This document shows, piece by piece, positions 1 to 64,000 of a stretch of 64,000 bases of DNA; within the stretch, counting starts at the first letter, position 1; each line of letters opens with the position of its first letter. This stretch comes from Yersinia rochesterensis (GTDB taxonomy: Bacteria > Pseudomonadota > Gammaproteobacteria > Enterobacterales > Enterobacteriaceae), in the NCBI RefSeq assembly GCF_003600645.1, contig NZ_CP032482.1, positions 558,001 through 622,000 on the forward strand, in the 5' to 3' direction. The notes below the pieces were generated by a model, which saw only the letters and a program-made list of their open reading frames with translations, was not told the origin of the DNA and did no database searches. The position numbers and the translations under genes are program-made.

Positions 1-540
1 TTTAGTCGTTTAATAAATTCTGTGTATAGCAATCCGTATCAATGAATTAATATTCATTAATAAATAGTTTGCTTGTCTGCGCACACGTTGCCTTTATATC
101 ATTCATTTCTTTGGTATAAAAAAGGACTGAATTTAAGGCGCAGTTGTCCTTATGTCATGAAGCATCAATGACAAAGGTGACATTAATTTTTTACGAGATA
201 GCTATGTTTCTGCTGAAAGACGTAAACATCGCACTAATAGAGATTGAGTCATAAAATGCACCCATCTGTTAGGCATGGAAATATTACGATTGTTCGTCTT
301 TTCGAATAACGCAGACAATAGTTAACATTACGCCAAGGTAAGAACACGCTTTTCGTCGCTGTTAAAAATTGAGCATAGACAATGACTATCCAATAAAAAT
401 GGATGTCATCGCAGGAGGGAGATTATCTATAATGGTAATAAGAAAAATTAAAATAACTACGGTGTGCGGGCATCATTAAATGCGTTGTTCGCCTTATATG
501 TGCCATTTTCTTGTTGTTATTTTCCATTTGTGTAAGGTCT

Positions 541-594
541 CTGGTTTTTTAAACAAATTTCTGGTTTTAAACAAGGTTGCCGTTTTAAACAAGG
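541..594. repeat. Three ~20-bp-spaced copies of a ttttaaacaa motif
   Basis: The motif ctggttttttaaacaa (541-556) recurs as ctggttttaaacaa (561-574) and cgttttaaacaagg (581-594), a spacing of about 20 bp, close to two helical turns. Phased copies of this sort often mark operator sites. The third copy with its flank, ttaaacaaggttttca, loosely resembles a KdgR-type palindrome. No protein can be assigned with certainty. Confidence 0.45.
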
Positions 595-647
595 TTTTCA
601 AAAAATGAACTGATGGCGGCTATTCTAGTCATAACACTCATTCGTTC

Positions 648-663
648 TGTGATTTGGGTCACG
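648..663. promoter_or_regulatory. Candidate CRP-binding site
   Basis: The sequence tgtgatttgggtcacg matches the CRP consensus TGTGA-N6-TCACA at nine of ten conserved positions. No gene starts nearby on the plus strand within the window, so the regulated transcript is either to the left of the window or unannotated. Confidence 0.55.
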
Positions 664-1082
664 TTTTTATCCGATTTTTAAATGCCTTTTGACTAAAAAA
701 TGAATAAATAACTATTTTTATTCGTTTTTAACGGTATTTATTCAAAACTGTACTGGATGTTATGCAATACAGTAAGATTATATTTAACATGGCAGATACA
801 TTGGCGGGTTTATTATTATGCGATTGCCAGCAATGAGTGCGGCTTCTTAATAGATTTTGTATTTTATTTGTTAATCTATAATTATTTGTTACATCCGAAC
901 TTATACGCTTATTTTGCATATAAATTCATATGTATCTTATGTAGTAAATGCTAACTAAATCACGTTATCAGGCTGTTTCTCGCCATAAATCCTTTTCTAT
1001 GGGGGGATGTGCTGGGAATGTCTCTGCTAAAAGAGATAAGTATCGACACAGAGGGGCAATGATTGCCCCATCCGGAATAAAA

Positions 1083-3131
1083 TTAACTGAATAGCGGTAG
1101 GTTACTGTCGGTAAAGGGAATTTTTACCTGTATAACCTGCTGTTGACGAGTTAATTTGATGGATAATATCTCGCCATTATTGTCCACTTGAACATCCAAC
1201 AGTGGGTCGTGGTTATTCATATCAAATACGCAAGTGACCAGTGACTCGGGTTGATGATGACGTAAAACCAGATAACTGATATCACGCACTGACGGGTTTG
1301 CTGGTGCCAGCCCTTGGAATAGGGTGGCATCCGCAGCGAGCCAAAGTGATAATGGGTGTGCTGCTGCTGTTTGATAGTGGCACTGAATCACGCCATTAAG
1401 TGGTTGGGCGGTAACCTGATGTAAATATTGCATCGGCCCACTGTTACTGAAGGTGGTACTTTCCCCGACTGATTCCATTGCCATGCCGTCAATATGCAGT
1501 GTCCAGCTCCACTCTTGCTGATGTGGATTAATGATACTGCTGAGGTCAATAATGGCGTCATCCAGCCACAAAATACGGCGACGGAATTTTACATCGCGAT
1601 AAGCTTCGCAATCCCATTGAACACGAGTATGGCTGTCTAACTCGGGCGCTTTTTTACGCCAATCTACCTCTGTATCCAACCAACTAAATTTTGCCGATTG
1701 ATGCCAGTTATGAATCACCGGCACAGCGGGCGGCTGATTTGCCTGGTTAATACTAAGCGTATTGTGAGTGGCGCTATTTTTGTAGTAACCATAATGTAGC
1801 TGCGCGCCATAACCAGTGGTGCCTAAATCCGGCAGAATTTCGTGCCCTTGCTCAAACAGAATTAAATTTAGCCGATCATAATGATCGTGTTCACCTCCGT
1901 AAGGGCTGTGTTTTACCAACAAAGCACGACCAGACTGCGGTTGGCGCAAGATGGTCAGCCCGCAATCCGGTGCATGCAGTGTATCTGTTGGAATGACATC
2001 AATCATTTGTGGTGGTAATTCTTCAACGCCATACAGCAGAGCATCCAAATTTAGGCGCGGCTCATGGCGATAAATATGCTGTAGGGCGGCAGCATATTCA
2101 TCATTACCATAAGTTTTAAAAGCAAACTCATACAAATGGGCATGATTGAGTTGCTCTTGACCCGCAGTACAATCATTGATGCGCGGGAATGTGCCATCGG
2201 GCATCAGCAGTTTTAAAGGGAAGCTGAGCATATCGCGGTAATAAGGTAACGCCAGCAGACTGTAGCGGCTACCGGCGGCCAGTTTTTCAAATGACCAGAA
2301 GCCTTGCAGCGCATAAAAGTGATAATGCACCGAGCCTTCAAACCATAATCCCTCATTGAACAACCCATGTTCTAGCTGATAACGCAGGCCATACTCGGCA
2401 TTCACCGCAAACTCAATATAGTGTTCATCTTCGAGGATCAAGCCGATCACCGCGATAGCGCTGCTGATCTTCACTTCATGGTTATGCAACTGGCGGGTGC
2501 GGTGTTGCATTAAGAAATCCGCACCCTCCCGCAATAAACGCCCGGCGATACAGTCGCGTTGTTCCTGACTGAGCGTATCGGCAATAAAGTCATAACCCAA
2601 TGCAAAATCAAGCAGGCAATTGGCCTCACACAATGTCTGCGCATTGGCTTTGCCCGGCCCGTTGTACGGTATCCCCCCGTGAACTTCATAGTCAGGATAG
2701 TAGCGGGCGTAATTGATCAGAATATCCCGCACCTTTTCGAAGTAACGTATTTCTCCAGTGAGTTGCCACAGTAAACCGAGCTGATTACAAGCTTTGGCAT
2801 TGAGGCCATTAAGCGCCCGCCACCAGGCGCCGTCATAGGGTTCTCCGCTAAACAGATGCGAGTCTATCGGGCACCGGTGTTGAGTCGGTGAATGGCGATC
2901 CCACTCCAACATCACACCGTGATCAGGGCAATAATAGTAATGGTTCCAGGTGGCGATACCGGTGGTCGGGACTTGTGTTTTTGAGTCCAAAATCACCTGA
3001 TTACCCGCAATCAGCGTGGCAATAATATCCGGCTGCTGCACTGTATTTCCTTGATATTGCACTGTATTTTCCTGATGTAGCACAGCGCGCTGGCGGATTT
3101 TTGCCATCTGCCGATCCGTAAACTGCTTCAT
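1083..3131 (-). CDS. Heparinase II/III-family polysaccharide lyase (PL15/PL17-like), cytoplasmic
   Basis: The 682-residue protein has an alpha-helical toroid N-terminal half (roughly residues 90-370) and a C-terminal heparinase II/III-like beta-sandwich that includes the segment GGEHDHYDRL (about residues 400-415), where this superfamily carries catalytic His/Tyr residues. Family members cleave uronate-containing polysaccharides or oligosaccharides by beta-elimination, often exolytically. There is no signal peptide, so it should act in the cytoplasm on imported oligomers, like the PL15 oligo-alginate lyases of Agrobacterium. It starts 22 bp downstream of the secreted lyase gene and is probably its operon partner. 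The exact substrate (alginate, glucuronan, other) cannot be decided from sequence; a function on heparin is unlikely to be implied by the family name alone. Confidence 0.8.
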   Translation of the reverse strand: MKQFTDRQMAKIRQRAVLHQENTVQYQGNTVQQPDIIATLIAGNQVILDSKTQVPTTGIATWNHYYYCPDHGVMLEWDRHSPTQHRCPIDSHLFSGEPYDGAWWRALNGLNAKACNQLGLLWQLTGEIRYFEKVRDILINYARYYPDYEVHGGIPYNGPGKANAQTLCEANCLLDFALGYDFIADTLSQEQRDCIAGRLLREGADFLMQHRTRQLHNHEVKISSAIAVIGLILEDEHYIEFAVNAEYGLRYQLEHGLFNEGLWFEGSVHYHFYALQGFWSFEKLAAGSRYSLLALPYYRDMLSFPLKLLMPDGTFPRINDCTAGQEQLNHAHLYEFAFKTYGNDEYAAALQHIYRHEPRLNLDALLYGVEELPPQMIDVIPTDTLHAPDCGLTILRQPQSGRALLVKHSPYGGEHDHYDRLNLILFEQGHEILPDLGTTGYGAQLHYGYYKNSATHNTLSINQANQPPAVPVIHNWHQSAKFSWLDTEVDWRKKAPELDSHTRVQWDCEAYRDVKFRRRILWLDDAIIDLSSIINPHQQEWSWTLHIDGMAMESVGESTTFSNSGPMQYLHQVTAQPLNGVIQCHYQTAAAHPLSLWLAADATLFQGLAPANPSVRDISYLVLRHHQPESLVTCVFDMNNHDPLLDVQVDNNGEILSIKLTRQQQVIQVKIPFTDSNLPLFS

Positions 3132-3153
3132 ATCTGGTGTGTCCTCGCGGTGC

Positions 3154-4389
3154 TTATTTTTTTGTGTTCAATGGCTGTGTTATTGGGTAAAGCAGGATTT
3201 CAACGGCATCCGGATATTGGGCAATCAGGTATTGCGCTTTCTGTTGGAAATCAGTGTCAGCCGGGTAGGCGCGGGCGGCCGTTATCATATTGACCAAGGC
3301 TTTTTTATCTTGTACCCCGTCCAAGTCTTTGTACGGCCAAACCTGGTCGGTATTGATAAAGCCCGCGACATATTGATAGCCTTTTTTCAAACTGTGTTCA
3401 TCAAGGCTAAAGTTCCAGATATCTTTATCGGCGACTTCACCCAGGCGGCCCAGCTTGTTGTAGGCTTCCAGATGGAAATTACTGTAATGCCATGGGCGGG
3501 TGCGTTCCAGTTCTGCATTTTGGCGGCCTTGCATATCAAAATGTGACGGAATTCGGCGCAGTTGCGTGATTTCTAAGCGTTTTTGTGCGGCGGCTTTTTG
3601 GTCGCTGAATAACGCAAAAGAGGCGGCTTGCATATCAAAATAGGTGCCGTGGTTATTATGCCAATTATCCTCTTCGAAACCATTTTGGCTGGTGGTCATC
3701 CATTGATAAAAATCTTTGTACCAAAGTTTGATCGCTTGATAGTCGGCGTCATTGAGGACATTTGCGGGCCTTATCAATTCCACCGCATCAATCACGTCTA
3801 CCAGTGCCCGGCTATCTATCAAGCCAATACCTCGGCCTTCATTGATGCCTGGAATAGCTTGAGCATATTGTAGATTCGGGTTCATTCGGGTGTTAGGGTT
3901 GACGAACCAATTGACCAATAAATCGCGCGCTTTTTCGGCATACTCTGGCTTGCCGGTAAAGCTGTAAGCTAATGCCAGATAATAGACATCGGCACTGAAG
4001 CTGTTCATGCGTTTTTTATCAGTCGCGTCGCTATTGGCATCAGGATTCGTTTCGCCGTCTTTGCGTAAATAAGGCATGCCGTCTTTCTTACTTGGGTCCG
4101 GCCACCAATAAGGCGGGAAGCTGTAATAGTCATGTTTATCACCACTGGCGGCCAACAGACTTTTATCCATGACAGAGTAGAGCGGCGCTTTCAGGGCAAT
4201 GTCTGCTTTAGCTATCAGATTTTTATAGGATTTCTCATATAGCGGATTGTTTTGTTTAATTTGGTCAATGCTATAGTTTATATCATTCATCTTTAATAAT
4301 AATGGGTGGCTTTCTGCCGCGTAAATAAATGGCGAGGAGCCAAGAAGAATAGCCAGTAATAGGTTATTTTTACCCAACATTTTCATCAT
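3154..4389 (-). CDS. Secreted alginate-lyase-family protein (PF05426-type), periplasmic
   Basis: The 411-residue protein begins with a short basic stretch, a hydrophobic core and an AxA-like site (IYAAES, about residue 25), which is a Sec signal peptide. The mature part is an alpha/alpha-toroid of the Alginate_lyase type. Hallmarks are HDYYSFPPYWWPDP near residue 85, TRMNPNLQYAQAIPGI near 165 and NNHGTYFDMQ near 245; the NNH segment carries active-site Asn and His in related lyases. It is a clear paralogue of the cytoplasmic protein at 9150-10301. It would perform the first, endolytic cut in the periplasm. The start is ambiguous among three in-frame ATGs within 10 bp; AAGGAAAG best fits the first or second. 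It is first in a leftward operon with the heparinase-like gene. Confidence 0.85.
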   Translation of the reverse strand: MMKMLGKNNLLLAILLGSSPFIYAAESHPLLLKMNDINYSIDQIKQNNPLYEKSYKNLIAKADIALKAPLYSVMDKSLLAASGDKHDYYSFPPYWWPDPSKKDGMPYLRKDGETNPDANSDATDKKRMNSFSADVYYLALAYSFTGKPEYAEKARDLLVNWFVNPNTRMNPNLQYAQAIPGINEGRGIGLIDSRALVDVIDAVELIRPANVLNDADYQAIKLWYKDFYQWMTTSQNGFEEDNWHNNHGTYFDMQAASFALFSDQKAAAQKRLEITQLRRIPSHFDMQGRQNAELERTRPWHYSNFHLEAYNKLGRLGEVADKDIWNFSLDEHSLKKGYQYVAGFINTDQVWPYKDLDGVQDKKALVNMITAARAYPADTDFQQKAQYLIAQYPDAVEILLYPITQPLNTKK

Positions 4390-4952
4390 ACTTTCCTTAT
4401 TTTTTATGATTTACATGATTAAAAATAAAGTGTCTTGGTTAATTTAATTAATTTATTCATTTTTAATGAATAGTTTCCTTACCTTTCAAAAAACAAGGTT
4501 ATTAAATTTATTGGTGCATTATCAATAAAGAGAACGCTGTTTCATTTCAGATGGATTTGAATTCTAGGGTAAAGTTTTAGGACTTTTGTGATCTAGATCG
4601 ATATTATAAATCATCTGTTAATAAATGATTTAAATTGTGATTGGCATCAAATTAAATCTCTATTTTAGACATTTTTTAGGCAATTTAAATAATTACACGG
4701 TTTTTTTGTTTTTTTAAATGAATATTATAACTTTATGTTTTTAAATGTTAATTTAACTTAATTGTTATTTTGTCTCATTTTTCAAGTGTGATCTTAAGCA
4801 TAAATTTTAAAATGGAATTAAGTTTTGTTTTTTATGGTGTAGTTTTTTGTTTTCCTCTGGGTTCTAATGTTGTCGAGTGTTTCGTGATTTTATTCTGTTA
4901 TTTAAACTTCTGGGTAAATTCATAAAAATTAGATTTCAACGAGGACGCTAAG
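4390..4952. promoter_or_regulatory. Divergent control region of the lyase/transporter locus
   Basis: This strongly AT-rich 563-bp region separates the leftward lyase pair from the rightward ABC-transporter operon and must carry both promoters. It holds a KdgR-like palindrome (4530-4544) and two CRP-like half-to-near sites, tgtgatctagatcgat (4587-4602) and tgtgattggcatcaaa (4636-4651). No coding sequence is evident. Confidence 0.6.
4530..4544. promoter_or_regulatory. Candidate KdgR-like operator
   Basis: gagaacgctgtttca matches the palindromic KdgR-type pattern TRAAAC-RNY-GTTTYA at all right-half positions and most left-half positions, with AT-rich flanks on both sides. KdgR represses uronate and pectin catabolism in enterobacteria, which fits a locus encoding polyuronate lyases. 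The consensus is from memory of the family, and no regulator gene is in the window. Confidence 0.4.
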
Positions 4953-6266
4953 ATGAAGACAAAAATGATAATGTCAAAAGTAAAAATAAAATCTTTGCTG
5001 GTGTTAACTTATTTAGCCATGGGGGTTCCTTCTCTCCACGCAGCAGAGACATTACAGGTGTGGATACGCGCCAGTAATGATTCAAAAAATATTTATAAAG
5101 CAGAAGCTGAAACTTTTGAGAAGAAAACCGGCATCAAAATTGAATATTTCAATGCCACCACCGATTTTGAACAGCGCCTGGCAAGGGCTGCGGCAGGTAA
5201 TGCTTTGCCGGACTTGATTTTCAACGATGCGGCGGCTATCGGGCAGTTTGTTCAGCTCGGTATTGTTGAGCCGATTGAACCGAAAAATATTATTGGCGGG
5301 TCAGATATCTTAGATACCGCTTGGGAGAGTGCCCAATATATTGATGGTAAATATTATGGCGTACCCACTTCAGCACAAACTTTTGCTTTGTTTATCCGTA
5401 AAGATTGGCGCGAAAAACTGGGGTTAGAGTTACCGAAAAGCTGGGAAGATATCAGCACTCTGGCCAAAGCCTTTACCTTTAATGACCCCGATGGTAATGG
5501 CAAAAATGATACTTACGGCTTTATTTTGCCTGCCTCCACCACCCGTGGTTACACCAGCTGGTTTATCAGCTCCTATCTGTGGCAAGCCGGTGGTGACTTC
5601 ATTCGCCCGGCCGGTGAGGGCAAATTTAAAGGCTCACTAGAAGAACCCGCAGCAGTTGAAACACTGAGCTTCATTCGCGGCATGGTGTGTGACAAAACGG
5701 CACAGCCGGGCGCGATTAATGCCACCACCGCCGATGCCATCCCTTCTTTCCGCTCCGGTCAAAGCGGCATGTTCGTCACCGGCCCATACCATATTGCTCT
5801 ATTTGATAAAGATCCTGGTAAAGATGCTTTTGAAGTGATCCCGCCGCCAAAAGGGCCAAAAGGGCAGGCAACACTGGCCGAAGGTACCACGGTATTTATG
5901 ATGAAAAGTAGCGAGAAAAAAGAAGCTGCTCAGAAATTCATAGAATTCATGATTTCACCTGAAGGCCAACAAATCGGCATGGGCATGGGCAGCAACAATA
6001 TGCCGGTGGTGCGCTTATCCATTAATAAACTGGTTGATACCAAAGCAGTTTATAACGACCCACGCTGGGCAATGTTTGCAGATTTGTACGCCGAACATGG
6101 CCGCTATATTCCGCAAGTACCTAACTGGACGCCAATTCGTCAGGTCACTGCTGAAGGTTTCAACCGCATCTTAGCCAACTGTGAAGGTGATATTCCTGCT
6201 GAATTAAAAGCAGTGAATCAGAAAGTGAATGATGAGTTGGCTAAACAGAATGTCTTAGGGCAGTGA
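4953..6266 (+). CDS. ABC transporter extracellular solute-binding protein, family 1 (sugar/oligosaccharide)
   Basis: The 437-residue protein has an N-terminal signal peptide ending near HAAETL (about residue 31), followed by a bacterial extracellular solute-binding fold of the MalE/UgpB type, with DFEQRLARAAAGNALPDLIFND (split hinge region) and a C-terminal segment typical of CUT1 binding proteins. It delivers an oligosaccharide to the permease pair encoded just downstream. A GAGGACG ribosome-binding site precedes the ATG. It is the first gene of a rightward operon: binding protein, two permeases, ATPase, cytoplasmic lyase. Linkage to two lyases argues that the ligand is an unsaturated uronate oligomer, an inference from context. 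Confidence 0.88.
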   Translation: MKTKMIMSKVKIKSLLVLTYLAMGVPSLHAAETLQVWIRASNDSKNIYKAEAETFEKKTGIKIEYFNATTDFEQRLARAAAGNALPDLIFNDAAAIGQFVQLGIVEPIEPKNIIGGSDILDTAWESAQYIDGKYYGVPTSAQTFALFIRKDWREKLGLELPKSWEDISTLAKAFTFNDPDGNGKNDTYGFILPASTTRGYTSWFISSYLWQAGGDFIRPAGEGKFKGSLEEPAAVETLSFIRGMVCDKTAQPGAINATTADAIPSFRSGQSGMFVTGPYHIALFDKDPGKDAFEVIPPPKGPKGQATLAEGTTVFMMKSSEKKEAAQKFIEFMISPEGQQIGMGMGSNNMPVVRLSINKLVDTKAVYNDPRWAMFADLYAEHGRYIPQVPNWTPIRQVTAEGFNRILANCEGDIPAELKAVNQKVNDELAKQNVLGQ

Positions 6267-6273
6267 GTAAATC

Positions 6274-7158
6274 ATGATAACGCTAACCCCCCGACTAAAA
6301 CGTAATCTGGTTCCGTGGCTGTTCTTGGCCCCGGCACTGGTCATCTTCACCTGGTTTAAATTCATCCCGATGCTACAAGGGTTGGTGATGAGTTTTTACA
6401 AGGTTAACTTTAACCAGCCAAATGAGTGGGTCGGGTTTGACAACTTTTCCCGCGCGATGGGTGATGAAGCACTGCATTCTGCGGTTTTCAACACCCTGTT
6501 ATATGTGGTGGTCACCATGGTGGTGGCCGCTTTTATCGCTTTCTTCTTAGCGATGCTATTGGAAGGGCCAGCGCGGCATTTGCGTTTTATCCGTACCGCA
6601 ATCTTCTTGCCAGCGGTGACCAGTGCAGCGATCGTCGCCGAAATGTGGCGAATTCTGTTTAACCCGACCAGCAACGGTGTCGTCAACCACATTTTGTCGT
6701 GGTTTAGCATTGAAGCGCAGGGTTTTCTGGCCGATACCGACCAAGCGCTGTGGACCGTGATGCTGCTGCATATCTGGAAAGCCGTGCCTTACAACATGGT
6801 TATCTTTATTGCGGGTCTGGTGGGGATTAGCCGTGATTTGTACGACGCCTCGAATGTGGACGGCGCTAACTGGTGGAACCGTCTGCGTTACGTCACTTTG
6901 CCGGGCATGATCCCCGCGCTTTCTGTGGTGCTGATGCTGTCATTTATCCGTGGTTTCCGGGTGTTTGCTGAAGTCTATGCCACCACAGGCGGCGGCCCGT
7001 CTAATGCGACAGAAATGATAATGACTCATATCTACAAGCTGGGCTTTGAACAGTTTGATTATGGTTATGCGTCAGCGGTGTCCTTCCTGTTATTCGCTTT
7101 CACTGTGGTGCTGACTATTTGTCATCTCACCTTGAAAAAGCGTATAGCCCGTTACTAA
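6274..7158 (+). CDS. ABC sugar transporter permease (MalF/UgpA-like)
   Basis: The 294-residue integral membrane protein has about six hydrophobic segments and the CUT1 EAA coupling loop YDASNVDGANWWNRLRYVTL near residue 190 that contacts the ATPase. It pairs with the next permease to form the inner-membrane channel. The gene lies 7 bp after the binding-protein gene and 19 bp before the second permease, consistent with one transcript. Confidence 0.9.
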   Translation: MITLTPRLKRNLVPWLFLAPALVIFTWFKFIPMLQGLVMSFYKVNFNQPNEWVGFDNFSRAMGDEALHSAVFNTLLYVVVTMVVAAFIAFFLAMLLEGPARHLRFIRTAIFLPAVTSAAIVAEMWRILFNPTSNGVVNHILSWFSIEAQGFLADTDQALWTVMLLHIWKAVPYNMVIFIAGLVGISRDLYDASNVDGANWWNRLRYVTLPGMIPALSVVLMLSFIRGFRVFAEVYATTGGGPSNATEMIMTHIYKLGFEQFDYGYASAVSFLLFAFTVVLTICHLTLKKRIARY

Positions 7159-7177
7159 CCCGAGCCGGAGACTGGTA

Positions 7178-8017
7178 ATGAAAAGTAAAAGTTGGAACAG
7201 TATCGGCCGCTGGGTAATTTATGGTCTGTTGCTGGTGGTTTTTGTCGGCCCATATTGGGGCATCATTGCCACCGCATTCAGCGGCGCACCGGTAAAACCG
7301 GGGGAGCTGCTGGCCTGGCCCAATCAATTCTCGTGGGATAACTTTATCTTTGCCTGGATGGATATCGGCGTCTGGCAATACCTGCTGAACTCCATCGTCG
7401 TGGTGTTCTTCGGCACCATTTTACAGGTGTCGGTCAGTGCTCTGGCGGCCTATGCGCTAGCCCGTAAAAAGTTTGTCGGGGTCTCGCTGACCAGCTTGAT
7501 TATTCTGTCGACCATGATGCTGCCGGAAGAAGTTATCGCCATCCCGCTGTATATGATAATCAACTGGCGGCTGCCGGTGATTGATGCCTCGCTGTACAAC
7601 AGCTATCTGGGCATGATCCTGCCGGTCGTGGGTTGGGCTTTCTCTATCTTCGTGCTGACCGAGTTTATGGCGGCTATCCCGAAAGAGCTGGAAGAGGCGG
7701 CGCGCATTGATGGTGCCAGTGAATGGCAAATATTCTTCCACGTCATCTTACCGCTGGTTAAACCGGCATTGGGCACCGTGGTGACTTTCGGCTTTATCAT
7801 GATTTGGGACCAATACCTGTTGCCACTGATTGTGGTGAATCAGGACAGTTTGAACACTATTCCGGTGATCCTCGGCACATTACGCACTGACGAGACCATC
7901 ACACCAAATATCTTTATTGCCATCACTCTGTTGGCGATGTTGCCAAGCATCATCGTGTATCTGGGTCTGCAAAAACATTTCAATCGCGGGATCATGTCTG
8001 GCGCGGTTAAAGGCTAG
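7178..8017 (+). CDS. ABC sugar transporter permease (MalG/UgpE-like)
   Basis: The 279-residue membrane protein has six predicted membrane spans and the conserved EAA loop with EEAARIDGASEWQIFFHVIL near residue 170. It forms the second half of the CUT1 channel with the preceding gene product. The start is preceded by CCGGAG. The ATPase gene follows after 11 bp. Confidence 0.9.
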   Translation: MKSKSWNSIGRWVIYGLLLVVFVGPYWGIIATAFSGAPVKPGELLAWPNQFSWDNFIFAWMDIGVWQYLLNSIVVVFFGTILQVSVSALAAYALARKKFVGVSLTSLIILSTMMLPEEVIAIPLYMIINWRLPVIDASLYNSYLGMILPVVGWAFSIFVLTEFMAAIPKELEEAARIDGASEWQIFFHVILPLVKPALGTVVTFGFIMIWDQYLLPLIVVNQDSLNTIPVILGTLRTDETITPNIFIAITLLAMLPSIIVYLGLQKHFNRGIMSGAVKG

Positions 8018-8028
8018 GGAGAAACAAA

Positions 8029-9141
8029 ATGGGATCGGTTGTACTTAAAAATGTCTGTAAATCTTACGGTGACACCCATGTGATCCGCGATGTATCGCTG
8101 GAAATCCCTGACGGTGAGTTCTGCGTGTTAGTTGGCCCGAGCGGCTGCGGAAAATCCACCTTACTGCGCATGATCGCCGGGCTGGAGGAGATCTCCGGCG
8201 GCACGGTGGGCATCAATGATAAAGACGTCACTGACGTTGAACCCAAGATGCGCGACATTGCCATGGTATTCCAAAGTTATGCTCTGTATCCGCAAATGAC
8301 GGTGCGCGAGAACATGGGTTTTGCGCTGAAAATGGCCAAAATGTCCAAAGCGGATATCAATAAAAAAGTGGAATCCACGGCGGAATTACTGGGTTTACAA
8401 GCTTTGCTGGAGCGGCTCCCGAAAGATTTGTCCGGTGGTCAGCGCCAGCGAGTTGCCATGGGCCGTGCCATCGTGCGTAACCCACAAGTGTTTTTGTTCG
8501 ACGAACCCTTGTCGAACCTGGATGCCAAATTGCGTACTCAGGTGCGTGGCGAGATCCGCGAATTACATCAGCGGCTAAAAACCACGTCGGTGTATGTCAC
8601 TCATGATCAGATTGAAGCTATGACTATGGGGCAGATGATCGTGGTGTTGCGCGATGGGCGCATTGAGCAAGTCGGCTCGCCACTGGATCTTTACGATCGT
8701 CCCGCCAATCTATTTGTCGCCGGCTTTATCGGATCGCCGGAGATCAATCAGTTGAAAGGCACCGTAGTGCTCAATACTGGAGAGCAACAACAGGATGGAG
8801 AATTCTTGCTGCGGCTGGAAGACGGCTCTTTGCTGACATTGCCAGCCGGTTTGCAAGTGACTGATGGGCAAAATGTGGTGTATGCCATTCGTCCGGAGCA
8901 GGTCAATGTGGTGGATGAAACGCACCACGCCAGCGCACTGAAAGCAACCATTACCGCGATTGAAAATACCGGCTCGGATATGCAGCTATTTTGCAGCACT
9001 GGTGGGGGCCGCTTTACCTCGGTGTTCAAACAGCGTTTGGCGGTGAATGCAGGGGAGACCGTGTATTTGCAGCCTAAGCTGGCCGGTATCCACATTTTTG
9101 ATGCCGCCACTGGCGTGCGGGTTGCCAGTCAGGCTGCATAA
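8029..9141 (+). CDS. ABC sugar transporter ATP-binding protein (MalK/UgpC-like)
   Basis: The 370-residue ATPase has Walker A GPSGCGKST (about 37-45), Q-loop VFQSYALYPQMTV, signature LSGGQRQRVAMGRA (about 134), Walker B VFLFDEPLSNLD and H-loop VTHDQIEAM. A C-terminal MalK-type TOBE/regulatory domain of about 130 residues follows. It powers oligosaccharide import by the two permeases. ATPases of this type are often shared between several CUT1 transporters, but the operon position suggests it serves this one. Its stop codon overlaps the ribosome-binding site of the next gene. Confidence 0.92.
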   Translation: MGSVVLKNVCKSYGDTHVIRDVSLEIPDGEFCVLVGPSGCGKSTLLRMIAGLEEISGGTVGINDKDVTDVEPKMRDIAMVFQSYALYPQMTVRENMGFALKMAKMSKADINKKVESTAELLGLQALLERLPKDLSGGQRQRVAMGRAIVRNPQVFLFDEPLSNLDAKLRTQVRGEIRELHQRLKTTSVYVTHDQIEAMTMGQMIVVLRDGRIEQVGSPLDLYDRPANLFVAGFIGSPEINQLKGTVVLNTGEQQQDGEFLLRLEDGSLLTLPAGLQVTDGQNVVYAIRPEQVNVVDETHHASALKATITAIENTGSDMQLFCSTGGGRFTSVFKQRLAVNAGETVYLQPKLAGIHIFDAATGVRVASQAA

Positions 9142-9149
9142 AGGAAGCA

Positions 9150-10301
9150 ATGCCCATGACGCCAATGAAATTGTACACGCTCGATGTGGATTGCCTTGCC
9201 AAAGCGAAAGCGGTATTGCAGCAGCCATTTTCACCATTACAACCGGCATTGCGCCGGTTATTAAGTGAAGCCGATGCATTGCGCGATCAACCGCCGGAAA
9301 GTGTGACACACAAAACGCTACTGCCCGTCAGTGGCGACATTCACGATTATTACAGTTTTGGCACTTACTGGTGGCCGAATCCGCGTAAGCCCAATGGATT
9401 GCCTTATGTGCGTCGCGATGGACATACCAATCCACAGAGCCAGAATGACGATACCGACACGCAGCGCATTGAACGGATGTGTGACCGCTGCCTAACCCTC
9501 GGACTGGCTTACTATTTTACCGGAAATAGCCGCTATGCTCAGGTGGCGGCAGAGCAGATCCGTTGTTGGTTTTTAGATGCCAAAACCCGGATGAACCCGC
9601 ACTTGAATTATGGTCAGGCCATCCCCGGCATTGTTTCTGGCCGTGGGACGGGGTTAATCGATACCCGGCTGATGTGGATGGTGATTGATACTATTGGGTT
9701 GATATTGCCCGCCAAGCTACTGGATACCGAGGATACCGCGGTGTTGCAGCAGTGGTTCCGTGACTTTAACCACTGGATGTTTCACAGCGAAGTGGGCCAT
9801 TCGGAATATGTCTGGCACAACAACCACGGCACCTGGTATGACGTGCAGCGCGCGGCAAATGCGATGTTCTATGGCGATCGTGGGCTGGTTTCCACCATTA
9901 TTCGCCAGGGGATAACCCAACGGCTGGCGGCACAAATAGCGCAAGACGGTAAGCAATGGATGGAACTGGAGCGCACCGTGCCTTTCCATTATTCCTTATT
10001 CAATATGGAGGCGCATTTGCTGCTGTGCCGCTACGGCGAGCATGTAGAAATAGGCCGCTGGGAGTGGGTGCAGGACGGCCGTAATGTGCAGCAAGGCATT
10101 GATTATTTACTGCCTTTTATTGCTGAACCCGAATTGTGGCCTTACCGCGATTTGCGCGGCATTGATTATGACAGCGCATTGCGGCTGTTATTACAGGCGG
10201 CTCGGGGCTATCCACAAGAGGCCAAACGCTATCAGGCGGTGCTCGCCACTTTGCCAGCAGACACCCTGACATCACGCGACCGTCTGATGTGGCAAAGCTA
10301 A
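9150..10301 (+). CDS. Cytoplasmic alginate-lyase-family protein (PF05426-type), paralogue of the secreted lyase
   Basis: The 383-residue protein shares the whole motif series of the secreted lyase at 3154-4389: HDYYSFGTYWWPNP, TRMNPHLNYGQAIPGI and NNHGTWYDVQ. It lacks a signal peptide, so it should act in the cytoplasm after import through the ABC transporter encoded immediately upstream. AAGGAAG sits directly before the ATG, overlapping the ATPase stop codon. Probable role: further cleavage of imported uronate oligomers together with the heparinase-like enzyme. The substrate is not determined. A 16-bp tandem repeat begins at its stop codon. Confidence 0.82.
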   Translation: MPMTPMKLYTLDVDCLAKAKAVLQQPFSPLQPALRRLLSEADALRDQPPESVTHKTLLPVSGDIHDYYSFGTYWWPNPRKPNGLPYVRRDGHTNPQSQNDDTDTQRIERMCDRCLTLGLAYYFTGNSRYAQVAAEQIRCWFLDAKTRMNPHLNYGQAIPGIVSGRGTGLIDTRLMWMVIDTIGLILPAKLLDTEDTAVLQQWFRDFNHWMFHSEVGHSEYVWHNNHGTWYDVQRAANAMFYGDRGLVSTIIRQGITQRLAAQIAQDGKQWMELERTVPFHYSLFNMEAHLLLCRYGEHVEIGRWEWVQDGRNVQQGIDYLLPFIAEPELWPYRDLRGIDYDSALRLLLQAARGYPQEAKRYQAVLATLPADTLTSRDRLMWQS

Positions 10302-10344
10302 TAGAGGTAAAAGCTAATAGAGGCAAAAGTTAATCGAGCTAAAG
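10297..10344 (+). repeat. Three tandem 16-bp repeats at the end of the lyase gene
   Basis: Units gctaatagaggtaaaa (10297-10312), gctaatagaggcaaaa (10313-10328) and the more diverged gttaatcgagctaaag (10329-10344) follow without gaps. The first unit includes the TAA stop of the lyase gene, so slippage here would leave the protein intact. Confidence 0.85.
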
Positions 10345-10383
10345 TTGATGTACACTGAAAGCTGTTTTTAGCTGGAAAGTGAT

Positions 10384-10826
10384 GTGAATATGAGTGACGT
10401 GAATAACCCTGATGATCTGATCTCCATTACCCGCTTCCTGCGCCAGCAACATGTCCTGACGCTGTGCGCTGGCAGCGGTATGGAGATGTGGTGCGCCAAC
10501 TGTTTTTATGTCTTTGATGAAGCCCAAATGGCGCTTTATCTGATGACAGAAAAACACACTCGCCACGGCGAGCTGATGCAGGTAAACCCGCAGGTTGTCG
10601 GAACCATTGCTACCCAACCGCGTACCGTGGCCTTGATAAAAGGCATTCAATATCGCGGCGAAATAACTGAATTAACGGGCGATGCCGAACACCTCGCTCG
10701 CCAGCGCTATTGCCGCCGTTTCCCAGTGGCTAAAGTCGCCTCCGCTCCCCTCTGGCAGCTCAATTTGCTGGAAATCAAGATGACCAATAATACCCTTGGT
10801 TTTGGCAAGAAATTGTATTGGAATAC

Positions 10827-10836
<10 letters not shown>
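10384..10836 (+). CDS. yhbP: UPF0306 family protein YhbP
   Basis: The 150-residue protein matches YhbP along its length: [17 protein letters not shown] near residues 36-52, [18 protein letters not shown], and the C-terminal [11 protein letters not shown]. The fold is a flavin-reductase-like split barrel, so an FMN-dependent role is possible, but no reaction is known. In E. coli yhbP lies near yraR, as here. The start is GTG 10384 or ATG 10390; the SD-like GGAAAG is at usable distance from the first. The last codons and stop lie inside an ERIC element. Confidence 0.85.
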
Positions 10837-10953
<117 letters not shown>

Positions 10954-11059
10954 AGTTTCTTCGCTATGTTCTGGTGTTTCTGGTATTTATTATTCATAAC
11001 AATTGATTTGATGATTGTCTCCATGTTGGGTGGTGCTAGTGTTTTTATTGGGAGGTTAG

Positions 11060-11698
11060 ATGGCGAAGGTACTATTACTGGGGGCAAGTGGTTTGGTAGG
11101 GGGCGAATTACTGCGCTTGCTACGTTTGGATGCCCGCGTGACATCTATTATTGCGCCAACTCGTAAACCATTGGCTGCTATGAATAAACTGATTAATCCG
11201 CAAGGCGAGAATATCGGCGAGTTGCTAAAAACACTCAATGAGCCAGTGGATTTAGTTTTTTGCTGTCTGGGCACCACCCGTAAGCAAGCGGGCAGTCAGG
11301 CGGCGTTTCGGCAGGTGGATTATCGGCTGGTGCTGGCAGCGGGTGAAACCGGTTTGCGGCTTGGTGCGCGGCATTTCCTGCTAGTGAGCGCGATAGGGGC
11401 GAATCCAAATTCATGGCTGTTTTATAACCGCACCAAAGGTGAGGCTGAGCGGGATTTGCAAGCTCAGGGCTGGCCACAACTTACTTTCGCCCGGCCGTCC
11501 ATGCTGGCGGGTCAGCGCACGGCACCACGATTAATGGAAAGTCTCAGCGCCCCGCTATTTGCCTTATTACCTGATAAATGGCGCTTAATTAAAGCCAAAG
11601 ATGTGGCGCAAGCACTGCTGGATCAAGCTTTTGCTCCGCCGAAAGAGGGCGTGACAGTATTATCATCAGCCCAAATGCAACATCCCCTTCGTACTTGA
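11060..11698 (+). CDS. yraR: NAD(P)-binding oxidoreductase-like protein YraR
   Basis: The 212-residue protein has an N-terminal Rossmann dinucleotide-binding motif LLGASGLVGGELLR (residues 5-18) and the extended-SDR-like segments VFCCLGTTRKQAGSQAAFRQVD and FLLVSAIGAN, matching the YraR family of atypical short-chain dehydrogenase-like proteins. The substrate is unknown. A strong GGGAGG precedes the ATG. The C-terminal codons HPLRT and the stop are supplied by an ERIC element. Confidence 0.85.
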   Translation: MAKVLLLGASGLVGGELLRLLRLDARVTSIIAPTRKPLAAMNKLINPQGENIGELLKTLNEPVDLVFCCLGTTRKQAGSQAAFRQVDYRLVLAAGETGLRLGARHFLLVSAIGANPNSWLFYNRTKGEAERDLQAQGWPQLTFARPSMLAGQRTAPRLMESLSAPLFALLPDKWRLIKAKDVAQALLDQAFAPPKEGVTVLSSAQMQHPLRT

Positions 11699-11806
11699 AG
11701 CCGCAGGGGGGTTAGCTGCATTCACTCACCCGAATCACTTACTGGCGCAAGCTCATCGGAATTCATTTACTGGCTGTCTACCTGCGATTCCAATGACTTT
11801 GGGGAG
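11682..11806. repeat. ERIC element overlapping the yraR stop codon
   Basis: This roughly 125-bp element has the ERIC core (actcacccgaatcacttact, gcaagctcatcgg) and the right end caatgactttggggag. The boundaries are set by atcccc/ggggag and are accurate to a few bases. It separates convergent yraR and phnP and could act as a bidirectional hairpin in both mRNAs. Confidence 0.82.
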
Positions 11807-11812
11807 CAATTA

Positions 11813-12577
11813 TTATAAGCTAATTATCTGATTATCTTGAGCAATAGTGATGCCGGCGGGCAGTGTGTTGTCGAGCGCCCAGACATCCAACTGGTGACTA
11901 ATGTGGGTCAGTAAAGTGGCTTTGGGCTGCAATAACTCACTGATGGCGAGCGCCATTGTCACGTCATTATGATTACGTGGCGGTGGATTATTTTGTGAAA
12001 GCTCCTGTGGCGGATGGCTGCAATCTTGCACCAGTAAATCAATGTTTTTACTGGTTAAAAATAGCGCGCTATCAGCCGGTAACCCAATGGTATCTGTCAA
12101 ATAGGCGATAATTTTGTTGGTGCTTTGCAGTAAATAGCCGAAGGTGATTTTTGAGTGATTTAAGGGCACTGGCGTGACCCGTAAATTGCCAAATTTAATC
12201 GGGTGAAATGCCCTTAATGGCGGCTGAAAAGCCAGTATTCCTGGGTGCTTATACAGATCGTCACAGCCGTCAGGATCCGCAGGGCCATAGACCGGGATCG
12301 CATTTGCGCACCCCCAACGTAACGGAAATAACCCCTGAACGTGATCCATGTGGTAATGTGTAAGCAAAAAACGCTGAATTTCCCCCGCAGCAAACTGCTG
12401 ATCCAGTGTCGGCAACCCCGCATCAATCAAGGTCGTTTCCCCCTGATAACGCAACATTGCACTGCAAGATTTACGGCGTAGCGCGGGCTGCACTCTGGCT
12501 TTGGCGCAAATCACACACTCACAGCCAAACACCGGCACCTGTTGGGCGCATCCGGTTCCTAACAATGTCAGTTCCAT
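11813..12577 (-). CDS. phnP: Phosphoribosyl 1,2-cyclic phosphate phosphodiesterase PhnP
   Basis: The 254-residue metallo-beta-lactamase-fold protein has THYHMDHVQG (about residues 75-84), the di-metal HxHxDH motif, and an N-terminal CECVICAKA structural zinc segment. PhnP opens the cyclic phosphate made by C-P lyase, giving ribose 1,5-bisphosphate. It is the last gene of the phn operon, and its ATG overlaps the end of phnN by 10 bp. Confidence 0.93.
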   Translation of the reverse strand: MELTLLGTGCAQQVPVFGCECVICAKARVQPALRRKSCSAMLRYQGETTLIDAGLPTLDQQFAAGEIQRFLLTHYHMDHVQGLFPLRWGCANAIPVYGPADPDGCDDLYKHPGILAFQPPLRAFHPIKFGNLRVTPVPLNHSKITFGYLLQSTNKIIAYLTDTIGLPADSALFLTSKNIDLLVQDCSHPPQELSQNNPPPRNHNDVTMALAISELLQPKATLLTHISHQLDVWALDNTLPAGITIAQDNQIISL

Positions 12578-13149
12578 GATTGACTCTCTTTGGTGTGTTC
12601 TGATGACGAGCCGATTGCCAGTAATTGCTGCAATTGCCCCAGTGTGTGGTACAGCTCGCCGTCATTGCAAAGTTGCAAGCAGTTAACTGGCAGTTGTTGC
12701 TGATAATGTTGCGCCCGCTGTAAACGCGCCTCGATTTGCTCACTGTTTTCACGGCCACGTTGCTGTAAACGCTGGGCTAAAATAGCGGGCGAAACAGTCA
12801 GACACAGCGGCAGTAATTGGTCGTGATAGCGCCGTAGGGCCTCAGGTAAATAAGCGCGGGAGCCATTTACCACCACATCCAGCCCGCGTTGCAGCCAGAT
12901 ATCAATCTCAATTCCCACCCCATAATGATGCTGATGTGCTTGCCAACACAGCGCAAATAATCCCTGTTCGGCGCGCAATAAAAACTCCTGCTCACTCAGC
13001 GCAATATGATTTTCAGCGCCCGCGTGGGCCTCGCGGGTAATATAGCGGTGCGCTACCATCATATTGACGGGCATTGCTGCCCGTAGTGCGGACAGCAGGC
13101 AATCCTTACCGGCACCGGAAGCGCCCATTAGATAGATTAAGCGCGCCAT
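12568..13149 (-). CDS. phnN: Ribose 1,5-bisphosphate phosphokinase PhnN
   Basis: The 193-residue guanylate-kinase-like protein has P-loop LMGASGAGKD (about residues 7-16). PhnN phosphorylates ribose 1,5-bisphosphate to PRPP, returning the ribose to nucleotide synthesis. ATG 13149 is preferred over the upstream TTG because it gives a TGATG overlap with the phnM stop. Confidence 0.93.
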   Translation of the reverse strand: MARLIYLMGASGAGKDCLLSALRAAMPVNMMVAHRYITREAHAGAENHIALSEQEFLLRAEQGLFALCWQAHQHHYGVGIEIDIWLQRGLDVVVNGSRAYLPEALRRYHDQLLPLCLTVSPAILAQRLQQRGRENSEQIEARLQRAQHYQQQLPVNCLQLCNDGELYHTLGQLQQLLAIGSSSEHTKESQSWN

Positions 13150-14297
13150 CAAAACACCTGTATTCCTTGCCGCCAGACATTTTGCACGTAAACATGTTGA
13201 CCCTGCGGGCCATCATGGGTGCGAGCTAAGATCAAATCCGCGCGTTTTCCCTCGGCAATGACACCGCGATCCTCCAGCCCCAAGGCCCTGGCCGGGTTAC
13301 GTGTCACCAGATTGACCGCTTGCGGCAAAGTGAAGCTGTTGGTCGAGTCCTGCGCGATACGGAATGCCGCATCCAGCAAGCTGGCGGGGTAATAATCGGA
13401 AGATAAAATATCCAATACGCCCAGTGTCGCCAGTTGGTGCGCCGCCACATTGCCGGAATGGGAGCCACCGCGCACAATATTGGGCGCACCCATCAAAACT
13501 TGTAACCCATGTTGGTGCGAAGCCCTGGCCGCCACTTCGGTGGTGGGAAATTCGGCAATGACGCTGCCCAATTGTTGTGATTCCGCCACATGTTCGGCAG
13601 TGGCATCGTCATGGCTGGCTAGTGCAATGCCCCGTTGGCGGCAGTGAGCGGCAATGGCCTGCCGGTTTTGCCCTGACCAGCGGGCTGAAAGGCTGATTTG
13701 CTCTTCTTCAAATTCTGCCATTTGCAAGTCATTAAGATGATATTTCCCCTGATAATATTCACGGTACTTAGCCCGTGAAGCAAACTGGCGCTGGCCCGGC
13801 GAGTGATCCATCAAAGAAACCAATGAAAGCTCTGGCTGCATCATCAGTTCTTCAAACAGTGGCAAGGTGCTGTCATGGGGTAATTCACAACGTAAATGAA
13901 TCCGGTGTTCAGCTCGATTCAATCCCGCCCGCTGACTCTCAACCACCGCATTAATCATTTTTTGCAGATTATCCAGCCGATGACCGCCATCCCGTACATC
14001 GCCGACAGCCACGGCATCCAACACCGTGGTGATGCCGCTGGCCACCATCAGCGCATCGTGGCTGCTCATTGCTGAATGCGCGGGCCAATCCACATTGGGG
14101 CGCGGGGTGAAAAACTTGTCGAGATTATCAGTATGCAGCTCGATCAACCCCGGCAATAACCAGCTATTTTGTCCATCAAGAGCCGCTGAAAGTTGTGTCG
14201 GGCGATCACTGAAACTGCGGATCACGCCTTGCTGGATTTCCAGTGATCCGTTGACCACCTGATCCTCGAGAATAAGATTAATGTTATTGAGGATCAT
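13149..14297 (-). CDS. phnM: Alpha-D-ribose 1-methylphosphonate 5-triphosphate diphosphatase PhnM
   Basis: The 382-residue amidohydrolase-superfamily protein has the metal-binding [12 protein letters not shown] near residue 50, [11 protein letters not shown] near 225 and [10 protein letters not shown] near 310. PhnM removes pyrophosphate from the triphosphate intermediate before C-P bond cleavage. The ATGA overlap with phnL shows translational coupling. Confidence 0.94.
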
Positions 14298-15034
14298 AAT
14301 GAGACCTCCGTGCTGACATTAGAGGGCGGTGGGGTCATGGTCAGTAGGCGGTCACTGACATGATTTCGCACGTTTTCATCGTGGAAAATCCCGACAATCG
14401 CCGCTCCGCGCTGTTTAGCTTCATCAATCAGGCTAACCACTGCCGCGCTATTGGTGCTGTCCAGTGAGGCGGTCGGCTCATCCAGCAGTAAAATAGGGTA
14501 ATCGACGATAAAACCACGGGCGATATTGACCCGTTGTTGTTCGCCGCCGGAAAAGGTGGAGGGGGCCAAATCCCACAATCTCGGCGGCACATTGAGGCGG
14601 GTTAGCAAGTCTTGCGCCCGCTGTTGGCAGATTTGCCGGTCAATCCCTAGCTCCAGCAAGGGCTGCATCACTACATTTAATGCACTGATCCGCGGGATCA
14701 CCCGCAAAAATTGGCTGACCCAACCCACAGTATGGCGGCGCACGACCATAATCTGCCGAGCTTCGGCGCTCACCATATCCAGCCATTCACCCTGATGTTT
14801 CACCCAGATATGGCCGCTGTCGGGTAAATAATTGGCATATAAGGAGCGCAGTAAGGTCGATTTTCCGCTGCCGGAATGGCCGTGTAGCACGACACATTCT
14901 CCACTGCTGACTTCCAGCGAAGTTTGATGTAGCACCGGCAGACGAATGCCGTGCTGGTGGTGTAACACAAAGGTTTTACTGAGATTTTCAACTTTGAGTT
15001 GCAGGGGAGTCATGGGCAGTTGCAGGGAGTTCAT
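14294..15034 (-). CDS. phnL: C-P lyase subunit PhnL (ABC-type ATPase)
   Basis: The 246-residue ATPase has Walker [12 protein letters not shown], signature [14 protein letters not shown] and Walker [13 protein letters not shown]. It is one of two ABC-like proteins that bind the PhnGHIJ core complex, and it has no transport role. The ORF begins about 12 residues upstream of the start of E. coli PhnL; an internal ATG at 15013 is an alternative. Confidence 0.93.
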
Positions 15035-15047
15035 AGTCAGCTCTCAA

Positions 15048-15869
15048 TCAGTTTTGCAGCACGGATGAAACCAGTAATTGGGTATAAGGATGGTGAGGAT
15101 CATCCAACACCCTGTCAGTTAGGCCGCTTTCGATAACCCGGCCCTCTTTCATCACCAGCAGGCGGTTAGCTAATAAGCGGGCAACCCCCAAATCATGAGT
15201 GACAATCACCACCGCCAGTTGCATTTCCACCACCAGATTGCGCAGTAAATCTAGCAACCGTGCTTGCACCGACACATCCAGACCGCCAGTCGGTTCGTCC
15301 ATAAACACCAGTTTTGGATGAGTCACCAGATTGCGAGCAATTTGCAGCCGCTGTTGCATCCCACCGGAGAAGGTGGTGGGCATGTCGTCCAGACGGGATA
15401 ATGGGATCTCGACATCCTCCAGCCAGCGGCCTGCTTGTTGGCGAATTTCGCCATAATGGCGCTGCCCGATGGCCATTAGCCGTTCGCCGATATTGCCGCC
15501 CGCCGAGACTTGTGGCCGCAGCCCATCAAGTGGATGCTGATGAACCACGCCCCATTCAGTGCGCAGTAAACGGCGGCGTTGGCTTTCTGCCATCTGATAT
15601 AAATCAAGTGCTTGCTGTGCATCAGGGCGGTAAATAATTTGCCCCTGTTGCGGTGTCAGGCGGGCTGAAATGGATTTCAGCAAAGTTGTTTTCCCCGAGC
15701 CAGATTCGCCAACAATCCCTAATACTTCGCCGGGATACAGTTGGAAAGAGACATCGCTGAACCCCTTACCCGGCGCGTACAAATGGGTGAGATTCTCCAC
15801 CGACAACAGCGGATGGGCGACGGGGGTTTTTAAAGTAATGGATGTTAAAATAGCGGCTTGTGAAATCAT
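15048..15869 (-). CDS. phnK: C-P lyase subunit PhnK (ABC-type ATPase)
   Basis: The 273-residue protein has Walker A GESGSGKTTLL, signature FSGGMQQRLQIARN and Walker B LVFMDEPTGGLD. PhnK docks onto PhnJ in the C-P lyase core complex and drives conformational change by ATP turnover. It begins in an ATGA overlap with the phnJ stop. The N-terminus is about 17 residues longer than in E. coli PhnK. Confidence 0.94.
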   Translation of the reverse strand: MISQAAILTSITLKTPVAHPLLSVENLTHLYAPGKGFSDVSFQLYPGEVLGIVGESGSGKTTLLKSISARLTPQQGQIIYRPDAQQALDLYQMAESQRRRLLRTEWGVVHQHPLDGLRPQVSAGGNIGERLMAIGQRHYGEIRQQAGRWLEDVEIPLSRLDDMPTTFSGGMQQRLQIARNLVTHPKLVFMDEPTGGLDVSVQARLLDLLRNLVVEMQLAVVIVTHDLGVARLLANRLLVMKEGRVIESGLTDRVLDDPHHPYTQLLVSSVLQN

Positions 15870-16732
15870 GGGATATTTACCTCTGGTGCAGCGGCCTCAG
15901 CCAATTGCTGCTGGCAATAATCAGTATCCGAGCAAACAAACATCCGGCTGCCTTTATCATCCATCACCACTTCATCAAGATAACTGTGGCGCGAACCGCA
16001 CAGGGCGCAAGGCTCATCCCATTGCTGCACGGTAAACGGGTGGTCGTCGAAATCCAGACTTTCTACCTTGGTAAAGGGCGGCAGGGCATACAGGCGTTTT
16101 TCCCTACCGGCTCCAAACAGTTGCAGCGCGGGCATCATGTGCATCTTGGGGTTATCAAATTTCGGGATTGGCGACGGGTCCATCACGTAGCGGTCATTCA
16201 CTTTCACCGGATAGGCATAGGTGGTGGCGATATGGCCGTAGCGGGCGATATCTTCATACAGTTTGACCTGCATCACGCCGTACTCCTCCAAAGCATGCAT
16301 TTTGCGGGTTTCAGTTTCGCGCGGTTCAATAAAGCGCAGCGGCTCTGGGATGGGCACTTGATAGATAAGAATCTGATCTTCAGTCAGTGCTGTTTCTGGA
16401 ATGCGGTGCCGGGTCTGGATCAAGGTGGCGTCAGTGGTTTTTTCCGTGGTGGCGACCCCACTGACGCGCTGGAAGAAGCGGCGGATCGACACCGCGTTGG
16501 TGGTGTCATCAGCCCCTTGGTCGATCACTTTCAGCACGTCATAGCGGCCAATCAAACAGGCGGTTAGCTGAATTCCACCGGTGCCCCAGCCATAGGGCAT
16601 CGGCATCTCACGCCCGCCAAATGGCACCTGATAGCCGGGAATGGCCACGGCTTTGAGTAGCGCGCGGCGCAGGGTGCGTTTGGTTTGCTCATCCAGATAG
16701 CCCAGATTATAACCGGCGAGGATTTCAGTCAT
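15866..16732 (-). CDS. phnJ: Alpha-D-ribose 1-methylphosphonate 5-phosphate C-P lyase PhnJ
   Basis: From ATG 16732 the product is 288 residues and starts MTEILAGYNLGYLDEQTKR, the conserved PhnJ N-terminus; the open frame upstream is a shadow of phnI. C-terminal cysteines CALC and C-x5-C in CSDTDYC form the Fe-S/radical site of this non-canonical radical-SAM enzyme, which breaks the C-P bond. The start overlaps the phnI end by 8 bp. Confidence 0.95.
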   Translation of the reverse strand: MTEILAGYNLGYLDEQTKRTLRRALLKAVAIPGYQVPFGGREMPMPYGWGTGGIQLTACLIGRYDVLKVIDQGADDTTNAVSIRRFFQRVSGVATTEKTTDATLIQTRHRIPETALTEDQILIYQVPIPEPLRFIEPRETETRKMHALEEYGVMQVKLYEDIARYGHIATTYAYPVKVNDRYVMDPSPIPKFDNPKMHMMPALQLFGAGREKRLYALPPFTKVESLDFDDHPFTVQQWDEPCALCGSRHSYLDEVVMDDKGSRMFVCSDTDYCQQQLAEAAAPEVNIP

Positions 16733-17864
16733 GGCGCGGCTCCTGCGGTTGTGAAGTGAGTGGCTGAGTGGATGGCTGTTGTAAAGTAAGTAAATGCTCA
16801 CACCGCAGGCGCTTGAGTAACTCGAGTTCGGCTTGGAAATCCACGTAATGGGGCAGTTTGAGGTGAGAGACAAAACCGGCGGCTTCGACATTATCGGCGT
16901 GGGATAATACAAATTCTTCATCCTGTGCCGGGCTGGCGACATCTTCGGCATATTCCCGGCTTTGCAGGGCGCGGTCCATCAGTGCCATCGACATGGCTTT
17001 GCGCTCTCCACGGCCAAACACCAGCCCATAACCGCGGGTAAAGTGCGGCGGTTCTGACTCTGGGCTGACAAAACCATTCACCATTTCGCATTCGGTCAGC
17101 AGGATTTCGCCGATATCAATGGCAAATCCCAGTTCTTCCGGCTCAATGGAAATTGTCAGGTAGCCCGTGCGGATCTCGGCGGCGAATGGGTGAGTGCGGC
17201 CATAACCGCGCTGGGTGGAATATCCTAGCGCCAGCAGGAACCCCTCATCACCGCGCACCAGTTGTTGCAGCCGTGCCGAGCGATTGCATGGGTAAACCGG
17301 CGGATTGCGGGTGATATCTTCCGGCGGGGTATCGTCATCTTGCTCAACATGCGCTAATTGCTCTTGGGCCAATAAATCAAACACATGGGCGTAAAAAACT
17401 TGCGATAAATCTTCTGACGATGCTTCCCTGCTATTGGGGGCGCGCGGGGCATCTCCTGCGGCCATCAGGGTGAAATCCAGTAGCCGGTGGGTGTAATCGT
17501 AAGTCGGGCCAAGCACTTGGCCGCCGGGCAAATCTTTGTAAATGGCGGAAATACGGCGCTCCAGCCGCATATTGCCAGTGGTCAGCGGTTGGCTGACTGC
17601 CAGACGCGGCAAAGTGGTGCGGTAGGCGCGCAGCAGGAAAATGGCCTCCACCAGATCGCCACTGGCCTGTTTGATGGCCAAAGCGGCCAATTCGCGATCA
17701 TAAATTCCGCCCTCGGTCATCACCCGATCCACCGCCAGTCCTAGCTGTTGCTCAATTTGTTCGCAATCGACCGCCGGGATTTGTGTATCGCCACGGCGCT
17801 GGTGTTCCAGTAACTGATGGGCGGCGGCAATAGCTTTTTCGCCCCCTTTGACGGCAACGTACAT
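16725..17864 (-). CDS. phnI: Alpha-D-ribose 1-methylphosphonate 5-triphosphate synthase subunit PhnI
   Basis: The 379-residue protein starts MYVAVKGGEKAI, the conserved family N-terminus. PhnI is the nucleosidase subunit that, with PhnG, PhnH and PhnL, replaces adenine of ATP with the phosphonate. ATG 17864 in a TGATG overlap with phnH is preferred over GTG 17870. The C-terminus is longer and Gln/Pro-rich compared with E. coli (354 residues). Confidence 0.94.
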   Translation of the reverse strand: MYVAVKGGEKAIAAAHQLLEHQRRGDTQIPAVDCEQIEQQLGLAVDRVMTEGGIYDRELAALAIKQASGDLVEAIFLLRAYRTTLPRLAVSQPLTTGNMRLERRISAIYKDLPGGQVLGPTYDYTHRLLDFTLMAAGDAPRAPNSREASSEDLSQVFYAHVFDLLAQEQLAHVEQDDDTPPEDITRNPPVYPCNRSARLQQLVRGDEGFLLALGYSTQRGYGRTHPFAAEIRTGYLTISIEPEELGFAIDIGEILLTECEMVNGFVSPESEPPHFTRGYGLVFGRGERKAMSMALMDRALQSREYAEDVASPAQDEEFVLSHADNVEAAGFVSHLKLPHYVDFQAELELLKRLRCEHLLTLQQPSTQPLTSQPQEPRHD

Positions 17865-18445
17865 CAGCACACCTCCACATGGGTAGTGCGTGGGATTGCC
17901 ATTAGGTTCTCGCCACAGGTGAGTAGAAAATCGAGTCCCGCAGGGAATGCGGCGGGGCGGTTAAGCAAGTAATTCAGCACAGCAGAGGGTAATTGCGGCG
18001 CGACCGTGCGGTAGTGTTCAATTCCCGGCCCGCGTAGGCGCAGAGGTACGCCGTGATGCAGGTTTTCGGCCTGAAGAATGACCGTGGTGGAGTGCTCCGG
18101 CGAAAGTTCATTACCCGCCGGGCAGTTAGCCAGCAAATCTTCGGTTATCTCATGGTCAAATAAGGCAAAGCTGGAGGTACTGATGCTAGCCGTCAGGGGC
18201 GCTCCGCAATGAAAACGCACATTCTGCTGCACGGCATCATTGTTAAGCACTGGTGCTAAATAGAGCGGCGTTTCCTGATCTGCCAGAGTCAGCAAAATAC
18301 TGGTGGCGGCGGGATTTAATGGTGGCCAGCCGCGACTATGGGGTAGCGAAATCAAGACCCCAGGCTCACTTAACGCTTTGAGAATACGGCGAAAAGCATG
18401 TTGGGCATCATCAACCGGTTGGTCGAAATGGGTTAATAAGATCAT
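17864..18445 (-). CDS. phnH: C-P lyase core subunit PhnH
   Basis: The 193-residue protein matches PhnH in length and in the segments FRRILKALSEPG near residue 20 and PLRLRGPGIE near 135. PhnH is part of the PhnGHIJ core. The gene is linked by a TAATG overlap with phnG and a TGATG overlap with phnI, so the four core subunits are translationally coupled. Confidence 0.93.
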   Translation of the reverse strand: MILLTHFDQPVDDAQHAFRRILKALSEPGVLISLPHSRGWPPLNPAATSILLTLADQETPLYLAPVLNNDAVQQNVRFHCGAPLTASISTSSFALFDHEITEDLLANCPAGNELSPEHSTTVILQAENLHHGVPLRLRGPGIEHYRTVAPQLPSAVLNYLLNRPAAFPAGLDFLLTCGENLMAIPRTTHVEVC

Positions 18446-18921
18446 TAATCTTCTCCTCGTACTAAGGTGAAGAAATCAACTTTGCTGGTGGCGATAGCTT
18501 GGGCGCGTAATTCCCGCCGTTCTTGCTGTATCGCCGCCAGTGGGTGAATGACGGTTTTCAGTAACAATTCACTCAGGCCAGCAGGTTTACCGTTAATTAT
18601 TGAAAGCTGTAATAACGCATCCAACACGGCGCAAAGTTCTGCATGGGGCTTATTGCGCCCGGCAATGTAGCTGTAGCCGTAGGTGTCCGCGTTATCGTCG
18701 AGTTTGATAACCGCGCGGGTGATGGTCATATCGCCCAGAATAAATCGGCGGCCAGTACCGCCCATCCGCGCCTGCAATTGGTTTAAACCAATTTCGGGAG
18801 CGCGAATGACTTGATATTGCGGTGATAGATTCAAAGGTTGCCAATGGGCAAGTAATTGCGCCGGTTGGCTGTGGGCCAACACTGACATCCAGCCTTGCCG
18901 CGTGTTCGAGGTACTTTCCAT
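18445..18921 (-). CDS. phnG: C-P lyase core subunit PhnG
   Basis: The 158-residue protein has RPxEIGL- and RMGGTGRRFILGDMT-type segments typical of PhnG, followed by GYSYIAGRNKPHAELCAVLDAL. It belongs to the core complex that makes the ribose phosphonate triphosphate. The ATG directly follows the TAA of phnF. Confidence 0.93.
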   Translation of the reverse strand: MESTSNTRQGWMSVLAHSQPAQLLAHWQPLNLSPQYQVIRAPEIGLNQLQARMGGTGRRFILGDMTITRAVIKLDDNADTYGYSYIAGRNKPHAELCAVLDALLQLSIINGKPAGLSELLLKTVIHPLAAIQQERRELRAQAIATSKVDFFTLVRGED

Positions 18922-19647
18922 TTAGTGCTCCATGGTCAGTTCAATCATGTCAGCGCGGGTCAGACTGACGGAATACTCCGCCACCTGCTGGCTAGCAACT
19001 CCAATATTCAAGGTGCGCACACAGAGCAATGGGGCGTGGGTGGCGATTTCCAGCAAGCGGCTCTCTTTGGCTTGAGCACGGCGTGCGCTGATGCGAGTTT
19101 GGCTACGGCTTAATGGCTGTTGTAGATGTTGGGCGATGAATTGATGCAGTGAGCCGGAGTTAAACTGCTGTAATGCAGGCCACCAATTCAGGTCTGGCAG
19201 GTAGTGATCAATAACACAGACTGGGACACCATTGACTCGGCGCAAGGTGCGCAAATGAATCACTGTCGTCCCTTCATCCAAAGACAGAGCTTTGGCGACA
19301 TGCTCAATACAGGGGCGTAAAACCGCGAGTAAGCGCTCACTGGTGGGGTCACTGCCCTGATCTAATAAGTTTTGGCTAAAGCGCGCATTGGCATGCAGCG
19401 GATAATCATAAGGGCGCATCAACACCAGAATGCCGATGCCCTGCCGGCGTTGCAGCCAGCCGCGCTCGACCAGTTCATCGACGGCGCGGCGCAGAGTATG
19501 GCGATTCACCTGATAGCGTTCAGCCAATTGTTGCTCGGAAGGCAGATAGTCGCCACAGCGATAAGCGCCGCGCAACTCTTGCTCTAACTGGGCCGCAATT
19601 TGTTGATAGCGGGTGGGATAACTGGTCGGTGGTCTAGATAAGTGCAT
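18922..19647 (-). CDS. phnF: GntR-family regulator PhnF
   Basis: From ATG 19647 the protein has 241 residues and starts MHLSRPPTSYPTRYQQIA, the same length and start as E. coli PhnF; the open frame continues 23 codons upstream without support. It has an N-terminal winged helix-turn-helix (EQQLAERYQVNRHTLRRAVD) and a C-terminal UTRA ligand domain. It probably controls the phn operon as its first gene. Confidence 0.93.
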   Translation of the reverse strand: MHLSRPPTSYPTRYQQIAAQLEQELRGAYRCGDYLPSEQQLAERYQVNRHTLRRAVDELVERGWLQRRQGIGILVLMRPYDYPLHANARFSQNLLDQGSDPTSERLLAVLRPCIEHVAKALSLDEGTTVIHLRTLRRVNGVPVCVIDHYLPDLNWWPALQQFNSGSLHQFIAQHLQQPLSRSQTRISARRAQAKESRLLEIATHAPLLCVRTLNIGVASQQVAEYSVSLTRADMIELTMEH

Positions 19648-19961
19648 GGCAGATAACCCTTCTCTGTGTATCAACACTCCCGACAGCCATCCACACTGAA
19701 ACAACAAAAGTAGCAATATTGATGAGCAGGTGGCGGAGGGTCATGGTGATAGCCCGTAAGTTTTCTCACCGCTATGCTGGCGGTTTTTAATGACAGTAGG
19801 GTTAAGCTGAGATGGCAGAACGATGAAGTTTTACGCGGTTGATAACGCGATTTTTACAAGGGAAAGTGTATTTTGGGGGGAGATATGAACAGCGATAGCC
19901 ACCACCATTCTGCGCATTGGAAAGCACAGAATGGAATAGTGAACAGAATGGCTAAAATAAA
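19648..19961. promoter_or_regulatory. phn promoter region and phnF-nrdG gap
   Basis: The 314-bp gap upstream of phnF should hold the phn promoter. On the minus strand a perfect Pho-box half CTGTCAT (19790-19796) is followed by an A-rich spacer and a degenerate second half, so PhoB control is possible but weakly supported. An imperfect hairpin with arms ccattctg and cagaatgg (about 19908-19935) lies downstream of nrdG and lacks a clear U-run. Confidence 0.4.
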
Positions 19962-20426
19962 TTACCGCAGGTGATGGATAACTTGGTTACCGCTGCCGCG
20001 CCAGATAAGTGAAGGGTCTTTTAGGTCTTGCACAAATTTACCATCGACCAGTACATTAATTAAATCAACCACTTGTAGCTGCTCGATGGTCAGTTCAGCC
20101 AGTGTATAGCCGGTCCAGACCCAAATATCTTTGCCGTCGCACTCTTGGCGTACACGTTTTACCAATTGCAGAATGGCGGGCAGATTTTGCGGATGTAGCG
20201 GATCACCGCCGGAGAGGGATAACCCTTGCCGATGGATGCGCGAGTCATTCAGATCCGCAACTATCCGATCTTCCATTTCTTGGGTAAATGGTTTACCCGA
20301 ATTCAGTCGCCAGGTGCTTTTGTTATAACAGCCCACACACTCGTGCACACAGCCGGAGACAAACAGTGTGCAGCGGGTGCCGGGGCCGTTGATGACATCG
20401 ACTGGATAATATTGGTGATAATTCAA
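19962..20426 (-). CDS. nrdG: Anaerobic ribonucleotide reductase activating protein NrdG
   Basis: The 154-residue radical-SAM protein has CVHECVGC (CX3CX2C, about residues 26-33) for the 4Fe-4S cluster and SLSGGDPL for SAM binding. It generates the glycyl radical on NrdD using SAM. It follows nrdD by 8 bp. Confidence 0.95.
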   Translation of the reverse strand: MNYHQYYPVDVINGPGTRCTLFVSGCVHECVGCYNKSTWRLNSGKPFTQEMEDRIVADLNDSRIHRQGLSLSGGDPLHPQNLPAILQLVKRVRQECDGKDIWVWTGYTLAELTIEQLQVVDLINVLVDGKFVQDLKDPSLIWRGSGNQVIHHLR

Positions 20427-20434
20427 TGTGATAA

Positions 20435-22573
20435 TCAGCCCAGTTGTCCGTTTGCCAAATGCTTAACGCGGCGCTTCACTTCTTCTTGTTTACCGGCGTT
20501 AAATGGCCGTGCATCCGGGCTGCCTAAATAACCACATACCCGACGGGTGACCGACACTTTCGACGGCTCATGATTACCACATTTCGGGCAGGTGAAACCC
20601 TTGCTGGTACAAGAGAATTCGCCGGTAAAACCGCATTCATAACATTCATCAATCGGCGTATTGGTGCCGTAATAAGGCACTCGGCTGTAGCTGTAATCCC
20701 AGACATCCTCTAGCGCTCTGAGGTTGTGCTGCAAGTTCGGGTATTCGCCGTAACAAATGAAACCGCCGTTAGCCAATGGTGGATAAGGCGCTTCGAAGTC
20801 CAGTTTGTCATACGGATTAACTTTCTTTTCAACATCCAGATGGAAGCTGTTGGTGTAATAGCCTTTGTCGGTGACACCCTCGACCACACCAAATTCTGCG
20901 GTATCCAGACGGCAGAAACGATCACACAGGTTTTCACTTGGCGTGCTGTACAAACTAAAGGCGTAGCCGGTTTCTTCTTTCCAGTTATCAGTGGCTTGTC
21001 TCATGCGTTCGACGATAGCCACGCCTTTTTCACGTAATTTTTCGTCATCAAAGACATGTGCATGATGACCAAACAGGGCATTAACTGTTTCATGAATACC
21101 AATGAAGCCCAGAGAGATAGATGCGCGGCCGTTTTTAAAGATTTCTGAAATATTATCATCCGCTTGCAAGCGCACCCCACAAGCCCCCTCCATATATAGG
21201 ATAGGAGCCACGCGAGCTTTGATCCCTTCCAGACGCGCAATGCGGGTCATCAGGGCCTTCTTGGCTAGCAACAGGCGCTCATCCAGCAATTGCCAGAATT
21301 TTGCTTCATCGCCCTGGGCTTCCAATGCAATACGCGGCAGGTTAAGACTAATAACCCCAAGGTTATTACGGCCATCGTGGATTTGCTTGCCATCTTCTTC
21401 ATACACACCCAAGAAGCTGCGGCAGCCCATTGGCGTTTTGAAAGAGCCAGTAACTTTAACCACTTGATCATAATTGAGAATATCTGGATACATGCGCTTG
21501 GTTGCGCACTCTAGCGCCAACTGTTTGATATCGTAGTTGGCATCGCCAAATTTATGGTTTAGACCATCACGGATAGCAAAAACCAGTTTCGGGAACACTG
21601 CGGTTTTGCGATTTTTGCCCAAACCGGCAATGCGATTACGCAGAATCGCCTGCTGAATCATGCGCGATTGCCAGCTAGTGCCCAGCCCGAAGCCGAAAGT
21701 GACAAACGGCGTCTGGCCATTGGCGGTATGCAGGGTATTGACTTCATATTCCAGTGATTGGAATGCGTCGTAGCACTCTTTTTCAGTACGCGACATAGCA
21801 TAACCGGCGGCATCGGGGATCTGCCACTCTTCGGCTACCGCCTTATGTTTGTTAAAGCTTTCCGTGACAAATGGCGCCAGGACTTCATCAATACGGTTAA
21901 TGGTTGTGCCGCCATAGATATGGCTGGCGACCTGCGCAATAATCTGAGCGGTCACTGCGGTGGCGGTAGAAATGGATTTTGGCGGCTCAATTTCCGCATT
22001 ACCCATTTTAAAACCTTGGGTCAGCATGCCATTAAGGTCAATCAGCATGCAGTTGAACATGGGGAAGAACGGCGCGTAATCCAAATCGTGGTAGTGAATT
22101 TCACCGCGCTCATGAGCCAAAACCACATCCCGTGGCAAAATATGTTGTTTGGCGTAATGTTTCGCGACAATACCGGCCAGCAGATCCCGCTGAGTTGGGA
22201 TGACTTTGCTGTCTTTATTCGCATTTTCGTTCAGCAGCGCTTGGTTACTTTGCTCTACCAGACCGCGAATTTCCTGATTCAGGCGACCACGCAGTTCGCG
22301 CGAGATATCCCGGTCATGGCGATACTCGATATAAGCTCGGGCGAGCTGCTTATATTGACCGGCCATCAGTTGGTTTTCTACCGCAGTTTGGATGTCGCGG
22401 ATATCAACTTTCGACTGGTTCTCCATCGTCTGAGCGACCACACGAGCAACAGTTGCACAATAATCTGCGTCTACCACGCCAACTGCCAGCGCTGCGCGCT
22501 CGACCGCTTCCTTGATTCGCACCTCATCAAAAGGTACCTGACAACCGTCCCGTTTAATCACTACTGTTTTCAC
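20435..22573 (-). CDS. nrdD: Anaerobic ribonucleoside-triphosphate reductase NrdD
   Basis: From GTG 22573 the protein has 712 residues, exactly the E. coli NrdD length, and starts VKTVVIKRDGCQVPF; AGGAG lies 8 bp upstream. It contains an N-terminal ATP-cone, the glycyl-radical-enzyme barrel, a zinc site CYECGF...CPKCG near the C-terminus and the glycyl radical motif RRVCGYLG. It makes dNTPs from NTPs without oxygen. The open frame extends 18 codons upstream, but these are not conserved. Confidence 0.95.
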   Translation of the reverse strand: MKTVVIKRDGCQVPFDEVRIKEAVERAALAVGVVDADYCATVARVVAQTMENQSKVDIRDIQTAVENQLMAGQYKQLARAYIEYRHDRDISRELRGRLNQEIRGLVEQSNQALLNENANKDSKVIPTQRDLLAGIVAKHYAKQHILPRDVVLAHERGEIHYHDLDYAPFFPMFNCMLIDLNGMLTQGFKMGNAEIEPPKSISTATAVTAQIIAQVASHIYGGTTINRIDEVLAPFVTESFNKHKAVAEEWQIPDAAGYAMSRTEKECYDAFQSLEYEVNTLHTANGQTPFVTFGFGLGTSWQSRMIQQAILRNRIAGLGKNRKTAVFPKLVFAIRDGLNHKFGDANYDIKQLALECATKRMYPDILNYDQVVKVTGSFKTPMGCRSFLGVYEEDGKQIHDGRNNLGVISLNLPRIALEAQGDEAKFWQLLDERLLLAKKALMTRIARLEGIKARVAPILYMEGACGVRLQADDNISEIFKNGRASISLGFIGIHETVNALFGHHAHVFDDEKLREKGVAIVERMRQATDNWKEETGYAFSLYSTPSENLCDRFCRLDTAEFGVVEGVTDKGYYTNSFHLDVEKKVNPYDKLDFEAPYPPLANGGFICYGEYPNLQHNLRALEDVWDYSYSRVPYYGTNTPIDECYECGFTGEFSCTSKGFTCPKCGNHEPSKVSVTRRVCGYLGSPDARPFNAGKQEEVKRRVKHLANGQLG

Positions 22574-22963
22574 AATGTCGCTCCTGTTTACTGCCGCAAA
22601 GGTTATCCACAAGACAACCCGCAGCACATCAGGGTTGCGAGGGGGTGTGGATGATTTTGTGGATAACTACTACATATGGGTTTTTAAATCACTAGAAGCA
22701 CTATATATAGGTGGCGGTAAACAAGTTTGACTTAGGACAAGGAAAACAGCGTTAGGTTACTCCCTGTTCAGAGCACCCCAAAATAGGCATTTTTATGCCG
22801 CCTTTTTGTACAGGACGACATAAGTCAGCGCCACTGCGGATTGGTGGCGGTGATTAAGGGGTTTTAGTTGATGTGATTGTGTGTACAAATTCAGTATAAA
22901 TTTGATATTTCGCAAGCTGCTGTTAGCTTACTTGAAGCATGATTGGCAATTGAAGGAGAAATG
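22574..22963. promoter_or_regulatory. nrdDG promoter region
   Basis: This 390-bp gap lies upstream of nrdD and downstream of the ABC-transporter operon. No gene is seen. It contains two DnaA/tta-tccaca-like stretches near 22604 and 22660 and the candidate NrdR boxes listed separately. Anaerobic control by FNR is expected for this operon in relatives, but no convincing full FNR palindrome was found; only a half-like ttgatgtgattgtg near 22868. Confidence 0.5.
22666..22711. promoter_or_regulatory. Paired NrdR-box-like sites
   Basis: actactacatatggg (22666-22680) and gcactatatatagg (22698-22711) resemble the NrdR-box pattern (ACW-ATATAGWGT-like) and are spaced by about 31-32 bp centre to centre, the three-turn spacing typical of paired NrdR boxes upstream of ribonucleotide reductase operons. 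Confidence 0.55.
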
Positions 22964-23680
22964 TTACCCCATAAAATGTTCCGCTAACTCAAGATCCCGC
23001 CGCGTAAACTCTCTTACAATCTTCCCACTCTCCATCATGGCTGCGCGCTCGGACATGTGTGCGACCACATCACTGTCATGGCTAACCAGCAAATAGGTCA
23101 TGCCGTGTTCGCGTTTCAAGTGATTGAGTAAGTTGAGAATTTCTGCCTGAACTGACATATCTAATGCTGAAGTCGGCTCATCCAGCAGCAACAGTTTGGG
23201 CCGCAATAACAGGGCGCGGGCGATGGCAATCCGCTGGCGCTGGCCGCCGGAGAATTGATGAGGGTAGCGCTGTGCCGCAGAAGCCGGTAAGCCCACTTGC
23301 TCTAAAGCTTGATCAATTCGCTGCTGAATATGTTGCTCGCCATGAATCTTTAGCGGCTCACCCAATGTGCGCTGAATATTATGCTGAGGATGGAGAGAAG
23401 CATAAGGGTCTTGGAACACCATCTGCACCTCTTTGCGCAGTTGGCCGGTAAAACGGTGCCCTGGTTGCAAAGGTTGGCCCAGCAAGGTTATCTCGCCTTG
23501 CCACTCGCGCTGCAAGCCCGCCAGAGTGCGTAATACGGTAGATTTACCACAGCCAGATGCGCCAATCAGACTGAAAGTTTCACCCTCTTCAACGGTAAAA
23601 CTGACCGACTCAACCGCCGTTTTCAACTGATTTTTTTGAGCAAAACTGACCCGTAGATTTTTGACTTCAATCAGTGCCAC
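22964..23680 (-). CDS. Oligopeptide/nickel-type ABC transporter ATPase (DppF/OppF-like)
   Basis: The 238-residue ATPase has Walker A GASGCGKST, signature FSGGQRQRIAIARA, Walker B LLLLDEPTSALD and the DppF-type family context. The start is GTG, inside the end of the preceding ATPase gene (14-bp overlap). It is the last gene of a five-gene leftward operon. Together with the other ATPase it energises the permease pair. The usual C-terminal oligopeptide extension of about 60-80 residues is missing or short. Confidence 0.88.
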   Translation of the reverse strand: MALIEVKNLRVSFAQKNQLKTAVESVSFTVEEGETFSLIGASGCGKSTVLRTLAGLQREWQGEITLLGQPLQPGHRFTGQLRKEVQMVFQDPYASLHPQHNIQRTLGEPLKIHGEQHIQQRIDQALEQVGLPASAAQRYPHQFSGGQRQRIAIARALLLRPKLLLLDEPTSALDMSVQAEILNLLNHLKREHGMTYLLVSHDSDVVAHMSERAAMMESGKIVREFTRRDLELAEHFMG

Positions 23681-24545
23681 GGGAACCTCCAGAGAAATCA
23701 GCGCTGCGATCTAATACTGGTAAATCAGTGCCATAGGTGCTGGCGTTCGGGCGGCAGGCCCACAAAGTATGGGTATAAGGGTGGGTTGAATGGGGTAAGT
23801 CAGCCGCCGCGCCTTGATCCACCAGTTTCCCCTGATACATCACTAACACCCGATGGCAATGCTCGGCAACCAGCGGAAGATCGTGGCTTATCAGCAACAA
23901 ACTCATATTGCGCTGCTCAGTCTGCTCGACAATCAACTCCAATATTTGGTTGCGCAGTTTGGCATCCAATGCGGAGGTGGGTTCATCAGCAATTAATACC
24001 CGTGGGTTATTCACCAAAGCGATGGCTAACATCGCCCGTTGGCCCATGCCACCCGAAAGTTGGCCGGGATAACTGTGCCAGGCACTGGCATTTAGCCCGA
24101 CCGAGGCGAGCGCATTTAATACCCGCTCGCGGGTATCCGCACCGGAAAGCGCATTATGCAGCAGCAGAGATTCTTCAATTTGTTTCCCCACGGTGCGCAC
24201 CGGATTCAGTGCATAGCGCGGGTCTTGCAGCACCATGGCAATTTCACTGCCACGTAATGCGGCCCATTGCTTTGGTTTCAACTGCAGTAAATCGTGTTCA
24301 GTAACTTGACCAGCATTGCCCTGTGCGTCGGTGTTATCCGCATAATAACTCAGCTTTTTGGCACTGACTTTGCCCGGCGTGCGCACTAACCCCATCAACG
24401 CTCTGGCGGTAATGGATTTGCCCGAGCCGGACTCTCCCACCAACGCAACCCGCTCGTGGCCGAGATGGAATGAAATATTATCCACCACCCGCTGTTGTTG
24501 GAAATCGACACAGAGATTGTCGACGGCAAAAATTTTATCAGTCAT
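23667..24545 (-). CDS. Oligopeptide/nickel-type ABC transporter ATPase (DppD/OppD-like)
   Basis: From ATG 24545 the protein is 292 residues. It has Walker A GESGSGKSITA, signature LSGGMGQRAMLA, Walker B VLIADEPTSALD and H-loop LLISHDLPLV. The C-terminus keeps the HPYTHTLWACRPN segment typical of the oligo_HPY extension, but lacks the full cysteine-rich Fe-S motif. The start overlaps the permease stop by 8 bp; the longer frame from 24575 is not supported. Confidence 0.88.
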   Translation of the reverse strand: MTDKIFAVDNLCVDFQQQRVVDNISFHLGHERVALVGESGSGKSITARALMGLVRTPGKVSAKKLSYYADNTDAQGNAGQVTEHDLLQLKPKQWAALRGSEIAMVLQDPRYALNPVRTVGKQIEESLLLHNALSGADTRERVLNALASVGLNASAWHSYPGQLSGGMGQRAMLAIALVNNPRVLIADEPTSALDAKLRNQILELIVEQTEQRNMSLLLISHDLPLVAEHCHRVLVMYQGKLVDQGAAADLPHSTHPYTHTLWACRPNASTYGTDLPVLDRSADFSGGSRGTD

Positions 24546-25371
24546 GGTGAGGGTCCAAAATATCGCGCAGGCCATCGCCTAACAGATTAAATGCCATGCT
24601 GCTCAGTAAGATAGCGCAGCCCGGAATCGCGGCAATCCACCATTGGTCAAAAATAACCTGCATGCCGTCGGCGACCATAGATCCCCATTCTGACATCGGC
24701 GAGCGAGCACCTAACCCAAGGAAACCAAGCCCGGCAGCGGCTAAGATGATCCCGGCTAAATCTAATGCCAGCCGCACCACTGCCGAGGGGAGGCACATAG
24801 GCAGAATATGGCCCCACAGCAGCCGCAACCCTTTGATTCCCATCATTTCAGCGGCGGCCAGATAATCACTTTTACGCAGTAATTGAATCTCTGCTCTGGC
24901 CTGACGGGCATAGGCCGGCCAGGTGGTCAGCGCCAATGCCAGTGCGCCGTTAATTAAACCGGGGCCGAGCATGGCGACGAAAGCAAAAGCCAGAATCAGA
25001 CGCGGCATCGACATCACCACATCAGTGACGCGCATCAGAATACGTTCGAGCCAGCCGCCGTAATAGCCGGAAAGCACCCCGACCAGCAAACCCAGCGGCA
25101 GGGTTATCACGGTCACCAGCAGCACCAGCCCCAAGGTTGGGCGCGTCCCGTAAATCAGGCGCGACAGCATATCGCGGCCATAGCTGTCAGTCCCCAACCA
25201 GTGGTCGCGACCCGGTGGTAGCAGGCGGTCAGCCGCGTTTTGCCAGTTGGGATCAAAGGGTGCCAGCCACGGGGCGAAAATCGCGATGAACACCAGCAAG
25301 GAGAGAATAAACAGCCCGATGCTGGTGGAGGGCGAACGTTTCAGTGCATGGAAGAATTTTGTCATTGGCAT
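24538..25371 (-). CDS. Oligopeptide/nickel-type ABC transporter permease (DppC-like)
   Basis: The 277-residue membrane protein has an N-terminal span, the DppC signature region LGTDSYGRDMLSRLIYGTR near residue 60 and a BPD_transp_1 core with about five further spans. It is coupled to the downstream ATPase gene by overlap and starts 1 bp after the upstream permease stop. Confidence 0.9.
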   Translation of the reverse strand: MPMTKFFHALKRSPSTSIGLFILSLLVFIAIFAPWLAPFDPNWQNAADRLLPPGRDHWLGTDSYGRDMLSRLIYGTRPTLGLVLLVTVITLPLGLLVGVLSGYYGGWLERILMRVTDVVMSMPRLILAFAFVAMLGPGLINGALALALTTWPAYARQARAEIQLLRKSDYLAAAEMMGIKGLRLLWGHILPMCLPSAVVRLALDLAGIILAAAGLGFLGLGARSPMSEWGSMVADGMQVIFDQWWIAAIPGCAILLSSMAFNLLGDGLRDILDPHHD

Positions 25372-25372
25372 A

Positions 25373-26422
25373 TCAGCGCGTTCTCGGATCCAGCAAGCGA
25401 ACCAGCAGATCCGTCACATTGTTAATCAAAATAAAGCACATACCGAGCAACAGTGTCCCGCCCATAATGGCGGTGGTATCGCCGGCAAACAGCGCGCTGG
25501 TGAGGTAGCGGCCAATGCCCGGCCAGGCAAAGACAGTTTCGGTTAACACTGCGCCCTCCAACATGCTGGTATAGGCCAGCGCAATCACTGTCAGCAAAGT
25601 GCCGCGAATATTCGGCAACACGTGCGTGAGTAAAATGCGCATCTCACCCGCGCCTTTGGCTCTTGCCAACGTAATGTACTCTTTATTCAGCTCACTCAAG
25701 CAGGCCGAGCGCGTCAGGCGAGTAATACTGGCCAGCGCGTAGTAAGAGAGCAGGGCAACCGGCAAGATCAAATGAGCGACGGCATTGCCAAAGGCACCGG
25801 CATCACCGGAGCGCCAGGTATCAATCAGGGCAAAACCGGTTTTTGCTTCCACGGTATATTGATAAATATCATCGAGGCGGCCAGGGCCGGGGCTCCATTG
25901 CAGCCGGGCATAAAATAGCAACAGCATCAACAGACCGAGCCAGAAGATGGGCACGGAGTTCCCCAGCAATGTCATAAAGCGGATAGTGGCATCCAGCTTG
26001 CTACCGGCCCAGCGGGCGCACAACAAGCCGAGGATAACCCCCAGTGCGGCACCAATCACCAGTGATAATGTTGCCAGTTCCAATGAGGCTGGGAAAACGG
26101 TCAGCAAGTCTTGCAACACTGGCTGACCGCTAGCGCTGGCAATGCCGAGATCGCCATGAGCCAGCCGCTCGAGATAATGCCAGAACTGCACGGGTAGCGA
26201 TTGATCCAGCCCAAGCTGGTGTTTAACTTGCTGATAAGTGGCTTCACTGGCGTGGTCGCCCACGATTTGCAACACCCGGTCCACCGGCGACAGCGCCGAC
26301 AGGAAAAAGGTGATAACCAGTAGACCGAACAAGGTCAGGGCCAGGGTCAATAACCCCTGTAAAAACCCCCAAAGACGACGCCGGGATAGCGTTCCCGGCG
26401 TTTGATTTAGTGCTACAGACAT
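25373..26422 (-). CDS. Oligopeptide/nickel-type ABC transporter permease (DppB-like)
   Basis: The 349-residue membrane protein has about six spans and the DppB-type segment LGLDQSLPVQFWHYLERLAHGDLG in its first periplasmic loop, followed by the conserved inner-membrane domain ending in ITNVTDLLVRLLDPR-like sequence. It is slightly longer than typical DppB (~339). It pairs with the DppC-like permease. Confidence 0.9.
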   Translation of the reverse strand: MSVALNQTPGTLSRRRLWGFLQGLLTLALTLFGLLVITFFLSALSPVDRVLQIVGDHASEATYQQVKHQLGLDQSLPVQFWHYLERLAHGDLGIASASGQPVLQDLLTVFPASLELATLSLVIGAALGVILGLLCARWAGSKLDATIRFMTLLGNSVPIFWLGLLMLLLFYARLQWSPGPGRLDDIYQYTVEAKTGFALIDTWRSGDAGAFGNAVAHLILPVALLSYYALASITRLTRSACLSELNKEYITLARAKGAGEMRILLTHVLPNIRGTLLTVIALAYTSMLEGAVLTETVFAWPGIGRYLTSALFAGDTTAIMGGTLLLGMCFILINNVTDLLVRLLDPRTR

Positions 26423-26497
26423 TAACTAGCAACTCACTATTTCATGATTACATTTATCTATATATCAACCCGTTATGCCAAGTATGAAAGGCATAGG

Positions 26498-28066
26498 CTA
26501 TTTGCTCACTCGATCATAATAGACCATATCGGCATTTAGACCTTGTTGATAGCCTTTTACGTTATCTCGCAGCACAACTTGTGCTTTGGCTTGATCAATA
26601 AAGATATATGGCGAGTTCTTTTGCAGTTCTTCCTGCAACTGAGTGTAAAGTTCGATACGTTTGGCCGGATCGGACTCGGCGACTGCCGCCAGTGTTTGTT
26701 TATTCAGCTCAGGAATAACCCAGCCGTTTAAACCGGCAACCGTGCTGCTCTTGCCGTCATTATAGGCAAAGGCACTGGCGTTAGAGTGCGCATCAAAATA
26801 ATCCGGGATCCACAGACGGATAGCCGATTGATGCTGTTTGGCACGTACGCGGCCATAAACTTGGCTACCCGCGGCTGGCAGTAATACCAATTTCACGCCA
26901 CCTTGGGCAAAGCTGGCTTGCAACGACTGAGCAATGGTAATGAATGGCGGTTTGTTCTCAACATCCAGTGTCAGCGTGGCATCTTTAATTCCGGCCTTTG
27001 TCAGAATCTCTTTGGCTTTAGCTGGGTCAAAGGTGTACGGATTGCTTTCCAACGCGCCCGGCAAACCGACTGGCAGGAAGCTTTGATGCACAAAATACTG
27101 GCCTTTCAGCAAATCTTTGGTAATGCCCTGATAATCAACCAAATAGCGGGCAGCCTGCCAGAATTCGGGTTTGCTTAACAGCGGATTCGCCTGGTTGGCG
27201 GTGTTAAAGACTAAATAGTTTTGTTCGGCAGACGGGATTTCGACAACTTTAACACCGGCCTGAGTTTTCAGTGCTGCGGTTTGGTCTGGCCCTAATTCAC
27301 GGGCGATATCAGCATCACCTTGCTGAATCAGCAAACGGCGAGCACTTGGGTCGGGCACGTTTTTAATAATGATATTTTTAATCAGTGGCTTACCGCCAGG
27401 TGACGTCGGGTTAGCATCCAGTACGATGGCCTGATGCGGCTGATAAACACGCATTTTGAATGGGCCACTACCGGCTGAATGCATTTTCAACCAAGCATTG
27501 CCGTAATCGTCGTCTTTAACATTGGCGGTCACGGCTTTTTTATCAACAATGGAGGCGATCGGCGTTGATAAAATATTCAGTGCCACCGCAGGGCTGACAT
27601 CTGCGCCCCAGCTCAGTTGCACGGTATTGTTATCGATCTTTTTCAAGTGTTGGTCGATATTACTCGGATCCCAGCCTAATACATTCAGGATAAAGGCAGG
27701 TGAACGGTTCATTTTGACCGCGCGAGTAAAGGAGAAAATCACGTCATCCGCTTTCACCGGATTACCGGATGAGAATACCGCGTCTGGACGCAATTTCACT
27801 GTGAGAGTTTTGGCGGCGGCATCACCCTGCCAACTTTCAGCAAGAATAGGCACGACTTTTGCCGGATTATCACGATCGGCTTGCACCAGGCGTTGATAGA
27901 GACTTGGCACGGTCTGAATACTGGAGAGTTCATTACTTTCAGCTGGATCAAGGCTAACAATATCATCCAGGGATTGCACGACAACCAGCGTATCTGGTGG
28001 CGTTGCTGCAAAGGCACTGCCAGATAGTGCTGTCAAAACCAATAATGACAGAATTTTAGCTTTCAT
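26498..28066 (-). CDS. ABC transporter substrate-binding protein, family 5 (peptide/nickel type)
   Basis: From ATG 28066 the product has 522 residues with a clear Sec signal peptide (MKAKILSLLVLTALSGSAFA) and a family 5 solute-binding fold; the 23 upstream codons in the open frame lie before a good GGGAG site and are not used. It has the ESWQGDAAAKTLTVKLRPDAVFSSG-type family signature region near residue 75 (N-lobe). It captures the ligand in the periplasm. The ligand may be di- or oligopeptide or a metal chelate; sequence alone does not decide. It is the first gene of the operon. Confidence 0.9.
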   Translation of the reverse strand: MKAKILSLLVLTALSGSAFAATPPDTLVVVQSLDDIVSLDPAESNELSSIQTVPSLYQRLVQADRDNPAKVVPILAESWQGDAAAKTLTVKLRPDAVFSSGNPVKADDVIFSFTRAVKMNRSPAFILNVLGWDPSNIDQHLKKIDNNTVQLSWGADVSPAVALNILSTPIASIVDKKAVTANVKDDDYGNAWLKMHSAGSGPFKMRVYQPHQAIVLDANPTSPGGKPLIKNIIIKNVPDPSARRLLIQQGDADIARELGPDQTAALKTQAGVKVVEIPSAEQNYLVFNTANQANPLLSKPEFWQAARYLVDYQGITKDLLKGQYFVHQSFLPVGLPGALESNPYTFDPAKAKEILTKAGIKDATLTLDVENKPPFITIAQSLQASFAQGGVKLVLLPAAGSQVYGRVRAKQHQSAIRLWIPDYFDAHSNASAFAYNDGKSSTVAGLNGWVIPELNKQTLAAVAESDPAKRIELYTQLQEELQKNSPYIFIDQAKAQVVLRDNVKGYQQGLNADMVYYDRVSK

Positions 28067-28849
<783 letters not shown>

Positions 28850-28864
28850 GCTATTTCACTTGCC

Positions 28865-28965
28865 AACTTGAGCTTCGGGCAGTGCTCGCCGCCGTCACAT
28901 ACTCCGTGTATGCTCCGTTGGCTGCGCGCTGTCCGCACTCAATCTGTCTGCGCCAATAACGCTTA
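28865..28965. repeat. Imperfect palindromic intergenic repeat
   Basis: A GC-rich segment with core catactccgtgtatg and surrounding tgctcgccgccgtca / tccgttggctgcgcg lies between convergent tabA and argI. It looks like a dispersed enterobacterial palindromic unit distinct from ERIC; no other copy is in the window, so the family is not established. Confidence 0.4.
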
Positions 28966-28988
28966 TTGATTAGGTGTGAAAATAATCA

Positions 28989-29013
28989 AAAGCCGGCACT
29001 TCGGATGGCCGGC
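28989..29013 (-). terminator. Rho-independent terminator of argI
   Basis: On the minus strand the stem GCCGGC, loop CATCCGAAGT and stem GCCGGC are followed by TTTTGATTATTTT. It lies about 10 bp downstream of the argI stop. Confidence 0.8.
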
Positions 29014-29023
29014 CCTGTTATGT

Positions 29024-30040
29024 TTAGTGTTGACCCAATGTCGCAACCATCACGGCTTTGATGGTGTGCAGGCGGTTTTCTGCTTGATCAAACACAATAC
29101 TATGTGTGGATTCAAACACTTCGTTGGTGACTTCCATGCCGCCCGGTAAGTCATAAAGCTCCGCCATTTGTTTGCCGACGGTGGTTTGGTCATCGTGGAA
29201 TGCGGGCAAGCAGTGCAGGAATTTAACCTGCGGATTGCCGGTCAGTTTCACTACATCCATATTGATTTGATAAGGTTTCAAGAGAGCAACACGCTCTTGC
29301 CACACTTCTTTCGGTTCGCCCATTGAGACCCAAACATCGGTATACAGGAAGTCGGCACCTTTTACACCTTCGGCAATATTTTCTGTCAGTGTGATTTTAC
29401 CGCCGGTCTTTTTGGCCTGCGCCTGACAAGCCGCCACCAGTTCGGCCTCCGGCCAGCATGCTTTTGGTGCCACTAACCGCAAATCCATCCCGACCAGTGC
29501 AGCAGCTTCCAACATAGTGTTACCCATGTTGTTGCGGGCATCACCCAAGTAGGCAAATGTCATTTCACTCAATGGCTTACCCGGTAAGTGTTCCTGCATG
29601 GTCAGCAAGTCGGCCAGTAATTGAGTTGGGTGAAATTCATTTGTCAGGCCATTCCATACCGGTACGCCCGCAAATTCTGCCAGTGTTTCAACCACTTTTT
29701 GGCCGTGACCACGATACTGAATGCCGTCATACATGCGGCCTAATACTCGGGCAGTATCTTTAATTGATTCTTTATGCCCAATTTGGCTTCCTCCTGGGCC
29801 GAGGTAAGTCACGCGCGCACCTTGATCATATGCGGCAACTTCGAAAGAGCATCGAGTACGAGTCGAGTCTTTTTCGAAGATGAGCGCGATATTCTTACCT
29901 ACCAGTTTTTGTTGCTCACAGCCGGATTTCTTGGCTTTCTTCAGCTCAACAGCCAAATCGAGCAGAGCTATAATCTCGGTGGGAGTAAAATCTAATAACC
30001 TTAGAAAGTGACGTTTATAGAACTGACTTATCGTGTTCAT
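29024..30040 (-). CDS. argI: Ornithine carbamoyltransferase
   Basis: From ATG 30040 the product has 338 residues. It carries the carbamoyl-phosphate loop STRTRCSFE (about 60-68), [11 protein letters not shown] and the ornithine-binding [10 protein letters not shown]. It forms citrulline from ornithine and carbamoyl phosphate in arginine synthesis. ATG 30040 is preferred over 30049 because AGGA lies 8 bp upstream. Two ARG boxes precede it, so ArgR repression by arginine is expected. The synteny corresponds to E. coli argI rather than argF. Confidence 0.94.
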
Positions 30041-30063
30041 CTTTTTCATCCTGAAGGGTTAAA

Positions 30064-30102
30064 CTGAATTTAAATTCAATTTATACGGATAAATATTCAA
30101 AT
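30064..30102 (-). promoter_or_regulatory. Tandem ARG boxes (ArgR operator)
   Basis: Two 18-bp imperfect palindromes, ctgaatttaaattcaatt (30064-30081) and acggataaatattcaaat (30085-30102), are separated by 3 bp. This is the arrangement bound by hexameric ArgR. They overlap the argI promoter region and lie upstream of divergent rraB. Confidence 0.85.
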
Positions 30103-30201
30103 ACAACCCTAATCAATAAATCTTTCTCGTTTATAGTGGAGGCAATAGCGTGGGTGTGGGAAAATAGCGCCATACTAAGCCCATTGACTGAGGATAAAGG
30201 C

Positions 30202-30633
30202 ATGGCAAACCGCGAAATGCTTGACGAACAACGTGACGAAACCCGCCTGATCATCGAAGAACTGCTGGACGATGGCAGCGATCCAGATGCGCTGTACACC
30301 ATTGAGCACCATCTTTCTGCGGAGAAATTCGAAGTTCTGGAGAAAGCGGCTGTTGAAGCATTCAAGCTGGGTTATGAAGTGACAGATGCTGAAGAGCTGG
30401 AAATAGAAGACGGCTCAATGGTGATGTGCTGTGATGTGATTAGCGAAGTTGCTCTAAATGCTGAAATTATTGATGCGCAGGTTGAACAGCTGATTGCTTT
30501 GGCTGAAACCTGTGGCGTGAATTACGACGGTTGGGGCACTTACTACGAAGATCCAAACGCAGAAGATGATGAAGACGGCGAGTTCGACGACGAAGAGTCG
30601 GTGGATGAGGATGACGACGGCAAGCGCCATTAA
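30202..30633 (+). CDS. rraB: Ribonuclease E inhibitor RraB
   Basis: From ATG 30202 the protein has 143 residues, starting [20 protein letters not shown], as in E. coli RraB. It contains [19 protein letters not shown] and [12 protein letters not shown], and a very acidic C-terminus ([19 protein letters not shown]). RraB binds the C-terminal region of RNase E and alters its activity. The frame open upstream to 30136 is not conserved. Confidence 0.93.
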
Positions 30634-30634
30634 T

Positions 30635-30757
30635 TCCCCGTCGTCCTTGACGCTATAGCGGTGTTAGCGGCACTCACTCACCCGAATCACTGACTTGTGT
30701 CAGCTCATCGGGATTTGCTTGTTTGCTGCCTTGCTATAGCGCCAATGACTTTGGGTC
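30635..30757. repeat. ERIC element downstream of rraB
   Basis: The core has actcacccgaatcactgacttgtgtcagctcatcggga, then a diverged right arm tttgctgccttgctatagcgccaatgactttgggtc. Both arms share ctatagcg, showing a compensatory pair in the stem. The boundaries are approximate. Confidence 0.82.
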
Positions 30758-30785
30758 ATGTGAAGCTATAGGTTTCCGCTAATTA

Positions 30786-30810
30786 TTCAGGGCGCTTGAT
30801 ACGCCCTGAA
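30786..30810 (-). terminator. Hairpin terminator downstream of yjgM
   Basis: Arms ttcagggcg and cgccctgaa pair over 9 bp with a 7-nt loop, directly after the yjgM stop on the minus strand. The following run TAATTA is only partly U-rich, so termination efficiency is uncertain. Confidence 0.65.
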
Positions 30811-30813
30811 TTA

Positions 30814-31317
30814 TCATAACGTTTTCAACATCGTGACTTCGCAATCAACATGACCGGTGTTTCCCATCGGGCCATTAATATGCTCAAAACCCAATCTTTC
30901 ATATAAGCCGACAGCACTGGTCAGGCTCGCTGTCGTTTCCAGATAACAGTGACTAAAACCCTGCTGGCGGGCAAACTCAAGTGCTTGTAATGCCAATTGT
31001 TTTGCCAACCCTTGACCACGTAATATCGGCAGAAAATACATTTTCTGCAACTCACAAAGGGAAGCTTCGCCACCAGACAACGGTGCCACGCCACCGCCGC
31101 CCGCAATATTTCCATCCACTTCAATCACCCAGTAAGCACTGCGTGGCTGGCTGTACAGCTCATACAAGTGATCCAAATTAGGATCGGACACGGTATAGCC
31201 TTTGTCGGCGGTTAAGCCGAACTCAGCCGAAACGTCGCGGATGACATTAGCGATAGCGAGATTGTCTGCGGCGAGGATGGGGCGCACCAACAGGCGGATA
31301 GGTGTGGCTGTGGTCAT
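30814..31317 (-). CDS. yjgM: GNAT-family N-acetyltransferase YjgM
   Basis: The 167-residue protein has the acetyl-CoA binding motif A region [22 protein letters not shown] (residues about 100-121) and [15 protein letters not shown], typical of GNAT enzymes. The acceptor substrate is unknown. Its position between rraB and valS equals that of E. coli yjgM; yjgN, which lies next to yjgM in E. coli, is absent here. Confidence 0.85.
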
Positions 31318-31366
31318 GCTCTATAAACCCAAAGGTAATAACTTAGTTATAATCTGTAATACCATC

Positions 31367-31424
31367 TATACCCGCCATACTTCAAGTTGTATGTGCGTTG
31401 GCCGCCTTCCGACAACTCGAATTA
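31367..31424. repeat. Short ERIC-derived remnant
   Basis: The sequence keeps the left-end (tatacccgccatacttcaagttg) and right-end (ttggccgccttccgacaactcgaatta) motifs of ERIC but lacks the middle. It is an internally deleted copy or a related palindromic unit. Confidence 0.55.
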
Positions 31425-31435
31425 AATGCAATGGC

Positions 31436-31472
31436 AAAAAAAAACTGGGGGCCAAATTATTATGGCCCCCAG
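31436..31472 (-). terminator. Rho-independent terminator of valS
   Basis: On the minus strand a 9-bp perfect GC-rich stem CTGGGGGCC / GGCCCCCAG with a 10-nt loop is followed by nine T residues. It is 28 bp downstream of the valS stop. Confidence 0.92.
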
Positions 31473-31499
31473 TGAGTGCTTACTTCATGTCAGATTGAA

Positions 31500-34397
31500 T
31501 TACAGTGCGGCGATAGTCGCCTGTTGTTCAATTAACTTCTGCTTAGCTTCGGCACAGGCCGCCATTCTTTCGCGCTCTTTGGCAACCACGGCTTCTGGCG
31601 CGCGCGCCACAAATCCTTCATTACTCAATTTACTTTCGATGCGTTCAATCTCGGCTTCCAGCTTCGCTACTTCTTTTGCCAGCCTCTCCAGTTCGGTGGC
31701 CTTATCAATCAGGCCAGCCATTGGGATCAACACCTCTGCACCTTCAACCAATTTGGTCACAGATATCGGGCCTTTATCACCGTCAGCTAACAGAGTGAGA
31801 GAAGACAAACGGGCTAGCGACTGGATGAAACTCTGGTTTTCCAGCACACGGCGTTGAGCTTCAGCATTGGCTCCGCGCAGCATCACTTCCAGCGGTTTAC
31901 CTGGCGCAATATTCATTTCTGCCCGGATATTACGCACCGCAATAATGGTTTGCTTGATCCATTCCAAATCGCTCAGGGCTTTTTCATCCACCTGACTGGC
32001 ATCATATTCTGGGAAAGGCTGCAACATAATAGTGTCCGCAGTAATGCCTTTCAGGGTTTTAACCCGCTGCCAGATAGTCTCTGTGATGTAAGGAATGATA
32101 GGGTGCGCTAAACGCAGCAATGCTTCCAGAACTTCAATCAGAGTATGACGAGTCCCGCGTAATTCAGCTTCAGAACCGCTGTTCATCACCGGCTTGGTCA
32201 GTTCCAAATACCAGTCACAGAACTGGTTCCAGGTAAATTCATACAGAATACCGGCCGCCAAATCGAAGCGGTAAGTGTCCATTGCTTCGCGGTAGGCTTT
32301 GATAGTCTGATTGAATTCGGCCAGAATCCAGCGGTCAGCCAGTGACAACACCATCTCGCCGCCATTCTGCCCGCAATCTTGCCCTTCGGTGTTCATCAGC
32401 ACGAAACGGCTGGCGTTCCACAGCTTGTTACAGAAGTTGCGATAACCTTCCAGGCGCTTCATATCCCAGTTGATATCACGGCCAGTCGAGGCCAAAGCGG
32501 CCAGCGTAAAGCGCAGGGCGTCAGTACCGTGCGGCTCAATGCCGTTCGGGAACTGCTTCTCGGTGCGCTTGCGGATTTTGTCTGCCAATTGCGGCTGCAT
32601 CATGTTACCGGTACGTTTTTCCAGCAACTCTTCCAGCGAGATACCGTCAACCATATCCAGTGGGTCGATAACGTTACCCTTCGACTTGGACATTTTCTGC
32701 CCTTCGTCATCGCGGATAAGGCCGGTCATATACACGGTTTTAAACGGCACCTGCGGCTTACCATTTTCATCTTTCATAAAGTGCATGGTCAGCATGATCA
32801 TGCGGGCAATCCAGAAGAAAATAATGTCGAAGCCACTGACCACAACACTGGTCGGGTGGAAAGTTTTCAGTGCTTCAGTTTGCTCTGGCCAGCCCAGTGT
32901 GGAGAAAGTCCACAGGCCAGATGAGAACCAGGTATCCAGCACATCTTCATCCTGACGCAAGGCCACATCGGCGCCCAGATTATTTTCGCGGCGCACTTCG
33001 GCTTCATCGCGGCCGACATACACTTTACCCTGCTCGTCATACCAGGCCGGAATGCGGTGACCCCACCACAATTGGCGGGAAATGCACCAATCCTGAATGT
33101 CGCGCATCCATGAGTAATACATGTTTTCGTACTGTTTCGGTACGAATTGGATCTCGCCGTTTTCAACCGCTTCGATGGCCACTTTAGCCAATGGCGCGGT
33201 GCGAACATACCATTGGTCAGTCAGCATCGGCTCGATAACTACGCCGCCACGGTCGCCATAAGGTACGGTCAGGTCATGGGCTTTAACTTCTTCCAGCAGG
33301 CCGAGTTTATCGAATTCAGCCACTACAGCTTTACGGGCAGCAAAGCGCTCAAGACCTTGGAACTGTTCTGGAATTGCGCCGCTGCAAGCATCGGACGCTT
33401 CGCCATTAGTATCAAACACTTCGGCTTCTGAACGGATATCGCCGTCAAACGTCAGAATGTTGATCATCGGCAGCGCGTGGCGCTTACCCACTTCATAGTC
33501 ATTAAAGTCGTGCGCTGGCGTGATTTTCACACAGCCGGTGCCTTTTTCCATATCGGCGTGTTCATCACCGAGGATCGGAATGCGGCGGCCCACCAGTGGC
33601 AGAATCACTTCTTTACCAATCAGATCTTTATAACGCGGATCTTCTGGATTTACCGCCACGCCGGTATCACCCAGCACCGTTTCCGGACGGGTGGTGGCGA
33701 CCACCAGATAATCTTTGCCTTCGGCTGTTTTGGCACCATCGGCCAGCGGATAACGCAGATGCCACATAGAGCCTTTGGATTCGCGGTTTTCCACTTCCAA
33801 ATCAGAAATAGCGGTGCGCAGTTTCGGATCCCAGTTCACCAGACGTTTGCCACGGTAAATCAGATCTTCTTTATGTAGGCGAACAAACACTTCTTTAACG
33901 GCATTGGACAGGCCATCATCCATGGTGAAACGCTCGCGTTCCCAATCCACAGAGTTGCCCAGACGGCGCATTTGGCGAGTAATGGTGCCGCCAGATTCGC
34001 CTTTCCACTGCCAAATTTTGTCGATAAATGCTTCACGGCCATAATCGTGGCGAGTTTTGCCTTCTTCAGCCGCAATTTTGCGCTCAACCACCATTTGGGT
34101 CGCGATACCGGCATGGTCGGTTCCGGCTTGCCACAAGGTGTTTTTGCCCTGCATGCGCTGGTAGCGAATCAAGGTATCCATGATGGTTTGTTGGAACGCA
34201 TGACCCATGTGCAGGCTACCGGTCACATTCGGTGGCGGGATCATGATGCAGTAACTTTCTTTGCTGGTATCGCCGTTCGGCTTGAAATAACCCTGTTTTT
34301 CCCAGTGTTCATACAGCGGCTGTTCGATTTCCTGCGGGCTGTATGTTTTATCGAGGGACGGCTCAGTTTTGTCGGTATTAGAAGGTGTGTTTTCCAT
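31500..34397 (-). CDS. valS: Valyl-tRNA synthetase
   Basis: The 965-residue class I synthetase (951 in E. coli) has the HIGH-type motif GSLHMGHAF near residue 55, KMSKS in [10 protein letters not shown] near 565, an editing CP1 domain, the anticodon-binding domain and the C-terminal coiled coil ([19 protein letters not shown]). It charges tRNA-Val in the cytoplasm and is essential. holC lies 12 bp upstream and probably shares a transcript. Confidence 0.97.
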
Positions 34398-34409
34398 TTT
34401 CTTTTTATT

Positions 34410-34859
34410 TCAATTAGTTGGCGGCGTTGCCGTGGTCAAGTGGAAGCCGACGCTGCGATAAGACTTATATCGGTCGCGCGCCAACTGTTTTAAATTTTCT
34501 TCGTAAGGCACGAAGTCTACCACTTCATGGAAAGCGGTGGCAAAACCTGCGAACTCTGGCAGTAGGCTAATCAGGAGGTCGCGAGGAGAATTTCCACGTC
34601 GTTCCGGCCACGCCAGTTCGACTGGCGCACCATACTTTGGCCCTTCACCGGCTAGATTATGGGGCACAAATTGCTCAGGTGCCCGTTGCCACAGGGCTTC
34701 ATCTAGCCGCTGGGCTTGTTCCTGACTTTCACAGGCGATCAACACCCGTTTGCCCGCCCGCCAACGTTCAGCCGCAACCTCGCAGGCCAATGCTTCATGA
34801 GCACGTAGCTCACCCGCGGGCGTGTCGTGTTCAAGCAGATAAAAGGTGGCGTTCTTCAT
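34410..34859 (-). CDS. holC: DNA polymerase III chi subunit HolC
   Basis: The 149-residue protein starts MKNATFYLLEHD and has CEVAAERWRAGKRVLIACES and LWQRAPEQFVPHNLAGEGP, matching chi. It links the clamp loader to SSB. The position between pepA and valS is conserved with E. coli. Confidence 0.94.
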   Translation of the reverse strand: MKNATFYLLEHDTPAGELRAHEALACEVAAERWRAGKRVLIACESQEQAQRLDEALWQRAPEQFVPHNLAGEGPKYGAPVELAWPERRGNSPRDLLISLLPEFAGFATAFHEVVDFVPYEENLKQLARDRYKSYRSVGFHLTTATPPTN

Positions 34860-34868
34860 AGGTTCTCA

Positions 34869-34994
34869 GCACCCTTCGTCCTTGACGCCGCAGGGGTGTT
34901 GGCTGCACTCACTCACCCGAATCACTTACTGATGTAAGCTCATCGGGATGAGTTCGTTTGCCGCCTACCTGCAACCCCAATTACTTTGGGTGTA
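34869..34994. repeat. ERIC element between holC and pepA
   Basis: This 126-bp copy has terminal caccc/gggtg repeats, the core cacccgaatcacttactgatgtaagctcatcggg, and tttgccgcctacctgcaacc. It is the closest of the four copies to the ERIC consensus. Confidence 0.88.
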
Positions 34995-35018
34995 TATCAA
35001 ATGGAATACATCAAACGA

Positions 35019-36809
<1,791 letters not shown>

Positions 36810-37904
36810 GTGATCATCATTAGATATCTGGTACGGGAAACACTTAAGAGCCAAATTGCGATTCTGTTCATCCTGCTATTAATCTTCTTTAGCCAGAAGT
36901 TAGTACGGATATTGGGCGCTGCGGTCGACGGTGAAATCCCAACAAACTTGGTTTTATCCCTTTTAGGGCTCGGTGTGCCTGAAATGGCACAACTTATCCT
37001 GCCATTAAGCTTATTCCTTGGCTTATTGATGACGCTAGGTAAATTGTACACGGAGAGTGAAATCACCGTGATGCATGCCTGCGGCATGGGCAAAAAGTCC
37101 TTGATTATGGCTGCATTAATTTTGGCACTGATAACTTCAGCGCTGGCGGTAGTCAATACTATCTGGCTTGGCCCTTGGTCTTCTAAACATCAAGACAAAG
37201 TGCTGAATGACGCCAGAGCTAACCCTAGCTTGGCTGCTCTGGCTGGTGGGCAGTTTAAGTCTTCAACTGATGGCAATTCAGCCTTATTTATCGGTAATGT
37301 GACGGGCAAAGAGTTTAACCGTGTATTTTTGGCACAATTGCGGCCAAACGGTAATCAACGCCCCTCGGTCGTGGTAGCAGACAGCGGCCATATGACTGAA
37401 CGGCCTGATGGTTCGCAAGTGGTTATCTTAAATAAAGGTACCCGCTATGAAGGCACTGCATTGTTGCGCGACTTCCGTATTACTGATTTTGTCGATTACC
37501 AGGCTATTATCGGTCATCAGGAAGTACAGCAAAACAATAATGTCGCTGAGCAGATGACCATGAAACAGCTGTGGGACTCTACCAAACCTGATGCGCGTGC
37601 GGAGTTTCATTGGCGTTTAACACTGATTGTCTCTGTGGTCATTATGGCATTGCTGGTGGTGCCGCTCAGTGTAGTCAACCCGCGTCAGGGCCGTGTTCTG
37701 AGTATGTTGCCCGCCATGCTGCTCTATTTGATTTTCTTCCTGTTACAAAGCTCCCTGCGCTCTAATGCAAGTGGTGGCAAGTTGGACCCCTTGATTTGGA
37801 TGTGGACTGTGAACGGTGTTTACTTTGCAGTGGCGGTGATATTGAACCTGTGGGATGGCCTGCCGGCTCGTAAGTTACGTGCTCGACTGAGAGGGGCTGC
37901 CTGA
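36810..37904 (+). CDS. lptF: Lipopolysaccharide export permease LptF
   Basis: The 364-residue inner-membrane protein begins with the conserved IIIRYLVRETLKSQ (GTG start) and has three N-terminal and three C-terminal spans flanking a periplasmic jellyroll (residues about 130-260). With LptG and the LptB2 ATPase it extracts LPS from the inner membrane. It ends in a TGATG overlap with lptG. Confidence 0.96.
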   Translation: MIIIRYLVRETLKSQIAILFILLLIFFSQKLVRILGAAVDGEIPTNLVLSLLGLGVPEMAQLILPLSLFLGLLMTLGKLYTESEITVMHACGMGKKSLIMAALILALITSALAVVNTIWLGPWSSKHQDKVLNDARANPSLAALAGGQFKSSTDGNSALFIGNVTGKEFNRVFLAQLRPNGNQRPSVVVADSGHMTERPDGSQVVILNKGTRYEGTALLRDFRITDFVDYQAIIGHQEVQQNNNVAEQMTMKQLWDSTKPDARAEFHWRLTLIVSVVIMALLVVPLSVVNPRQGRVLSMLPAMLLYLIFFLLQSSLRSNASGGKLDPLIWMWTVNGVYFAVAVILNLWDGLPARKLRARLRGAA

Positions 37905-38974
37905 TGTTTGGTGTATTAGACCGCTATATCGGACGGACTATCCTCAATACCATCCTGATGACCTTATTCATGCTGGTATCGTTGTCCGGCATTATCAAGT
38001 TTGTCGATCAGCTACGCAAAGTCGGGCAGGGCGATTACTCTGCGGTTTCCGCGGGTATGTACACCTTGCTAAGTATCCCTAAGGATATCGAGATATTCTT
38101 CCCGATGGCAGCGCTGTTAGGTGCCTTATTGGGCCTGGGCACCTTGGCCACGCGCAGTGAATTGGTGGTGATGCAAGCATCAGGTTTTACCCGCATGCAA
38201 ATCGCCGCTTCGGTGATGAAAACCGCGATTCCATTAGTGTTGCTGACCATGGCTATTGGTGAGTGGGTTGCCCCGCAAGGTGAGCAGATGGCACGTAACT
38301 TCCGTGCACAGCAGATGTACGGGGGGTCATTGTTATCGACGCAATCTGGTTTGTGGGCAAAAGATGGCTCCGACTTTATCTATATCCAGCGAGTTTCGGG
38401 TGATAACGAGCTAACCGGGGTCAATATTTATCATTTTGATAAACAGGATCGCCTGCTTTCGGTGCGTTATGCCGCTACCGCGACGTTTGAAGACAATCTG
38501 TGGCGCTTATCGCAGGTTGATGAATCTGATTTAAGCAATCCAAATAAAGTGACTGGCTCACAGACACTAACCGGTGAGTGGAGAACTAACTTAACACCAG
38601 AGAAGTTGGGTGTGGTTGCTATGAACCCAGATTCACTTTCTATCAGCGGATTGCATGATTACAGCAAATACCTGCGACAAAGTGGGCAAGAGTCGAGCCG
38701 ATACGAACTGAATATGTGGGGCAAGATATTTGCGCCATTCTCAGTTGCCGTGATGATGCTGATGGCGCTGTCATTTATTTTTGGTCCATTACGCAGTGTA
38801 CCAATGGGGGTTCGGGTGGTTACCGGTATCTTCTTTGGTTTTGTTTTCTATGTATTGGATCAGATTTTCGGCCCACTTAGCTTGGTTTACAGCATCCCTC
38901 CGGTCATCGGCGCGCTGTTACCGAGTATACTTTTCCTCCTAATCAGTGTTTATTTGCTGCTAAAACGGCGTTGA
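37904..38974 (+). CDS. lptG: Lipopolysaccharide export permease LptG
   Basis: The 356-residue protein has the same six-span architecture and starts MFGVLDRYIGRTI. It forms the LptFG heterodimer. The ATG overlaps the lptF stop by one base, which favours coupled translation. The end of the gene carries an imperfect hairpin followed by a T-run (38964-38987) that may terminate the transcript. Confidence 0.96.
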   Translation: MFGVLDRYIGRTILNTILMTLFMLVSLSGIIKFVDQLRKVGQGDYSAVSAGMYTLLSIPKDIEIFFPMAALLGALLGLGTLATRSELVVMQASGFTRMQIAASVMKTAIPLVLLTMAIGEWVAPQGEQMARNFRAQQMYGGSLLSTQSGLWAKDGSDFIYIQRVSGDNELTGVNIYHFDKQDRLLSVRYAATATFEDNLWRLSQVDESDLSNPNKVTGSQTLTGEWRTNLTPEKLGVVAMNPDSLSISGLHDYSKYLRQSGQESSRYELNMWGKIFAPFSVAVMMLMALSFIFGPLRSVPMGVRVVTGIFFGFVFYVLDQIFGPLSLVYSIPPVIGALLPSILFLLISVYLLLKRR

Positions 38975-39018
38975 TGGCGGTTTTTTCAACACTTAGACTA
39001 AACTTAGTGGGATAACAG

Positions 39019-39046
39019 TTGCATGCGGACTTCGGGTAGGTATAAT
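39019..39046 (+). promoter_or_regulatory. leuX promoter
   Basis: TTGCAT (39019-39024) and TATAAT (39041-39046) are separated by 16 bp and followed by a short discriminator, 29 bp upstream of the tRNA 5' end. This is a strong sigma-70 stable-RNA type promoter. Confidence 0.75.
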
Positions 39047-39075
39047 TCACCTCGTTCTCCGCATACTACTTCAGT

Positions 39076-39160
39076 GCCGAAGTGGCGAAATCGGTAGACG
39101 CAGTTGACTCAAAATCAACCGCCGCGAGGCATGCCGGTTCGATTCCGGCCTTCGGCACCA
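39076..39160 (+). tRNA. leuX: tRNA-Leu (anticodon CAA)
   Basis: The 85-nt gene folds into the class II leucine tRNA with acceptor GCCGAAG/CTTCGGC, an anticodon loop ACTCAAAATC with CAA, a long variable arm (cgccgcgaggcatg) and an encoded CCA end. It matches E. coli leuX closely. It is a well-known integration site of P4-type islands in enterobacteria; here the island integrase lies directly downstream. Confidence 0.97.
39134..39143 (+). other. Candidate attL core in the tRNA T-arm
   Basis: The 3' part of leuX (T-arm onward) is the expected core of the integration site for a P4-type integrase. The 10-mer ccggttcgat here recurs at 39308-39317 just upstream of int. The true crossover cannot be fixed without the right end of the island, which is not in the window. 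Confidence 0.45.
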
Positions 39161-39173
39161 ACAGTATGTAAAT

Positions 39174-39197
39174 AGACCTCAACTGAGGTCTTTTTTT
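39174..39197 (+). terminator. Terminator of the tRNA gene
   Basis: The 8-bp arms agacctca and tgaggtct are followed by a run of seven T residues. It is 13 bp after the CCA end. Confidence 0.8.
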
Positions 39198-39281
39198 ATG
39201 CCTAAAATCCAGTCCCCGCAAGGCTTCCCTCGCTTTTTCAGTCAACATAAGTCAACCTGATTCAATCTACATCAACTTACT

Positions 39282-39330
39282 GATGCGGGTACAAATGCGG
39301 GTATATCCCGGTTCGATAATGTTTGTACCC
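39282..39330 (+). repeat. Direct and inverted repeats upstream of int
   Basis: gatgcgggta is followed by aatgcgggta (direct repeat), and gggtacaaa (39287-39295) forms a 9-bp inverted repeat with tttgtaccc (39322-39330). Such sites next to a P4-type integrase start are usually arm-binding or autoregulatory sites. Confidence 0.55.
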
Positions 39331-39358
39331 ACACAGACCCCTTGAAAGGATACTCAAC

Positions 39359-40606
39359 ATGGCTCTGAGTGATGTGAAGGTTCGTACAGCCAAGCCTGAA
39401 GAAAAAGCCTATAAGCTTACCGATGGTGATGGCATGGTGTTGTTGGTTCACCCGAACGGTTCTAAATATTGGCGGCTGCGTTATCGCTTCGGCGGGAAAG
39501 AAAAGATGCTGGCATTGGGGAAATATCCTGAAGTGTCATTGGCTGATGCCAGGGCACGGCGTGAAGAAGCCCGCAAGCATTTAGCTAATGGTGTCGATCC
39601 CAGTGAGAATAAGAAAGCCGTTAAGGTAGAACAAGAGCAAGAAGCGATAACTTTTGAAGTGGTAGCTAGGGACTGGCACGCCAGCAATCAAAAGTGGTCT
39701 GAGTCGCACAGTGCTAGAGTGTTAAAAAGTCTGGAAGACAATTTATTTGCCGCAGTAGGGAAGCGAAATATAGTAGATATTGGTACTCGCGATTTACTGG
39801 TTCCAATTAAAGCTGTGGAGAAGTCAGGACGTCTTGAAGTAGCTGCGCGTCTTCAACAGCGGACAACGGCAATAATGCGCTTTGCGGTACAGAACGGTTT
39901 AATCGATTACAACCCCGCACAAGATATTGCTGGGGCGATAGCTACTGCTAAACGGCAGCATCGCGCTGCGCTAGACCTCAGTCGTATTCCTGAATTGCTT
40001 CATCGTATTGATACATATACTGGAAGACCATTAACTCGGCTGGCTGTGGAACTCACGCTGTTAGTTTTCATTCGTTCAAGCGAACTGCGTTTTGCGCGCT
40101 GGTCAGAAGTGGATTTTGAAACCGCTCTGTGGACGATTCCGGGAGAGCGTGAACCACTGGAAGGCGTTAAACACTCTCAGCGCGGTTCTAAGATGAAGAC
40201 TCCGCATCTTGTTCCCTTGTCGCGACAGGCTCTCGCCATTTTGGAAAAGATCAAAAGTATGAGTGGAAACCGAGAGCTGATTTTCGTTGGCGATCACGAT
40301 CCACGTAAGCCTATGAGTGAGAATACATTGAATAAAGCACTGAGGGTGATGGGTTACGACACTAAGGTTGAAGTATGTGGTCATGGTTTCAGAACCATGG
40401 CCTGTAGTTCACTGATTGAGTCAGGGTTGTGGTCGAGAGATGCGGTAGAGCGGCAGATGAGTCATCAAGAGCGTAGCTCTGTGCGGGCAGCTTACATTCA
40501 TAAGGCTGAGCATCTTGGGGAGCGTAGGTTGATGGTGCAATGGTGGGCAGATTTTCTTGACGCTAATCGTGATAAGGGGATTAGTCCGTTTGATTTTGCG
40601 AAGTAG
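39359..40606 (+). CDS. int: P4-type site-specific tyrosine integrase
   Basis: From ATG 39359 (AAAGGATACTCAAC upstream) the protein has 415 residues. An N-terminal DUF4102 arm-binding domain (MALSDVKVRTAKPEEKAYKL) precedes the phage-integrase catalytic domain with FIRSSELRFARW (catalytic Arg), KTPHLVPLS, HGFRTMA (His-x-x-Arg) and VRAAYIHKA (nucleophilic Tyr). All catalytic residues are present, so it is probably active. It integrates the island into leuX. The longer frame from 39323 lacks support. Confidence 0.93.
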   Translation: MALSDVKVRTAKPEEKAYKLTDGDGMVLLVHPNGSKYWRLRYRFGGKEKMLALGKYPEVSLADARARREEARKHLANGVDPSENKKAVKVEQEQEAITFEVVARDWHASNQKWSESHSARVLKSLEDNLFAAVGKRNIVDIGTRDLLVPIKAVEKSGRLEVAARLQQRTTAIMRFAVQNGLIDYNPAQDIAGAIATAKRQHRAALDLSRIPELLHRIDTYTGRPLTRLAVELTLLVFIRSSELRFARWSEVDFETALWTIPGEREPLEGVKHSQRGSKMKTPHLVPLSRQALAILEKIKSMSGNRELIFVGDHDPRKPMSENTLNKALRVMGYDTKVEVCGHGFRTMACSSLIESGLWSRDAVERQMSHQERSSVRAAYIHKAEHLGERRLMVQWWADFLDANRDKGISPFDFAK

Positions 40607-40897
40607 GGCAGCAGTGCTGGTCGATTAATGAAAATAATAGAAGAAATGTTAAGAATATGCTTTCCGTTATTCCCAAATAAAAACCATGACCGATAGACGC
40701 GGCTACTTACTATCAGTGAGCAGTAAATCATTAGTTTTTATAAAATAATCAATTTTATTGTGAACATAATAATTATACAGTCTTTACCCCCAAGAAGGGG
40801 GATGGTCTAAAGAGGCTATGTAGGATTAATTCAGACCATTTTGTCCCATATACTGGACCGGGACTGGCCCAGTATATGGTCATATTTTTATTAGCTA
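40607..40897. other. Gap between int and the defence module
   Basis: 291 bp without a recognisable gene. It contains an 11-bp perfect inverted repeat, ccatatactgg (40846-40856) and ccagtatatgg (40869-40879), followed on the plus strand by tcatatttttatt; this could terminate int transcription or reads running out of the ATPase gene. Confidence 0.5.
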
Positions 40898-43800
40898 TTA
40901 ATTACTCAATGATTCGACAGGAACTACAACACCAAATTTTTCCAGCTTAAGGAATTTTGAACCCATAACTTGTGAAGGGATCTTGCGCTGAAGCAAACTA
41001 AAGAAGTTATCATCATGTGTTGAGATTATAATCTGCTTATTAAAACGAACAGAAATGCTTCGTAGGAGATCAATTGTGGCTAAGACATTAATTGAGTCCA
41101 TTGATTGTATCGGGTCATCAATCATAATGACATCTATTGGATCACCATTATCATCCTTGGCATGAAGTGCACTAGCCAAAAATACGCTTAAACTGAGAAT
41201 ATTCAACTGAGCAGCGCTGAAAAAAAGAATTGGCGACACAGTTTTCCCTTCCTCATCGCTGAGGACAATATTTAATCCAGGACGATCTGATGTCTCAAAA
41301 TCTGGACGGAACTCAACCTTTTTGAGGGATGGATGTGGATCGATTTTTCTGTAAATAGAATCAATAAGATCTTCATAGAAGAACTCTCTTATGAGCTTTC
41401 TAAGTTCATCAATAACATTTTCTCTCTCAGCCAACAGCACTTTATCAACTTGATTTCTCTGAGTTAAGCGTTTCTCCACGGTGGTAAGGTTTTCACGGAG
41501 CACTTGATTTGTTAAATACAACTCTGTTGCTTTCAATAGTTCTGATAACAGTTCAAATTTTTTCAGTTTGCTATCAATTCCTCGATATTCCAGTATCTGG
41601 AGATTAATGGTTTCGGTTATAGTATTTCCTATCTCATCGGCAGTCTTGCCATCCTGCGGGCCAATCATTTGATTTAAAGACGCAACGAAAGACTGTATAA
41701 ATGATTCATACTCAGCGATATGATTCTCTGCCTGCTTTTTCTCTGCGGATAATACCTCAATATCAGTCACAGTTTCGTTAGCAATCATAGTCTCTTTCAG
41801 GGATTTTGACTGCTCAGCAATTTTTTTTGCATCAGATAAATTTTCTTTTCTGCATTTTTCAATTGCCGCTCGCTTTTCGACGTAATATTTTTTAAATTCA
41901 TGTGGCTGCAAGCTATTTTCAATAAGGTAAACATTTACCTTTTGATAAGCTGATTTAGAGGAAGTGGTTTTAATTTGTAAATTGAGCATTTTAATCGATG
42001 ACTCAATCTGCGTTATGAGCAATTTTTTTTCATCAATATTTTGGCTTAACACTGTTTTACTATTAAGCAATTCTTCTTTCTTTAAAGTAAGATCTTTGAG
42101 TTCGGCTTCTGTCCGAGATATGAGTTCTTCTTTAGTAAGTTCCCAGACAGAAAGTTGAAGGGATTTGATTTGCAACTGCAGAGAGTTGACCTGTGCCTGA
42201 AGTAATGATTTTTGCTCTTCTAGTTTAGATACTTGCAAACCAAGGTCGTTAAGTTTAGTTCTTAGATCAGAAAGGCGATCCATCTGAATCCTAACGGCCT
42301 CTTGGACGATTGCATCCATCTTGGCTTTGAGTAAGCTTTGTCGTTTAGTGGAAGCATTGAGTTTTTCTGCATTCTCCTTACTTAGAATTGACAATAGTTC
42401 TGTATTCTTTACTTCTTTTTGGAGAGCCGACTCAGAATCATGCGGCTTGTTACATAAAGGGCAAATATTAGTGGGCCATATACTCAGATACTCTAGACCA
42501 GAGGTAACCAGACGTTCATGAAGTCCCATTTGTTCGGCTAAAGAAATTTGAGTTTTCTTAACAGATTGATCGTGCAGCAGTAACGCATTCAGTTCTTCAG
42601 AAATGTGTCCTAATTCATCCAGTTTAAGCTTATCAAAATTAATTGCGCTTAAATCAGAATTAAGCAATGATTCCGCATTAACCGTGAGGGAAGATATCGT
42701 TGTTAACTCAAGCTGAATATTATCTCGCAGATTCTTATTTAGAGCTAATGACAAATTTGTATTTACAACTTGAGCACTAAGTTTTTTTAGCCGTTCTTGT
42801 TGTACATTTATTTCAGAGTAAATAGAGGAACAATTATCTAACGCTGTACGTAGAAGCAATGAGCGATTATCAGCCTCGGTTAAGTCTGAATCAAGTTTGC
42901 TGAGTGACTGCTGAAGATCAACAAGTATGGTTGCTTCATAAGTGTGTTGCCTAGAAAGCGAGGAGCATTTTTCAGTGACATTTGTTATTTCTGATTGAGT
43001 ATCTAGAAAAATTTTTAAGTATTCAGCTACTTCATTTAGAGTTAGCAATTGCTGGCTTGCATACTGGTATTCGTTCTGAATAGTCGAGTATGAAGTTAAT
43101 AATGACTGATATCGTTCGGCCTCCTGCAATCCTTTACTAAATTTAAGCAGCTTGTGTTGTTGCTCCTTGATTAGGCTAAGATTAAGTTTTAATTCTGGCA
43201 ATTTAGAAAAATATTTAGTTAGTGATTCTCGCAAATTGATATTAGCAGAAGCTTGTTTTTTTAGTTCTTGAGTACGGGTTATGATGGCTGAAACCATGTC
43301 ATGTTGAGTATTTAATGAGAATTGATCATCCACCAAGATCAAATTTTCATCGTTTTTATTCAATTCAGACACAATTTTATTAAATTGTTCGAACATATAT
43401 ACATCAACTGGTTCCTGTAGTTGATCTAGAAGTTTGTTTCTCTCTTTTTCCAGATCAGCTAGTACAACCTTGTTATCATTAATTAAAACTGTTAACTCCT
43501 GACGGGCAATCTCGGCATCACACCCAAAGCTTTCCATGAAACTATTATATCGATCCTGCGGTTTAGCCTCCCTTAAAAATCGATCAATTTCATCTTGGCT
43601 TAGGATAATCTTTCTAAAGTATTCATTTTCTTTATTCTTATTTACACCGATTCTGATATCACTTGAATTTGAACGTGGCGCTCTAAGGTTTCGGTTGAAT
43701 GGTTTTGGGAGAGTGGTGGTAACTGTAACGCGTGTTGGTATACTGCTATCAACATCCTTATTGCGTAGGATTTTTTGAGCTATGCCTTTTTCTTTAGTAC

Positions 43801-44032
43801 TTTTAGCTGCGAGTTCATGATTTGAACGATTATAGTCACCACCAAGCCTTTCCAAATGATTCGTAATCGCCCATTCAACTGCATCATAAAAGGAGCTTTT
43901 TCCAAAACCATTAGGAGCATAAATTGCAACAAAGTTAGAAGGCATTTCATCATCGTTTGTAAAATCGAAAATTCCATCCTCCTTATATTTGTAGGCACGG
44001 AAACCTTCGATCTCAACTTTTTTTATTTTCAT
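40898..44032 (-). CDS. Rad50/SMC-like ABC ATPase with zinc hook (ABC-three-component-type)
   Basis: The 1044-residue protein has an N-terminal ATPase lobe with Walker A APNGFGKSS (39-47), long coiled coils (about 180-500 and 560-850), a central zinc hook CPLC near residue 523, and a C-terminal lobe with SAAQLNILSLSVFLAS (signature region), Walker B VIMIDDP (about 965-971) and H-loop IIISTHDD. The FSAAQ-type signature and operon partners match ABC-3C-type ATPases described by Aravind and colleagues. It probably senses or clamps DNA and controls the effectors encoded upstream. The start overlaps the preceding gene by 20 bp. The gene is AT-rich compared with the core genes. Confidence 0.82.
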   Translation of the reverse strand: MKIKKVEIEGFRAYKYKEDGIFDFTNDDEMPSNFVAIYAPNGFGKSSFYDAVEWAITNHLERLGGDYNRSNHELAAKSTKEKGIAQKILRNKDVDSSIPTRVTVTTTLPKPFNRNLRAPRSNSSDIRIGVNKNKENEYFRKIILSQDEIDRFLREAKPQDRYNSFMESFGCDAEIARQELTVLINDNKVVLADLEKERNKLLDQLQEPVDVYMFEQFNKIVSELNKNDENLILVDDQFSLNTQHDMVSAIITRTQELKKQASANINLRESLTKYFSKLPELKLNLSLIKEQQHKLLKFSKGLQEAERYQSLLTSYSTIQNEYQYASQQLLTLNEVAEYLKIFLDTQSEITNVTEKCSSLSRQHTYEATILVDLQQSLSKLDSDLTEADNRSLLLRTALDNCSSIYSEINVQQERLKKLSAQVVNTNLSLALNKNLRDNIQLELTTISSLTVNAESLLNSDLSAINFDKLKLDELGHISEELNALLLHDQSVKKTQISLAEQMGLHERLVTSGLEYLSIWPTNICPLCNKPHDSESALQKEVKNTELLSILSKENAEKLNASTKRQSLLKAKMDAIVQEAVRIQMDRLSDLRTKLNDLGLQVSKLEEQKSLLQAQVNSLQLQIKSLQLSVWELTKEELISRTEAELKDLTLKKEELLNSKTVLSQNIDEKKLLITQIESSIKMLNLQIKTTSSKSAYQKVNVYLIENSLQPHEFKKYYVEKRAAIEKCRKENLSDAKKIAEQSKSLKETMIANETVTDIEVLSAEKKQAENHIAEYESFIQSFVASLNQMIGPQDGKTADEIGNTITETINLQILEYRGIDSKLKKFELLSELLKATELYLTNQVLRENLTTVEKRLTQRNQVDKVLLAERENVIDELRKLIREFFYEDLIDSIYRKIDPHPSLKKVEFRPDFETSDRPGLNIVLSDEEGKTVSPILFFSAAQLNILSLSVFLASALHAKDDNGDPIDVIMIDDPIQSMDSINVLATIDLLRSISVRFNKQIIISTHDDNFFSLLQRKIPSQVMGSKFLKLEKFGVVVPVESLSN

Positions 44033-44564
44033 TTTGGCTCAGAAATTCAATTATGTTATCGATTCTTCGGGCTCGAGTCTCTCTTGATTCAAAAGTTGAA
44101 TCTAAAGGAGTACCTCGAACATAATCACCCAAAGATAAGGAAAACTCATCCTCTGTACCCTTGTTTCGTTCGGTAAGCTCCAGATCAGCACCTAACAAGT
44201 GGTTGTTTAGAAGAGTCAGGGATTCAGCATTAGGAAGAATGGTTCCAGTTCCATCGAGTACCAACTTTCTGACAGCATACTTATCATTTTCAATTTTATA
44301 TTTCTCCCATATTGGAAGCGTTTCTGTACAAAAAAATGCCAGGTAAATATTCCATAGCGCTATATCCCCCGGGGGCTGATAAAAAACAGATAAATAGTTT
44401 TGGATGGCACTCCAGTTGTCAACAACTTGGGAAGCACTTTCACACCAACATGCAACACAAGAGATATATGAACCTTCATCATTTGAAACAAAAAGCTGAA
44501 AGCTCATCTCTTTGAATTTTGTATGCAGGAAATTTAAGTCGTGTTCTTTATTTAATAAATGCAT
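44013..44564 (-). CDS. Small middle-component-type protein of the ATPase/protease operon
   Basis: From ATG 44564, with AAGGAG 7 bp upstream, the protein has 183 residues; the open frame upstream overlaps the protease gene out of frame and is not used. The position between a trypsin-like protease and an SMC-like ATPase, and the size, fit the middle component (MC) of ABC-three-component systems. I cannot assign a fold from sequence alone. No catalytic motif is evident. Its start overlaps the protease stop and its end overlaps the ATPase start, so all three are likely co-translated. Confidence 0.6.
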   Translation of the reverse strand: MHLLNKEHDLNFLHTKFKEMSFQLFVSNDEGSYISCVACWCESASQVVDNWSAIQNYLSVFYQPPGDIALWNIYLAFFCTETLPIWEKYKIENDKYAVRKLVLDGTGTILPNAESLTLLNNHLLGADLELTERNKGTEDEFSLSLGDYVRGTPLDSTFESRETRARRIDNIIEFLSQNENKKS

Positions 44565-45843
44565 TGAAGTACTCCTTAAACGCACGCAACTGAGCAATAC
44601 CAGGTTCGGTATTTGCAAAAAGTCTTTCATTACGTACGACGCATTGTTTACGAAGTCCCTCGAGGTGCGTCAATACAAAACTTTTGTACATCGCCCGTTC
44701 AACCTGATCGATAGGGGCAAGAGGTCCGGCTCCCGGAACCAGTGCGATATTTTGTATAACTCTGTCCACTTCAAATCCATCTGGCAATAAATCAGCTCCC
44801 TGTTCTGGAGAAGCAACAATCACAGTTCCGTCTTTATCAAGAAATTTTCTAGCGGCTTTTAGAATTATGTCTAGCTTACCAACCCAGTTAGAACCATCAT
44901 TTGTATATAGAATTCTTCGGCGTCGCTCTAATTCTTTAATATAGCGATAGTCAGTGGCGCTTACATTATCCAGAATTGCGCAAATTATCAAAAATTCGAA
45001 ATAAGCAACCCATAACCTTTTATCTTTTATATCAGCAGGCTGAAAAGGTCCGATTATTAAGTCGTCTTTATATTTTGTCATGAGCTCGAACGGAGGCGGT
45101 ATCCCTTGAGCGACAAGGCTATCAGCAAAGTTAAGTAACTCAGTCTTTAAACCAATAATAGTATTTTTATTAATAACATTAAAACTGAATATCTGTTCTC
45201 TCAGACGCGAAAAGCATTCCAAATAGGCTGGTATAATGGGAGCTTTGTTATTTGCCTCGATGATTTCTTCAAATCTCACTAGCCCTTGGCATTGAACACG
45301 GCCATATTGTTGATGCTTGTTGATACTATCCATACCAAATTCAACCCCCACCAAATAGGGACGTTCATTGGCTACATGATAAATACCACCACCAGACATA
45401 CCTTCAATTGCATCTTTCCCTGGTGTGCCACTGACTGTGAAGACAATCAAATGGTCCCTTACGCTTGTCATATGTCCGTCTTGGACTTTCATTGGGTCTG
45501 TACTTCCTCTCTCTGTTCCCGGAAAACCGACAAGCTTTAGAGGTGCCATATCAGGCAATGATGAGGCTGGGAATGATTGTTGTGCAACTGTTGGAATATA
45601 CTCAACCTGTATCACGGCACAGTCATATGTGTCTGAATGACTTTGATCGGTGTGATTCAGAACTGATAAAACCTTGAGCTCTCTACCTTGAACGTCTGTG
45701 ACGACAAGTTTAGCGTTGGCCTCTGTTAACACGTGCCTTGCCGTAAGAACGTAAGAATAATCCTGAGACATAGCATTGACCAGAACGCCGCTGCCCTTAT
45801 TTACAACGACGCAATAGGAAGCCATTAATTCTGATGCGGTCAT
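44548..45843 (-). CDS. Trypsin-like serine protease with C-terminal ABC-3C-type domain
   Basis: From ATG 45843 the product has 431 residues. The N-terminal trypsin-like fold has catalytic residues His37 in TARHVL, Asp74 in YDCAVI and Ser150 in GMSGGG, so it looks active. The C-terminal half (about 200-431) is helical, without known motif, and probably binds the ATPase or middle component. There is no signal peptide, so it acts in the cytoplasm, unusual for this fold outside defence. The ATG follows the MBL-gene stop by one base; an upstream TTG in the same frame (45867) is less likely. Confidence 0.82.
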   Translation of the reverse strand: MTASELMASYCVVVNKGSGVLVNAMSQDYSYVLTARHVLTEANAKLVVTDVQGRELKVLSVLNHTDQSHSDTYDCAVIQVEYIPTVAQQSFPASSLPDMAPLKLVGFPGTERGSTDPMKVQDGHMTSVRDHLIVFTVSGTPGKDAIEGMSGGGIYHVANERPYLVGVEFGMDSINKHQQYGRVQCQGLVRFEEIIEANNKAPIIPAYLECFSRLREQIFSFNVINKNTIIGLKTELLNFADSLVAQGIPPPFELMTKYKDDLIIGPFQPADIKDKRLWVAYFEFLIICAILDNVSATDYRYIKELERRRRILYTNDGSNWVGKLDIILKAARKFLDKDGTVIVASPEQGADLLPDGFEVDRVIQNIALVPGAGPLAPIDQVERAMYKSFVLTHLEGLRKQCVVRNERLFANTEPGIAQLRAFKEYFNAFIK

Positions 45844-45844
45844 T

Positions 45845-46897
45845 TTATAGCCTGATTTTTCCGTCAAGTGCTACGAGTCGTGAGGAATAGGTTTCGGTCT
45901 CATGTTCATGCAGTAATGGCGAAATAATTTCAGAGTAATTAAAGCATATATTCCCACTACCAGAGGCCAAAATTCGGGCGATAGTTCTTTTATTAGGTAG
46001 CCCGTGCATAGCTCCATTGGTAGATATAATGAACCGGTGTGTATTTATCAATGAAAGAAATTCTGAACTGGTATTGTATTGACTGCCATGATGAGAAATC
46101 TTTACAAAATCAAGCGGCAGTTTTCTCGTCTCACTATATCCAAGTGCCCGGAGACTACGCACAATAATTTTGTCATGAGCATCGCCGAGAAAAAGCATTC
46201 TTTTCCCCTCAGCTTCAAGAATGAAAGCAATAGAACTGCCATTGTAATCAGAAGGATCATTTTCAAATATATCATCAGCCAAAATTTCATCAAGGCTCAA
46301 GTCGTAATCAGTAGAATGCCCTGAGGTAGTAGTTGGCTCAGGGTCATCAGGCCACTTATGAAGAAGTTTCCTGAGTTTGTCTTCATCGGGAGATAATATA
46401 GTAAATGTGAAAGGACCTTTTATGATTTTTTGAGAAGCCATTACGACAGGTTGCCGCGCGCAACTGATTTCATTCAACAGTGTTTCCAGGTTTTTACCTT
46501 GCCTGACGCTCGTCAGGGGCGAATCGTCCCGGAGATGAATATCGTTGTCTGAAATTTCGGCAACATTGAAGTAGTCAGTAATGAACCGCGATGAATTGAA
46601 CCAGATTGACGACACCATTTCACTCAGATAGCCCGGTGTCTCAAATGCTCTTAACAGGCCGCCAATGTGGTCATCATCGATGTGAGTTAAAATCGCTAAA
46701 TCAATTTTTTGCCCTTTCTCCTTCAGTTCATCAAGCACACAGCGAAGAGCACCGCTATAACGACCTCTTTGGCCGAACTGAAAGGTAGCAGCGTTGCCTC
46801 CATCAATTAGTAAGTTCCATACGCCATTCAGACTTTCATGTGTTACTAGGATGCAGTCACCATGATTGGCTTGTAGAACTTGCACACTGATACCCAT
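45845..46897 (-). CDS. Metallo-beta-lactamase-fold hydrolase (ComEC/Rec2-like)
   Basis: From ATG 46897, with AAGGAG at good distance, the protein has 350 residues. It has the metal-binding motif THIDDDHIGG (71-80), a later metal Asp in LFLGDAHD and His in KISHHGS, typical of the ComEC/Rec2-related MBL group, which acts on nucleic acids or small phosphodiesters. No membrane span or signal peptide is seen. It is first in the four-gene operon. A nuclease effector role is inferred from family and context, not shown. Confidence 0.82.
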   Translation of the reverse strand: MGISVQVLQANHGDCILVTHESLNGVWNLLIDGGNAATFQFGQRGRYSGALRCVLDELKEKGQKIDLAILTHIDDDHIGGLLRAFETPGYLSEMVSSIWFNSSRFITDYFNVAEISDNDIHLRDDSPLTSVRQGKNLETLLNEISCARQPVVMASQKIIKGPFTFTILSPDEDKLRKLLHKWPDDPEPTTTSGHSTDYDLSLDEILADDIFENDPSDYNGSSIAFILEAEGKRMLFLGDAHDKIIVRSLRALGYSETRKLPLDFVKISHHGSQYNTSSEFLSLINTHRFIISTNGAMHGLPNKRTIARILASGSGNICFNYSEIISPLLHEHETETYSSRLVALDGKIRL

Positions 46898-47089
46898 TTG
46901 AACTCCTTGTGTAATATCCAGATATCCCCGAATGACCACATTTTCACAATGACTTTAACATACCAGTTGTGCTGTTTATATTCCAAACTCTTGATTGTTA
47001 GACTACAGAGAAATTTACGGAGCCAATAGTAAATAATTCATCTGGATCTTACATTTAGAGAGCTCTGTCACTGATCTGCTCCCCGTTGA
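46898..47089. promoter_or_regulatory. Promoter region of the MBL-protease-ATPase operon
   Basis: 192 bp between the ygjP-like gene end and the MBL start. It contains AT-rich stretches that could serve as a leftward promoter, for example near 46925-46990. No operator was recognised. Both modules read leftward, so read-through from hsd is also possible. Confidence 0.4.
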
Positions 47090-47803
47090 TCAATACCCCC
47101 AGTGATTATAAGCCAAGGGCATCTTATTCAACTTAGCTCTGTGTTCACGCCAGTTCGGTAGGTACATATTCATCAGGCCGATAAAACGCTCGTTATGTTT
47201 GCGTTCGTGTAGATGAACGAGTTCGTGAACCACAATGAATTCAAGGCATTCAGGAGGCTTTTTAACCAGTTCGAGATTGATCCAGACACGCGCAGACTGA
47301 GGGTTACAGCTACCCCACTTAGTCTTCATACGCTTGATACCAACGAAGCTCGCTTCAACCTTCATCTCGGGCTGCCATTTGGCAATCAACTTGGGCAGTC
47401 TATGTTTTAAAATACTGCGATACCATTGGTTGAGAACTGCTTCCCGTTGGGCTGTGTCGTAATGTGGAGGTACTTTCATGCGTATCCAACCGCCCTGAAG
47501 TTTCACTTCAGAGGACTTATCTACCAAAACTACATCCAGCCGATATCCTCTTCCCCAGAGGTAGTGGGTCTCTCCACTGCACATCTCTCGTTCACTTTGG
47601 CGAGGCTGAGCCTGAAATTGTGCCTGTTGCTGGCGGATCCACACAAGCCTTCTGACAACAGCCATTCTGATTGCGGTATCTGATAGCGATACGGGGGCCG
47701 ATACCCTTACTCGGCCATCCGGAGGTAGAACGCTGATATGCAGGTTTTTAATTTTTTTTCGCTGTAAATCCAAAGTGAGTTCACCAAAGGTAACCAATGG
47801 CAT
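47090..47803 (-). CDS. YgjP-type zinc metallopeptidase (M48-like, DUF45)
   Basis: The 237-residue protein has HELVH (193-197) with a third ligand His203 in ERKHNERF, and an N-terminal region KKIKNLHISVLPPDGRVRVSAPVSL typical of YgjP-like (PF01863) peptidases. Such proteins are frequently encoded beside hsdR, and may process or remove restriction complexes, though this has not been established. The start overlaps the hsdR stop by one base. Confidence 0.82.
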   Translation of the reverse strand: MPLVTFGELTLDLQRKKIKNLHISVLPPDGRVRVSAPVSLSDTAIRMAVVRRLVWIRQQQAQFQAQPRQSEREMCSGETHYLWGRGYRLDVVLVDKSSEVKLQGGWIRMKVPPHYDTAQREAVLNQWYRSILKHRLPKLIAKWQPEMKVEASFVGIKRMKTKWGSCNPQSARVWINLELVKKPPECLEFIVVHELVHLHERKHNERFIGLMNMYLPNWREHRAKLNKMPLAYNHWGY

Positions 47804-50800
47804 TAGCGGTACTCCTTCTGAGCTTTCACCAAGGCCATTACATCGGCGACTGTCACTGAATAACCTTTGAGCTCTTCCGCAATAGCGAAGCTGATCTCGC
47901 GCTCTTTAAAACGATCTCCATACCAGTCAGCTTTTTTTGTATGACGTACTGCAGTATCTATCTTTATTACTAACACTTCATCCTGCCCGAGGTTGTCATA
48001 CAACGCTTTCTTGGCGAGAGTATCAATGCTCACTGGATAATTATTTTTATTACCTGACTGTGGATGTTTCACCTGCTTCGCTAGTTCACGTACGTGCTCC
48101 AGATACTCTTGATAGGAGATAGCCTGTTGACGGCGAAGAGCGATCAGTTCATCAAGCAACACCGACATTTTTTCGTAGTATTTCGGGTTGACCGGATTTT
48201 CATCAACAATGGTTCTGCGAACGTTATTTTCAATCGCTTCAGCCATGGCCTCCTGATTGCCACGCATGTCGGCTGGAAGTCCATCCAGTGCATCTTCTCC
48301 GCGTTCAATAATCAACTCAAGCAGCCCTAGCTGCTCAAAGTCCATCAGCGTTTCACTAGGATCGGCATCTACCCAAAGATCTAGCATCTGCCGCATACCT
48401 GGCTCGAACTGCTTCATATCCACGAGATCGCCACTGGCTATTTTGATTTCATCGCGAACTTTCGAGTAAAACTCAACTTCGAGGCGGATTTTCTCTGCCT
48501 GCTGCTCACTATAGCCAGCATCTGTCAGTTCACCTGCCAGACCAGTAAAAGTGCGGATAAGCCTCGCCACAGATTGATAAAGTGTTAGTCGTAACGCTTC
48601 TTTCTCGGATATTTGTTCTACTACTGCACCGGGTTCACCACAGAAATAGTGCTGATAATCTAGCTGATGTCGTGGCATGCGAACTGGTTCGCAAAGAGTG
48701 CGAACTGCATCAAGCGCGCCATCTAAATCAATTTTGGCCTGTTGCAAACGATCTTTCAGTAACCCGGCTACATCTTCTTTGTCGTAGCCATCAAAAGCTT
48801 CTGCAGTGTAGTCCTGAACTGTTTTTTCAAGTGAACGGAAAAGATCTTTATAGTCGACAATATAACCGTATTCTTTGTCCTCCCCATCCAGTCGATTAAC
48901 CCGGCAGATCGCCTGGAAGAGGTTATGGTCAGCCATTTTTTTGTCGATATAAAGGTAAGTAGCAGAGGGGGCATCAAACCCCGTCAATAACTTATCAACG
49001 ACTATCAATAGGCGCATCTGGCCAGGTTCTTTGATAAAGCGTTGTTTGACCTCTTTTTCAAAATCACTCACGCGTTTAGCTGCCTCAGCCTCCGGTTGCT
49101 CAAAATACTCCGCAAGCATTTTTCGATAGATGTTGTACTTGGCTAGTTTCTCAGTCAGCCCTTCACCACTTTCCTCGCCTTTAATCTCACTGGCATTTGG
49201 CTGGTAGCTCGTCACAATCGCACATTTACCGGCAAAACCAGCTTCGCTAAACATCTCATAGCATTTGCAGGCCTGATAGACGCTGGAACAAACCAACATG
49301 GCGTTACCTCGGCCGTCGGCGAGTCGCGGTTTTTGTTCGAAATCGAGAAGGATGTCAGCCACAATCTGTTCCAGCCGCGAGCGACTCGACAACAATTTCT
49401 GCATCGAAGCCCATTTCTGCTTGAGTTGCTGTTGACCAAGGCGAGAAAGTTTAGATGTCTTAGCATCAAACCACTGGTCGACTTTTTTCTGAGATTTCAC
49501 TCGTTGATCGATGTCACGAGCCTCGTAGCGCAAATCCAGCACAACCCCATCATTCACTGCTTCGTCGAATTTATAAGTGTGAATATAGGGCCCGAAGATT
49601 TCGACTGACTTCTTCTTATCTTTCTTCATTAGTGGGGTGCCAGTGAAGCCGATAAACTGCGCATCTGGAAGTATGCTTTTCATTGCCGAATGCAATTTGC
49701 CGGACTGGGTTCTGTGGCACTCATCCACAAATACGAACAATTTTCCCTTCGGGCTAAAATCGGCAGGAATATTTCGTTTCATTTGTTCGATGAAATCGTC
49801 AGTGTCGGCCTCTATGTCATCCTCTTCGTGACGGCCAAATTTATGTACTAGCGAACATATAAGCCAGGGTTTGGTTTGATTAAGACGAGTTACCAAATCT
49901 GCTCCGCTTCGGGTGCGAAGGATTTCCTCTTCCACGCCGTTGAAGACTTTTTCGATTTGTTCATCTAGCTCTGTGCGGTCGGTTATGATCAGCACTCTAC
50001 TATCAGTGATATTTTCTCTGATCCATTTTGCCAGCCAAACCATAGTCAGACTTTTACCGCTGCCCTGTGTATGCCAGATGATCCCGCCTTCATTGCGCTG
50101 AATAAAAGGTTTCGTTGCAGCGACACCAAAGTATTGGTTATGGCGGCAGGTTTTTTTCACCCCAGCATCAAAGACGATAAAGTCGTGGATCAATTCCAGC
50201 AGGCGCTGTTTATTACATATCTGGGCCAGATGACGATCTAGCATGTTGGAATGGGGGGACTCAGCGGCTTCTTTCCATTGGAGATAATATTTCTCCGGCG
50301 TTTCGATTACGCCATAGCGAAGCCCTTCTAAATCATTACCGGCCATCACCAATTGGATAGTGGTGAAGAAGTTACGGATAAATGCTTTTTGCTGGTTATC
50401 GAGGTTTTGGCGTATACCTTCTGAAACTGAAACTGTAGAACGTTTCAGCTCAATCACACCAAGTGCAATGCCGTTAACATACAGAACCAGATCCGGGCGT
50501 TTCTTATTTTCGCCTTTGTGTGTCACTTCTTCAGCAATAGCAAAATCATTCGCTTCTGGATTTTTCCAGTCCACCAGCCAGATGGTCTGGTTCTGCTCGC
50601 CTGCACCTTCCTTATCCTTCACACCGTAGCGCAACAGGCGATAGACCTCCTTGTTGGCATCATAGAGGATACGGCCTTCACCGAGACTTGCGGCTCGGTC
50701 AAGTTGTCGCAATACACGGTCGATAAGCACTTCTGAAACGCCACATTTTGTTAGCCAGGCAGAGACTAAGCTAGGTTCGATGTTGCGGTTGTCTTCGCGT

Positions 50801-50898
50801 TTATGCCAGTTTCCCAGATAGCGATAACCTAAGTGCTCGGTGAATAGTTGGATAACACGTTTTTGTGTTATGCGTTCACGCTGGCCGACATTATTCAT
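47803..50898 (-). CDS. hsdR: Type I restriction enzyme R subunit (HsdR)
   Basis: The 1031-residue protein has an N-terminal PD-(D/E)xK nuclease (Asp136, Glu150, Lys152 in RPDLVLY...IELKR), then an SF2 translocase with Walker A TQGSGKS (277-283) and DECH (392-395), and a helical C-terminal domain that binds the methylase core. It cleaves unmodified DNA at a distance from the recognition site. The start overlaps the DUF262/DUF1524 gene by 4 bp. Confidence 0.94.
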
Positions 50899-52925
50899 AA
50901 CACCTCCTTAAATACGCTATCCATACCACCGGCACCGGTTAACACTGCCAGCATTTCCGCTTCGTGAGTGACGATTTCCTCCTCGCCCCACTGATTGTTC
51001 TTCTTCATCAGCTCGATCATTGCGAGCAATTTCAGGCTATCAATTTCATTACGTTCAAGGCTCGCTTCGAAATGCTCTTGCTTTTGTTTTGGCTGGAAGT
51101 TGCTAAGTCGTGAATTTTTGCTGTGGCTAATCAGACTGAGGTTGCCGAAGGTATGCAACGATGTATCTGGAAATGTCCTGTAGCCATCCATGGGGTGCTG
51201 AGGATAGAAATGCTCTACCGAACTTCGGAAGGTAAATTCAAAACGTTTGACTATCTCAGCTTTATTTCTGTCACGACACCAGAGTAAGTAGTCTAGGTAA
51301 TTGAATACCAAGTTGTTTGCTATCGTACCAAAGCGCATCTTCTTCTGAATCTGATCTGACAGTACAACAGGTTGGATATGTGACTCATTGCCGTAGATAA
51401 TCTCAAAATATGATTTTGGCGTTTCTTCTGCCAGGAAGTTCTGAAAGACAAATGCGGAGGCAAGATGCTCCAGATATTCGAGATATTCCCTTGCTTCGAT
51501 CTGGCTTACAGCGGAATGGGCATTAAACAGATAGAACAAAGCCCCATTCAACCAGTGTTTGTAAACCAGAGTAGGGGTTGAAACGTGGAATGCGGAAAGC
51601 AGCATCAAGATCTGTCGGTTGATGTCTACATAGCTACCATCATCTTCATTAAACGTATTGGTATAGCTGGTGCTCTTTTCCGAATACCAACGCAGGCGCT
51701 TAAGGCTCCACCCATCGCTACCTTTAGCGAATTCTCGTTTTATCACGAACTGATCAAAAAGATATTTGCATTTGAGAAGTGCAAAGGTGAAATTCTGTAC
51801 CGCTTTAACCGGGTCATTCTGCTTTAATAACCGAAGTTCGAACTGGTCGATTAATTGTTTGTCATCAAGCGGAACATCCACTCTGTCCTTTCCAGTTTGC
51901 CTACAGACACGCAACACATGGAGCAGGAAGTTGGAGAAATTGATAACACTATTAAAACGCTCTGAGCTACCTTCATCTTCTTCACCTCTATCACCACTTA
52001 TGGTTGAAGATGACTTGATAATGTCAGCCAGTGTGCGGTTTGTTTGGTTCTCTCTTGTGCCAAGCTCCGAAGCCGATGGGATAAGCATGTCAGCTAGAGA
52101 ATTAAAATCAGCAGGCACAAATTGCCCCCAATTTTCCTGCCCAAATAATTGATGACGTTCGGCTGGCGAAAAACCGTATTGGACATAACGTTCCATGTTG
52201 GAGCAAGCATCCCAAACTCGTGAGAGGGTGTTCAGGCTGCTCTGCCGATCTTGCTGGTCCGTTATCTCGTTGAGCACAGCCATCAGTCGCGCTTTCACCA
52301 CCTCATGTTTTTCAAGTTGCTCGCCTCGGTTGTTCATCACCTCAAAAAAATGATTGAGGTCGGTATCGGCAGGCACTTCTATTCGGGCAATTTGTACATA
52401 GTCGAATAGATAGGTACAAAAATGGTTTAATGGCTCTCCAACTAGCTTCAAGTCGCGCAGCACTTTGCCAATCAGCTCATAACCATTAATCAACCCTTCG
52501 TTAAACTCCTTGCTTCGAAGTTTATGTGGTTCGACGCCTTGCCAGAGGCGTGCAAAGGTCTCACTGGATTTTGGTCTACTCTCGAATCCCAGATTAATAC
52601 CCTGGTACCAGCTCATATCCAGCGTGGATCCCGCATGTTTTTTTAACCAGTTAGCAAGAAGGGATAGGGTCGTGAAACGCTGCTGGCCGTCGATTATCTC
52701 TGACTGCCCATCAGGGCGAGTGAACACGACCAACGTACCGATGTAGTAAGTTTGAGGGTATGGGCTATGCAGGCTTTTTTGCTGGTAGTCGAGTATGTCC
52801 TGTACAAGTTGAGTGATTTCACCCTCTCCCCAGGCATAATTACGCTGGTACATGGGGATAAGATAACGAGATGCATCACCCAGTAATGATCTGACCGTAA
52901 AGGATGTTACCTGTGCATCACTCAT
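50895..52925 (-). CDS. DUF262 + DUF1524 protein (GmrSD-like)
   Basis: The 676-residue protein has an N-terminal DUF262 domain with YQRNYAW (26-32) and the ParB/Srx-like nucleotide-binding motif DGQQR (79-83). The C-terminal DUF1524 His-Me finger region (571-612) has EHFYPQHP and [16 protein letters not shown], the HNH-type nuclease signature. In GmrSD enzymes DUF262 hydrolyses nucleotides and DUF1524 cuts glucosylated phage DNA. It overlaps the other DUF262 gene by 8 bp. Role in the hsd operon is unknown. Confidence 0.85.
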
Positions 52926-54351
52926 AGTAGTTCATCTCCTTGAACAGCCTCACCAGCTCATCTTGCTCATGGTTACCGGTACGGCGGTTATTATTATTTT
53001 CTGAAGCCCGAATTGTGAGTAGCGGCATAGATAGTACATCACTAGGTATTCTGGCTTCTTTGATTACCCGGAGCAGATTATTTTCCAGCACATACTTATC
53101 CATGGTTGCAAGTTGTACCACTTGCTGCCGAATTCGGCATCTGTAGGCCCAGATAAAGCTTTTTTCAATCGCTGCAGATAAGGACTGCCCACCAAATTTG
53201 TCGATATAAAAGATCAGAGCACAATCAAACATAGTGCGTATATATTGATCTCCTGTGCGATAGCGATTTCTATAGCTATTTAACGTTCTTAGTATCTGAC
53301 TTGCCATTTCACCAAGGATTACGCCCTGAATCATTAACGGCTTTTGAGTATGAGTGCTGACATGCTCACTGGCGATAATTGCCGATACCTGTTGCTGGTA
53401 GTGTTCTGCCATTTCGAAAAAGCGTCTTCCATTGATAATCATCTGATCGAGATGGAAAGGGAAACGCATTTTCTGGCCATCAATCTTGCGCTGGTACTGA
53501 TTGTTATAGTCATCCACAAAATGGTGAGCCATGCGCAAAGATTCCACATAAGGGAACTGGCCAATCTGGTCAATATTGATCCCTTTAAATAGGCCGACTT
53601 CATCCTTACCAAAGAAACGAGCGGAATTCCCCTGCGACCACTGACGTACCCTGTAGAGATAGGATGCGAAAAGATTAGCTAGGTCATCACTGGGCAATCC
53701 TTCCCAATGGGCAACGGATGCAGCTTTTAATTCTACCTCATGGCTAGCGAATTCACGTAGATGGAAGGCTTTAAGCAGATCGTGAGGATCCAGATCCCGT
53801 CCACGGGCATTTTGTGAGTCGAAGAACTGAAAGGCTTCAGACAGATCCGTCAGCACAAAGACCACCATCTGGCAGCGATTGAGAAGAAAATCAATATGCT
53901 GCTCGCTGAATTCTCGGTGGTTAACCCTGCGTTTTAGCTCCTGATAATTTTGGTACAGATTGTATTCCGACACTTGGCTAGCAAAGCGTTGCCGTACCAT
54001 AAAACCTTCAACGGAGGGCCTTAGCTGGGTTAGAGTTTCTTGCAAATCCTGACGTTCCAGCCCAGCAAGCCGGGTTTCGATAAGGGCCCATACGGCCAGT
54101 ATTAATGTCAGTGTTCGTTGCTGGCCATCGACGATATCAAGTCTGTTTTCTTCATCGCCCTCAGCTTGATGAAACACTACTGAGCCCAAGCGGTAGGCCG
54201 ATTTATCGAGATGACTGTTTATGTCCGCAAACAGTTCGCTGATATTTTTCACCGTCCATTTATAAGGGCGCTGATAGGCCGGAATTGTTACGTCAGTCAG
54301 GTTAAGAAGACCCTTGACCGACACAACTGTCTTATCAAGGGTATGTTTCAT
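52918..54351 (-). CDS. DUF262-domain protein without DUF1524 (GmrS-like)
   Basis: The 477-residue protein has [11 protein letters not shown] (23-33) and DGQQR (75-79), matching DUF262. The C-terminal half is helical and has no HNH signature, so it is probably a nucleotide-dependent partner of the nuclease-bearing DUF262 protein. It lies directly after hsdS with a 4-bp overlap. Confidence 0.83.
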
Positions 54352-55694
54352 GGCTGCTGATCCAATGGCAGACGAATACGCCCAGTCAGCAGTTGTTGCA
54401 TCATCCCTTGTTTTATATCGCGGACCTTGACTAGTTTTTGTTCCAATTTCGTGAGCTCCGCATCCATATCTGAGAGGATGTTGGCGATTGCGGTTTGTTC
54501 TTCATTTGTAGGTGGCATCAAGAATTTAAAACTTCTAATATCCTGAGGGCTTATATGGGGAATTGCTGTGACTGTTTTTACTGCGTCACAATGTTCAGTG
54601 AAAAATTGACTGCAAATCCATTCTTTTAAAAAAGCTTGATCAACGAAACTAGTTCTAACCCTAGCTACCCGCTGTAACAACACTGCAGGTAAATCGCTAT
54701 CGGATAATTGAGCAAAGCTTCTGCCGACTAATGAACCATCCATGGAAATAACTATATCTCCAGCATACAGCTCATATTGTTTAATGTCGGCACTGATCTC
54801 AGGCCAATACTGAGTAATACCATCACTCCAATCAGTGATCCCACGCTTAACATTTGATCCGCGAAGTAATCTAATACCAGAGTCAGAATATTTATTGCTG
54901 GAGAAAGGGAATCCTGTTAGTAAATCGCATACCTGACCAACACTCAAAACTTTCCAATCTTCCGGAATCGACCCCATTTCGCTGGCCTTATAGCTTATGC
55001 TAGTACCATCAGGAAATTTAGTAAATTGTGGGAGGCGAGTGCGACCAGTCAGCAACTGCCGCATGGCGGCGGTTTTAATAACCCTTTTTTTGGTGATTAA
55101 TTGTTCAAGTGCAGTAATTAGCTCGTCGGCATTGGAGAGCGCGTCTGCGATGGCTATTTGTTCTTTCTTTGTGGGACAAGGAATCAAATAAGGAGTTATA
55201 TGTTTATTATTTATTTGAGGGATCGAAGTTGTATCCGCTACAGAGTCAAGTCCCAAGTAACTGAGTTGATTATATAAATATAGATTATTTAGCTCTGAAT
55301 GACATGTAAGTGTCATCAGGTTTGTGTCCATATATGAATCTTGCTTCAATACTCTAATTTTATTAGAAAGTATTGATGCACCTCTTTTGGGAAATATTAC
55401 ACTTCCAGCCGGTATTGTTTTCGCTGTATGAATTAAGTACGGCGTTATAGCTGCATATACTCTGCCATTATTCAATTGTTCCACTTTAAAATATGGAATA
55501 CCTGTAGTATGAAATTTGTACTTTGACGGGCTATCACCACTGCAAATTTCTACCAGCGTTCCTAACTGTTTTACCTCCCAGTCATCAGGGATTACCCCAA
55601 CTTCCGTATGCTTATAGCCGACAGGAGTAGCTAACGGTGGCGCTTTTATCATCATCTCATTTAGCTGCTTGCTTTGCGCCGTCATAATGACCAC
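54348..55694 (-). CDS. hsdS: Type I restriction enzyme S subunit (HsdS)
   Basis: The 448-residue specificity protein has two target-recognition domains, beginning at GVIPDDWEVKQLGTL (about 32) and GSIPEDWKVLSVGQV (about 242), each followed by a conserved coiled-coil spacer (LEQLITKKRVIKTAAMRQLLTGRTRLP and LEQKLVKVRDIKQGMMQQLLTGRIRLP). It sets the bipartite DNA site. It overlaps hsdM by 13 bp. The DNA sites cannot be predicted. Confidence 0.93.
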   Translation of the reverse strand: MVIMTAQSKQLNEMMIKAPPLATPVGYKHTEVGVIPDDWEVKQLGTLVEICSGDSPSKYKFHTTGIPYFKVEQLNNGRVYAAITPYLIHTAKTIPAGSVIFPKRGASILSNKIRVLKQDSYMDTNLMTLTCHSELNNLYLYNQLSYLGLDSVADTTSIPQINNKHITPYLIPCPTKKEQIAIADALSNADELITALEQLITKKRVIKTAAMRQLLTGRTRLPQFTKFPDGTSISYKASEMGSIPEDWKVLSVGQVCDLLTGFPFSSNKYSDSGIRLLRGSNVKRGITDWSDGITQYWPEISADIKQYELYAGDIVISMDGSLVGRSFAQLSDSDLPAVLLQRVARVRTSFVDQAFLKEWICSQFFTEHCDAVKTVTAIPHISPQDIRSFKFLMPPTNEEQTAIANILSDMDAELTKLEQKLVKVRDIKQGMMQQLLTGRIRLPLDQQP

Positions 55695-58147
55695 TCCAGA
55701 CCCATTGCTTTTAGATATGAGGAGACTTTAGTTTCTAACTCATCCACATTTTGGGATATTTCCTTCAAGGTAGAGCAATAGCGTTCTTCCAGTTCTTTCA
55801 CGCGATCTGCCAACCGCTGCGTAACACGCTCAATCTCCGCGTCCAAGGCACTTGCCAGGCTGGCCTTCCATTTATCCTGTACCAGCAAAATTTTAATGTC
55901 GTTATCATTGAGCTTTGGATATTGAGCAAATACCGCAAGATCCAGTCGTTCCTGTGCTTCTTTATGCGCTTTTTTAGCTTTGATTTCAGCATCGAACAAC
56001 GTCTGAGTGGCTTTCAGCATCGCCTTTTCTTCTTTATCCGTGGCGACCTTAAGTCGTGCTTTAATACTGGCAGCGGTCACTTTTTCTTTGTCGTTCATTG
56101 CATCAGCAAGTAATCCATCTTCGCCGCTGTTCTCTTCAAGGAAGCTTTCCAGCGCTTGAACAGCTTCGTCATAAGCGACTTGTAGTTGATCGAGCTCTTG
56201 CTGCTCGGTAGCAAAATAGCGAGCGACTAAAAGGGCTGTCGGCAACAGTTCAGCCTTATACTTCTTCTTACCAATTATCAGATCCGGTGTTTCTTTTAGT
56301 TTTTCGCCTTTTTCCACAACCAGCTCACGTAGCACTTTGCCTGCCTGCCAGCCATCTTGACTCAGAACATAAACATCGTCCTGCATGACATCCATCCAGT
56401 AGTCCATCAGTAACTGATAGATGGCGTAGTTCTCAAGCAGAGGGACGTCAGCTGTGGCTTCAGAAGCATAGGCAGCGAGGAGACTCTCGCCAATCTCTTC
56501 AATAAGCTGTTTCGGCGAATCACCACGAGCAATTTCATCAAGTCGACATTCTGCAAACCAATTTTCAAAGGGTATTAGTGCTGCAGTTCTGAAGGCGGCA
56601 AATTCCGGATGCGCCAGAATAGTGCTCTTAACTTTACCTGCTTCGACCCGAGCATTGTTGTAGCCAGGCCGGGCGGGTTCGAACAGATCCTGACATAAAG
56701 TTGGGAAAATTTTCCAGTAAGCACTAAGAGCATCAATATCGCGATCAGGGATACCACCAGCCAAATGGCCAGAAAGGTCGTGCAGATCTTCCGGATCACT
56801 GCTGTCGATATAGCGAGGGATATTGAGGTTGTAGTCGTTGGCAGCAATTTCAGACAGCAGCACCTGGCGGCTGAAGCGGGGAATTTCCTGCTCCCGATTA
56901 AATGCATCGACAATTTTGTGGATATCTTGGGCACGTAGGCGGTTTTTATTACCATCCTTAATAAAGCCTTTACTGGCATCGATCATAAAGATGCCTTGTT
57001 GACTATCGCCATTAGCGTTGAACGCTCTGGTTTGTGCGCATTCTTTATCGATGACGATGATGCATGCCGGGATGCCCGTGCCGTAGAACAAGTTAGCAGG
57101 CAGGCCAATAATGCCTTTAATGTAGCCCTGCTTGAGTAGATTTTCACGAATACGTGCTTCAGCATTGCCACGGAACAGAACGCCGTGAGGTAAGATCACT
57201 GCCCCCTTTCCGGTGCTCTTGAGGCTTTTGATAATGTGCAGCAAGAAAGCATAGTCGCCGTTCTTTTCTGGCGGTGTCCCCCAGACAAAGCGGTCAAATG
57301 GATCGTTCGCAGTATCCAGCCCGCTGGTCCAGTTTTTGTTGGAGAAAGGGGGGTTGGCTACAGCAAAGTCGAAGGTTCTCAGATTGTCGTTGCCATCTTT
57401 CCAGTGTGGATCGGCCAGGGTGTTGCCTTTCCAGATTTTAGCGGTAGCGTTGTCATGCAGGATCATGTTCATGCGTGCCAGTGCGCTGGTCGCATAATCC
57501 ATCTCTTGGCCATAAATGGTCAGCCCCTTCGGGCCTGCTTCGTCACTAGCTTTTAACAATAGTGATCCTGAACCACAGGTCGGATCATAAACGGTAGCAT
57601 CTTGTGGTGTCTGTTTGCTGATGCCAATCACTTTCGCCAGAATGCGTGACACCTCTGCAGGGGTATAAAACTGCCCCTTGGATTTACCTGACTCCGTAGC
57701 AAAGTGGCGCATAAGATATTCGTACGCATCACCCAGCAAATCATCTCCTTCAACGCGGTTGGCAGAGAGATCCAACCCTTCGAAGATTGCCACCAGCTTG
57801 GAAAGGCGGTCGATCATTTCCTTGCCTTTACCCAGCTTGTCTTCATCATTGAAGTCAGCGATGTCAATAACGCCCTTCAGGTCATTAGCTTCAGCCAGTA
57901 ACCCGATAGTTTTGTTAATCTTCTCGCCAATTTCTTTATTGCCCTTGAGGGCCACCATATCGGCAAAACTCGCCCCTTCCGGAACTTCAATCATCGCGTA
58001 AGGGTTGCCTTTGGCTTTGTCAGAGACGTACTTCATAAACAGTAGAGTCAACACGTAGTCTTTGTACTGTGAAGCATCCATTCCGCCACGCAACTCGTCG
58101 CAGCTCGCCCAAAGGGAGGAGTAAAGTTCGTTCTTCTTGATAGCCAT
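55682..58147 (-). CDS. hsdM: Type I restriction enzyme M subunit (HsdM), long form
   Basis: The 821-residue N6-adenine methyltransferase has an HsdM N-terminal helical domain, SAM motif DPTCGSGSLL (188-197) and catalytic NPPF (265-268). Most HsdM are 490-550 residues; here residues about 500-821 form a long, charged, coiled-coil-rich extension. It protects host DNA and forms M2S with HsdS. It is the first gene of the operon. Confidence 0.93.
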   Translation of the reverse strand: MAIKKNELYSSLWASCDELRGGMDASQYKDYVLTLLFMKYVSDKAKGNPYAMIEVPEGASFADMVALKGNKEIGEKINKTIGLLAEANDLKGVIDIADFNDEDKLGKGKEMIDRLSKLVAIFEGLDLSANRVEGDDLLGDAYEYLMRHFATESGKSKGQFYTPAEVSRILAKVIGISKQTPQDATVYDPTCGSGSLLLKASDEAGPKGLTIYGQEMDYATSALARMNMILHDNATAKIWKGNTLADPHWKDGNDNLRTFDFAVANPPFSNKNWTSGLDTANDPFDRFVWGTPPEKNGDYAFLLHIIKSLKSTGKGAVILPHGVLFRGNAEARIRENLLKQGYIKGIIGLPANLFYGTGIPACIIVIDKECAQTRAFNANGDSQQGIFMIDASKGFIKDGNKNRLRAQDIHKIVDAFNREQEIPRFSRQVLLSEIAANDYNLNIPRYIDSSDPEDLHDLSGHLAGGIPDRDIDALSAYWKIFPTLCQDLFEPARPGYNNARVEAGKVKSTILAHPEFAAFRTAALIPFENWFAECRLDEIARGDSPKQLIEEIGESLLAAYASEATADVPLLENYAIYQLLMDYWMDVMQDDVYVLSQDGWQAGKVLRELVVEKGEKLKETPDLIIGKKKYKAELLPTALLVARYFATEQQELDQLQVAYDEAVQALESFLEENSGEDGLLADAMNDKEKVTAASIKARLKVATDKEEKAMLKATQTLFDAEIKAKKAHKEAQERLDLAVFAQYPKLNDNDIKILLVQDKWKASLASALDAEIERVTQRLADRVKELEERYCSTLKEISQNVDELETKVSSYLKAMGLEWSL

Positions 58148-58353
58148 ATGGTGTCCGGTGAAAACAATACGGAGAACGCGACAGGGTGGGTAACAAGCAC
58201 CAGTGCTGAAACGCTGCCTGTCGCGTGAGAAATTGGGTGAGAGTTTACCAAGTTGGAAGCGTTGAGACTATGTCGGTGAGGGTAAAGTACGATGTAACAA
58301 GTGCATTAAACTTGGTCAAAACCAATGATTATCGTGTTGTAATATCGAGCCTA
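58148..58353. promoter_or_regulatory. hsd operon promoter region
   Basis: 206 bp between the YagK/YfjJ-like gene and hsdM. It includes the leader of the hsd operon with ACACCATATG at the start. A near-palindromic gatgtaacaagtgcattaaact stretch is seen but not assigned. No gene is recognised. Confidence 0.4.
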
Positions 58354-58965
58354 TTAGCTTTGGCTGCATCCAAAAGACCGTTCCTCCCTGTTGTAATCTT
58401 TAGTGCGTTCTTTCGCAAAATAACTTAACCGAAACGTCAGTTGATCATAAACCTTTTTGTAGCCAGCGGAATTTACATCCAGGTAATAAAGCGGATTATC
58501 AGGAAAGCGGGCCAAAGTTCGGTATTCTGGCCCGTAACCCAACTGTAAGGCACTCAGCCAAGCTTCCCGTATCAGAGATGCTAACCCCGTTCCCTCTTCA
58601 CCGTAACTACCCAGTCCATTGAAAGTATCGTTATTCACGAACAACACCATGTGGTAATGCGATTTCTGATTAATCTCACCCACTTCCCGAACCCAGGCAT
58701 CGCGAAGGTGGCATGAATATGTTCGTTTACCCTGCTTCAACTTACTTCTGTAGCGCGCTGCAATCTTTGCATCAAGGGATTCATTGAAACGAGATATCAG
58801 ACCCTGTCGGTTAATGAGAATATCGTCAGGAAGACGCAGGTCTACCCGAACAGCCATCGTCCGTGCGTGCTCTGCAGTCGCGTTATTTATAACGCGTAGA
58901 ATACGCTGTAGGTAAGTGGTGTTGAATGGTGCATGCCGTCTATCGAGACAGATATTGTCAAACAT
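58354..58965 (-). CDS. YagK/YfjJ-domain (inovirus Gp2-like) protein
   Basis: The 203-residue protein has RTMAVRVDLRLP (about 36-47) and the conserved histidine motif KSHYHMVLFVNNDTF (about 100-114), typical of YagK/YfjJ C-terminal (PF11726) proteins common in P4-like islands and related to rolling-circle-type replication proteins of inoviruses. A role in island replication is suggested; whether it is active is unknown. A longer relative lies at 60386-60967. Confidence 0.78.
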   Translation of the reverse strand: MFDNICLDRRHAPFNTTYLQRILRVINNATAEHARTMAVRVDLRLPDDILINRQGLISRFNESLDAKIAARYRSKLKQGKRTYSCHLRDAWVREVGEINQKSHYHMVLFVNNDTFNGLGSYGEEGTGLASLIREAWLSALQLGYGPEYRTLARFPDNPLYYLDVNSAGYKKVYDQLTFRLSYFAKERTKDYNREERSFGCSQS

Positions 58966-59217
58966 ATAATTTTCCTTGAGTCATGAATTACGGGCAGGGC
59001 AAAGCCTTACCCGTAAAGGGCTGTTAAAGGGATTAAGGATTTTAAGGGTGGAAATACCAGCCATTAAGGCTGTCGTGTATGAGTGACCGTATAGGGCGAG
59101 GTATTGAGATAATATTGCTTACATATCAGTTGGTTAATTAATATTACCAACCCGTCATGGACTACGAATGACCAGTCCACCAGCACCAGGGGCCAGATGA
59201 TGGAAAGTGATTGATTT
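58966..59217. other. Intergenic, nothing recognised
   Basis: 252 bp between two leftward genes, without a coding frame or clear repeat. A leftward promoter for the YagK/YfjJ-like gene is expected here. Confidence 0.4.
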
Positions 59218-59442
59218 TTACTCCGAAGTTATATGCCCCATATAATAAAGTTCTGGTGCACCGACAAAAATCAGGAGTGACTGATTCGTTTGAATGCATT
59301 CAGGTCTCCCGGCGGTATATCCCTTTTCTGCATTGAAGGCTGCGTTTCTCGCCACAACATGACAGACCGCACATCGTGCAATGCCACCGGGGGAATGGCC
59401 GGAGACAATCATGTCAAGGGGCTCGCATTCCCCAGTCCTCAC
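59218..59442 (-). CDS. Small P4-satellite-type protein (unknown)
   Basis: The 74-residue protein starts at GTG in a GTGA overlap with the upstream gene's stop, which supports coupled translation. It contains SGHSPGGIARCAVCHVVARNA and YTAGRPE segments, which recall small hypothetical proteins frequent in P4-like and CP4-like regions of enterobacteria, of Ash/Icd-like type. No function is assigned. Confidence 0.5.
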   Translation of the reverse strand: MRTGECEPLDMIVSGHSPGGIARCAVCHVVARNAAFNAEKGYTAGRPECIQTNQSLLIFVGAPELYYMGHITSE

Positions 59443-59972
59443 ATCGGTCTAGTGGCCCGAATATAATTCTCAGTCAATGTTTTCAGTCCCCGATATGATT
59501 CTTGTTTTTCTGACATCCATTGCTTCAACATGTCAGGAAGCGGTAAGTGCAGCGTATACCATTCTTCTAGATCCCGGCCTGAGACCAGTTCACACCAGCA
59601 CAGCAGCGTAAGTGTCTGTCGAAAGCCCGGTTGCGTATGCAGCCGGAATAACATTTGTAATTGTTCCGCCAGTCTGCTTTTCCCAAGACGGTAACATTCA
59701 CTGAGCAACACCCCAGGCAACAGAGAATAGTCAGTACGTTTGTTCAGTCGGGGGATAACGGCACATTCTTCCTCCTGGGATGTTTGAGTGGCCTGTAGCA
59801 GACACTGTGGGACGACAATGATCGATGTCATATCGCCCGAAGATCGGCACGATGTAATCGCCAGCTTGTGCCAGTGCTCTATTTCCTGCTGGCACAAACC
59901 ATGGAACAAATTGATGCGGGTAAAATCATTGAGCCAGGTTTGGTAATGGTTAAGTAATGGGATGTTTTTCAT
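59439..59972 (-). CDS. Hypothetical island protein
   Basis: The 177-residue protein has no motif I recognise. It is rich in Leu, Cys and Gln and is probably helical. It has no membrane segment. It lies between AlpA and the small ORF, on the same strand, with the small ORF beginning in its stop codon, so they form one unit. The position suggests a P4-satellite regulatory or replication-linked gene. Confidence 0.6.
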   Translation of the reverse strand: MKNIPLLNHYQTWLNDFTRINLFHGLCQQEIEHWHKLAITSCRSSGDMTSIIVVPQCLLQATQTSQEEECAVIPRLNKRTDYSLLPGVLLSECYRLGKSRLAEQLQMLFRLHTQPGFRQTLTLLCWCELVSGRDLEEWYTLHLPLPDMLKQWMSEKQESYRGLKTLTENYIRATRPM

Positions 59973-60079
59973 AGGTGATTTTCCTTGATTCTTAAATTTC
60001 AGGCAGCCGTAAGCCTCCGCAGAGAGCGGATAAACAGTCTGCTAGTCAGGAAGGTTGATTGATTAATAAGGTTAGGAGC

Positions 60080-60286
60080 TTAGTTGCGGGAATCATCAAT
60101 ACGTTTCTGTAGCCAGGCTTCCACTTCACTCTGTAGCCAGCGAGAGCTGCGTCCCAGCTTTATCGGTTTGGGGAATGCTCCGTCTTTGATTAGCTTAAAC
60201 ATCCACTTATCTGTCATCTGCAGTAGTTTGGTAATAAACGCCATATCGACAAGCTGGTCTTCAAGAAGAGATAGTTTAGTTGTCAT
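60080..60286 (-). CDS. alpA: AlpA-family transcriptional regulator
   Basis: The 68-residue protein has the MerR-like helix-turn-helix DMAFITKLLQMTDKWMFKLIKDGAFPKPIKLGRSSRW split into recognition segments, followed by VEAWLQKRI. AlpA proteins activate or control excision and late genes of P4-like prophages. It is probably a regulator of the leftward genes in this island. Confidence 0.9.
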   Translation of the reverse strand: MTTKLSLLEDQLVDMAFITKLLQMTDKWMFKLIKDGAFPKPIKLGRSSRWLQSEVEAWLQKRIDDSRN

Positions 60287-60385
60287 GGTTTGATTCTCCG
60301 GTAGCTAAGTGGGAACCGGATACGGGTTTATTGTTGCTGCCCGCTCCGGCATAGCAACCGGTGGTGCTGTAAAAAAGTCGTTATA

Positions 60386-60967
60386 TTATTTGCCCTTTCT
60401 GGGGCGGCCTTGTCTGGCTGGTTCTGGAACCTCATTACTTCCCCAAATCAGACAACCATTCTTCTGGGATTCTTTCGTCAGATAACTGGCAATACGTCTC
60501 AGACTATTAACATCTTCGTCGTTGTCATAATCAACGATGTTATTGATATCGTCCAGGTAGCAGTCCTTCGGTTTACAACGTTCGTATTTCCCTTCGTCGT
60601 TCGTTATCTTCAGCCACAATTCACCAGTCTGTTGAATAAACGGAAATGACTTCTGATGCTTCTGCCCTTTGAGATAAAAAATGGCATGAGCATGGATAGC
60701 ATGTGTCTTTGTCCATTCCAGCACCCAGAAACAACCGCAGATTTGATGCATTTGCATCACAGCTTGTGTTAACTCCCGGAGGTCATCCTGTATTTCAAAT
60801 GAGGAATTACGAATGAATCTGTTGGTACCTCGCTGGTAATCAAAATCCATTCGAAAGGCCAGTATTTTGGAGTGACAGGTTAGGATCTGATTCAGATGAT
60901 GATTAATCATGTTCAAGAGAAAGTGATTGGGGGTGATTTTTTTAAAATATGGGTAATGCCTTTGCAT
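60386..60967 (-). CDS. YagK/YfjJ-domain (inovirus Gp2-like) protein
   Basis: The 193-residue protein has ILAFRMDFDY (about 35-44), GCFWVLEWTKTHAIHAHAIFYLKG (histidine pair near 88-92) and a C-terminal SYLTKESQKNGC, the YagK/YfjJ C-terminal family. It is related in family to the protein at 58354-58965, but not a close copy. It ends in a basic tail RQGRPRKGK. Likely role in island replication or mobilisation. Confidence 0.78.
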   Translation of the reverse strand: MQRHYPYFKKITPNHFLLNMINHHLNQILTCHSKILAFRMDFDYQRGTNRFIRNSSFEIQDDLRELTQAVMQMHQICGCFWVLEWTKTHAIHAHAIFYLKGQKHQKSFPFIQQTGELWLKITNDEGKYERCKPKDCYLDDINNIVDYDNDEDVNSLRRIASYLTKESQKNGCLIWGSNEVPEPARQGRPRKGK

Positions 60968-61415
60968 TGTTTTGTTCCTCTGGATGAGTACAAAGGAACA
61001 GTGGGAACTGTTTTTTTAATATTACGACAGGGAATACCAGCCTGGCTGGTTTCAATTCGCTAATGTTAGCAATGTACCATCCCTTAATGGAATGGTTGTT
61101 ATGCGCCAGGAACTACTTACCTATAATACCAATTAACCTTAATTATGTTTTTACCTGGTATTACTCCCCAATTCTCCCTCAGTTTTAACAGGCATCTTTC
61201 CTGCGACCCGTGATAGCAGTCGAGGGCATTGATACGGCAATTTTTGTTGTTCAGATGAATGGTGCTACATGATGAACTTCAAGGTTTCTCCATAAACGAT
61301 ACATTAAAGGCTTAAAACACCGATGGAATGGCTTCTGTCAATGACAAAGTTAACGTAACATACTACGTAGAGTGCTACTAAAATATTTACGATAATGGTT
61401 ACGTTTGAGGTTATG
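60968..61415. promoter_or_regulatory. Divergent promoter region inside the island
   Basis: 448 bp between leftward YagK/YfjJ-like and rightward orphan genes. It is moderately AT-rich and holds both promoters. accaattaaccttaattatgtttttacctggta forms a weak inverted structure. No gene is seen. Confidence 0.45.
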
Positions 61416-62345
61416 ATGAGTATAAAAAAACAAGCATCCAGACTCTACGAAAAAAGAGTAAACCTATGGCTTTTACAGACTATTTTTTACTCACAATTAA
61501 TGCGTGATGACGAGTCTGAAGAGTTAAGAGTGAGTATAGGAAACACTCATCTTTTCAGAGAACTCTGCATTAAATATATTGATAAGAAAGAAATAAATAA
61601 ATACTTTGAGGCAGATGATTATTTTGATAAATGCAGAAATAATATTGAGAGGCAAATGATTCCATTCAGTGATCTTGAATGGATTGGCTGTGAGCGAGCA
61701 TTATCCTTTGCGGCAAATTTTATTCATGCTGATTATAAGCTTTACAAGCAAGGTGATAACCCTACTCTTCTGGATGTTATCGCTCCAGAATGGAGCCTGA
61801 GTAAGGATGGCAGTGGAATAAATTACGAGGGGTTAATCCTTTTAATTGATTATCAGTGTCGTGTGTCGGGCGTTAACCACATACGATCAGGCCTGGAGCA
61901 GTTAAAGGTTGCCTGGACCCGTATTTATAATAGTTTCAAAAAACCATTCTGGTTCCCATCGGATAGATATGAAAATAAATATTTTGAGGACTATCAGTGG
62001 ATACTTTCTAGTTTTGAAAAAAATAATATGATAAGTGGTAATGTGGATATTTTTTTCAAAAAAAATCTAAACCTGAAGGTTCACTCCATTTTTGATCAAT
62101 GGGCTGAGCGGAAAAATAACCCTGAGATAGAATTGTTCCTTATCAGATTAAAAAAAGCATGGCATCAGAAAAAATTCAGAGACAGCGTTGCAAATAAAAA
62201 AGTTCTGAATACTTACATTAGTAAAGAGTGCAAGAAACAACTTGATTATCTTGTTAATAAAAATGATACGAAAATAAATGAAATAATCGAGGTTCTAATA
62301 CATGAAGCCTATGCAAAAGCCAAATTAAAAAGTTGGGAACAGTAG
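61416..62345 (+). CDS. AT-rich orphan protein of the P4-like island
   Basis: From ATG 61416, with GAGG 5 bp upstream, the product has 309 residues; ATG 61395 gives 316 but lacks a ribosome-binding site. No domain is recognised. It is Lys- and Asn-rich, helical and soluble, with no signal peptide, and its base composition is lower in GC than the flanking yfjP-type gene, a sign of separate origin. The position in the island, just before a GTPase gene, does not reveal its job. Confidence 0.65.
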   Translation: MSIKKQASRLYEKRVNLWLLQTIFYSQLMRDDESEELRVSIGNTHLFRELCIKYIDKKEINKYFEADDYFDKCRNNIERQMIPFSDLEWIGCERALSFAANFIHADYKLYKQGDNPTLLDVIAPEWSLSKDGSGINYEGLILLIDYQCRVSGVNHIRSGLEQLKVAWTRIYNSFKKPFWFPSDRYENKYFEDYQWILSSFEKNNMISGNVDIFFKKNLNLKVHSIFDQWAERKNNPEIELFLIRLKKAWHQKKFRDSVANKKVLNTYISKECKKQLDYLVNKNDTKINEIIEVLIHEAYAKAKLKSWEQ

Positions 62346-62442
62346 AAATATTTTCAGATATATATTATTTCCCTGAACATCTCTCATGAACGGCAAAACC
62401 ACATGGTTTTGCCGTTTTGTTTTCTTTTTAAGAGGTACTGTA

Positions 62443-63306
62443 ATGAAACATCCTGATGGGCTTCAGCCGCTGCAGAACTCGCTTTCAGCCTTGCCGCAAT
62501 GGGCCTCAGAGCGGCTCATGCAGCAAATCCGTCAACTCATCAACTACGAGCCGGTTATCGGCATTATGGGGAAAACCGGAGCCGGCAAATCGTCGCTATG
62601 TAATGCCCTGTTTCAGGGCGAAGTTTCTCCCGTTAGCGATGTCAATGCCTGCACCCGTGAGCCCCTGCGCTTTCGCCTTAACGTAGGTGAGCGGTGTATG
62701 ACGCTGGTGGACCTGCCAGGGGTTGGTGAAAGCCAGACTCGCGATGCTGAATATGCAAAATTGTACCGTGAACAGCTTCCCCGGTTCGACCTTGTGCTCT
62801 GGTTAATCAAGGCCGATGATCGGGCATTGGCGGTGGATGAGCATTTTTACCACCAAGTGATTGGCGAGGCATACCGGCACAAAGTACTGTTTGTTATCAG
62901 CCAGGCAGATAAGATTGAACCTGCGGATGATATCTGCCGTTTATCCTCAGAGCAGAAACGTAATATCAGCCGTAAAATCTGTCAGTTGCATGAGCTCTTT
63001 CAGCCTGTAAATCCGATCTGTGCAGTATCAATTCGTCTGGAATGGGGGCTTCGGGTAATGGCTGAACGGATGATCCGTTGCCTGCCACGCGAGGCCAGCA
63101 GCCCGGTAGCGGTACAGCTCAGTGCGTCATTTCGTACCGATGCCGTTAATAAAAAAGCCTGTGACGATTTTGGTGAAACGGTTGGCTCGGTGCTGGACAC
63201 AGTAAGTTCCATGCCGCTGATACCAGCCCCGATCCGGGCAATCATTCAAGCTGTACGCAATACCGTGGTATCGGTCGCCCGTGCCGTCTGGAGTTTCTTC
63301 TTCTGA
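62443..63306 (+). CDS. YfjP/YeeP-type GTPase
   Basis: From ATG 62443 the protein has 287 residues. It has the P-loop GKTGAGKS (43-50), switch II DLPG (90-93) and a G4-like SQADK in place of NKxD. This is the 50S-ribosome-binding-type GTPase family found in CP4-57 and CP4-44 prophages (YfjP, YeeP). A short hydrophobic C-terminus (RAVWSFFF) might touch the membrane. The function is unknown. It precedes the DUF932 gene as in E. coli. Confidence 0.88.
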   Translation: MKHPDGLQPLQNSLSALPQWASERLMQQIRQLINYEPVIGIMGKTGAGKSSLCNALFQGEVSPVSDVNACTREPLRFRLNVGERCMTLVDLPGVGESQTRDAEYAKLYREQLPRFDLVLWLIKADDRALAVDEHFYHQVIGEAYRHKVLFVISQADKIEPADDICRLSSEQKRNISRKICQLHELFQPVNPICAVSIRLEWGLRVMAERMIRCLPREASSPVAVQLSASFRTDAVNKKACDDFGETVGSVLDTVSSMPLIPAPIRAIIQAVRNTVVSVARAVWSFFF

Positions 63307-63392
63307 ATTTTCTTCAACTCTTTGCTATTCCATGAGCCCTGTCGCCTATGCGACGGGGCTTTTCTTTATTTAATTTTCGTAGGAGTCTGCTT

Positions 63393-64000
63393 ATGACCCG
63401 TCTGGCTTCGCGCTTTGGCGCAGCTGATGTTATCCGTCGTGATCGTCCGTTAACCCGTGAAGAGCTGTTCCGCGCGGTGCCCAGTGTCTTCAGCGAAGAC
63501 AAACACGCTTCACGCAGCGCACGGTATACCTGGATACCAACAATTACCATTCTTGAAAACCTGCAGCGCGAAGGTTTCCAGCCGTTCTTTGCCTGTCAGA
63601 CCCGGGTGCGTGATCCGGAGCGTCGCGAGCATACCAAACACATGCTGCGCCTGCGCCGTGAGGGCCAGATTACTGGCAAGCAGGTGCCAGAAATCATTCT
63701 GCTCAATTCGCACGATGGCTCCAGTTCGTACCAGATGTTGCCGGGGCTGTTTCGCCAGGTTTGCCAGAACGGGCTGATTTGCGGTGAGACCTTTGGCGAG
63801 GTACGGGTTCCGCATAAAGGAGACGTGGTGAGTCAGGTGATAGAAGGGGCTTACGAGGTACTGGGGATTTTTGACCGGGTGGAGGAAAAGCGCGATGCCA
63901 TGCAGTCGCTGATGCTTCCACCACCAGCCCGACAGGCACTGGCGAAAGCGGCGATTACTTACCGGTTTGGCGAAGACCACCAGCCAGTGACCCCGGCACA
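63393..64000 (+). CDS. DUF932-family protein, YfjQ/YafZ-type (cut by window end)
   Basis: The open frame starts at ATG 63393 after AGGAGTCTGCTT and runs to the window end without a stop. It starts MTRLASRFGAADVIRRDRP and contains RYTWIPTITILENLQREGFQPFF, HMLRLRR and EIILLNSHDGSSSYQM, matching the YfjQ/YafZ/YkfF family of P4/CP4-57-like elements. Its function is unknown. The next genes of such regions (yfjX/yfjY, YeeU-YeeV-type toxin-antitoxin) would lie beyond the window. Confidence 0.9.
   Translation, partial: MTRLASRFGAADVIRRDRPLTREELFRAVPSVFSEDKHASRSARYTWIPTITILENLQREGFQPFFACQTRVRDPERREHTKHMLRLRREGQITGKQVPEIILLNSHDGSSSYQMLPGLFRQVCQNGLICGETFGEVRVPHKGDVVSQVIEGAYEVLGIFDRVEEKRDAMQSLMLPPPARQALAKAAITYRFGEDHQPVTPA

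Follow-up and report, generated by a model that had tools for sequence, protein, structure and literature searches.

By its sequence, the operon analysed here is a Lamassu/ABC-three-component (ABC-3C) system of the hydrolase-protease subtype, lying in a window of 64,000 nucleotides of Yersinia rochesterensis DNA, and its trypsin-like protease probably activates a metallo-beta-lactamase (MBL)-fold nuclease by cleaving it in two loops. With less assurance, though still as our favoured reading, we place the exact cut sites after two threonines, T129 and T191, a prediction that overlaps in part with rival readings of the substrate and of the place of cleavage. The Lamassu system itself was already known; the threonine switch is the new element and is a prediction only. 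The genes are as follows.

46897..45845, minus strand: lmuA-hydrolase, an MBL-fold predicted gated pro-nuclease of 350 aa with an ATG start (PADLOC PDLC03854, 1.1e-123)
45843..44548, minus strand: lmuA-protease, a trypsin-like domain fused to ABC-3C CTD4, 431 aa, with an ATG start (PADLOC PDLC03855 LmuA, 2e-125)
44564..44013, minus strand: lmuC, middle component 1, 183 aa (PADLOC PDLC03873 LmuC, 2e-47; Pfam MComp1, 5.7e-11)
44032..40898, minus strand: lmuB, an SMC/Rad50-like ATPase with a zinc hook, 1044 aa (PADLOC PDLC03865 LmuB, 1.7e-278)

These four genes form a leftward run on the minus strand (46897..40898), with one base between the MBL and protease genes and overlaps of 17 bases between the protease and middle genes and of 20 bases between the middle and ATPase genes. 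Alternative starts are a GTG at 46939 for the MBL gene (14 aa more) and a TTG at 45867 for the protease gene (8 aa more). PADLOC calls the MBL, protease, middle and ATPase proteins LmuA, LmuA, LmuC and LmuB, respectively, with matches spanning nearly their full lengths; that of LmuB covers residues 1-1039, and the same protein matches Pfam AAA_23 (5.7e-13). The frames and motifs bear out an earlier note, made from the sequence alone, which had described a cluster of an MBL protein, a trypsin-like protease, a middle protein of 183 aa and an SMC ATPase of 1044 aa with a zinc hook, and its view of the cluster as an ABC-three-component-type conflict operon agrees with the Pfam matches to CTD4 and MComp1. 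That note had also thought the system little described, which is not so, and classification as an undescribed system was rejected: the PADLOC Lamassu models match all four genes and the subtype name ‘Lamassu-Hydrolase_Protease’ is already in print (text of PMC12447246).

Family membership was computed directly and the architecture agrees with it. An extra MBL hydrolase gene adjoins the trypsin-LmuA gene; LmuA combines an N-terminal effector domain with a variable C-terminal docking domain, here trypsin (Trypsin_2, 3e-08) and CTD4 (8.8e-47); and the LmuB ATPase is accompanied by the LmuC middle component, which is missing in some systems. Eight records of annotated relatives that keep this gene order were inspected; seven name the proteins ‘ABC-three component system’ and one names them ‘hypothetical’. 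Two other assignments were rejected. For AVAST type I there is no STAND ATPase behind the protease, which is 431 aa long and ends in CTD4 (Avs1b in locus L096 has 1916 aa), and the MBL protein scores 194.6 bits against an Avs1a cut-off of 420; the AVAST-like MBL/protease pair recognized in the earlier note is nonetheless present, joined to an SMC-like ATPase and not to a STAND ATPase. For Hachiman, the window protease has no HamA (DUF1837) match at E 0.1, unlike L082 and L083, which match HamA models.

The same four-gene order, whose conservation the earlier note had proposed as a check, recurs in 13 further loci ranging from Enterobacterales to Bacillota. Its second check, that the catalytic sites should not be degenerate, also came out in favour of the operon. 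The MBL motifs (read directly as H72-I-D-D-D-H77, D239 and H269-H270) have catalytic residues that are invariant in all 11 aligned MBLs, and the protease triad that the note had read as intact (His37, Asp74 and Ser150, ATG numbering) is invariant in all 11 aligned proteases. In the ATPase, the motifs are APNGFGKS (39-46), CPLC (524-527) and IDDP (971-974), and G42, G44, K45, C524, C527, D972 and D973 are invariant in 13 of 13 aligned sequences. Because of this invariance across the three alignments, the motifs are not there by chance. Decayed relatives do exist, with a broken protease frame in Rahnella ecdela (L006), a broken middle gene in L079, and in L097 no MBL gene and little of the protease left; but in the window all four genes have open frames and retain their catalytic residues, which makes a decayed or silent cassette extremely unlikely here. 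At 1044 aa, LmuB exceeds the ~650 aa given as usual for this protein, and its Walker B motif is Asp-Asp (D972-D973, 13 of 13), unlike the general Glu-to-Gln change described in the text of PMC10586767; ATP hydrolysis may therefore be retained. A profile of LmuB searched against solved structures at 1e-5 matched only Rad50 and no solved Lamassu protein, which does not prove that none has been solved.

The proposed mechanism comes from two sister systems. Tuck et al. (2025) showed the MBL-trypsin pairs of Hachiman and AVAST to consist of a gated pro-nuclease and the protease that cuts it, with mapped cuts after Ile in two loops; changing these Ile residues in HamM and Avs1a abolished or weakened defence, and the text of that paper covers Lamassu by homology and a model figure (PMC12799240). 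HamM-HamA of Hachiman and Avs1a-Avs1b of AVAST type I share with the window a ComEC-like MBL gene directly upstream of a gene whose N-terminal domain is trypsin-like and, in models, two low-confidence MBL loops. In the window these loops, computed directly, are the only two stretches of at least three residues with pLDDT under 50 in an MBL model built on a thin alignment of eight sequences.

46493..46558, minus strand: predicted gating loop 1, MBL residues 114-135, pLDDT <50, holding T129 (codon 46513..46511)
46316..46345, minus strand: predicted gating loop 2, MBL residues 185-194, pLDDT <50, holding T191 (codon 46327..46325)

Each loop holds one conserved candidate cleavage residue at the position that corresponds to the Ile of the sister systems, and loop 1 lines up with the mapped EpiAvs1a cleavage site. 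Of the 11 Lamassu MBLs aligned, 10 have Thr at both positions and the eleventh has Met at both, although these are not ten independent cases because L078, L101 and L102, all included, are closely related; the alignment leaves out L006 (with 99 % identity to the window), L106 (the same protein as L093) and the divergent L090. The pair differs from those of Hachiman and AVAST type I in having Thr and not Ile at the predicted sites and Glu168 with Gly152 in the protease, and its sensor is SMC-like rather than a helicase (Hachiman) or a STAND ATPase (AVAST type I). There is a rather small, though appreciable, chance that the loop threonines are kept for structure or regulation and that the protease cuts elsewhere, for example near position 131 in loop 1: two residues past the predicted site, this position is Ile or Val in 10 of 11 MBLs (Ala in one), and the sister cut sites are Ile.

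Drawing on the sister systems for DNA sensing, proteolytic activation, DNase activity and cell death, we propose the following sequence of events, directed at phage or plasmid. LmuB and LmuC would sense abnormal invader DNA (free ends or hairpins) and, until then, would keep the trypsin-CTD4 protein inactive through CTD4. Sensing would release or oligomerize the protease, which would cut the MBL protein in its two disordered loops, as predicted after T129 and T191; the cuts would uncover the catalytic site of a DNase resembling ComEC, which the loops, as predicted insertions, would otherwise block, and degradation of DNA would kill or arrest the cell and stop the infection. The earlier note had instead seen two potential effectors, and both active sites are indeed intact, but one nuclease activated by the protease is likelier, as in Hachiman and AVAST. 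Independent action, with the protease attacking phage or host proteins and the MBL nuclease working alone, fits these intact sites and the usual view of the LmuA N-terminal domain as the effector (text of PMC10586767). It is nevertheless unlikely, as the same pair works in series in Hachiman and AVAST, HamAB left the other tested proteins uncut (as reported in PMC12799240) and matched sites lie in the two low-confidence loops of the MBL protein. Also very unlikely is an MBL protein gated as proposed but hydrolysing something other than DNA, such as RNA, a nucleotide signal or a lipid phosphodiester: its best fold match is ComEC, PDB sequence matches at 1e-5 are confined to ComEC and another competence protein, and HamM is described as degrading dsDNA and ssDNA but not RNA (PMC12799240).

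Two further systems resemble the window in part. Related MBL proteins adjoin a protease in the Canu caspase-nuclease loci (caspase-linked relatives L116-L118, L122 and L126), in which a caspase takes the place of trypsin. DdmABC of V. cholerae, a Lamassu system with Cap4, presumably has neither an MBL nor a protease gene, judging by its three-gene composition. It shares the LmuA-LmuC-LmuB logic of an SMC-like sensor, a middle component and an effector with C-terminal docking, the effector being the Cap4 nuclease domain of LmuA (text of PMC10586767), and for Canu the text of PMC12799240 reports Gly at the sites. The word ‘threonine’ does not occur in the main text of PMC12799240. Our literature search for a published test of a protease-gated Lamassu gave, among the matches listed, only that paper as relevant, and the texts consulted contained no report of cleavage in any Lamassu system or after Thr.

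The alignment of representatives offers a candidate specificity residue in the protease.

45340..45342, minus strand: protease Glu168, candidate S1-pocket specificity residue

Glu is present at this position in six of six Thr-type and in none of 23 other representatives (29 rows); residue 168 would lie in the S1 pocket. A column scan of the protease alignment returned residues 152 and 168 only, Gly152 and Glu168 going with the Thr type, and this covariation, like the matched loop residue, was computed directly. The residue-168 column had been spotted by eye before the scan was run, and residue states for both scan and tree were entered by hand. The scan covered 29 rows (L108 was left out as redundant with L068), and two of the 20 aliphatic-type rows, L115 and L124, were misaligned because the cut-out protease domain was poor, their residues being read from the full sequences. 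On a tree of 34 rows, built without L006, L106 and the later finds L113, L115, L121, L123 and L124, Glu168 arises on about two changes. A first test for matching of the two loops was loose, with 12.6 matches expected among 23, and by its criterion eight of nine representatives without a trypsin neighbour also matched (7.4 expected). L088, both of whose loops read QIS and whose protease could not be assigned, was for that reason kept out of the controls of a tripeptide test. In that test the top-scoring loop-2 tripeptide fell away from the predicted position in several rows, among them the three Avs representatives, L093 and L104. An AlphaFold protease model (four sequences, mean pLDDT 51) can be used at most for its trypsin domain; the 50 Foldseek matches listed for it fit a trypsin fold, and among the matches listed for a trypsin-CTD4 profile against solved structures there were relatives of the trypsin part only.

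Thr would be the code in 10 of the 13 Lamassu hydrolase-protease systems sampled, including that of the window, as against Ile or Val in the sister systems. Tentatively, and with slightly less than even confidence, we suggest that trypsin-gated pro-nucleases carry lineage-specific lock-and-key codes, whereby one cleavage residue is common to both loops (Ile, Val, Thr or Met, and perhaps also Ala or Ser) and the S1 pocket changes accordingly, with Ile/Leu/Val partnering aliphatic residues, Glu168 and Gly152 partnering Thr, and Phe partnering Met; the Thr code here may prevent cross-triggering of co-resident systems. Such a pattern would suggest that protease and nuclease evolve as a matched code. 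If true, a mechanism known from two systems would extend to a third through concrete residues, sequence could reveal where unstudied systems are cleaved, and activation of one defence system by another in the same cell would become predictable.

Among 24 further genomes of the genus, an LmuB scan at 1e-30 found the system in none, and it is therefore accessory there. Megablast gave no close E. coli copy among 20,395 records; a ‘distant’-mode search with the MBL-protease pair matched 12 of 5426 genomes at ~65-69 % DNA identity, nine of which cover at least 80 % of the query, and three of the 12 were inspected. Among 72,556 plasmid records, 68 match the MBL and four the protease. A promoter scan gave nine sites, fewer than the 19.3 in shuffled sequence, and is uninformative. 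Two neighbouring features point to a genomic island.

39359..40606, plus strand: tyrosine integrase of a genomic island, a neighbour outside the defence machine (Pfam Arm-DNA-bind_3, Phage_int_M and Phage_integrase)
39076..39160, plus strand: tRNA-Leu (CAA), probable island integration site (ARAGORN)

An 18-base stretch at the 3′ end of the tRNA gene has no second exact copy in the genome, and the integrase starts about 200 bases downstream of the tRNA gene.

The operon comprises four closely packed genes on the minus strand of the window (46897..40898), with a gap of one base between the MBL and protease genes and overlaps of 17 and 20 bases at the remaining junctions:

First gene, minus strand: MBL-fold protein, 350 aa
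Second gene, minus strand: trypsin-like protease, 431 aa
Third gene, minus strand: middle protein, 183 aa
Fourth gene, minus strand: SMC/Rad50-like ATPase, 1044 aa

The MBL metal motif, a His37/Asp74/Ser150 triad, Walker motifs and a CPLC zinc hook were found in these proteins. An earlier note had described this four-gene set from sequence alone; gene calls and motif reading bore out its coordinates and motifs, and the set itself was confirmed.

Searches with PADLOC matched both the MBL protein (1.1e-123) and the trypsin-CTD4 protein (2e-125) to LmuA, the middle protein to LmuC (2e-47) and the ATPase to LmuB (1.7e-278), while Pfam matched CTD4 (8.8e-47) and MComp1 (5.7e-11), two domains named after ABC-three-component systems. 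On these profile matches, the operon is a Lamassu system. ABC-three-component systems have been placed within the Lamassu superfamily (PMC10586767), and ‘Lamassu-Hydrolase_Protease’ is a published subtype name (PMC12447246). AVAST type I and Hachiman were ruled out as identities for the operon, the core genes of each being missing. The Walker B motif of LmuB (window 40898-44032, residues 971-974) reads Asp-Asp in all 13 aligned proteins, whereas a Glu-to-Gln form is described as general for Lamassu (PMC10586767).

Work on Hachiman and AVAST showed that two disordered insertions gate the MBL protein, which is a pro-nuclease; a trypsin-like partner cleaves each insertion behind a single Ile (in PflHamM, I118 and I218; in EpiAvs1a, cleavage was observed at I134) and thereby releases a DNA-specific DNase (Tuck et al. 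2025, PMC12799240). A figure legend in that paper puts Lamassu under the same gated model by homology, and oligomerisation is cited there from structure papers as the Lamassu trigger (PMC12799240). By analogy, LmuC and the zinc-hook protein LmuB would most likely detect abnormal DNA, DNA ends and hairpins having been proposed as signals in other Lamassu systems (PMC12904381). The trypsin domain would be held via CTD4 until sensing freed or oligomerised it; it would then cleave the MBL loops, and the opened MBL DNase would degrade DNA, ending the infection along with the cell. We infer every biochemical step of this scheme from the sister systems.

The conserved sites, loops and covariation in the Lamassu operon proteins are computational findings. 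Whereas Ile occupies the mapped cut sites of Hachiman and AVAST, most Lamassu MBLs have Thr at that register: T129 (predicted loop 1, residues 114-135) and T191 (loop 2, residues 185-194) are Thr in 10/11 aligned Lamassu MBLs and Met at both positions in Priestia. This alignment leaves out two distinct Lamassu MBLs, that of Enterococcus (L113, found later), with Ile in both loops, and the divergent L090, with Cys in loop 1 and no loop-2 counterpart. The two loops thus share a residue in 12 of the 13 distinct Lamassu MBLs (10 Thr, 1 Met, 1 Ile) and differ from this pattern in one. The exception to this same-residue rule, the four-gene Lamassu at L090:8410-14068, is divergent, and its MBL loops are short. 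Loops often agree in other trypsin-linked MBLs also (e.g. KIS/KIS, KAS/KAS, LVT/LVS, EVR/EVK and KSS/KSS). One genome (G033) holds two different MBL-trypsin pairs, L085 and L089, with Val-type and Ile-type loop residues, and offers a natural test of cross-talk.

When trypsin-linked systems were sorted by the residue at this register, protease Glu168 was present in all Thr-type systems seen, with Phe at this position in the Met-type, Tyr in locus L082 and Ile, Leu or Val in the rest. Among 29 representatives, Glu168 accompanied Thr in 6/6 and any other residue in 0/23 (Fisher 2e-6), and a scan of all protease columns found that only residues 152 and 168 separate the 6 Thr-type from the 20 Ile/Val/Ala-type rows. 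Residue 168 probably corresponds to about chymotrypsin position 213, in a strand that we take to be the S1 wall. The MBL tree requires two changes per trait and its supported branches hold just one independent pair, so independent evidence for covariation of Glu168 with Thr is thin. A viral-collection contig, L107, in which CTD4, MC and LmuB were undetectable, apparently carries a second, non-Lamassu Thr-type pair, because its loops read KTS and KTT and the 168 column holds Glu. In this locus (L107:6935-11921) the MBL protein adjoins a 1308-aa trypsin fusion, and a weak PD-Lambda-4_A match lies behind the protease. The Thr code and the matching protease residue are the part of the system worth testing.

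This gene order (MBL, protease, middle component, ATPase) recurred in 13 loci beyond the window (L006, L078, L079, L090, L092, L093, L094, L095, L101-L104 and L113), in a survey whose sources were inspected in sets of 38, 5, 7 and 14 and which found other MBL systems in most of the remainder. These loci span Enterobacterales (including E. coli), Shewanella, one more genome in the same class and two from Bacillota (Priestia and Enterococcus); two of the 13 have a broken frame, in the protease (L006) or the middle gene (L079). The decayed relatives are L097, lacking the MBL gene and with the protease reduced to its tail, and the viral-collection contig L106, where LmuB was detected as a fragment only. 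The four-gene system is rare, since the MBL-protease pair was matched in 12/5426 complete E. coli genomes (9 covering at least 80 % of the query) and LmuB in 0/24 other genomes of the host's genus. A 13.8-kb operon-bearing stretch is 96.3 % identical between the window and Rahnella ecdela, which would make Rahnella or something closely related the probable host unless the island has moved recently. In E. coli strain 2018-06-4CC, the hit listing places an IS30-like element (ISApl1) between or inside the MBL and protease genes (hits H40 and H41).

The operon lies within what looks like an island, with these neighbours:

39076-39160: tRNA-Leu(CAA)
to 40606: tyrosine integrase
47090-58147: type I restriction-modification set (HsdM, HsdS, HsdR), GmrSD_N genes and YgjP-like metallopeptidase gene

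The apparent island starts at the tRNA-Leu(CAA) with the integrase, probably its entry site. A search of the genome for another exact copy of an 18-base stretch at the tRNA-Leu 3' end found none. The gene set upstream of the operon is a defence island, in which two GmrSD-like genes, one with DUF7834 and the other with GmrSD_C, lie between HsdS and HsdR, and the metallopeptidase gene sits between HsdR and the Lamassu operon.

Related MBL genes also occur in other company. An operon on a Shewanella baltica plasmid (L124:1353-6005) encodes an MBL with LVS/LVT loops, a 374-aa trypsin protein and hypothetical proteins (3520-3960 and 3960-6005); profile search found no CTD4, MC or LmuB in it. On plasmids of Miltoncostaea (L119:2802-5625) and Paroceanicella (L125:2350-5649), a related MBL gene lies directly downstream of an S8 (subtilisin-like) peptidase gene, and these MBLs are possibly subtilase-gated nucleases. 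Caspase-linked relatives (L116, L117, L118, L122 and L126) have an F-G or Y-G step in loop 1 in 5/5 cases and in loop 2 in 3/5, with F-A in the other two; the F-G and Y-G steps are in line with the Gly reported at the sites of Canu (PMC12799240).
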